A stretch of 31,831 nucleotides of DNA from a virus. The stretch lies in IMG/VR virus record IMGVR_UViG_3300010297_000042, positions 1 through 31,831 of that record. The stretch is one strand, 5' to 3'. Shown piece after piece: positions 1-31,831 of this stretch. The stretch's first letter is position 1; every line of letters begins with the position of its first letter. The notes beneath the pieces are model-generated. The model was not told the origin of the DNA. It saw nothing but the letters and a program-made list of their open reading frames with translations, and ran no database searches. Made by a program: the position numbers and the translations under genes.

Positions 1-867
1 AGCATCCTTACTGCCTGGTTTTGGATCACCAGTTACAGCAGTCTTAAGTTTGGAACCTGGGTTCTCACGGCGATATGCCTTAACTGCTGCGGGACTCATA
101 CCATCAGTTTTATCGGACTTATTCACTTTTTGCCAATCTTCACCAAACATCTTTGGTCCCTTAGTCTTTTTTTCTGCAGCAGCTCTCTCACCCTCAGTTG
201 CACCCTTTTGTGAGAGAGTTCTAATCTTTTTTGCGCGTTGTCCCTCTCTATGAGCCTTAGGATCAATTGCAGCAGGCATTACTCCTTCATCCAAATCCAT
301 TCTCCAGTTAGAGAATTCTTCTTTCTTCACTTTTGCTGGTTTTGCTGCTCCAGTTCTAAACTTGCCGAATGGAGTTGGAAGTTCTTCGCCATATTCTCCA
401 GTCTTCTTTTCAACCTTATCATTAGGATCTACATCACCATCAACATCATAATCAATTCTTTTTGCTGCTTTTGTTGAAAGTTTTTTGAGATTTCCACCGC
501 CAATATTTGCTTCCAAATCTGATTTAGTTGGCGTGTGCTTTCCTTCTTTTTGGCAATCGGGGACTTCTTCACCGTTCTTAATTTTAGTTCCTTTTGCTTT
601 ATATCCAGTCCAACACTTTTTGGCACCAACATTTTTACGTGCCTGCTTTAATCCCTCTTCAATATCGAGAGTTTCTGGATATCCTTTCTCACCAGGTTTA
701 GCGGGTTTTTCTCCACGCTTTCTTTTAGCGTGAATATTTGCCCAAAGACCTTTCTTTTTACCCTCATCCAATCTTTTAATTGGATCTGGTTTTACAAGAT
801 CGACAAATTCATATTCTGCAGGATTGAATTCATCTCTCCAATTAGAATAGCAATATTCTTTGGACAT
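1..867 (-). CDS. Cyanophage structural/prohead-type protein, partial (C-terminus beyond left edge)
   Basis: I translated this by hand: ATG at 867-865, 289 open codons, no stop before the left edge. The product is basic and probably largely disordered. Visible motifs are YSNWRDEF at residue 7 and FSNWRMDLDEG at 185 (the same SNWR box twice), a GLWANIHAKRKRGEK box at 40-54, a CWTGYKAKGTKIKNGEEVPDC box at about 85-105, a complete EF-hand-type loop at 139-150 (D-x-D-x-D-G-D-V-D-x-x-D), and an YRRENPGSKLKTAVTG segment near 265. These boxes recur in cyanomyovirus virion proteins as I remember them; no enzyme domain is visible. Three sites fit the T4 prohead-protease consensus (L/I)xE|G: LDE|G at 33-36, IEE|G at 69-72 and LDE|G at 192-195. 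The gene follows gp16 by 15 nt, so it is probably cotranscribed with it. That this is a processed internal capsid or scaffold protein is inference. Confidence 0.75.
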   Translation of the reverse strand, partial: MSKEYCYSNWRDEFNPAEYEFVDLVKPDPIKRLDEGKKKGLWANIHAKRKRGEKPAKPGEKGYPETLDIEEGLKQARKNVGAKKCWTGYKAKGTKIKNGEEVPDCQKEGKHTPTKSDLEANIGGGNLKKLSTKAAKRIDYDVDGDVDPNDKVEKKTGEYGEELPTPFGKFRTGAAKPAKVKKEEFSNWRMDLDEGVMPAAIDPKAHREGQRAKKIRTLSQKGATEGERAAAEKKTKGPKMFGEDWQKVNKSDKTDGMSPAAVKAYRRENPGSKLKTAVTGDPKPGSKDA

Positions 868-882
868 CTATCTACTAATAGT

Positions 883-1308
883 TTATTCTTTACTATTTAG
901 AAAACCTTGCTTTAACATCTTCTGAAGGTCTGATGTTGAACCAACAAATACTGCATTATTATTTGTAACATTGTTCGTTGTTTTCGCAGATTCATCTTCA
1001 ACGTCCTTAAGTTTCTTCTGAAGATCAATTAATTTGTCCGTTGTATCGGCAACACTTTTAATCAACTGTCCAGCAACTTCATATGCTCTTGGACTACCAC
1101 CCTCACCGGCAAGTTCCATGATTCCATTGATTGCCTCTTGTCCCTTTTCAATCAAGGAATACAAGTTGGCACGAGTATATTCATAGTCCTTTTCGATGTC
1201 AGGACCTTTTGGTTTTATGCTTTGAATTTCTGATGAAATTTTTTCTGCTTTTACGATCTTACTCTCAACGTTCAGAGCTTCGTCGATAGAATCATAATTA
1301 TCAGACAT
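883..1308 (-). CDS. 16: gp16, small terminase subunit
   Basis: In T4-like phages gp16 is the small terminase: it forms a ring, recognises DNA and stimulates the gp17 packaging motor. The 141-aa product is somewhat shorter than T4 gp16 (164 aa). It aligns with my memory of the T4 protein in three blocks: PDIEKDYEYTRANLY (T4 has PDLEDDYGVVRRNMH), GSPRAYEVAGQLI (T4 DSPRHMEVFATLM), and a C-terminal NNAVFVGSTSDLQ (T4 NATVFMGSPTELM). The helical middle, with DKLIDLQKKLKDVEDE, fits the oligomerising coiled coil. The start lies 5 nt after the gp15 stop with no evident Shine-Dalgarno sequence, so translation is probably coupled. The large subunit gp17 is not in the window and would be expected further left. 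Confidence 0.9.
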   Translation of the reverse strand: MSDNYDSIDEALNVESKIVKAEKISSEIQSIKPKGPDIEKDYEYTRANLYSLIEKGQEAINGIMELAGEGGSPRAYEVAGQLIKSVADTTDKLIDLQKKLKDVEDESAKTTNNVTNNNAVFVGSTSDLQKMLKQGFLNSKE

Positions 1309-1313
1309 AATTT

Positions 1314-2114
1314 TTAAATATCAGTTTGTTGAGTTGGACTATAAGTTCTGGAGTCTGAAAAATATTCCCACACTTCACTAAAACCAAAATCATCTCCCGG
1401 TTCAGCATCAATCGGATCTGGAGTTGCAGTATATCTTACCTCACGTTTAGCAGTCTGAGTATTTGTGCCAGTATACATATCAACCTGAACCTTACGAATA
1501 AGACCATCTGTAGATTCTGCAATAGGACCATACATATATGATTTTGCAGTAAATCTTAAAGTGTAAATAAGTGCTCTTCTTACACTAAAATCCCCCTCAT
1601 AATCATCTTGCATATCAATACTGTCAAGAACAATTGGAATATCTTTCTTTTCGCCAATCGAATCAATTAAATCCAAAGTCAGATTGAATGATGGTTGAAA
1701 AAATGGAAGTATTTGCTCAACAATTTGTAGAGCATCATCACTTAATTTTGAATAGATGCTCAATTCAAAACCAATGTTATAGGGAACTGGCATATAAACT
1801 TTTTTTATACTACCAGATTCGTCACAGGCTCTAAAGGTTTGTGTTACACTTGTTTTCCTTGTTGGGTCATATTGTAAAGAAACCATTTCAAAAGACATTC
1901 TTGGTAATGTAATAGCAATCGGTTTCTTTAGATCTGCTTGCTGTTCAATTTTTGCAAGGAACTTTTGCATTGGACCATACGATAATCCAACCTTAGTTTC
2001 ATCAACTACATTATTATTTTTATCTTCATGTCTAATGTAAATATTATTAAAAAGTGTTCCGAAACTAACGATTGTTTTTCTTATAATTTCGTGATAAAAA
2101 TAAGTTCCTAACAT
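1314..2114 (-). CDS. 15: gp15, tail completion / proximal sheath-terminator protein
   Basis: The 266-aa protein matches the T4 gp15 family in length (272 aa in T4) and in its N-terminal pattern: MLGTYFYHEIIRKTIVSFGTLFNNI, followed by KPIAITLPRMSFEM and, mid-protein, YNIGFELSIYSKLSDDALQI. In T4, gp15 forms the hexameric ring that terminates the tail tube and sheath and docks the tail to the neck proteins gp13 and gp14. The C-terminal 50 residues are acidic and polar. The ATG overlaps the gp14 stop as TAATG, so translation is coupled, and gp16 follows after 5 nt. The neighbours gp13-gp14-gp15-gp16 keep T4 gene order. I see no truncation. Confidence 0.92.
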   Translation of the reverse strand: MLGTYFYHEIIRKTIVSFGTLFNNIYIRHEDKNNNVVDETKVGLSYGPMQKFLAKIEQQADLKKPIAITLPRMSFEMVSLQYDPTRKTSVTQTFRACDESGSIKKVYMPVPYNIGFELSIYSKLSDDALQIVEQILPFFQPSFNLTLDLIDSIGEKKDIPIVLDSIDMQDDYEGDFSVRRALIYTLRFTAKSYMYGPIAESTDGLIRKVQVDMYTGTNTQTAKREVRYTATPDPIDAEPGDDFGFSEVWEYFSDSRTYSPTQQTDI

Positions 2115-4393
2115 TAATATTCTCCGAAGGGATTACTCTCTGTGAAATCTAAAATACCATCTGCTTCGGTTTCGATTTCTTCATTAATATCATAAGATTC
2201 TTCATAACTATTATTATCATATGATTTAAGTATATATGCAGCAGAAGATTCTGATCCTGTAATAACTTCTCCAGCTGAGAATTGTCCATCATTAGATCCA
2301 ACAAACAGATCTATGGGAGGATTATCAGCATTGATATCTCTCCTTATACTTATATCTTTAATTTCTGCAGTGGTGCCAGAAAGTGATCCAGTTATTGTTT
2401 CACTCTTAATATAAGTTCCAAATCCAGTTGTTGATACTCCAGATATGGTTACGTTTGGTGCTGTCGTGTATCCATAACCAGCATTAACTATTTGTAAAGA
2501 ACTTATCGAACCATTACTGATGACTGCTTCTGCAGTCGCTCCTTTTATGTAAAACTTGTTATAATCTTTATTTCCAGAAGTATTTGCTATACTTACAGTA
2601 GGATTAGTTCTATAATAACCAGATCCAACATTAGTTAAAACAATTTGGGTTACAATTCCTTCAGAAGATACTGTTGTTATTCCCGTTGCTGTTGAACTAT
2701 CCAAAGTATTTTTAAAAACGTCTCCAAGAGTTGGAATTGCATCAACAAATGATACAGTCGCTATACCAACACTAACTGGTATGGAAGATATTTCAGTTAT
2801 ACTAATATCATCAATATAACCAACGAAACTATCTAATGAAGAATCTGCAACAGATTCTGCAGCAGTCGCAGCACCAACTTTAAGTATCTCACCTTCTTCA
2901 AATATTTGAGTTGTAGACATAACACCATTAAATAATGTTCCTAGAACACCATTTATACTGATACGAATATCTTCTTGATATGTATCAATTTGAACATAAT
3001 TCCATTGGTCTTCAACTAGTTGCCCTCCTGTAATAGTGGGAGATGTTGTTGAATTGTAAATAATTTCCCCAGCAACTGTTACGGATACTTTATTGTTTTC
3101 TGTATGAAGAATACTTCTGGATGTTGTTCCAAATTCTGATGGATAAATCCAGAACCTTATTGAAATTCCTGTAGTAGATGTATCTATAAAATTTTGTATA
3201 AAACCTATATCACTAACATCTGTTATTGCAGTATGCTCTAGAGAATTATTTCCAAATTTTACTATTGGTGATATTGGAGGATCTGAGAATGTTACTGAAG
3301 GTGGTGTTATTTGTGAATAATACTCGCCACCAGAAGTTAAACTTACAGAAGTGATAATTCCTGCAGAAGAAACACTAGCAATTCCAGATGCTCCATTTCC
3401 TATTGGTGGATCAATGATTACAGTTGGAGTTGTGTAATATCCAAGTCCAGCAGTTGAAATTGACAATAACCTAACACCATCATTGACAACGATAGCTGTT
3501 GCGGCTGCTCCAACACCACTTCCGCCAGATATTGTTACTTCTGGTGGATTTAAAGAACTGTAACCAAAACCTGCATTGGTTATTCTTATTTCTTTTACAG
3601 ATTGAACATTACCAATAGAAGTTGTTATAGCAACGGCCGTTGCATTATCGATAGGATTTCCTGTTGGGGATGCTGATATAGATACTGTTGGTGTAGTGCT
3701 ATAGTTATAACCATCCTCATTTAAAACAATTCTACCAATCATTCCATCAACACCAAGAGTTGCTGTAGCAGTTGCTGAAATCGCAAGATTTTCAAGTCTT
3801 AATGTTGTTATATAACCTTCATCTTTAACGGTATTGTCAATTTCTTCTATGGAAGTATCTATGTCTTCGTTTTCATATTCATATAATTCACAAAGCAATT
3901 CATAGACATAGGTTTTACCCAATTGGTAAAAAGGTTTTTCTGCTTCTACTCTTTTAATTTCAAACAATCTTTCTCCGAGTGGAAAATATATCAAATCACC
4001 CTCTCTTGGTCTTGATGGTAAATTTATGTCGTAATCTGTGATTAAACCACCTTCAACTCCTTCTTGTATAGCATATAAAAATGGAGATATAAATTCTTGA
4101 AATCTTTCTTGTGATATTACCAAATTAATTTCATTCTTGAGTCTCAATCCAAACTTTGTCATCAAATCACTTCCTGGAGCATATCCTTCGTAATTGTCTA
4201 GATATGCTTCAATAATAAAACTATCATCAAATTTGGAGGACTGAACTTCTCTCAAAATATCATCAGTTTTTAAAAATTTTCTAGGAAGATAGTATACATC
4301 AATTCCATAAATTTTTAATTGTTCATTTATTAAATCTTGAATTAAAAACTGCTCTCTAGCAGAACCCTGAAGGAAGAAAGGATTGAGTGTCAT
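2114..4393 (-). CDS. 14: gp14 neck protein, enlarged by beta repeats and a LamG-like domain
   Basis: Residues 1 to about 190 are T4 gp14-like: LINEQLKIYGIDVYYLPRKF, FDDSFIIEAYLDNYEGY, REGDLIYFPLGERLFEI and a following FYQLGKTYVYEL block. The product is 759 aa, about three times T4 gp14 (256 aa). The extra length is an insertion at about 195-700 before a short acidic tail ending in TESNPFGEY. The insertion holds at least six copies of a GxGYxxxPxVxIS motif (near residues 223, 270, 311, 353, 586 and 635). In their middle, at about 375-535, is a concanavalin/LamG-like domain with KFGNNSLE, ISIRFWIYPSEF, WNYVQID, IRISINGVLG and FVGYIDDISI. In T4, gp14 sits on the gp13 ring and connects head to tail. 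The core function is secure; the job of the insertion, perhaps surface binding, is inference. Confidence 0.92.
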   Translation of the reverse strand: MTLNPFFLQGSAREQFLIQDLINEQLKIYGIDVYYLPRKFLKTDDILREVQSSKFDDSFIIEAYLDNYEGYAPGSDLMTKFGLRLKNEINLVISQERFQEFISPFLYAIQEGVEGGLITDYDINLPSRPREGDLIYFPLGERLFEIKRVEAEKPFYQLGKTYVYELLCELYEYENEDIDTSIEEIDNTVKDEGYITTLRLENLAISATATATLGVDGMIGRIVLNEDGYNYSTTPTVSISASPTGNPIDNATAVAITTSIGNVQSVKEIRITNAGFGYSSLNPPEVTISGGSGVGAAATAIVVNDGVRLLSISTAGLGYYTTPTVIIDPPIGNGASGIASVSSAGIITSVSLTSGGEYYSQITPPSVTFSDPPISPIVKFGNNSLEHTAITDVSDIGFIQNFIDTSTTGISIRFWIYPSEFGTTSRSILHTENNKVSVTVAGEIIYNSTTSPTITGGQLVEDQWNYVQIDTYQEDIRISINGVLGTLFNGVMSTTQIFEEGEILKVGAATAAESVADSSLDSFVGYIDDISITEISSIPVSVGIATVSFVDAIPTLGDVFKNTLDSSTATGITTVSSEGIVTQIVLTNVGSGYYRTNPTVSIANTSGNKDYNKFYIKGATAEAVISNGSISSLQIVNAGYGYTTAPNVTISGVSTTGFGTYIKSETITGSLSGTTAEIKDISIRRDINADNPPIDLFVGSNDGQFSAGEVITGSESSAAYILKSYDNNSYEESYDINEEIETEADGILDFTESNPFGEY
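2800..3270 (-). other. LamG/ConA-like domain coding segment inside gp14
   Basis: This stretch encodes residues of roughly 375-535 of gp14. The sequence shows the usual landmarks of a LamG/concanavalin-A-like jelly roll: a KFGNNSLEH opening, an amphipathic strand ISIRFWIYPSEF, then LVEDQWNYVQID, a self-describing strand IRISINGVLG, and the closing FVGYIDDISI. Family members often bind glycans or other ligands, but many phage copies are of unknown specificity. GxGY repeats flank it on both sides, as expected for an inserted decorative module. Boundaries are approximate. Confidence 0.75.
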
Positions 4394-4395
4394 AA

Positions 4396-5232
4396 CTATC
4401 CAATAAAATCTAATGGCGGAAGTTCATATTCCATAGTCATTCTTTGTTTAATATCGTCAAGTTCTCTTTCGGCGTCTTCATACAATTGCCTTCCATTTAA
4501 TTCAATTCCGCCCGGCAATTTAACTCCATTAAATTTAATTAAATTTTGACCCCACTGTCTTTTAATGAGAGACGTTAAGTATTTTTTAACAAAACTATCA
4601 TTATAAACTTGACTAAATGACTCTGGATCTAGTGCTCTGTAGCACTCTATAACCATAAAATCTCCAGCAGTTTGTGAACCCCAATCTATATCAAGATATA
4701 GTCTATCTTGTCTTTTGTTAAATCTTACTTGCTTATCGGTTGTTAAAAGAAAATCAATATCTTCTAAATAAGATTTGGTCATTGCATATTGAAGTAGTTC
4801 AACTGAGTTGAAATAATATAAGTCGTTTAAAAATAATTGGTATTTAATACTAAACATTCCACCAGAAATTGAACTAGTATCAAATTTGAATATTTTTTCT
4901 ATTCCTATTACTGAATCTGGAACCTGTATAAAATTTGATGTTTCGTAAAAATTGAACGTAGTTGCAGCAATTCCCGTAGATGTTGCTGTTGTAGTTACAA
5001 TTCCAACTCCGTCTGTTCCTTTTGCACGTCCCCTAGAAACATCATCTTCAGTTATTTTGTATTTGAGATACATTTTTTCAACACCATCATAATGACGTTC
5101 ATTAAAATATTGAAGGGTATCATCTACCAGATCATCAATCTGTTCGTCATCAACATTGATTTCTAATACAGGAGCCCCCAATCTACGAAGACAGTAATCA
5201 ACCAATTCTTGTCTTGTGCTTGGTTTGGACAT
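4396..5232 (-). CDS. 13: gp13, neck protein
   Basis: The 278-aa product matches the T4 gp13 family (309 aa in T4). The N-terminus reads MSKPSTRQELVDYCLRRLG, then VDDEQIDDLVDDTLQYFNE, HYDGVEKMYLKYKI and, mid-protein, LFLNDLYYF and DWGSQTAGDFMVIECYRA; the C-terminal half ends in LTSLIKRQWGQNLIKF and ELPPLDFIG. gp13 forms the neck ring that binds the portal vertex after packaging and carries gp14. The ATG overlaps the preceding gene's stop as TAATG, and gp14 starts 2 nt after its own stop, so the two neck proteins are made together. A short glycine/threonine-rich loop near residues 74-90 may be a small insertion. Confidence 0.92.
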   Translation of the reverse strand: MSKPSTRQELVDYCLRRLGAPVLEINVDDEQIDDLVDDTLQYFNERHYDGVEKMYLKYKITEDDVSRGRAKGTDGVGIVTTTATSTGIAATTFNFYETSNFIQVPDSVIGIEKIFKFDTSSISGGMFSIKYQLFLNDLYYFNSVELLQYAMTKSYLEDIDFLLTTDKQVRFNKRQDRLYLDIDWGSQTAGDFMVIECYRALDPESFSQVYNDSFVKKYLTSLIKRQWGQNLIKFNGVKLPGGIELNGRQLYEDAERELDDIKQRMTMEYELPPLDFIG

Positions 5233-5918
5233 TAGAATTCTCCCCCATCAATAGTTGTAGTCCAAGTTGGTAAAGTTGTTACACTATCCGTTGTTAATAT
5301 ATAGTTGCTAGAAGAAACCGCACTATCTGTATTTGGTGATGTAATTAATTTGCCCGCAGTATCAAAATATGCAATTCCATTAGGATCATTTACATCGCCA
5401 ACTTCATAATATAAACCATCAGTTGTAAATATAGTTCCATCTATAGATACATCGGCATTTACGACAACATCATCACCTATCGTAACTGGACCACTTACAG
5501 TAACACTATTGAGTCCAGTAGAACCACCTACTACTAAACTGTTTAAAACGTCAAGAGAAGCATCAATATCTACATTAGATTTGAATACAGATACTCCTAT
5601 TACTGTAAGTCCCAAACCAACATTTAAATTTTTGGATATTCCAACTCCACCACTAACAATTACTGCTCCAGTTGTTTGTGAGTAGGAATTTTCAGTATTT
5701 TCAAAATACGCAATACCTTCTATTGTAGTTGATGATGAGTCGATTACACTCGTCATCAAAAATTGTCTAGATGGTAAATCCCAAACTAATATTAATCCAT
5801 CTGATTGGAAAGTCGAATCAACATCATCAAGATTTATTAATTTTGCGGGAGGAGACGTTGCATTAGATAATACACGAATTGCATTCTGCGATCCAACCCT
5901 TGCTTTTATAGTTGCCAT
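5232..5918 (-). CDS. Fibre- or whisker-like structural protein
   Basis: The 228-aa product is rich in G, S, T, V and D with no enzyme motif. A SYSQTTGAVIVSGGVGISKN segment followed by NLNVGLGLTVIG (residues about 78-110) and further VTVSGPVTIGDDVVV repeats predict a beta-helical or trimeric fibre. The end, LPTWTTTIDGGEF, is a C-terminal signature I associate with cyanophage fibre-type proteins. It lies directly upstream of gp13, where T4 has the fibritin gene wac, so a neck-whisker analogue is possible. That is positional inference only, as no sequence match to fibritin is visible. It is joined by TAATG overlaps to the genes on both sides. Confidence 0.75.
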   Translation of the reverse strand: MATIKARVGSQNAIRVLSNATSPPAKLINLDDVDSTFQSDGLILVWDLPSRQFLMTSVIDSSSTTIEGIAYFENTENSYSQTTGAVIVSGGVGISKNLNVGLGLTVIGVSVFKSNVDIDASLDVLNSLVVGGSTGLNSVTVSGPVTIGDDVVVNADVSIDGTIFTTDGLYYEVGDVNDPNGIAYFDTAGKLITSPNTDSAVSSSNYILTTDSVTTLPTWTTTIDGGEF

Positions 5919-6259
5919 TATCTGGTGACTCCTGCTCTAACCAGTGCAGCACCTTCTACAGCTTTTGATTTTACACCAGAATTATTAATCAATTGTACAT
6001 CATAAACATATCTTCCTGGTTTTAATGATATTGTTTCAGTAGATCCCAATGAAATTCTAACCATTCCAGTATTTTCTGGTAAAACTACAGTAGAAGCAAA
6101 TGATACTGACGTAGAACTAGTATAGGTTTTTCTAAGTTGACTTTCTATGCTATATCCTGTTAGATTTAACAAATCTCCCGAAGAAGTATCTGCCAATTCA
6201 AAAGTAGTTTCAAAATCAAAACCTTGCTCAATTATTATATTAGATACAAATACTGCCAT
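5918..6259 (-). CDS. Small beta-rich virion protein, conserved in cyanophages
   Basis: The 113-aa product starts MAVFVSNIIIEQGFDFETTF and continues with LTGYSIESQLRKTY, VRISLGSTETISLKPGRYVYDV and a terminal LVRAGVTR. The pattern of alternating strands with an LKPGRYVYDV turn suggests an immunoglobulin-like or fibre N-terminal attachment fold. I recognise the type from cyanomyovirus structural gene clusters, but no function is known to me. It is the first gene after the late promoter at 6291-6298, with a leader of roughly 25 nt. Its stop overlaps the start of the fibre-like gene (TAATG), which makes the two likely partners. Confidence 0.75.
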   Translation of the reverse strand: MAVFVSNIIIEQGFDFETTFELADTSSGDLLNLTGYSIESQLRKTYTSSTSVSFASTVVLPENTGMVRISLGSTETISLKPGRYVYDVQLINNSGVKSKAVEGAALVRAGVTR

Positions 6260-6290
6260 TATTCAGATGAGCATATGAGTTTTCTATAGA

Positions 6291-6298
6291 TATTTATA
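6291..6298 (-). promoter_or_regulatory. T4-type late promoter (TATAAATA), late unit 3
   Basis: The minus strand reads TATAAATA, a perfect match to the T4 late -10 element recognised by gp55-type sigma. It lies 32 nt upstream of the ATG at 6259, giving a predicted start near 6284. It sits in the only real gap (6260-6317) of the left half, between two convergent-free, same-strand gene groups. It should drive the 113-aa gene through gp16 and the left-edge gene. Confidence 0.8.
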
Positions 6299-6317
6299 TG
6301 AAGACAGATATAGAAAA

Positions 6318-6515
6318 TTAATTTTTTTCTAGAAATTTTTTCAGGAGTGATTTTATTTCTTCAATATCATTCTTCATCTGTTCTATTTCGGATTTTTGTA
6401 GTTCTTTTTGATTTTTTATATTCAAGTAATTATTATAGGCAGTGGTGTCACAATTAATTATGGCACCACTTTTCTCATCTCTATAGAGATTTTTTTGTCC
6501 TTCTACTCTTATCAT
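6318..6515 (-). CDS. Small coiled-coil protein, conserved in cyanomyoviruses
   Basis: The 65-aa product has an N-terminal MIRVEGQKNLYRDEKSGAII block and then a charged helix with heptad spacing (EIEQMKNDIEEIKSLLKKFL) that should form a coiled coil. I recognise the MIRVE...LYRDE...AI(I/V)N opening as a small cyanophage protein encoded next to the baseplate genes. Its role is unknown; an oligomerising or assembly factor for the adjacent structural protein is a guess. Its ATG overlaps the stop of the 2365-aa gene by four bases (ATGA), so its synthesis is tied to that giant protein. Confidence 0.8.
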   Translation of the reverse strand: MIRVEGQKNLYRDEKSGAIINCDTTAYNNYLNIKNQKELQKSEIEQMKNDIEEIKSLLKKFLEKN

Positions 6516-9500
6516 GCAAGTGCAATAGCTCTTAGATCTTTAATTCTTGGTGGGTATGCTTGATTAGTTCCCGACATTACAATTTTTATTCTAAAACCAG
6601 TAAATAGATCTAAATTATCTACAGTATATTCATATTCTAAGAATTGATTATCCAAACTTGCAGGTATAAAGACATCCGGTCTGCCATCATTATTTGCTAC
6701 GTCAATAATCTCTAAACCATTAGTAGTAAGTTTGAGATTATTATATCCTGGGAATAATTCAAACTCTTGTTGTATTTCTCCAGAATCAGATCTAATTAAA
6801 CTATAGAGAACTCTAAAATCTGCACTTTCATGTCTATAGGCTGCGAGTATTACTTTAAGTGATGTTGCTGCTTGAGTTAAGTTTATGGTGTTTGAAACAT
6901 AAACTGCTGAATGTGGATCAAAATCTAAGGAATTTACACGATTATCTGTTGAATAATCTGATATTGGACTATTCAGTCTACTCAATCTAAACTCCGTTGT
7001 ACAAGCATCAGTATAAATTATTGGCGATAGATTTTCATCAGAAGTATTCAGTACAACTCCTGTTGTAAGGGACTTGTTTCTTGGTAGAGATGAGAGTTTG
7101 TTAGTTTCATTTACACTAGAAGCAACCATTCTCACAGAATTTAATCTGTTAACTTCATTCAATTGTACAGTTTCAAATCCATTATCTATAAATGGTGTTT
7201 CACTGCCATTAACACTTCTACCAGTCACAGTTCTTACTGATGCACTAACATTTGTCAAAGAACTAGGTGTAAGAACATCATAATATGGAATTATTTCATT
7301 AAATTGAATATTTTCTGAAGCGGTACAGTTTAATCCTCCTAGGAATTGCAAGTCATTAAATGCTAATTTTGTTGTTCCTGGAGTTGCACCATCACTCGAT
7401 CTATCCAAACCATTTTTAGACATATCAATTTCTATATTATATCCATCTATAGTGTTTTGTAACGTACTGACAGTGTGTTCCACACCATTTATTCTTCTTA
7501 AGGAAACACCATTCAATTCATACTTATATACTCTACTATTAACTGCGTGTGGTTGTGATTTTGTAGAGTCTTTAGATCTTCCAGAACCAGATATACTAAG
7601 AGTTCCAGATCCAACAGAATTATATTCAATAATTTCATCACCTATCAAAACATATCCAGGATAAGATCCAGAAACTCTTTGACCTTCGAATGTTTCAAAC
7701 CCAGTAGTGCTTGCAACACTTATAGTTGATGTTTCATCAATAGATAGTGCAACATCCAAAGTTGTGGGAGCAGTATTTGGTTCAATATTGTTAATTACTA
7801 CACTATCCAGTCCAGAATACATTCCATGATCAAAATGATTCACACCAATATAAGTTCCAGAATTAAGTCCTGTGCCTTCTACCGTTCTATCAGTGATAGT
7901 TGTAGATGCCAGTGAAACGATACTTCCACTATCATTATAGTAACTTAAAGCAGCACCAACTTGGAATGTTTTGGATGCTCCTTTTTCTCCTTGAACTCCA
8001 GAAAGATACAGAGTATCTAATCCAGAAATAGAAGCAATTGTAAATGTAGCATCTCTTCCTAAAGTAGTAACTACGCCTACAACATCACCGACTTGATATC
8101 CATTTCCAACTGAAGTTGTTGCTGCGATTCCAGTAACTGCTCCACTAGATACATTTAGACTCAATCTCAGTCCAGAACCGTTTCCAACGATAGTGGTTGT
8201 TTCTAAATCAGAAATGGTTCCATCGGGATAATTTGTACCATTCGTAGTAATGTTCAATTGAACTACAGAACTTCCTGTTTCTACAATATAACCATATCCA
8301 TTAGATCCTGAAATTTTTCTTCCAATTGTTAATTCTGAAGTAGCAATGGAATTTGTTATTGTTGTTATTCCAAGTGTCAAAGTCTTTGGCAAAGTTGTTA
8401 ATGGATTATTCCCAAGTGTTTCAACGTAACCATTACTCTCATCTAGAGTTGGATTGTAGAAAAATGCTGTGCCAGAATTTGAAGTAAATTTTGCTTTATA
8501 TAACTTAAATTTCAAATCCTGATATTGATTTGCAGTCCATATTGAACCATTTTGAGATTTAAACAGACTTCCAAGGGCAAATTGTTTAGAATAAATTACA
8601 GACTCTGAATTTGGCAAAGATTGTGTATTTACAGTTTTTTCACCCATTTCAGCAATCCACAATTCATATTCATCTGTTGTTTCTGCAACAGCAACAACAG
8701 CATATTCTTCTCCAGGAGCAAGATATATTGGATAATCAAAAGTAACTGTTGTTGCTACTTCTCCTGTTGTTGAGGTATTTACTTGAGATGGATTCAGTGT
8801 TACTGGATTTCCAATTATCGTTCTAGTTGGAGTTCCCAATTCTACCGTTCTAATTTCAATTCTTACTGGATCATTTCCTGAAGGTTTTGTTGCAAAAAAT
8901 AGATCTACGGCAGTTAAAAATACTCCATTTTCATCATCGTTGGAACCATTAGCATCTGGTGCTTCTATATTACCACCTACACTGAATGATTGTGCTAAAG
9001 GATCATAGAAGTTTGTAGTAACTCTTGTTGTTTGACGCTGACGCACCTCAAATCTTCCAGTTGATCTATACGAAACTTCTGCCGTTGATTGTAATTTACT
9101 TCCTGGAAGAGGTGCAGCATTTGTGGAACTGTTTGTAAGTTTATAAGTTTTGGTTCCTGTTGTAATCCTTACACTAGGTGCTGGTATTGTATTTGGATCT
9201 TTAAGGAAGAAAGTCCCAAGCAAATCTCCATAATTATCACTTATAAGACGAAGATCTTTTACATAAGCAACTGCTCCACTTGTTTGTCCAACTAACTTAG
9301 TTCCAACATCAACCCATCCATAATACCTTCCTTGTGCTTCCTCAGCAAGTGCAAGTGTATCAACATTTATTACTTTTGAAGATTGACTGTAAGTAGAAGA
9401 TAAATTTTCTGATTTAACATATGGGTTAATGTTGAATGTTGTTTTTGGAACTTTATGTGATCCGGTCTTATGATTTCCTGTTGCAGTTCTAAATCTAATT

Positions 9501-12500
9501 GTTGGAAGACCATTAGAACCATATCCAATTACAGTTTCACCAACTACAAATGATCCAGTAGATCCATATGTTGCAAGTGTATCATCTGTTGCAATTTCAA
9601 TAAGTTTGGGTACAAAATCTACACTACCATTTCCATCAAAAAACTGATAAAATCTTGTAAGGGGTTTTAAATTATTGGCAAAAAATTGTGTATTTCTGGA
9701 ACGCATATAAGATTCTCTTCCAGAAGAGAGAATAACATCACGAGAAGTAACTGTAACTCTTGTTTGACCCTGGAGACTTGCATTGGCTACTCGCCTAGTT
9801 TCTGCAGAGAAAGTTGCATCTCTTCTAATTGTTCTTAACCAACTATCACTGGATGGAGATAACTTCACAAATCCATTATATGAAATAACATGGAAAGGAT
9901 TTACATTTTCCACTTTTGTTGCTAGTGGCTGTTGAATCCACCCAACACTATCATATTTTAATGTGATTGCACTTCCAGTTTTTTGAACATTTGAATCCAA
10001 AAGTTCAAAATTATCAGAAAAATCTAAATTTTGATCACTAATTATTTCTGAAGGAGCAATTTTACTCTTTAATGTATTTCTACTAGTAATTGATTGTAAT
10101 TCGCTATTCTCCTCATCCACTTGAATTGATGATACGTCTATATTGATGAAAGAATTATCTTTAAAGTCATCTGCAAAAAATCCTGTTTTAAATCTATCGT
10201 TTCCTTCAACATCTTGAACTTGCAAAGTTGATGTGTTAAGTTCTAATAATGAGAGTGAAGTTATTCTTTCTAGAGTTTCAATCCTATCTTCAAGTTTTCC
10301 AATATCCCTCATAGTATATCTTCTATTGTCAACTAATTTTACAACTGCATCATTTGGATTATAGAGATATGCTGGTAAAGTAATAGTGGCCAAATCCATC
10401 AACTGATTTGGATTCAAATTTGTAGGTTCTTTTGGTCTTCTTTCCGATATACCTTTTTGTATAACAAAATTGCCAAATGCATCCAATAAAATTTTATCTA
10501 TTCTTGGCAAGTAATAAGTATATCCTATTAAAGATTCTTCCTTTGGTTTTAAAATTAATTTTGGCAAAGTTCCAAAGGATCTTGAATCAAAATCAAATGG
10601 TGATTTATTTGTAACAGTAAATTGAGAAACTCTTGGTCTAAAATCTAGAGTGTCGGATGCTCTTATTTTTCTTGGACCAATTTGTGGTATATCTTGAGCA
10701 AATCTATTTTTATCATAACTGAGAACAGTGTAAACATCACCATTATCAGAAGATGGAACTGTATAATGATCAAATACAATTTTTAGTCTCTTTGATGGGA
10801 TTGGAGTATTTAAATTTCTCACTATTTTTGAATAGTCATAATATTGATCTTTTTGCCCCTTGTCCAGAGAGAAAGTTCCTGTTATATCTTTATAATTTCC
10901 AGGTGTGATTGATTGAATATTTGCAGACAAATTGCTTTCTTCAAATTCTACTAATTGACCTGTAATAAATCTACTAGAATTTAAGAAAACAACTTCTAAC
11001 GTAAAGGCTGTTGGTTTTGATACTACTCTGGCAACAGTATTATTAGAAGAACTAAGAATATTTTCACCTATAATTGAATTTGATACAATAGATGAATCAG
11101 CAAACTGAAGTTTATCTAAAACTGGTGCTGAAGCAGTGGTTGATTCATAAATTGCAATTACTTTAACTACATCTGGCCATGTTAAACAAATTTCTTCATC
11201 TTGAACTCTAAGACCATAATTAGCATTATATGTTAATCCGTCGTTAATGGAATTATTAGCATTAGAACCGGATTGCTCATACTTAGAATAAATGACATCT
11301 AATGTCGAACTTCTAGTATATTCTTTTACCTTACTTTGAATTCCGTTTTTAATCAAAGTGGTATTTACAATAGAATTAGTAGTTCCACCAGCAAGACCTT
11401 TTATTGTAACTTGGTTATTGGAAAGACTGAAAGAATCTGATGTTACTGTCCCAATTCCACCATTGGAGTAATGTACGGAATATCTTTCTTCATCAAAACC
11501 TTTAAAGAAAGCACTTGTTATTCCAGAAATTTCTGATAATGTTACGGTGACGGATCCAGATGAAGTGTCTACAAGACTGGAGTGTTCTGATATTTCCAAA
11601 GTAGAACCAGAAAGATTTACTGATTCAATATTAGAATCTGGAAGTTCTGCATAAAGATATCCTTTTTCTTGATTTCTTAAAATTGGTACTCCCAATTGAA
11701 TTGATGAATATGTACCATTAGCAACTGTACCTTGATAAACACCAGGAACATCTGTCAATGATGTTATTGTTAATGATGTTGTATTTACCGCTGTTACTCT
11801 ATTGAAAGTTTCATCTCCAGTCCCAGTTTGATATCTAATAATATCATTAACTTTTACACCAACAAAAGACTTTCCTGGACTTTCTAAAGTATTCCCTCCA
11901 CTAATTGTTCCACCAACTATACCATTCGGTAAACTAAGTCTATTCAAAAATGAATCTGCCACAAAATCCGATTGTCCAAATGGAGATACTTGTTTTGCCG
12001 ATTTAATGTCTCTGGTTCCATATACTGTTATGGAAGTTGCAGTAGCAGAAACTTCAATGCCATTAACAATAAGTTGCTCACCTACAGAGAAATTTCCAGA
12101 AGTCTGTCTAATACTTACAGAATTACCACTTCCAGCACTCACCGCATATCCACTAGCACCACTATTTTTTCCTTTTATGTAAGATGAGGTTGCTAAACTT
12201 AAACCAGATACGGGAGTGTTTAATGTTAATGTAGTATATGTTTGAACATCATAGAGATATAAATCCCAATTTGTAGAATCTCCAGAATAAGCGGTTCCTG
12301 ATAAATTGAATGTATAAACTCTCGCATCACCAATTTTAGTTCCTGCTCCAGCAAATTGATTATAAAGATCTACTGCTTCCTTTTGCTTTGGGGTTCCAGT
12401 TACATTATTTACTATTAGACGGTTTCCCATCTCAAAAGGAACGTTCGCAGTAGGTATAGTTTCAGTATCTCTTGGTTTTTCTACGTCTAATATTGTTCCT

Positions 12501-13609
12501 ACGGTTTTTTCTATGTTATAACCACCAACGTATGCTTCTCCAGGAGAAACTTTTACACACATTAAATTATCAGATGGGTCATTTTGTTGATCGGTGAATT
12601 GTGTATCAAAAAATAATCCATCATTACCAAGTTTATCATTTAAAGAATTATGAAGTGAAACATCAAAATTTTCTAATGCATAATGTCCAGATTCTTCATA
12701 AGTTCTTTCTGCAAAATAATCACCGAGTCTGGAAAGTTCTGATTTGGATTCTATCCTTTTAATTTTACCATCTGATACTCTGAGAAGTTCTATAAAATCA
12801 GTATCATTGGTGTCTGAAATTAATTTTTTTGTTAAAGTAAGATTTATTTTTAATCTATCTGCTCCGGGAGCAGCATAATTAGAAAATCCTTTAGCATTAT
12901 CATATAATGAAGAATCGTCCTTTGCGTTTATAATTAATTCTTCAACTTTTAATCCAACTCTATATGATGGAGTATTAGTATAGTAATCTAAAATTAATGT
13001 TTGTTTAGAAACTTCTGCAAAAAATCCCCTAACAAAGTAAATCCCTTCGCCAATAGATGCTGCAGATCCAATGGAAGTTGCATTTGATTGTATTAGTGAT
13101 GCAAATGGCGTTCCTGCAGTAATTGTTGTATTTCCATATACAACATTCTCATCGCAAATTAATGTTTCTCCATCTTCGAACACATCAAAGTTGAAATTAT
13201 TATTAGAATCTTTATATTTTACATAAATTGTTACATCCTCAACTTCCGAAGAATCCTCAGGAAAAGCAACATAATCAATAGTTGCAGTTGATCCTGAAGT
13301 TTGTCCTGTTATTTTTTTACCTATAAAATTTTCAATGTATAATGATATTTCTATGCCAAAATTGGAAGAATTTAACTTTACTGCATAAAATTGTCCATCA
13401 TAAGTAATATTTCCTGGACTAACTACCGTTCCATCTTTAAAAATATAACTTCCAAATGACTGGACTTGATTTTGTATAATCGATTGTAAAGTCGTCAGTT
13501 CTCTAGCTTGAACTGGAAAACCTGGTTTGAATAAGACCTTGTAAAAATTTTTTTGTGAATCAAAATCATCAAAATATGGATTGACGTTTAAATTTGTTTT
13601 TTGTGCCAT
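6512..13609 (-). CDS. DUF4815-type giant baseplate/tail structural protein (2365 aa)
   Basis: The N-terminus (VNPYFDDFDSQKNFYKVLF, then PGFPVQARELTTLQSIIQ) is the DUF4815 signature found in T4-like cyanophage structural proteins. Further conserved blocks are a NRRYTMRDIGKLEDRIETLE segment near residue 1110, DPLAQSFSVGG near 1535 followed by an LFFATKPSGNDPVRIEIR strand, GSLFKSQNGSIWTANQYQDL near 1695, and the C-terminal MSGTNQAYPPRIKDLRAIAL. Between them are recurring modules: several (I/L)xGxxSGAxA motifs (KITGQTSGSTA, KLVGQTSGAVA), two GxGY/GTNY motifs near 1790 and 1830, and one IGDEIIEY...SGSGRS...HAV module at about 1960-2045. No peptidase or lyase motif is seen. It occupies the gp9-gp12 position between gp8 and gp13, so a peripheral baseplate or tail-pin role is likely; a specific equivalence to gp10 is not shown here. 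Confidence 0.85.
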   Translation of the reverse strand: MAQKTNLNVNPYFDDFDSQKNFYKVLFKPGFPVQARELTTLQSIIQNQVQSFGSYIFKDGTVVSPGNITYDGQFYAVKLNSSNFGIEISLYIENFIGKKITGQTSGSTATIDYVAFPEDSSEVEDVTIYVKYKDSNNNFNFDVFEDGETLICDENVVYGNTTITAGTPFASLIQSNATSIGSAASIGEGIYFVRGFFAEVSKQTLILDYYTNTPSYRVGLKVEELIINAKDDSSLYDNAKGFSNYAAPGADRLKINLTLTKKLISDTNDTDFIELLRVSDGKIKRIESKSELSRLGDYFAERTYEESGHYALENFDVSLHNSLNDKLGNDGLFFDTQFTDQQNDPSDNLMCVKVSPGEAYVGGYNIEKTVGTILDVEKPRDTETIPTANVPFEMGNRLIVNNVTGTPKQKEAVDLYNQFAGAGTKIGDARVYTFNLSGTAYSGDSTNWDLYLYDVQTYTTLTLNTPVSGLSLATSSYIKGKNSGASGYAVSAGSGNSVSIRQTSGNFSVGEQLIVNGIEVSATATSITVYGTRDIKSAKQVSPFGQSDFVADSFLNRLSLPNGIVGGTISGGNTLESPGKSFVGVKVNDIIRYQTGTGDETFNRVTAVNTTSLTITSLTDVPGVYQGTVANGTYSSIQLGVPILRNQEKGYLYAELPDSNIESVNLSGSTLEISEHSSLVDTSSGSVTVTLSEISGITSAFFKGFDEERYSVHYSNGGIGTVTSDSFSLSNNQVTIKGLAGGTTNSIVNTTLIKNGIQSKVKEYTRSSTLDVIYSKYEQSGSNANNSINDGLTYNANYGLRVQDEEICLTWPDVVKVIAIYESTTASAPVLDKLQFADSSIVSNSIIGENILSSSNNTVARVVSKPTAFTLEVVFLNSSRFITGQLVEFEESNLSANIQSITPGNYKDITGTFSLDKGQKDQYYDYSKIVRNLNTPIPSKRLKIVFDHYTVPSSDNGDVYTVLSYDKNRFAQDIPQIGPRKIRASDTLDFRPRVSQFTVTNKSPFDFDSRSFGTLPKLILKPKEESLIGYTYYLPRIDKILLDAFGNFVIQKGISERRPKEPTNLNPNQLMDLATITLPAYLYNPNDAVVKLVDNRRYTMRDIGKLEDRIETLERITSLSLLELNTSTLQVQDVEGNDRFKTGFFADDFKDNSFINIDVSSIQVDEENSELQSITSRNTLKSKIAPSEIISDQNLDFSDNFELLDSNVQKTGSAITLKYDSVGWIQQPLATKVENVNPFHVISYNGFVKLSPSSDSWLRTIRRDATFSAETRRVANASLQGQTRVTVTSRDVILSSGRESYMRSRNTQFFANNLKPLTRFYQFFDGNGSVDFVPKLIEIATDDTLATYGSTGSFVVGETVIGYGSNGLPTIRFRTATGNHKTGSHKVPKTTFNINPYVKSENLSSTYSQSSKVINVDTLALAEEAQGRYYGWVDVGTKLVGQTSGAVAYVKDLRLISDNYGDLLGTFFLKDPNTIPAPSVRITTGTKTYKLTNSSTNAAPLPGSKLQSTAEVSYRSTGRFEVRQRQTTRVTTNFYDPLAQSFSVGGNIEAPDANGSNDDENGVFLTAVDLFFATKPSGNDPVRIEIRTVELGTPTRTIIGNPVTLNPSQVNTSTTGEVATTVTFDYPIYLAPGEEYAVVAVAETTDEYELWIAEMGEKTVNTQSLPNSESVIYSKQFALGSLFKSQNGSIWTANQYQDLKFKLYKAKFTSNSGTAFFYNPTLDESNGYVETLGNNPLTTLPKTLTLGITTITNSIATSELTIGRKISGSNGYGYIVETGSSVVQLNITTNGTNYPDGTISDLETTTIVGNGSGLRLSLNVSSGAVTGIAATTSVGNGYQVGDVVGVVTTLGRDATFTIASISGLDTLYLSGVQGEKGASKTFQVGAALSYYNDSGSIVSLASTTITDRTVEGTGLNSGTYIGVNHFDHGMYSGLDSVVINNIEPNTAPTTLDVALSIDETSTISVASTTGFETFEGQRVSGSYPGYVLIGDEIIEYNSVGSGTLSISGSGRSKDSTKSQPHAVNSRVYKYELNGVSLRRINGVEHTVSTLQNTIDGYNIEIDMSKNGLDRSSDGATPGTTKLAFNDLQFLGGLNCTASENIQFNEIIPYYDVLTPSSLTNVSASVRTVTGRSVNGSETPFIDNGFETVQLNEVNRLNSVRMVASSVNETNKLSSLPRNKSLTTGVVLNTSDENLSPIIYTDACTTEFRLSRLNSPISDYSTDNRVNSLDFDPHSAVYVSNTINLTQAATSLKVILAAYRHESADFRVLYSLIRSDSGEIQQEFELFPGYNNLKLTTNGLEIIDVANNDGRPDVFIPASLDNQFLEYEYTVDNLDLFTGFRIKIVMSGTNQAYPPRIKDLRAIALA

Positions 13610-13614
13610 CTTTT

Positions 13615-15144
13615 TTAAAATTCCAGAATGATTTTAATGTCTTCTTTTTGTCTGATGTTTCTTTCTACAATAGGTCTATTATCAATGTAAATAACATCAC
13701 CCGTCTTTTTATTTATCTCTGGATAGGCAAGACCTGATGTAAAGGTTATTCCCAAATCAACTCCTGCAGCACTACTTCCATTAAATGAAGAATTAATATT
13801 GGCACTAGGTGAAACTGAGAATTGTACTGAAAATGTTGAACTAAAATCAATTACCTTTGATTTCAGTTGAACATCATTGGCATCATTTTGATCATATGAA
13901 TTGCTGAAATTTAGAGATCTGTCTCTATAATATTTCAAAACTTTTGTCGTTGAATCGTAAGATGCAACATAACCCCTCGCAAAAGTTGTTGAAGATTGTT
14001 CTTGGGTCATTTCTTCGCCAACAGATGGAGTTCCTGCATATGCATCATCCAATTTTAAGGAATATAATGCAGAATAAGTAGATCCATTATAATTTGTACT
14101 TAAAGATGCATATTCTTTTGGATCTTTTAAAATTCCAACTTGTGAAAATTTGGTGTTTGTAGGAAAATCTCTTGTAGAGTCATCAAATCTGGAATACACC
14201 ATCACTCTATCTGCGCCCAGTTCTTTATAAAGGTCATACCCATGTCCACGAGATGGTGGGATTATTGGTATCAATTTTGCTCCTGGTTGTTCTATTGTTC
14301 CTGTTCTTTTAAGATCAACAACACCCCAAGTATAACCCTTACCACCCGAAATAACTACAGTGTCAGTGATTACTCCATTTACCGCAGTTACTTGAACTTT
14401 TGCGCCAGTTCCATCACCAATAATATCATAAGTGCCGCTAGTATATCCACTAGTTCCGCCAGATTCAATATAAACTTTTTTAATTTGATTTTCGTTTACT
14501 TCAGAATCTGCAGAATCTCTTACTCTAGATATTTCTGGGTCAGTTGATGTTTCCCAATCATTTGGAAGAACAATATATTCTGTCGAATCAAATTTAATAA
14601 TGTCAGATGGGGAAATCGTGAACAAGTATTTCCAACTATAACCATCAGAACCTGGTGAAAATGGAGCTAAATCTGTTGACGATGGTTCTGAGGTAGATCT
14701 ATTACCTTTCAAATTTGATCCACTAGATCCATTATCAATACACACATATACTCTAAAATCACTATTAACTACATAATAGTTTGAATCATATAAACGTAAA
14801 GATTTTGAACTTGGAGTTTGATTTACAGCACTATAATCATGCCTATACATTTCATAGGTTGTGTTTGTTTCCCACTGTATTTTTCTTATAACTCTTCTAA
14901 TGTTTTGGGAGGTTACTCTTTTTCCAAATAATCCAGTATCTCTATAATGTGAAAGGTATTGAAAATTATCCGTTGGATTTGGAGAACCATTTGTATTATT
15001 CCATGTACTAGTTCTACCAAATCCAACTTCTGTTGGATTTGGTAGACCCAAAAAGACATAATACGAATTATTTTCGTCAGAAACAGAATCTATAAAATTA
15101 CTCGCATTAGATATTCTAAATTGATCTGTTACTAAAGCAGACAT
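13615..15144 (-). CDS. 8: gp8, baseplate wedge subunit
   Basis: The 509-aa product resembles T4 gp8 (334 aa). Shared features are the N-terminal MSALVTDQFRISNASNFIDS (T4: AIVTSKFRTEKMLNFYNS), YYVFLGLPNPTEV, RVYVCIDNG and the SDGYSWKYLFTISPSDI block (T4: GDGYVWEYLFEIPPDV) followed by TEYIVLPNDWE. gp8 is a dimeric wedge protein that binds gp6, gp7 and gp10 in T4. The extra length includes two Gly-Gly-x-Gly-Tyr beta motifs near residues 225 and 263, of the same type as in the neighbouring giants. The start is chosen because T4 similarity begins there. No Shine-Dalgarno sequence is visible, and the late promoter box lies only 17 nt upstream. Confidence 0.9.
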   Translation of the reverse strand: MSALVTDQFRISNASNFIDSVSDENNSYYVFLGLPNPTEVGFGRTSTWNNTNGSPNPTDNFQYLSHYRDTGLFGKRVTSQNIRRVIRKIQWETNTTYEMYRHDYSAVNQTPSSKSLRLYDSNYYVVNSDFRVYVCIDNGSSGSNLKGNRSTSEPSSTDLAPFSPGSDGYSWKYLFTISPSDIIKFDSTEYIVLPNDWETSTDPEISRVRDSADSEVNENQIKKVYIESGGTSGYTSGTYDIIGDGTGAKVQVTAVNGVITDTVVISGGKGYTWGVVDLKRTGTIEQPGAKLIPIIPPSRGHGYDLYKELGADRVMVYSRFDDSTRDFPTNTKFSQVGILKDPKEYASLSTNYNGSTYSALYSLKLDDAYAGTPSVGEEMTQEQSSTTFARGYVASYDSTTKVLKYYRDRSLNFSNSYDQNDANDVQLKSKVIDFSSTFSVQFSVSPSANINSSFNGSSAAGVDLGITFTSGLAYPEINKKTGDVIYIDNRPIVERNIRQKEDIKIILEF

Positions 15145-15161
15145 ATTAATAGTTTTTTAGA

Positions 15162-15169
15162 TATTTATA
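15162..15169 (-). promoter_or_regulatory. T4-type late promoter (TATAAATA), late unit 2
   Basis: The minus strand has a perfect TATAAATA three bases after the TAG stop of the giant gene and 17 nt before the gp8 ATG. The predicted transcription start is near 15155, which leaves a leader of only about a dozen bases without a recognisable ribosome-binding site. It should transcribe gp8, the DUF4815 gene and the 65-aa gene. Confidence 0.75.
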
Positions 15170-15172
15170 AGT

Positions 15173-18100
15173 CTAAATTTCATATATCGCCCCAGTGGAT
15201 CTTAGGGTAGTGTCTCCATTTCTTCTCATCAAGATTGGATATGTCGCCAATCCAGAAACAACTCTTCCAGTTACTCCAATGGAAATTGGATTTGATGCCC
15301 TCGAAAGATCTATTGTATTGGATAATCTGCCCCAAGAATATTTTCCAACAATTGTCCCACTAGTATCAATTCCAGAAAGATTTGAATTTGAATCAACAAG
15401 ACAAGTGATAATACCAACAGTTCCTAATGTAGTTGATACTCTATCAACAATGTATATGTTGTCAAGATAAACTGTACCTATTCCAACAACTTCGGAATCA
15501 TTAGAAATAATAGAAGTAACTCCAGAACCAACTCGGGTGTCCGTAATATAAATTGGATATCCAGAAACTAAGTCAGTAACATCTTCTAAAGTGAATTCAA
15601 TTCCTAAAGAAGGTGTACTTGTAGACGCTATTCCAGTAATATTGTTAGATGTTCCGTTAATAAATCTAAAGTTTGATATAAATTCTACATAATTTACTTG
15701 AGACGTAGATCCGACTCCAACATTAACCTGATCAACAATCAAAGCATTAAATGGATCTACGTTTGGAGATTCATATTCAAATAAGGTAATATCGTCAACA
15801 AATATTTCTTTATCCGTTGTTGAAACATCACTTATAATTTTTGCTGATGGAACTATGAGGGATTTCAAAGAATCTCTAGATTTAGAAACTATTTCACCAT
15901 TAATTTTTTTATCAGTTTTTTGCTTAGTCCATGATAAAGTCCTCCAAGTTACATCATCTACGTTCGATTTAGTGTATATTTCAGTTTCAAATCTGTCTGA
16001 GAAAGACAAATCAGTAACAGTTCTAGAATCTTGTCCATCCTTCCTAACAACATCTCCTTTTTCAATAGTTGTAATTATATCACTAGATATAACGTCGGCA
16101 TCTAAACCTTTGTAGAAGTAAATTGATATTATATCGTCTTTTAGTGGTGGTTTTGTAAATTGAATTGATGTTCCACCACCGAAGATGTATGATTTTCCTG
16201 GTTCTTGTAAAATACCATTGATGAATATTATGAGATTGTTTGTAAGATCAAAACCAGCATCTATAGGTGTTTCAAAACTCCTAGTTTCTCCATTATAAAA
16301 TAGTGGGAAAGTAACTCTCTCACCGTCCTGGTAATCTGATATAGAGTCTACAAAATCCAATTTTCCAAAATCCCAAGATGAAAACTTATCTGAGTACGTA
16401 TCCACTACAGTAATCTCAAAATCATGTATTGGTGATGATAGTGAAGAATCAGTTACTAATCCTATTGGTTTAAATACATCCCCTCTTTGGAAACTATATC
16501 CAGACTTAGTGATATCAAACTCACTTACTCCAAAGTAACTACTAAGTCCTATAGGAGCAACTTTAAGACTTATCGAAAGTCCTATTCCTGTAGTAGTTGT
16601 TGATCCAATACCGAGTCTTGAAATACCAACAACAGGTAAATTTTCATATGATGGTTCAGACACAAAAACTGTTGGATTTGTGTATCCTGTTCCACCACTA
16701 ACAAGGTTGAAAGATAGAGTTCCTCCAACACCAATAGAAGCGGTTATTGATGCTGGTGTTCCAGAATGACCTTCTTCGTAAATACTAACACCGATAGAAG
16801 TTAAACCATTGTATCCAGATCCTGGTGATATAGTAGTTATTCCTGTGATAGTTCCAGATCCAACTGTGGCAGTCAAAGATGCCCCTACAAGTGGTGCAAA
16901 CCCAAGACCAGGGGTAGAACCATATGAGACGATAATACCACCTCTTGGAGTCTCATTTATATTAATATCATTTTCTGAAGAATAATAAACAACCGGATCA
17001 GAATCTGGTTCTGTTATTCCAGAAAATACTACAGTTGTTATTCCAGGATATGGAGATGTTATTTCTTCTACACTAAAGTTTCCAAAAGGATTATTTTTTG
17101 TAGATGGTTGCTGGAATATTCCATTAATTAAAATTAACCCATTGGATCCCTCTGTGCCAATTCCAGAAGTATTTGCTCCACCAACTTTAAGTGTAAAAGT
17201 TCTTCCAATTCCATTAAATTCATTCGAAACATCATCATAAATTTTATTATTAGTATAATCAGATCTCAAAAATACTCTAGCATTAAATGTAGATGTTTCA
17301 TAATCCAAATTCGCTGGTGTTTTATCAATTTGAGGATTTCCTCTTGGTGGATTTGTGAAATTAATTTGATTGTCTACAATATTAAATGCTCCTCTGTAAA
17401 TATCAACAACTGTTGATGATGAATGAGATTCTGCAGAAGAACCAACAAAACCTCTTTCAGTTTGAACAAGGTTAAAAGTACCAAAGTTTGTTATTGGTCC
17501 AGATGATGAAGTTCCCAATCCAACATTAACTACATTTGCAAATTCATCATCTATTTTTAAAATATCAGCAGGTCTAATAGAAGATATTCCAGAAACTTCA
17601 AAAAATGTTGTTCCAGATCCAATTGAATTTGTCAGTTGATGACTAAATCCAGAAAAACTTAATGGATGTTGAATTAAATCATCTATAACAACTATTGTTT
17701 TACTATTTTTTTCATACATTTCAAATTGATGAATATTTCCACCACCCAAATCATCAAATGTAACTGGGGTAGAACTACCACTAACTGTAGATATTTGGAA
17801 ACTATCTTCACTGGAAACGATAGCAAATACTCTAGATGGAAGAAGTCCAGTTATAGATCCATCATTGTAAGTCATTGCTGTTGTTGCTAATCCAACAATA
17901 GAAGACTTAGGTGTATAAATCAACTCTTCATTGTTTCTGAAAAAGTGATTTTTTATATTAAAAGTCCCTGTATTTGGAGTTAAAACACTCGAATTTTGTG
18001 GATTAAATACTTTTTTGAATATTTGAACTTTATTTGATAATAATTCAAATTTAGTTTTATTAATTCTGTCTCCATTAATTGCATCATAAAATGCAAGATC

Positions 18101-21100
18101 TACAATTTGTTTTAAATCTCCATATTCTAAAGGCAATGGATCATTAATAGCATCAATTTCATCATAGAAAGATTGAGTAAACGCTGTTAATTGTATATCA
18201 TAGGAAGCATATTCTGGATCTGCAGTAAAGGTTAGATCGAATGTTGATGCCGAATTGTCTGCACCAAATGTTCCAATTCCAAGGGCACCATCAAATGTAG
18301 AAATTCCACTTACAGATAATAAAGCAGATTGTTGAATGTATGCATCAAAATCATCATGAATAATCATTACTTGATGTATAGCCTTTGTAGATCCAATACT
18401 AACTTCTACCAAAGATTTTGCGGAATTGAACTTATTCTTATCTAAAGAAACTAAAGCAGTCGTTCCTGTGCCAGTAACAGAGTAATTCGACTGGTAAATG
18501 ACACTCCTTTCAGATTCGTCAAATTGATCTTCACTCTTAAATCTATAAGTATTTCCAACTCCAATGATGTTTGTAGAGCCAAATCCAACTATATTAGATT
18601 TGATTCTGTTAAGAGATGCTTCACTTGTATTTGTATAATTTAATGATAATATTCCTCCAGATATATTGGAACTAAATGATCCTATAAAATTATTCGACAA
18701 ACTAAAAGTTTGGAATTCGGAGTCAATATAGTACTCCGATAAAAATGTATTTGTACCATCATGAGTTAAATATATTTCGACAAAGTTTATATTACCAACA
18801 GTAGAATCAATTACTTGAATATTTGCATATAATGATTCAAAGTTATTTGAATCTAAACTTACAATAGATGTTGTGACTCCAGGTGTTGCTATACCAATTG
18901 AACTAATCAAATCAACAAATCCTAAAGAAGTTGATCCAATTCCAGCAGAAGAAGATGTAAATTCTGTTCTGATTATTTTTAAATCATAATTAGTGTCATA
19001 TGGATCTACTGGTGTAAATGCAAAGTAAGAATCTTCAAACTCATCAGTATAAATGCTATAAGATCCATATTCTTGATCGGAATTAAAGACGTTGCCTTTT
19101 TGAACTATAAAACTATTCGTTCCATCATTTAAAATAACTATTTCGGTTAATTGTATTTCACTAAAATCTTCGCTAGAAACTCTAATAATGTAATTGTAAT
19201 AATCTGAATTAGAGTCTAATTTAAGTAGATTTGTAAATTCATTGGGAGAATCTTCAAAATATGAAAATTGATTGCTAATGTCATCGACAGTCAAAACTTT
19301 TGTCGCAACACTATTGAAGAAGAAGGAATCAACAAGTCTCTTATTTTGAAGTTGTATAATTTTTGATGATCCCTCTATAACGTTATAATCTCTAACAAAA
19401 TCATAATTGTTTATAGTATCAACACGTTTTTCTTCTATAACATTATATAAAGATATACTAACATTATCCGATCCAACTCCAGCAAAGGAAACTTCTTTTT
19501 CAATCTGAGTGTCAGCAAAATTCTTTGTCCCACTTATATGAAGATTGCTAAAAACTGGAGACTCTAATACATTGTACTCTTTACTGCTTTTTACTGTATA
19601 TGATAGATTTTGATAATAATCATTATCTGAAGTAACTTGATAATCTGAGTTTAATTCTCCAATATTATCATTCCACCCTAACTGGGTTATTGATGAATAA
19701 CTGATATCAAAAACACCATTGTTTTCTATTATTGACTGGATTGACAATATTGATCCACTTTGTGCTCCTACAAGTGTATCACCCACCTTTAAAGTGTATG
19801 AGCCACTATTAGTCACTTTCAAATAATAACCGTCAAAACTATTAAGTACTAATCCTATATCAGTTCCATCACTCAAAGTTAGTCTTTCACCTATCAAAAA
19901 AGTCGATTTTTCGGTGTTTATTTTAAAGGTGGGATAATCATCCTTATCAATCAAAATTCCAGAACCTTCTTGGATTGTTTTTGCTATACCAGTATTTGTA
20001 GTTAATCCACTAACGTTAATAGTTACTAGGTCATATGGACTAGATGTAACATACGAATCTACTGTTAAGAATGTATATCCATAATCTTCGGAGTTGAATC
20101 CAGAACCGTCTTCATTCTGTTTTTGAATACCCTCTATAAAAACTTGATCTCCGGGATTAAAATAGTACTCTTGTGATGGTTTTGTAACTGAACATGTAAA
20201 TATTCCAGTCGATGATGAATCAACCCTTTGGATTGTAATTCCATTGCCATTATTGACAGTTACTAATTTGATTGTTGAATCTGGTATACCTTTTGGTTCA
20301 TCTACAACATTTACAAATTGAATAGAACCAGAATTCATCTCCAATTCAAAAACTCCATAATTTATTAATTTCCCAGTCTGTTCATTTACAATTAATACAT
20401 CTGGAATAGAGAAATATCCAGTTCCACCATCTAAAACGTCAACAGATTTTATAGTATTGGAATCTTTGGTTAATATAATTGGAGAGATATTTGCTGATGG
20501 TTTTAAAGTTGGATCTGATGGATATGCAAATTGATCGTTTTTTATATCGATCTCTTTCAGCGATCCTATGGTTTTTGATTTTGGTACTACATTGGCAAAT
20601 AAACCTTCGTTTGTGGTTATATTTGATAATGATGGTAATTTCTTATATCCAACTCCACCAGAAAGAATGTTTATCTTGTTTATAGAACCTGTAGAATTTG
20701 TTGAAGATGTTGTATATTTCAGTACATTACAGTCATTTTTATTATATTCTGTTCTTTCTGGATTATTTTTTAAAACTATATCAAAAGTTGTAAGTCCAAT
20801 TGAAACAACATTATATTGACCATTATAATAACTATTATCAAATAGTAATTCCGAATAATTTTCAACTTCTTTGTCTGATGTAGATATGTATCCAGATTTT
20901 TCTAATGCATAATAAAGTTTTTGAGGGATGTTTAAATCATAAGAAATTGTAAGGGCAGTTCCAACTTTAGAAATGTTAAATCCCGATGTGGAACCAGTCG
21001 AAACAAATTCGTTTTTAAATTCATTATCAAAATAAACTTTAAAATTATATCCCGAAACAGAGGAATCTGACAAATCAAATGCTACATTGTTATTTTTTAC

Positions 21101-24100
21101 AATGTATAATTGTGGATTTATTTTTGATATTGATTGTGTCACACCACCTGTACTTCCTATTCCTATTACAGTTGGTGGGGAAGTTTTAGAATCAATATAT
21201 GTTTGACACAATTTAATATTATTTTCATCTAGTTTAAAGATGAAAAATTCTAAATCATCAGTATTTAAACCATCAGGAATGACATCAGAAGAATATTTTA
21301 CTTTATCTCCTGTTTCTAATCCATGATTTACTAAATTTATTGTATTGGTATTGGTGTTTATACCTGTAGAACTAAATCCTATTGGGTTAATTAGAATTTT
21401 TTCTGTTGCAGAATCTCTCAAGACCCTGATTGCCGTTGAAGTTCCTATTCCTACAGATAAGTTCGGAGTAACCGTAAGTGTAACAGAATCGCCAACACTC
21501 ATTCCATGATAAGTCGAAACTGAAACTGTAGATTTTATTCTAGATACACTTCCTGTTATCTGATTATAAGAAGATTCTAAGAGATATAAATCATTATCCA
21601 AATTTGTTGCATAATGGAAAAATAATTCAGATGAATCTACTGCCGTTTTTAATCCTATCAGATCTTTTCCTTTGTTTACAACAAATAAATTTGATGGAAG
21701 ACCACCAGGAATAAGATTAATCCCATCAGTTGAAATTGAAATATTATTTCCAGGATTAGTATAAACTATCTGTTGATTATTTGTGAAAGGATGATTTTTT
21801 AAATATATTGATTTTGAAGGAACGCTTATAGATTCTAGAGTTGATCCAAAATAAAACTGGTTAGAAGTTGATAGTCCAACTATTGTACCAAACCCAACAG
21901 ATTCTTGAGCATTAAAATATACTTTATCATTAATAGTAGAATCAAAATAATCTACAAATTTTGAAACTATAATATTGTCAGGTAAAAATGTGACAGTCGA
22001 ATTTGCTGTGTGAGATGTTCCTGTTAAACCTCTTTCTACTCTAAGTACATTTTTTTCTTCGTATATATTCAATACTTTCAAATTTTCGGTGCCTATACCG
22101 ATACTACTTCCAATAGATAAGTTGGAGGGGATATTAGAAACATAAATTTCGGTTCCACCAATACTTGTTGCACTATCAACATTAGAAATTAATTTAGTAT
22201 TATTTGATAAAACTTTTATTTCGTGAAGTCCATTCAATGATGAAATACTGGAAGATAGTCCAGAAATATAAACATAGTCACGATCATTTAGATTATGATT
22301 TGGACTGATTTTTATTTTAACACCATTATTGTAATTCCATGTAAAAATGGCATTATCATATGAAAGAGTATCCGTAACTATATTAACAATTTCTTTTCCA
22401 TCGATAGATGATACTTTTGCATTTAATCCACCACCAGTTTCATCATTATTGAAAACCAAAGAATCACCAACTTTATATCCAGTTCCACCAGATATAATTT
22501 CAAAATCATCAACAGAACCAGAATTTACAGATCTAGCAACAATTCTCTGTTTTAAAATTTCATCAATTTCTACAATATAATCATATCCTGCACCAAGATC
22601 AGATACTTTATATGGGAAAGTATTTCTTAAAAGATTAGAAGACTTGAAATCATATGATTGATTTAAAGTTACATTTTCTTCTAAAGTTTTTGATTTGTAG
22701 TCATTTCCTATAAAATATGGGAATACTGGATCTCCAGAAGAATCGATACAAGCAACGTAAGCATAAACTCCATTTGGAAATTCTTTTGTCTTCGTAAATC
22801 TGCCATTTTTATCATCAAGGTCACCATTATTTGTAAACTGATAATCTTCTACGAAGAATCCACCACCAAAACCTGATGGTCTATCAAAAATGTTTGATGT
22901 ATTAACCTGATATCCAGATGAAATTAATTTTATGGTAGAAGTTTCATCTTCTGGATCCGAATAACCAAAAGGTCCATATATTGGATTTCCATCATATGCC
23001 CATCCAATAATACCCGACACTTTTGGACTTGCTGCATTTGGTAGACTTTCTCCAAACGATGTTCTTACTTTATCAAAGTACCCTGATACTGTGTATTTTA
23101 ATTTGTTATTAGATTTTTGTAATATCTCTGTTCCTAATTTATTTACATTGTTTACAGTTAAAGATCTTACTTTCGCATCAAATACTGCGTCAGATCCAGC
23201 GGAGCGAACAGCAATTTTTGTAGAAGTAGAATATCCTATCCCTGGATTTATTATTTGAACATCACTAATAATACCATTTGTAATAATAGGTCTTAAATTG
23301 GCTCCAGTTCCGGCACCAGTATTATCAACTACTACCAAATCTGGAACTGAATAATACTCACTTCCACCAGATTCAATTTGAACGGTGTCAATTTGACCAT
23401 TAACTATAAATGGAACTATATAAGCATCTTTTCCAGATTTTATTGATATAGATGGGGACTTCTCATAATTTATAATTGTACTTCCATAACCTGTCCCACC
23501 GTTATAAATGTATAAATCTACAATACTACCTCTTACTTTTGGAGTACATACTAACTCCTCATAAACTTGTGTATCTGTTGAAAATCCCACGGGGTTATAT
23601 TTAACAGATACTGTTATATCAGGGTATTTAAAATATTGATAACCAGAACCAGTATTAGAAAATTTAATATAATTCTTTCTATCGTAATTTGAGGTATTTG
23701 TTCCACCAATACCGGCATCACAAATTTTAAATGTATTTTCATCTACCTTCAATACAAAATACTGTTTATCCGTAGAAATTCCAGTTATTGGTGCAGTTTC
23801 GTAGTCATATTCTACTAAATCTCTATCATTAAATCCATGATTTTCAAAGATAAATGAATCAGTTATTGTTGAAATTCCTGATTGAGAAAGAATTAATTTT
23901 CTATTGGTGAAAGTGCCACCATCTATTACTTTTATTTCGGATAGTGTATTTTTAAAATCAATTGTTCTAAATTTATGGATTCCATTTGTTCCTGTAGAAA
24001 AACCAATTGCATTTCCCAAATTATAATCTGAAATAGTTTCAAATAGTGAAATTGTGGTGTTATTCTCGACTCTAACAAAATAGGAATTATTATTAAGTAA

Positions 24101-26728
24101 GGTGGTAGAAGTTCCTATTCCAATTACTAAATTATCATTACCATTAGAATTGTATACAACTTCTTGACCATCCTTAAAATTATGCTCTTGTGTAAATTTA
24201 ATCGTATTCGTTGCAGTCCCTATTCCTCCAGAATCTAAAACTATTCTCCCGTCAAATGAAACCTCTCTGTTTCTTTTTACTAAAATAGGTTCGACTACTA
24301 CATTAGATCCATTTCCTCCACTAATATCAATTGATAAGACTTTATCAATATCATAATCCTGATAATCTACATATATCTCTTCTATCGTTCCTGAAATTAC
24401 TGGTTGTACTTTAGCATTAATTCCAGTATCTGAAGAAATATCAATCAATGGCAAATTCACAACATCATAATTTTTTCCACCATTCAATATAGAGATGGAA
24501 TCAACAGGACCATAATAAACCTTATCCAAAGATTTATAATTACTAATTTCAACACCATTAATCAACATTCCACTAGAAGTTCCTGGAATAGTAGATTTTC
24601 CTGGTCCTTCTATTTTAGTATTAAGTGGGAATTTTTTTAATATTTTCTGAACACCAATTTCACCTTCTCTTTGTGAATATAATATAAATGAATGTTCTCC
24701 AAATTCATACTCAGGTACTGCAACTTTAACAAAATTGGAAGTTCCTACTAATTCGTTAGTTGTGTAAAGTTTTATTTTCTTTGGATCTGATAAAACTTCA
24801 ACATAGTAAGATCCAGTTTCTAATCCAACTAAAGGAGCAGTGAGTGGTTGATAGTAAACTAAATCGCCAGTAATGAAGGGAACATTAGAATCTGAACCTA
24901 TTTCAGAATAATAATCATTACTGTCTTTATCAAATAAGTTTGCTTCAGAATTTATAGTAAATTTATTCAGTGCCTTTATTATATTATATCTGTAATTATT
25001 TCTATTAGCATCACTACCATCTATTTCCCCAGAAGGTAATGAGTTTGATGCAACATAAGCGTAACCTGTATTATCAGTATATAAATTTTGAATATCCGAA
25101 AATACTACATTGTTTCCAAATTCTATTGGAGCACCGTTACTATTTGCTGTATTAATTATTCTACGTAAACTATATTGTTCACCATCAGAATCTGATGCCT
25201 GAAAAGATCCAGCAACTCCAACTATGCTATCAGAAACAATATTATTAACATAAGGATTATCAAAATCAAATACAATGTTTTTTGAGAAACGGTTTACTAA
25301 TTCTACCCTATCACCTATTTTCAAACTGGATTTATCTACATCGCTTCCTAAAACGATATTTGAACCAAGAGATTTTACATCATAACTTGATGATGTATTA
25401 TAAATCCAAGAGTTTGCAAATATCTCTTCGTATGTTTTACTATCAGGATTAGAAATAGACCTTCCAAGATGTTTTATAGATATTAAATCACCTTCAGAAA
25501 CAATAATTTTTTCATTTTTAAGATTTGAAAGAATACCAAGTATTTTTAATTCTACTTTTTTATTCAAATCTCCATTTTCATATCCATAATATGTTTCATC
25601 AGATGTAACTGCAGTATTCTTTTCAATCTCTACTTCTATTCCAGAACATCCTAAAAATTGATTGATAGTTTTTCCTGTATATGAAATTTTATTATTTCCA
25701 ATTGTTATTGTTCCAGAATCAGAAAAACCAATCGTAGAGTCTACGGTAATTACCTTAGATCCAATTGATGAAGATAGTGTTGTTTTTGTATTGGGAGTTA
25801 TTACAAAATTTCCCTCAACAGCTGTTGGTAAACTATTTCCAATAAAAAGAGATAATCTATAATAAGTAATAGAATTCCTTGTAAAAGGTTCTATTTCAGA
25901 AATCGAAGCACTCGTTTGATCATCTGTACTTTTCTTTATAGTTTGTCCCACTAAATTTAGTGGATTTGAATTTTCTGTTAATACTTCTGCTATTGCTATT
26001 TCTCTTCTTAAATATTCCGAATATGAGGGTTTTAATAAGTAATCCTCTAAATTTACAATTTTTGGTGTTTCTCCATAGAGAACATTAAATAAAATTCTAA
26101 AAGATTCGTTTGTTCCCTTTGATTTGTAAAGAGACGTTGCTTCTTTCAAAAATGTTCCTACATTTAAATCAGAAGTAAAATTTGTTTTTTGTAATTGATT
26201 TGTTAAAGTATATTTTATTTTTTCATAGAATTGTTTTAGAAATAGAGAACTTAAATTCTCTACTTTAGATTCTGAGTTGTGGAGTGCTTTATTGCTTTCG
26301 GAAAATACTAAATCTTCCCGATTTAAATCTTGACTATATGCAGTAATCCCACTAAAACCACGAATACATCCTGTGAATGATGTTGAAGTTTTTCCTGTAT
26401 ATGTGATTATTTCATCATCAATTTTCAAAAGACCATATTCGTTTGGAAATCCTTTGGTGTTAGAAACAAAGACTTCAGTATCATCTTTCTCTATTGGTGC
26501 AGATAATGTTGTAAAACCTACAACAACTTCTGGAGTTAAATTATCTACTTTGAGATATTGGTCAAGGTTTTCAGCAATATCTATTGGACCGCCTTGATAC
26601 TCTTGAGATATGTAATATTGTTTTAAAAATTCAGATACGTTTGGATTTTCATCCAATATAAAACTTGGAAGTTGGCTCTCAATAATTTGTTGAACCTTAA
26701 CTCTAGATTCAAATCCAGTCTGTATCAT
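15173..26728 (-). CDS. Giant gp7-like baseplate wedge protein (3851 aa)
   Basis: Residues 1 to about 330 resemble the C-terminal third of T4 gp7. YKSKGTNESFRILFNVLYGE aligns with T4 YSTKGIEASYKFLFKVLYNE, and LVGQTIKKS with T4 LVGQTIYTA. The location between gp6 and gp8 is the T4 position of gene 7. T4 gp7 is 1032 aa, so about 3500 residues are added. In order they include two copies of an I(G/D)xxxIxYTGKT module (about 90-126 and 333-363), HGF/NHxF-type modules (about 843, 958, 1469, 1639, 1796, 2922), at least nine GGxGY motifs (747 to 3343), a YHYH-like domain (1239-1344), three tandem HDG modules (2467-2846), two INGxxQxP modules and a conserved C-terminus with SWTKQKTDKKINGEIVSKSR and a final RSTGAIYEI. 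It starts 1 nt after the gp6 stop. The wedge role of the N-terminus is supported; the appended region is probably tail-surface structure, which is inference. Confidence 0.88.
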   Translation of the reverse strand: MIQTGFESRVKVQQIIESQLPSFILDENPNVSEFLKQYYISQEYQGGPIDIAENLDQYLKVDNLTPEVVVGFTTLSAPIEKDDTEVFVSNTKGFPNEYGLLKIDDEIITYTGKTSTSFTGCIRGFSGITAYSQDLNREDLVFSESNKALHNSESKVENLSSLFLKQFYEKIKYTLTNQLQKTNFTSDLNVGTFLKEATSLYKSKGTNESFRILFNVLYGETPKIVNLEDYLLKPSYSEYLRREIAIAEVLTENSNPLNLVGQTIKKSTDDQTSASISEIEPFTRNSITYYRLSLFIGNSLPTAVEGNFVITPNTKTTLSSSIGSKVITVDSTIGFSDSGTITIGNNKISYTGKTINQFLGCSGIEVEIEKNTAVTSDETYYGYENGDLNKKVELKILGILSNLKNEKIIVSEGDLISIKHLGRSISNPDSKTYEEIFANSWIYNTSSSYDVKSLGSNIVLGSDVDKSSLKIGDRVELVNRFSKNIVFDFDNPYVNNIVSDSIVGVAGSFQASDSDGEQYSLRRIINTANSNGAPIEFGNNVVFSDIQNLYTDNTGYAYVASNSLPSGEIDGSDANRNNYRYNIIKALNKFTINSEANLFDKDSNDYYSEIGSDSNVPFITGDLVYYQPLTAPLVGLETGSYYVEVLSDPKKIKLYTTNELVGTSNFVKVAVPEYEFGEHSFILYSQREGEIGVQKILKKFPLNTKIEGPGKSTIPGTSSGMLINGVEISNYKSLDKVYYGPVDSISILNGGKNYDVVNLPLIDISSDTGINAKVQPVISGTIEEIYVDYQDYDIDKVLSIDISGGNGSNVVVEPILVKRNREVSFDGRIVLDSGGIGTATNTIKFTQEHNFKDGQEVVYNSNGNDNLVIGIGTSTTLLNNNSYFVRVENNTTISLFETISDYNLGNAIGFSTGTNGIHKFRTIDFKNTLSEIKVIDGGTFTNRKLILSQSGISTITDSFIFENHGFNDRDLVEYDYETAPITGISTDKQYFVLKVDENTFKICDAGIGGTNTSNYDRKNYIKFSNTGSGYQYFKYPDITVSVKYNPVGFSTDTQVYEELVCTPKVRGSIVDLYIYNGGTGYGSTIINYEKSPSISIKSGKDAYIVPFIVNGQIDTVQIESGGSEYYSVPDLVVVDNTGAGTGANLRPIITNGIISDVQIINPGIGYSTSTKIAVRSAGSDAVFDAKVRSLTVNNVNKLGTEILQKSNNKLKYTVSGYFDKVRTSFGESLPNAASPKVSGIIGWAYDGNPIYGPFGYSDPEDETSTIKLISSGYQVNTSNIFDRPSGFGGGFFVEDYQFTNNGDLDDKNGRFTKTKEFPNGVYAYVACIDSSGDPVFPYFIGNDYKSKTLEENVTLNQSYDFKSSNLLRNTFPYKVSDLGAGYDYIVEIDEILKQRIVARSVNSGSVDDFEIISGGTGYKVGDSLVFNNDETGGGLNAKVSSIDGKEIVNIVTDTLSYDNAIFTWNYNNGVKIKISPNHNLNDRDYVYISGLSSSISSLNGLHEIKVLSNNTKLISNVDSATSIGGTEIYVSNIPSNLSIGSSIGIGTENLKVLNIYEEKNVLRVERGLTGTSHTANSTVTFLPDNIIVSKFVDYFDSTINDKVYFNAQESVGFGTIVGLSTSNQFYFGSTLESISVPSKSIYLKNHPFTNNQQIVYTNPGNNISISTDGINLIPGGLPSNLFVVNKGKDLIGLKTAVDSSELFFHYATNLDNDLYLLESSYNQITGSVSRIKSTVSVSTYHGMSVGDSVTLTVTPNLSVGIGTSTAIRVLRDSATEKILINPIGFSSTGINTNTNTINLVNHGLETGDKVKYSSDVIPDGLNTDDLEFFIFKLDENNIKLCQTYIDSKTSPPTVIGIGSTGGVTQSISKINPQLYIVKNNNVAFDLSDSSVSGYNFKVYFDNEFKNEFVSTGSTSGFNISKVGTALTISYDLNIPQKLYYALEKSGYISTSDKEVENYSELLFDNSYYNGQYNVVSIGLTTFDIVLKNNPERTEYNKNDCNVLKYTTSSTNSTGSINKINILSGGVGYKKLPSLSNITTNEGLFANVVPKSKTIGSLKEIDIKNDQFAYPSDPTLKPSANISPIILTKDSNTIKSVDVLDGGTGYFSIPDVLIVNEQTGKLINYGVFELEMNSGSIQFVNVVDEPKGIPDSTIKLVTVNNGNGITIQRVDSSSTGIFTCSVTKPSQEYYFNPGDQVFIEGIQKQNEDGSGFNSEDYGYTFLTVDSYVTSSPYDLVTINVSGLTTNTGIAKTIQEGSGILIDKDDYPTFKINTEKSTFLIGERLTLSDGTDIGLVLNSFDGYYLKVTNSGSYTLKVGDTLVGAQSGSILSIQSIIENNGVFDISYSSITQLGWNDNIGELNSDYQVTSDNDYYQNLSYTVKSSKEYNVLESPVFSNLHISGTKNFADTQIEKEVSFAGVGSDNVSISLYNVIEEKRVDTINNYDFVRDYNVIEGSSKIIQLQNKRLVDSFFFNSVATKVLTVDDISNQFSYFEDSPNEFTNLLKLDSNSDYYNYIIRVSSEDFSEIQLTEIVILNDGTNSFIVQKGNVFNSDQEYGSYSIYTDEFEDSYFAFTPVDPYDTNYDLKIIRTEFTSSSAGIGSTSLGFVDLISSIGIATPGVTTSIVSLDSNNFESLYANIQVIDSTVGNINFVEIYLTHDGTNTFLSEYYIDSEFQTFSLSNNFIGSFSSNISGGILSLNYTNTSEASLNRIKSNIVGFGSTNIIGVGNTYRFKSEDQFDESERSVIYQSNYSVTGTGTTALVSLDKNKFNSAKSLVEVSIGSTKAIHQVMIIHDDFDAYIQQSALLSVSGISTFDGALGIGTFGADNSASTFDLTFTADPEYASYDIQLTAFTQSFYDEIDAINDPLPLEYGDLKQIVDLAFYDAINGDRINKTKFELLSNKVQIFKKVFNPQNSSVLTPNTGTFNIKNHFFRNNEELIYTPKSSIVGLATTAMTYNDGSITGLLPSRVFAIVSSEDSFQISTVSGSSTPVTFDDLGGGNIHQFEMYEKNSKTIVVIDDLIQHPLSFSGFSHQLTNSIGSGTTFFEVSGISSIRPADILKIDDEFANVVNVGLGTSSSGPITNFGTFNLVQTERGFVGSSAESHSSSTVVDIYRGAFNIVDNQINFTNPPRGNPQIDKTPANLDYETSTFNARVFLRSDYTNNKIYDDVSNEFNGIGRTFTLKVGGANTSGIGTEGSNGLILINGIFQQPSTKNNPFGNFSVEEITSPYPGITTVVFSGITEPDSDPVVYYSSENDININETPRGGIIVSYGSTPGLGFAPLVGASLTATVGSGTITGITTISPGSGYNGLTSIGVSIYEEGHSGTPASITASIGVGGTLSFNLVSGGTGYTNPTVFVSEPSYENLPVVGISRLGIGSTTTTGIGLSISLKVAPIGLSSYFGVSEFDITKSGYSFQRGDVFKPIGLVTDSSLSSPIHDFEITVVDTYSDKFSSWDFGKLDFVDSISDYQDGERVTFPLFYNGETRSFETPIDAGFDLTNNLIIFINGILQEPGKSYIFGGGTSIQFTKPPLKDDIISIYFYKGLDADVISSDIITTIEKGDVVRKDGQDSRTVTDLSFSDRFETEIYTKSNVDDVTWRTLSWTKQKTDKKINGEIVSKSRDSLKSLIVPSAKIISDVSTTDKEIFVDDITLFEYESPNVDPFNALIVDQVNVGVGSTSQVNYVEFISNFRFINGTSNNITGIASTSTPSLGIEFTLEDVTDLVSGYPIYITDTRVGSGVTSIISNDSEVVGIGTVYLDNIYIVDRVSTTLGTVGIITCLVDSNSNLSGIDTSGTIVGKYSWGRLSNTIDLSRASNPISIGVTGRVVSGLATYPILMRRNGDTTLRSTGAIYEI
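18190..19330 (-). repeat. Three tandem HDG-type beta modules in the giant protein
   Basis: Three successive stretches of about 110-130 codons share a plan: a short (V/L)(V/S)LDxNxF entry, a hydrophobic strand ending in NDGTNSF, HDGTNTF or HDDFDAY, a linker, a GSYS/IGSFSSN/IGTFGADN strand, and an exit such as YDLKIIRTEF or YDIQLTAF. The HDG-type cores map near 19130, 18760 and 18355. The copies are diverged at DNA level, so this is old duplication and not a fresh tandem repeat. Confidence 0.65.
22690..23020 (-). other. YHYH-like domain coding segment in the giant protein
   Basis: Residues about 1239-1344 contain GWAYDGNPIYGPFGY, then a LDDKNGRF box, FPNGVYAYVAC and a closing FPYFIG. These are the landmarks of YHYH domains (DG-PIYGP, L(D)xxNGR, PxGxYHYH, PYFIG). 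The name-giving histidines are replaced here (YAYV in place of YHYH), so a metal-binding or catalytic function is doubtful and a structural use is more likely. Confidence 0.7.
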
Positions 26729-26729
26729 A

Positions 26730-28628
26730 TTAGTTTCTTGTTAGTTTCCCGTTTGAATAACTTGATGTATAATATTCTCTTGTGAAGAGATTTCCAGTTA
26801 TTTCATCGCCAGAAGCGATTACGTCTCTTAGCATATTTATTTGACTTTTTGAAATATCAAAATCTAAGTATAGATCTTTCAATCCGATTACATCATTAGA
26901 TTCTGGATACGCTTGAATTTCAATGATGCCATTAGGATTTGATGTTGATGTTATATTCAAAGTGTTCAATATAATTTCGCCCTTAATGTAATCAACAGTT
27001 CCAGCATCTTTAGCCACAATCACGTTTCTTCCGGAAGAATCTATTTTAAATATTGAAATATTTCCAGTCTTTGAAGTAAGATTTGGAGTGTCTGTAATGT
27101 ATACATTGGAAGTTTCTCCAGAAATTTTAAATGCTGTTGATTTTATACTACCTCCCTTTGGATTTACATAAAATCTATTACCAAAACAAATTTCATATTG
27201 AGATGCTTGGTTTAAAGATACTTTTAAATCTCTTCTAATCCTAACTTTTGTAATGTTAGATGTGATTGCAGTATTCGTATTGTCTATAGTTTGTAATACT
27301 TTACTATACTTAAATCTCCCCCCAAACTTGTTTAGATCTATAGATTCGGAATATTTGATAAGAGTATTAATAACATCTGTTTTTAAACTATCCGGATCTG
27401 AAACTTTAGAGTTGTCATAATAAACAGCAGAGTCAATCTCAACGTATAACACTTTAAGATCAATAATTTTTTGAGTTATTCCAGATACACTATATTGCTT
27501 TAAATCACCCAAAATCCTTGATTTATCAAAATCTGATACGTAAGTTCCATTTTTTGGTTTAATACTCAAAATTACACTTCCATATTCTGGTGGATCCAAC
27601 TCTTCTCCACCCACAACCGCAATAGACTCTGCATTTGGATAAATTTGTTTAACTATTGCTTCATAATCTCTCGATGTTACTGCCCTATTTTGAGCAGAGT
27701 ACATTCTTGGGGCATAATATTTTATTGAATTAATTGGTTCAATGTTTCCACCATTGGAAGAGGATTGAACCGTTGTTACAGTTACGTTTCCAACATTAAT
27801 TAACTCTGAGTTTGATTTTATTACACTTCCCGAAAAAGAGAAATTATTTGCACCATTGCCATCTTCACCATCAGTAACAATGTAATTTGCCGTTATGATA
27901 GTACCATCATTATTTTCACCAAGTTTTTTACCAAATATCCCATCACCAAAAATAATTTCATATTTTTCATCTTGAACTTCTTGTAAAAGGTAAATTCTTG
28001 AAGATGAATTTACATTCAAAATATTATTAATTAACTTATATTCAATTCCAAGACCACTTTCTAAAGAATTTTTGACATAGACTGATAAAGTTGATGTATC
28101 GATAAATGAGTTGTTTATGATAAATCTTTGATCTAAAGATCCATCATAAGTAAATTTTTTGGATAATAAAGTGCCTTGATATATGTCTATATTTTCAAAT
28201 GTTGCAGTTCCGTCAATTACATTGACAGTTATATCATAAGGAGATGAAAATGTGTAAGTTGTATCATTTGCCTCTCCAACACACACTAAACCTCTCCTTA
28301 GTGTAGCTGTAAGACTATCCGTTATATTGCTAATAGAGAAGGTTATAGATGCCTTTGACGCTGTTCTAGATCTAGGGACATACCCAATATTCCTAGCAAG
28401 AGACACCACATTCTGTCTAAGTGTTGCAGAATCCAAGAAGGACTCATTCACAATCATATTACTGTTAAATGCAGTAATATATGTGTTATATGCTAGTGTG
28501 TCTATAAGAACAGAAAAATTAGACCCTTCAAAATCAAAGTCGCTGAACTTTGAATTGGCACGAAGATAATCCTTTATGGATGTCTTTATCTGATCAAAAT
28601 CTAAGTTGGTAAATTTAGTAAAAGGCAT
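26730..28628 (-). CDS. 6: gp6, baseplate wedge subunit
   Basis: The 632-aa protein is close to T4 gp6 in size (660 aa) and belongs to the baseplate J/gp6 superfamily. Landmarks are MPFTKFTNLDFDQIKTSIKD, an FSVLIDTLAYNTYITAFN helix, LRQNVVSLARNIGYVPRSRT, GDGIFGKKLG, NRAVTSRDYEAIVKQIYPNA and the following EYGSVILSIKP. gp6 dimers form the continuous ring around the baseplate hub and hold gp7, gp25 and gp53. The start ATG lies 3 nt after the gp25 stop, and the giant gp7-like gene begins 1 nt after its own stop, so the three are one translational block under the late promoter at 29056. Confidence 0.93.
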   Translation of the reverse strand: MPFTKFTNLDFDQIKTSIKDYLRANSKFSDFDFEGSNFSVLIDTLAYNTYITAFNSNMIVNESFLDSATLRQNVVSLARNIGYVPRSRTASKASITFSISNITDSLTATLRRGLVCVGEANDTTYTFSSPYDITVNVIDGTATFENIDIYQGTLLSKKFTYDGSLDQRFIINNSFIDTSTLSVYVKNSLESGLGIEYKLINNILNVNSSSRIYLLQEVQDEKYEIIFGDGIFGKKLGENNDGTIITANYIVTDGEDGNGANNFSFSGSVIKSNSELINVGNVTVTTVQSSSNGGNIEPINSIKYYAPRMYSAQNRAVTSRDYEAIVKQIYPNAESIAVVGGEELDPPEYGSVILSIKPKNGTYVSDFDKSRILGDLKQYSVSGITQKIIDLKVLYVEIDSAVYYDNSKVSDPDSLKTDVINTLIKYSESIDLNKFGGRFKYSKVLQTIDNTNTAITSNITKVRIRRDLKVSLNQASQYEICFGNRFYVNPKGGSIKSTAFKISGETSNVYITDTPNLTSKTGNISIFKIDSSGRNVIVAKDAGTVDYIKGEIILNTLNITSTSNPNGIIEIQAYPESNDVIGLKDLYLDFDISKSQINMLRDVIASGDEITGNLFTREYYTSSYSNGKLTRN

Positions 28629-28631
28629 TTT

Positions 28632-29033
28632 TTATCTTGTTGCCTCTAAGAGGAATGTATATTCTTGTGTTGGAAACTCTTGTCCAATAATGTCAAATAT
28701 TACAGTGACATCAAATGAATTTTGATCTGGCTGAGGGTTGACTTCAACTACAACATTATCAACTCTCGGTTCAAAGTTTTCAATTGCTACTAATATTTGA
28801 CTTTGAATGACAGAAGCAGTACCAAAATCTACAAATTCAAATAAACTATCCCTAATACCAGAACCCAATAATGAGTTAAAAAATCTTTCTGTCGGAATGG
28901 TTTCTACAATATTTCTAATAGATCTACGAATCGCGTTCTCATTTTTTAGTATTTGTAGATCCTTTGTTACTGGATGTGGAACAAAGGATAAACTGATGTC
29001 TTTGAATGATCTGGATATCCTTCGTTCTGTCAT
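28632..29033 (-). CDS. 25: gp25, baseplate wedge subunit
   Basis: The 133-aa product is a full-length gp25 (132 aa in T4), the GPW/gp25-family wedge protein. Visible are ISRSFKDISLSFVPHPVTKD, the helix ENAIRRSIRNIVETIPTERF, GSGIRDSLFEF and the family's conserved EPR triad within IENFEPRVDNV. gp25 and gp6 form the core bundle that triggers sheath contraction. It is the first gene of late unit 1, about 23 nt downstream of a perfect late promoter box. It contains no lysozyme motif, consistent with a structural role. Confidence 0.93.
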   Translation of the reverse strand: MTERRISRSFKDISLSFVPHPVTKDLQILKNENAIRRSIRNIVETIPTERFFNSLLGSGIRDSLFEFVDFGTASVIQSQILVAIENFEPRVDNVVVEVNPQPDQNSFDVTVIFDIIGQEFPTQEYTFLLEATR

Positions 29034-29055
29034 TAGACTAGAGTTTTCTTGATTT

Positions 29056-29063
29056 TATTTATA
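29056..29063 (-). promoter_or_regulatory. T4-type late promoter (TATAAATA), late unit 1
   Basis: The minus strand reads TATAAATA between the stop of the 72-aa gene (29065) and the gp25 ATG (29033). The predicted start is near 29049, leaving a leader of about 16 nt. It should drive gp25, gp6 and the gp7-like giant. Confidence 0.8.
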
Positions 29064-29064
29064 T

Positions 29065-29283
29065 TTACTCATGCCACCTTTCAACAAAATCATCAAAACC
29101 ATGAGCACCACCGCAAGGACGCTCTAAACGATCATCTGGAATTGGGTAGAGTTCCTCATTTTGAGAAATTTTTCTTTGTTTTGATGCTTTTCTAAGGTAT
29201 TTCTCACTTTCTATCTCAGTAATAAGAGTCATTCCTTGTTCGATGAACAATTCTCCCTTATCAACGTGGTGATGATTTCCCAT
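29065..29283 (-). CDS. Conserved small cyanophage protein, 72 aa
   Basis: The product begins MGNHHHVDKGELFIEQGMTL and ends GGAHGFDDFVERWHE; it is charged and has no recognised domain. The frame is open further upstream to a GTG at 29340. I chose the ATG at 29283 because a good AGGAG lies at 29289-29293, five bases before it, and because MGNHHH is the start I associate with cyanophage relatives. The GTG start would overlap the previous gene. A perfect 7-bp hairpin touches the ribosome-binding site. Function unknown. A weaker late-like box, AATAAATA, lies at 29341-29348. Confidence 0.75.
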   Translation of the reverse strand: MGNHHHVDKGELFIEQGMTLITEIESEKYLRKASKQRKISQNEELYPIPDDRLERPCGGAHGFDDFVERWHE

Positions 29284-29291
29284 TTTAGCTC

Positions 29292-29309
29292 CTGTTTTAT
29301 TAAAAACAG
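29292..29309 (-). promoter_or_regulatory. Hairpin overlapping the ribosome-binding site of the 72-aa gene
   Basis: The minus strand reads CTGTTTTTAATAAAACAG, a perfect 7-bp stem with a 4-nt TAAT loop. Its 3' arm includes the first two bases of the AGGAG ribosome-binding site (29289-29293). No T-run follows, so it does not look like an intrinsic terminator. It may modulate translation or mark an RNA-processing point. Confidence 0.5.
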
Positions 29310-29326
29310 AACTTTTAGAGGGGTTG

Positions 29327-29995
29327 CTATCCCTTAGCACTATTTATTTTACGCTCTTGAGCAGTTTTCCAATGGTATTCTTCCTCATTTCCCATTCCGA
29401 GACGTTCATATCCACATTCTACCTGATAATATTGAGTCGAAACCTTAAAATCGGGCATTTTTGGTTCAGAAGGTGTTAAACTATTGTCAAAAATACGTAA
29501 TCTATTGTTTGGATACATCGCATATTGACCATTGTTCAGTTCAATAAGGTTATGAGACTTGTGTTCGGCAGGATTTTCACTCGTTGCCCAGTCTACCATA
29601 TCAGGATCACGGTGATAATTGTCGATTGTACAGACATAATTTCCCTTTTGAATGCCAAAGTCGCGTGTATAACACTCAAAGTCCATACTACCAATGAATT
29701 TTTTATCAATACTCACCACACCATAGTCCATACAGTTCCAAAACTGTAGATTTGGTAGGTTCATATCGGGGTCTGGTTTTTCTGGACGAGATAAGAAGGC
29801 ACTGATAGGCAATTTATCATACATCGCAGCATATTCTGGTAAATATGTCTCGAAATAAAAAGCGCGTCCAGGAATCGACTTTGCCGAAACCCAAACGCCC
29901 TTAACAAATTCACCGTGTCCACTTTGGTGGTCTGTAAGATATTCTTTACGAACCCATACTTCAACAGAAGGTAGATTGGTGATGAGACAACTCAT
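29327..29995 (-). CDS. Conserved cyanophage protein of unknown function, 222 aa
   Basis: The start MSCLITNLPSVEVWVRKEYL, the block GVWVSAKSIPGRAFYFETYL, then LPISAFL, LQFWNCMDYGV, NYVCTIDNYHRDP, NNGQYAMYPNNRLRIFDNSL and PDFKVSTQYYQVE recur in my memory of cyanomyovirus genomes, always as an uncharacterised protein. It is mixed alpha/beta, rich in aromatic residues, and has no signal peptide or membrane segment. Base composition is less AT-rich than that of the baseplate genes. The ATG lacks a Shine-Dalgarno sequence and sits at the edge of a 6-bp hairpin formed with the end of the 44-aa gene. Its place just ahead of the baseplate operon may mean a late or assembly role, but nothing in the sequence proves it. 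Confidence 0.85.
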   Translation of the reverse strand: MSCLITNLPSVEVWVRKEYLTDHQSGHGEFVKGVWVSAKSIPGRAFYFETYLPEYAAMYDKLPISAFLSRPEKPDPDMNLPNLQFWNCMDYGVVSIDKKFIGSMDFECYTRDFGIQKGNYVCTIDNYHRDPDMVDWATSENPAEHKSHNLIELNNGQYAMYPNNRLRIFDNSLTPSEPKMPDFKVSTQYYQVECGYERLGMGNEEEYHWKTAQERKINSAKG

Positions 29996-30016
29996 AAGAC
30001 TTAAGTAACTGTCTTA
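29995..30016 (-). promoter_or_regulatory. Small hairpin joining a stop codon to the next start codon
   Basis: Arms TAAGAC (29995-30000 on the plus strand) and GTCTTA (30011-30016) form a 6-bp stem with a 10-nt loop. On the transcript, one arm contains the TAA stop of the 44-aa gene and the other ends with the A of the ATG of the 222-aa gene. The stem is short, so this is a weak call; it could affect initiation on a start that has no Shine-Dalgarno sequence. Confidence 0.35.
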
Positions 30017-30148
30017 TTTACCTTGACCACGATACTTCTTCTTTGCTTTATTGCGAGAAGACGCGGCATACTTAGTATTCATACCTCTTCCCTGACGAGT
30101 TTTCTTCGGTGCGCCTTCCACATAACCGCCACCTTTACGCATAGCCAT
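30014..30148 (-). CDS. Tiny basic cyanophage protein, 44 aa
   Basis: Hand translation gives MAMRKGGGYVEGAPKKTRQG, then RGMNTKYAASSRNKAKKKYR and GQGK, with 44 codons and a TAA stop. An AAGGAG at 30157-30162 stands eight bases before the ATG and is encoded within the last codons of the preceding gene. The product is very basic and glycine-rich and is probably disordered; RNA or DNA binding is plausible but unproven. I recognise the RKGGGY...TRQG...TKY...KKxYRGQG(K/R) pattern as a small protein in T4-like cyanophages. Confidence 0.8.
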   Translation of the reverse strand: MAMRKGGGYVEGAPKKTRQGRGMNTKYAASSRNKAKKKYRGQGK

Positions 30149-30150
30149 AA

Positions 30151-30315
30151 TCAATACTCCTTGGTAATTTTAGTCTCAAGATCTTGTGGTCTTGGAAAAC
30201 CCGTCTGATAATACTCTACCGACAGGTCCTCCATCATATCAAAGTATTCCTCCTCCGTCAAGTCCGTATATAAAACTTTGTTGTTTTGGAGAATTGTATA
30301 CCTTTCTGTCATCAT
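30151..30315 (-). CDS. Small acidic cyanophage protein, 54 aa
   Basis: From the ATG at 30315 the product reads MMTERYTILQNNKVLYTDLT, then EEEYFDMMEDLSVEYYQTGF and PRPQDLETKITKEY. The frame is open upstream to 30468, but that part lies inside the glycosyltransferase gene and is a shadow. The start at 30315 follows the glycosyltransferase TGA (30317-30319) by one base and has AAGAG nine bases upstream; the second ATG at 30312 is also possible. The TEEEYFDxMEDL(S/A)xE(Y/F)YQTG pattern is familiar from cyanomyoviruses. No function is known to me. It ends two bases before the start region of the 44-aa gene and supplies that gene's ribosome-binding site. Confidence 0.75.
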   Translation of the reverse strand: MMTERYTILQNNKVLYTDLTEEEYFDMMEDLSVEYYQTGFPRPQDLETKITKEY

Positions 30316-30316
30316 A

Positions 30317-31075
30317 TCAAATAACTCTTGATTTTTCGTGACCAACGCGGACGCGAGGATCACACCAAATGTCAAAACCTGCTTCCTTTGCATCCAGACA
30401 GAATGATACATCCTCTCCACACATATCCTGAACCTGTCCCGATTCAAAGACTTGCATCTTGGGTGCAAACCATGGATACTTCATCTCTGGATGTTCAAAG
30501 ACACCTTTCTTGATTAGAAGCCATCCGAAACCTGTATAATCAACCGTGAATGGTTTACGACGCTTGGTAATAGTATCACCAGTTTCATGATTCATGACTC
30601 CACCATTGTTACGGAAATCATCCTCCTCTAACCAGTGTGCAACAGAAGTTGTTCGACCATCTTCCGTCATATACCAACCAGCTGCAATATCCTTGTCCAT
30701 CAATACCAACTGATAAAACTTCTCAGTATTGAAAACAATGTCACTATCAATCCACAACTGATAATCGTAATTCAACTTGCCGTCCCATGGAAGTTGATCA
30801 GGTCCTCGCAGTACATTCGCACCTAGACATTTGCATCTTGCAAAATTCACCATCGATGAATAATCTTGCGAGATTTGAATACTTGCACCTGCCTGAACAA
30901 TGTCAAAACACAGTTGCACAAAACTTTTCAGATATGCATATGAAACACCTCTGCCAGGAAGACAAAAAACAATTGACTTGCCTTTGATCATCTCTTTTGC
31001 CAAATCATAGTCCCACTCTGGGGCGCTTTGAGATGGTGTGGGTGCTTTTGCTTTTACGGTAAATCCTTTAGCCAT
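30317..31075 (-). CDS. GT-A type glycosyltransferase-like protein
   Basis: The 252-aa product carries the signs of a GT-A fold nucleotide-sugar transferase: an N-terminal KSIVFCLPGRGVSYAYLKSF strand-loop-helix, a DxD-type metal motif in YQLWIDSDIVF (residues about 109-119), TVDYTGFGWLLIKKGVF, and a GEDVSFCLDAKEAGFDIW acceptor/catalytic block followed by DPRVRVGHEK. Such proteins transfer a sugar to a protein, DNA or envelope glycan; the acceptor cannot be told from sequence. The N-terminal 25 residues are Pro/Ala-rich and variable. A strong sigma70-like promoter ends about 20 nt upstream. It heads a run of small non-virion genes and is less AT-rich than the late genes. Proteins of this type occur in cyanomyoviruses. 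Confidence 0.8.
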   Translation of the reverse strand: MAKGFTVKAKAPTPSQSAPEWDYDLAKEMIKGKSIVFCLPGRGVSYAYLKSFVQLCFDIVQAGASIQISQDYSSMVNFARCKCLGANVLRGPDQLPWDGKLNYDYQLWIDSDIVFNTEKFYQLVLMDKDIAAGWYMTEDGRTTSVAHWLEEDDFRNNGGVMNHETGDTITKRRKPFTVDYTGFGWLLIKKGVFEHPEMKYPWFAPKMQVFESGQVQDMCGEDVSFCLDAKEAGFDIWCDPRVRVGHEKSRVI

Positions 31076-31097
31076 AATAGAGTGTAATTACTTCATT

Positions 31098-31126
31098 ATC
31101 ATACAGTATTATCTAGGTGAGGTCAA
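31098..31126 (-). promoter_or_regulatory. Sigma70-like promoter for the glycosyltransferase gene
   Basis: On the minus strand TTGACC (31121-31126) and TATGAT (31098-31103) are separated by exactly 17 bases; each hexamer is 5/6 to consensus. The predicted start is near 31091, about 15 nt before the ATG at 31075. The -35 element overlaps the stop of the AbrB-like gene. This points to host RNA polymerase use (early or middle expression), unlike the TATAAATA late promoters of the virion genes. Confidence 0.65.
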
Positions 31127-31323
31127 TCCCCCCCATCTTTCACTTCGGTTATCACTATACAGTCTCCATCAACCTCCATATTTAACTGGGTGCCCTCGTA
31201 CCATCCAAAATCATTCAGTATCCACTCTGGAATCGTTACATAATACTCCCCAGTTATGGGATCAACTTCTATAGTCGTAAAATTTTCCTCCGGATTTTTT
31301 TGCATTTCTCTGTTTTCGTTCAT
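31123..31323 (-). CDS. AbrB/MazE-like small protein
   Basis: The 66-aa product has the pattern TTIEVDPITGEYYVTIPEWI, then LNDFGWYEGTQLNMEVDGDC and IVITEV. This is the swapped-hairpin AbrB/SpoVT layout: strand, IP box, helix with a W-x-E-GT turn, then two strands. Family members are transcription regulators or antitoxins. No toxin partner is adjacent: the next gene is a glycosyltransferase and the previous one an unrecognised short gene. The ATG at 31323 has no Shine-Dalgarno sequence and is directly preceded by TATATAAAATCA. A second ATG at 31305 is an alternative. I recall similar short proteins in cyanophages. Confidence 0.7.
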   Translation of the reverse strand: MNENREMQKNPEENFTTIEVDPITGEYYVTIPEWILNDFGWYEGTQLNMEVDGDCIVITEVKDGGD

Positions 31324-31335
31324 TGATTTTATATA
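31321..31335. repeat. Direct repeat copy 1 (start region of AbrB-like gene)
   Basis: CATTGATTTTATATA matches the copy at 31389-31403 in 14 of 15 bases. On the minus strand it reads TATATAAAATCAATG and includes the start codon of the AbrB-like gene. Confidence 0.8.
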
Positions 31336-31388
31336 TGTGTGTGAAGAATTTAGAGGTCGATCGTAACACTTTGTAGACTAGGGGGACC

Positions 31389-31403
31389 CATGGATTTTAT
31401 ATA
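31389..31403. repeat. Direct repeat copy 2, at the edge of the GC-rich block
   Basis: CATGGATTTTATATA repeats 31321-31335 with one mismatch. On the minus strand it reads TATATAAAATCCATG and would start a reading frame of only 13 codons. GC-rich sequence begins immediately to its right. Confidence 0.8.
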
Positions 31404-31406
31404 CAC

Positions 31407-31440
31407 GGCGGCGACCGCCCCCATGGGGGGACGGCGGGGC
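31407..31440. repeat. GC-rich inverted repeats, including a C5-AT-G5 palindrome
   Basis: CCCCCATGGGGG at 31418-31429 is a perfect 12-bp palindrome. GGCGG-CGA-CCGCC at 31407-31419 forms a second, overlapping hairpin. No T-run follows on either strand, so a standard intrinsic terminator is not supported. The surrounding 31324-31466 holds no gene. Confidence 0.6.
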
Positions 31441-31466
31441 ACTGCTGATTCACGAACGAATGGCGG

Positions 31467-31643
31467 TCACTCAAAGCAGGGGATCTTAGCGACTGCCTCA
31501 TCATGGAAGGTCTCAGCGAACACCCCAGCAATGAGCGCGGCGCTGTGTACCTGACCCTGCATGGTGTTGCTGCTGACCCACCCCTGCTGGCGAGTGCTGA
31601 TGTCAGAGGCAAGGCGGAAGCAGGTGGGGTGGCGCTTGGTCAT
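31467..31643 (-). CDS. Short protein of unknown function in GC-rich block, 58 aa
   Basis: From the ATG at 31643 the product reads MTKRHPTCFRLASDISTRQQ, then GWVSSNTMQGQVHSAALIAG and VFAETFHDEAVAKIPCFE. Third codon positions are mostly G or C, as expected for real coding in GC-rich DNA and unlike the phage genes to the left. A GTG at 31676 would extend it to 69 aa, but the intervening TGCTACAAT resembles an extended -10 element, which favours the inner ATG. I do not recognise the family. It follows the partial gene on its right by 36 nt. Confidence 0.5.
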   Translation of the reverse strand: MTKRHPTCFRLASDISTRQQGWVSSNTMQGQVHSAALIAGVFAETFHDEAVAKIPCFE

Positions 31644-31666
31644 GGGTCGGTGTCGGTTGCTTTGGA

Positions 31667-31675
31667 ATTGTAGCA
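31667..31675 (-). promoter_or_regulatory. Possible extended -10 promoter element
   Basis: The minus strand has TGCTACAAT, an extended -10 (TG-N-TACAAT), 23 nt before the ATG at 31643. No convincing -35 lies at 16-18 nt. It may serve the 58-aa gene. Confidence 0.3.
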
Positions 31676-31679
31676 CGAA

Positions 31680-31831
31680 TCAGAAGGCGATGGGGTCAGC
31701 AGTCGGGGCATTGATTTCGGCAAAGTGCTGGGCGCAATCCTCAATGCCCTGGGTTTCCATATCGGTGGCGATGGTGTCCAGGATTGCCAGGAGTTGGGTG
31801 CCATCGGCGGCACGGTTCAGGAGGGAGGTTG
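31680..31831 (-). CDS. Unrecognised protein in GC-rich block, partial (N-terminus beyond right edge)
   Basis: The minus strand is open from the right edge to a TGA at 31680-31682, giving 49 residues: TSLLNRAADGTQLLAILDTI, then ATDMETQGIEDCAQHFAEIN and APTADPIAF. The other two frames on this strand are closed early. Codon third positions are GC-rich. The alanine/leucine-rich helical composition is protein-like, but no family is recognised. It is oriented like the rest of the window. Confidence 0.5.
   Translation of the reverse strand, partial: TSLLNRAADGTQLLAILDTIATDMETQGIEDCAQHFAEINAPTADPIAF

Follow-up and report, generated by a model that had tools for sequence, protein, structure and literature searches.

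The gp14 neck protein encoded by a cyanophage genome fragment was found to be a head-closure protein of the T4 type that carries an extra Laminin_G_3 (LamG) domain, and the presence of this domain in gp14 proved to be a trait of at least two separate cyanophage lineages, most cyanophage gp14 proteins having none. The fragment, called the window hereafter, is the whole stretch of 31,831 nucleotides that was analysed (IMG/VR record IMGVR_UViG_3300010297_000042).

The original prediction, made from the letters of the DNA alone, had named the protein gp14, a component of the neck or connector, and this identification was borne out by profiles, structures and gene neighbours. The PF11649 profile matched over the core (E=1.3e-26; 94 bits vs. 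a cut-off of 25), phrog_460 ("head closure Hc2") matched at 1.8e-131, and the T4 gp14 structures in the PDB matched at E=2e-21. It is the first ~190 residues that place gp14 in the T4 neck protein family; profile alignment set this core against residues 27-182 of T4 gp14, and Foldseek paired it with the T4 gp14 structure 9lu7 (E=3.9e-7). A gp13-like gene lies on one side of gp14 and a gp15-like gene on the other, with a gp16-like gene also nearby (Table 1). A second IMG/VR contig is almost the same as the window (99.96% over 7.3 kb) and five more contigs present the same gp14 architecture, which argues against an assembly artefact.

Table 1. Features of the gp14 locus, in window coordinates.
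Feature	Position	Strand	Basis
gp15 tail sheath stabiliser / terminator, 266 aa	1314..2114	minus	PF16724 1.7e-89
gp14 neck / head-closure (Hc2) gene, 759 aa	2114..4393	minus	PF11649, phrog_460, T4 gp14 in PDB
Conserved gp14 C-terminal region, residues ~656-759, ending LDFTESNPFGEY	2117..2428	minus	gp14 alignment
C-side GxGY repeats, residues ~570-655 (motifs 590, 639)	2429..2686	minus	motif scan
~290-aa insert (repeat-LamG-repeat), approximate extent	2543..3412	minus	comparison with L088, L089
Laminin_G_3 (ConA-like) domain, residues ~377-537	2783..3265	minus	Pfam, AlphaFold model, structure matches
N-side GxGY beta repeats, residues ~196-368 (motifs 228, 275, 316, 355)	3290..3808	minus	motif scan
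T4-like gp14 core, residues 1-190 (helix, beta-barrel, stopper loop)	3824..4393	minus	profile alignment, Foldseek
gp13 neck protein, head-tail adaptor Ad2, 278 aa	4396..5232	minus	phrog_211 2.8e-49

Several other genes of the window, all on the minus strand, were recorded in passing. Between the gp6- and gp8-like genes, positions 15173-26728 encode a protein of 3851 aa in which residues 1234-1328 form a YHYH domain (PF14240, 7.7e-23), a domain predicted to be a tail-associated metal-dependent hydrolase (PMC7824862). Downstream of the gp8-like gene, a 2365-aa protein (6512-13609) contains DUF4815 (PF16075, 1.5e-59; phrog_358). A 222-aa protein at 29327-29995 matches phrog_3704 "ferredoxin" at 1e-111, yet has no Pfam match. 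The gp15 proteins of S-SSM7, S-CAM9, and Sf-FS3 (L004, L005, and L006) are ~360 aa long and possess a C-terminal extension that the 266-aa gp15 of the window lacks.

All five motifs by which the extra domain had been noticed (KFGNNSLE, FWIYPSEF, WNYVQID, INGVLG, and YIDDISI) are present in the gp14 reading frame, and the interval proposed for it, 2800-3270, was accurate, KFGNNSLE starting at residue 379 (~3259) and GYIDDISI running to ~2801. The excised domain matched Pfam Laminin_G_3 (PF13385) at E=1.6e-6 with 28.8 bits, above the cut-off of 27.6, and a six-frame search of the window gave 28.4 bits (same cut-off) at 2798-3181. With the entire 759-aa protein the score was 23.4, under the cut-off, which would favour the reading that the domain is not LamG, or the reading frame not gp14. 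That reading is highly improbable given the excised and six-frame scores, the homology to T4 gp14, and the match of the family to 49 of 49 related aligned domains; the entire gp14 of Sf-FS3 scored 31.2. An AlphaFold model built on the 49-domain alignment reached a pLDDT of 82.1 and a pTM of 0.81, and Foldseek returned for it laminin LG4-5, agrin, and neurexin at ~2e-6. Superposition by VIA-align gave a Z of 16.1 with agrin G2 (3pve; rmsd 2.3 over 140 residues) and 15.9 with the N-terminal lectin-like region (CBM40-type) of the NanB sialidase. The LamG/ConA fold that had been proposed was thus recovered by AlphaFold, Foldseek, and VIA-align alike, and the agrin match together with the T4 gp14 homology effectively refutes the contrary reading. 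In the BFVD, a viral protein of 762 aa came first (E=8.7e-12), ahead of other phage LamG proteins. Foldseek also returned the binding domains of clostridial neurotoxins; this likeness was rejected as a clue to function, as it reflects the common ConA-like jelly roll and has no functional meaning here. The GC content of the domain (0.32, vs. 0.33 for the window) gave no sign of foreign origin.

As had also been predicted, GxGY repeats were found on both sides of LamG. Residues 200-330, modelled at a pLDDT of ~90 in a full-length prediction of gp14, fall among them, and GxGY-like repeats occur as well in the baseplate and tail PHROGs 701, 708, and 5342. A Foldseek search with the full-length model returned T4 gp14 only, for the core; the GxGY blocks found no clear match, a result that does not demonstrate a new fold. 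In the close relatives L088 and L089, with cores 90% and 86% identical to that of the window, respectively, LamG is absent from gp14, and the L089 protein has 470 aa vs. 759 aa in the window. The ends of the ~290-aa insert so recognized are ambiguous because its flanking repeats resemble each other. The conserved C-terminal region includes an NPFG motif that is invariant across 45 aligned gp14s, and its end in the window protein bears a loose likeness to the T4 gp14 end, ESSPFDNDFMD.

Comparison with the gp14 of related cyanophages revealed that LamG recurs. Related domains were retrieved from IMG/VR with a domain profile, and 80 of 80 (from 124 found) lie inside gp14. Among the 2322 records with a gp14 core in the phage collection, clear relatives of the window domain were confined to S-SSM7, S-SSM6a, and Sf-FS3; the genomes of S-SSM7 and Sf-FS3 each contain a single Laminin_G_3 match, which is the gp14 domain. 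Most of the complete gp14s retrieved by their core are 457-496 aa long and have no LamG. On the gp14-core tree the carriers form two separate lineages, and the well-supported branches need at least two changes, counting gains and losses alike. With relatives of 86-90% identical core doing without the domain and two separate lineages carrying it, LamG is, on the evidence of these sequences, dispensable. A third lineage (L167, L170-L179) has a different gp14 insert of ~190 aa in a similar place, its complete gp14s being 1021-1109 aa long, and in L176-L179 a further repeat-like insertion of ~88 aa lies within this insert. The L167 insert appeared LamG-like by eye, and the searches gave weak hints of this at most (Laminin_G_2 E=0.11; hhalign probability 1.4%; no useful PDB match). 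Such occupation of a similar place by another insert, itself interrupted in some relatives, would be in keeping with LamG being a passive passenger cassette, recombined in between the GxGY repeats and tolerated by an exposed arm, and the same may be said of the bracketing of the LamG insert by mutually similar repeats and of the wide variation in repeat number and gp14 length among relatives.

In the T4 gp14 hexamer, the arm on gp15 is made up of residues 178-256 (PMC12270204). The LamG insert comes after the T4-like core and before the C-terminus, where T4 has this arm, and because this is the stretch that in T4 forms the gp15-binding arm the domain most likely lies on the outside of the neck; from its place in gp14, LamG is probably displayed outward. 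It is unlikely that six extra cassettes of ~290 aa (~30 kDa) each would fit within the DNA channel. The full-length AlphaFold model comprised the core and GxGY blocks and left LamG unplaced at a pLDDT of about 25-32, because most of the aligned gp14s are without the domain. T4 gp14 (256 aa) has no such domain.

The analysis showed that the domain exists, which fold it has, where in gp14 it lies, that it recurs, and that close relatives lack it; beyond this, a mechanism may be proposed. The gp14 protein would keep its T4 neck function, forming a hexameric stopper ring that joins gp13 to gp15, and the C-terminal arm, already lengthened by GxGY repeats, would in certain cyanophage lineages have taken in the Laminin_G_3 domain. 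Six LamG domains, a number taken over from T4, might then stand around the neck exterior, if outward placement holds. The likeliest use of the domain would be as an accessory, non-essential module for weak binding, its target probably being a host-surface glycan or protein, in a role analogous to that of the decoration domains of other phages. Among phage proteins, LamG-fold domains have been reported in tail fibres as well as elsewhere in the virion (PMC7824862). Host-side binding as the use of this putative module is plausible, though somewhat short of probable.

The selection acting on the domain bears on each of these readings. When the window is compared with L010/L013, identity is 93% in the core and 47% in LamG; dN/dS is 0.40-0.45 for LamG and 0.05-0.07 for the core, with dS somewhat higher in the domain (1.2-1.3 vs. 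0.8-1.0). When the window was set against its nearest relatives, variation in strands vs. loops picked out no single face of the LamG domain. Within the S-SSM7 lineage (64 sequences), mean identity is 0.908 for LamG and 0.897 for the core, and dN/dS in a sample of that lineage is 0.084 for LamG, 0.056 for the core, and 0.20-0.24 for the repeats; the loci were chosen with LamG-derived patterns, which favours conservation, so that conservation in this lineage may be overstated. LamG thus changes fast in the lineage of the window, whereas in that of S-SSM7 it is conserved to the same degree as the core, and since the two point opposite ways selection does not settle its function. The fast change was counted in favour of host binding. 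The conservation in the S-SSM7 lineage is unlike that of a typical host-range adhesin and counts against it, as does the observation that the neck fibre of cyanophage A-1(L) bears at its tip a carbohydrate-binding module that did not bind the host (PMC10966104). The raised dN/dS in the window's lineage would also suit a passive cassette, but the intact fold, the strong purifying selection in the S-SSM7 lineage, and the retention of LamG in two lineages speak against mere tolerance, and this explanation is considered unlikely.

That LamG instead binds another part of the virion, clamping the neck to gp15, sheath, or capsid, or holding the tail fibres up, would be in keeping with a domain that in the S-SSM7 lineage is conserved as strongly as the core and more strongly than the repeats beside it. 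The stopper decoration proteins of phage 812, thought to reinforce the neck (PMC12886913), were also counted in its favour, and fibritin was not found in five cyanophage relatives, part of the fibritin-binding region being absent from cyanophage gp13. However, LamG is dispensed with by close relatives whose core is almost the same, gp13 and gp15 of the window show no matching change, and in the lineage of the window the domain evolves rapidly. Contact within the virion is rated as doubtful, and a role in a fibritin-less phage like that of whiskers or neck decoration proteins elsewhere is regarded as equally so.

Whisker binding, which the original prediction had offered beside host binding, was not supported. 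The window phage being a fragment, fibritin (wac) was sought in five related cyanophage records, both by its C-terminal domain (PF07921) and by wac-like sequence, and no match was found in S-SKS1, S-SSM7, S-CAM9, Sf-FS3, or AG-345-L05, while the T4 control matched. T4 wac matches 1428 phage records, the ten commonest names among which include no cyanophage. By alignment, cyanophage gp13 proteins, that of the window included, are without a T4 gp13 stretch lying within domain III, the fibritin-binding domain (PMC12270204). Since the relatives have no detectable fibritin, binding of whiskers by LamG is unlikely. A review described cyanomyoviruses as being without wac, yet mentioned an unpublished phage from St Kilda with whiskers (PMC2984593); that this phage could be S-SKS1 is a guess from the phage name. 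It is conceivable, if rather doubtful, that fibritin-less T4-like cyanophages built their neck decoration into the stopper, the beta-repeat arms of gp14 serving as a modular slot with a predicted binding role at the neck that T4 does not have. Such a slot, a similarly tentative notion, would be filled by LamG in two lineages and by another insert in a third.

The study of phage adhesion has usually centred on the tail tip. A lectin-type domain on the genome-retaining stopper ring would, if true, give marine viruses a second interaction surface at the neck, an idea that can be tested directly in phages already in culture (S-SSM7, S-SSM6a, and Sf-FS3); if LamG is passive, gp14 would still be marked as a tolerant site for domain exchange. 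No description of LamG in a neck protein was found in the open-access papers searched. As LamG-type domains in phage virion proteins (PMC7824862) and gp14 as a neck protein are both known, only their combination appears to be undescribed.

With T4 gp14 (PF11649, Hc2; PDB 9mkb, 9lu4-9lu7), the window protein has in common a homologous core, to T4 residue ~182, and the gene order 13-14-15-16; it differs in size (759 vs. 256 aa) and in the C-terminal arm, which is replaced or extended by the GxGY repeats, LamG, and the conserved tail. The gp14s of S-SSM7, S-SSM6a, and Sf-FS3 are, like that of the window, ~760 aa long with Laminin_G_3 among GxGY repeats, but their LamG is 25-30% identical to the window domain, lies ~80 residues earlier in gp14, and is strongly conserved within what is a separate lineage on the core tree. 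S-SKS1, the nearest named cultured relative by tblastn, shares the core, GxGY repeats, and C-terminal tail; its gp14 is without LamG, and LamG-type domains occur in three other of its proteins. Nine Laminin_G_3 matches were recorded in S-SKS1 (HQ633071.1, 3355-9398), in three adjoining hypothetical proteins and none in gp14. Agrin G2, neurexin LNS2, and the sialidase CBM40 share the beta-sandwich fold of the window domain (Z 15-16) at 10-15% identity. The T4 fibritin (wac) whiskers, the A-1(L) neck fibres, and the neck decoration proteins of phage 812 likewise decorate the outside of the neck, as gp14 is predicted to do, but these are separate proteins, whereas the LamG domain of the window is built into the stopper protein itself.
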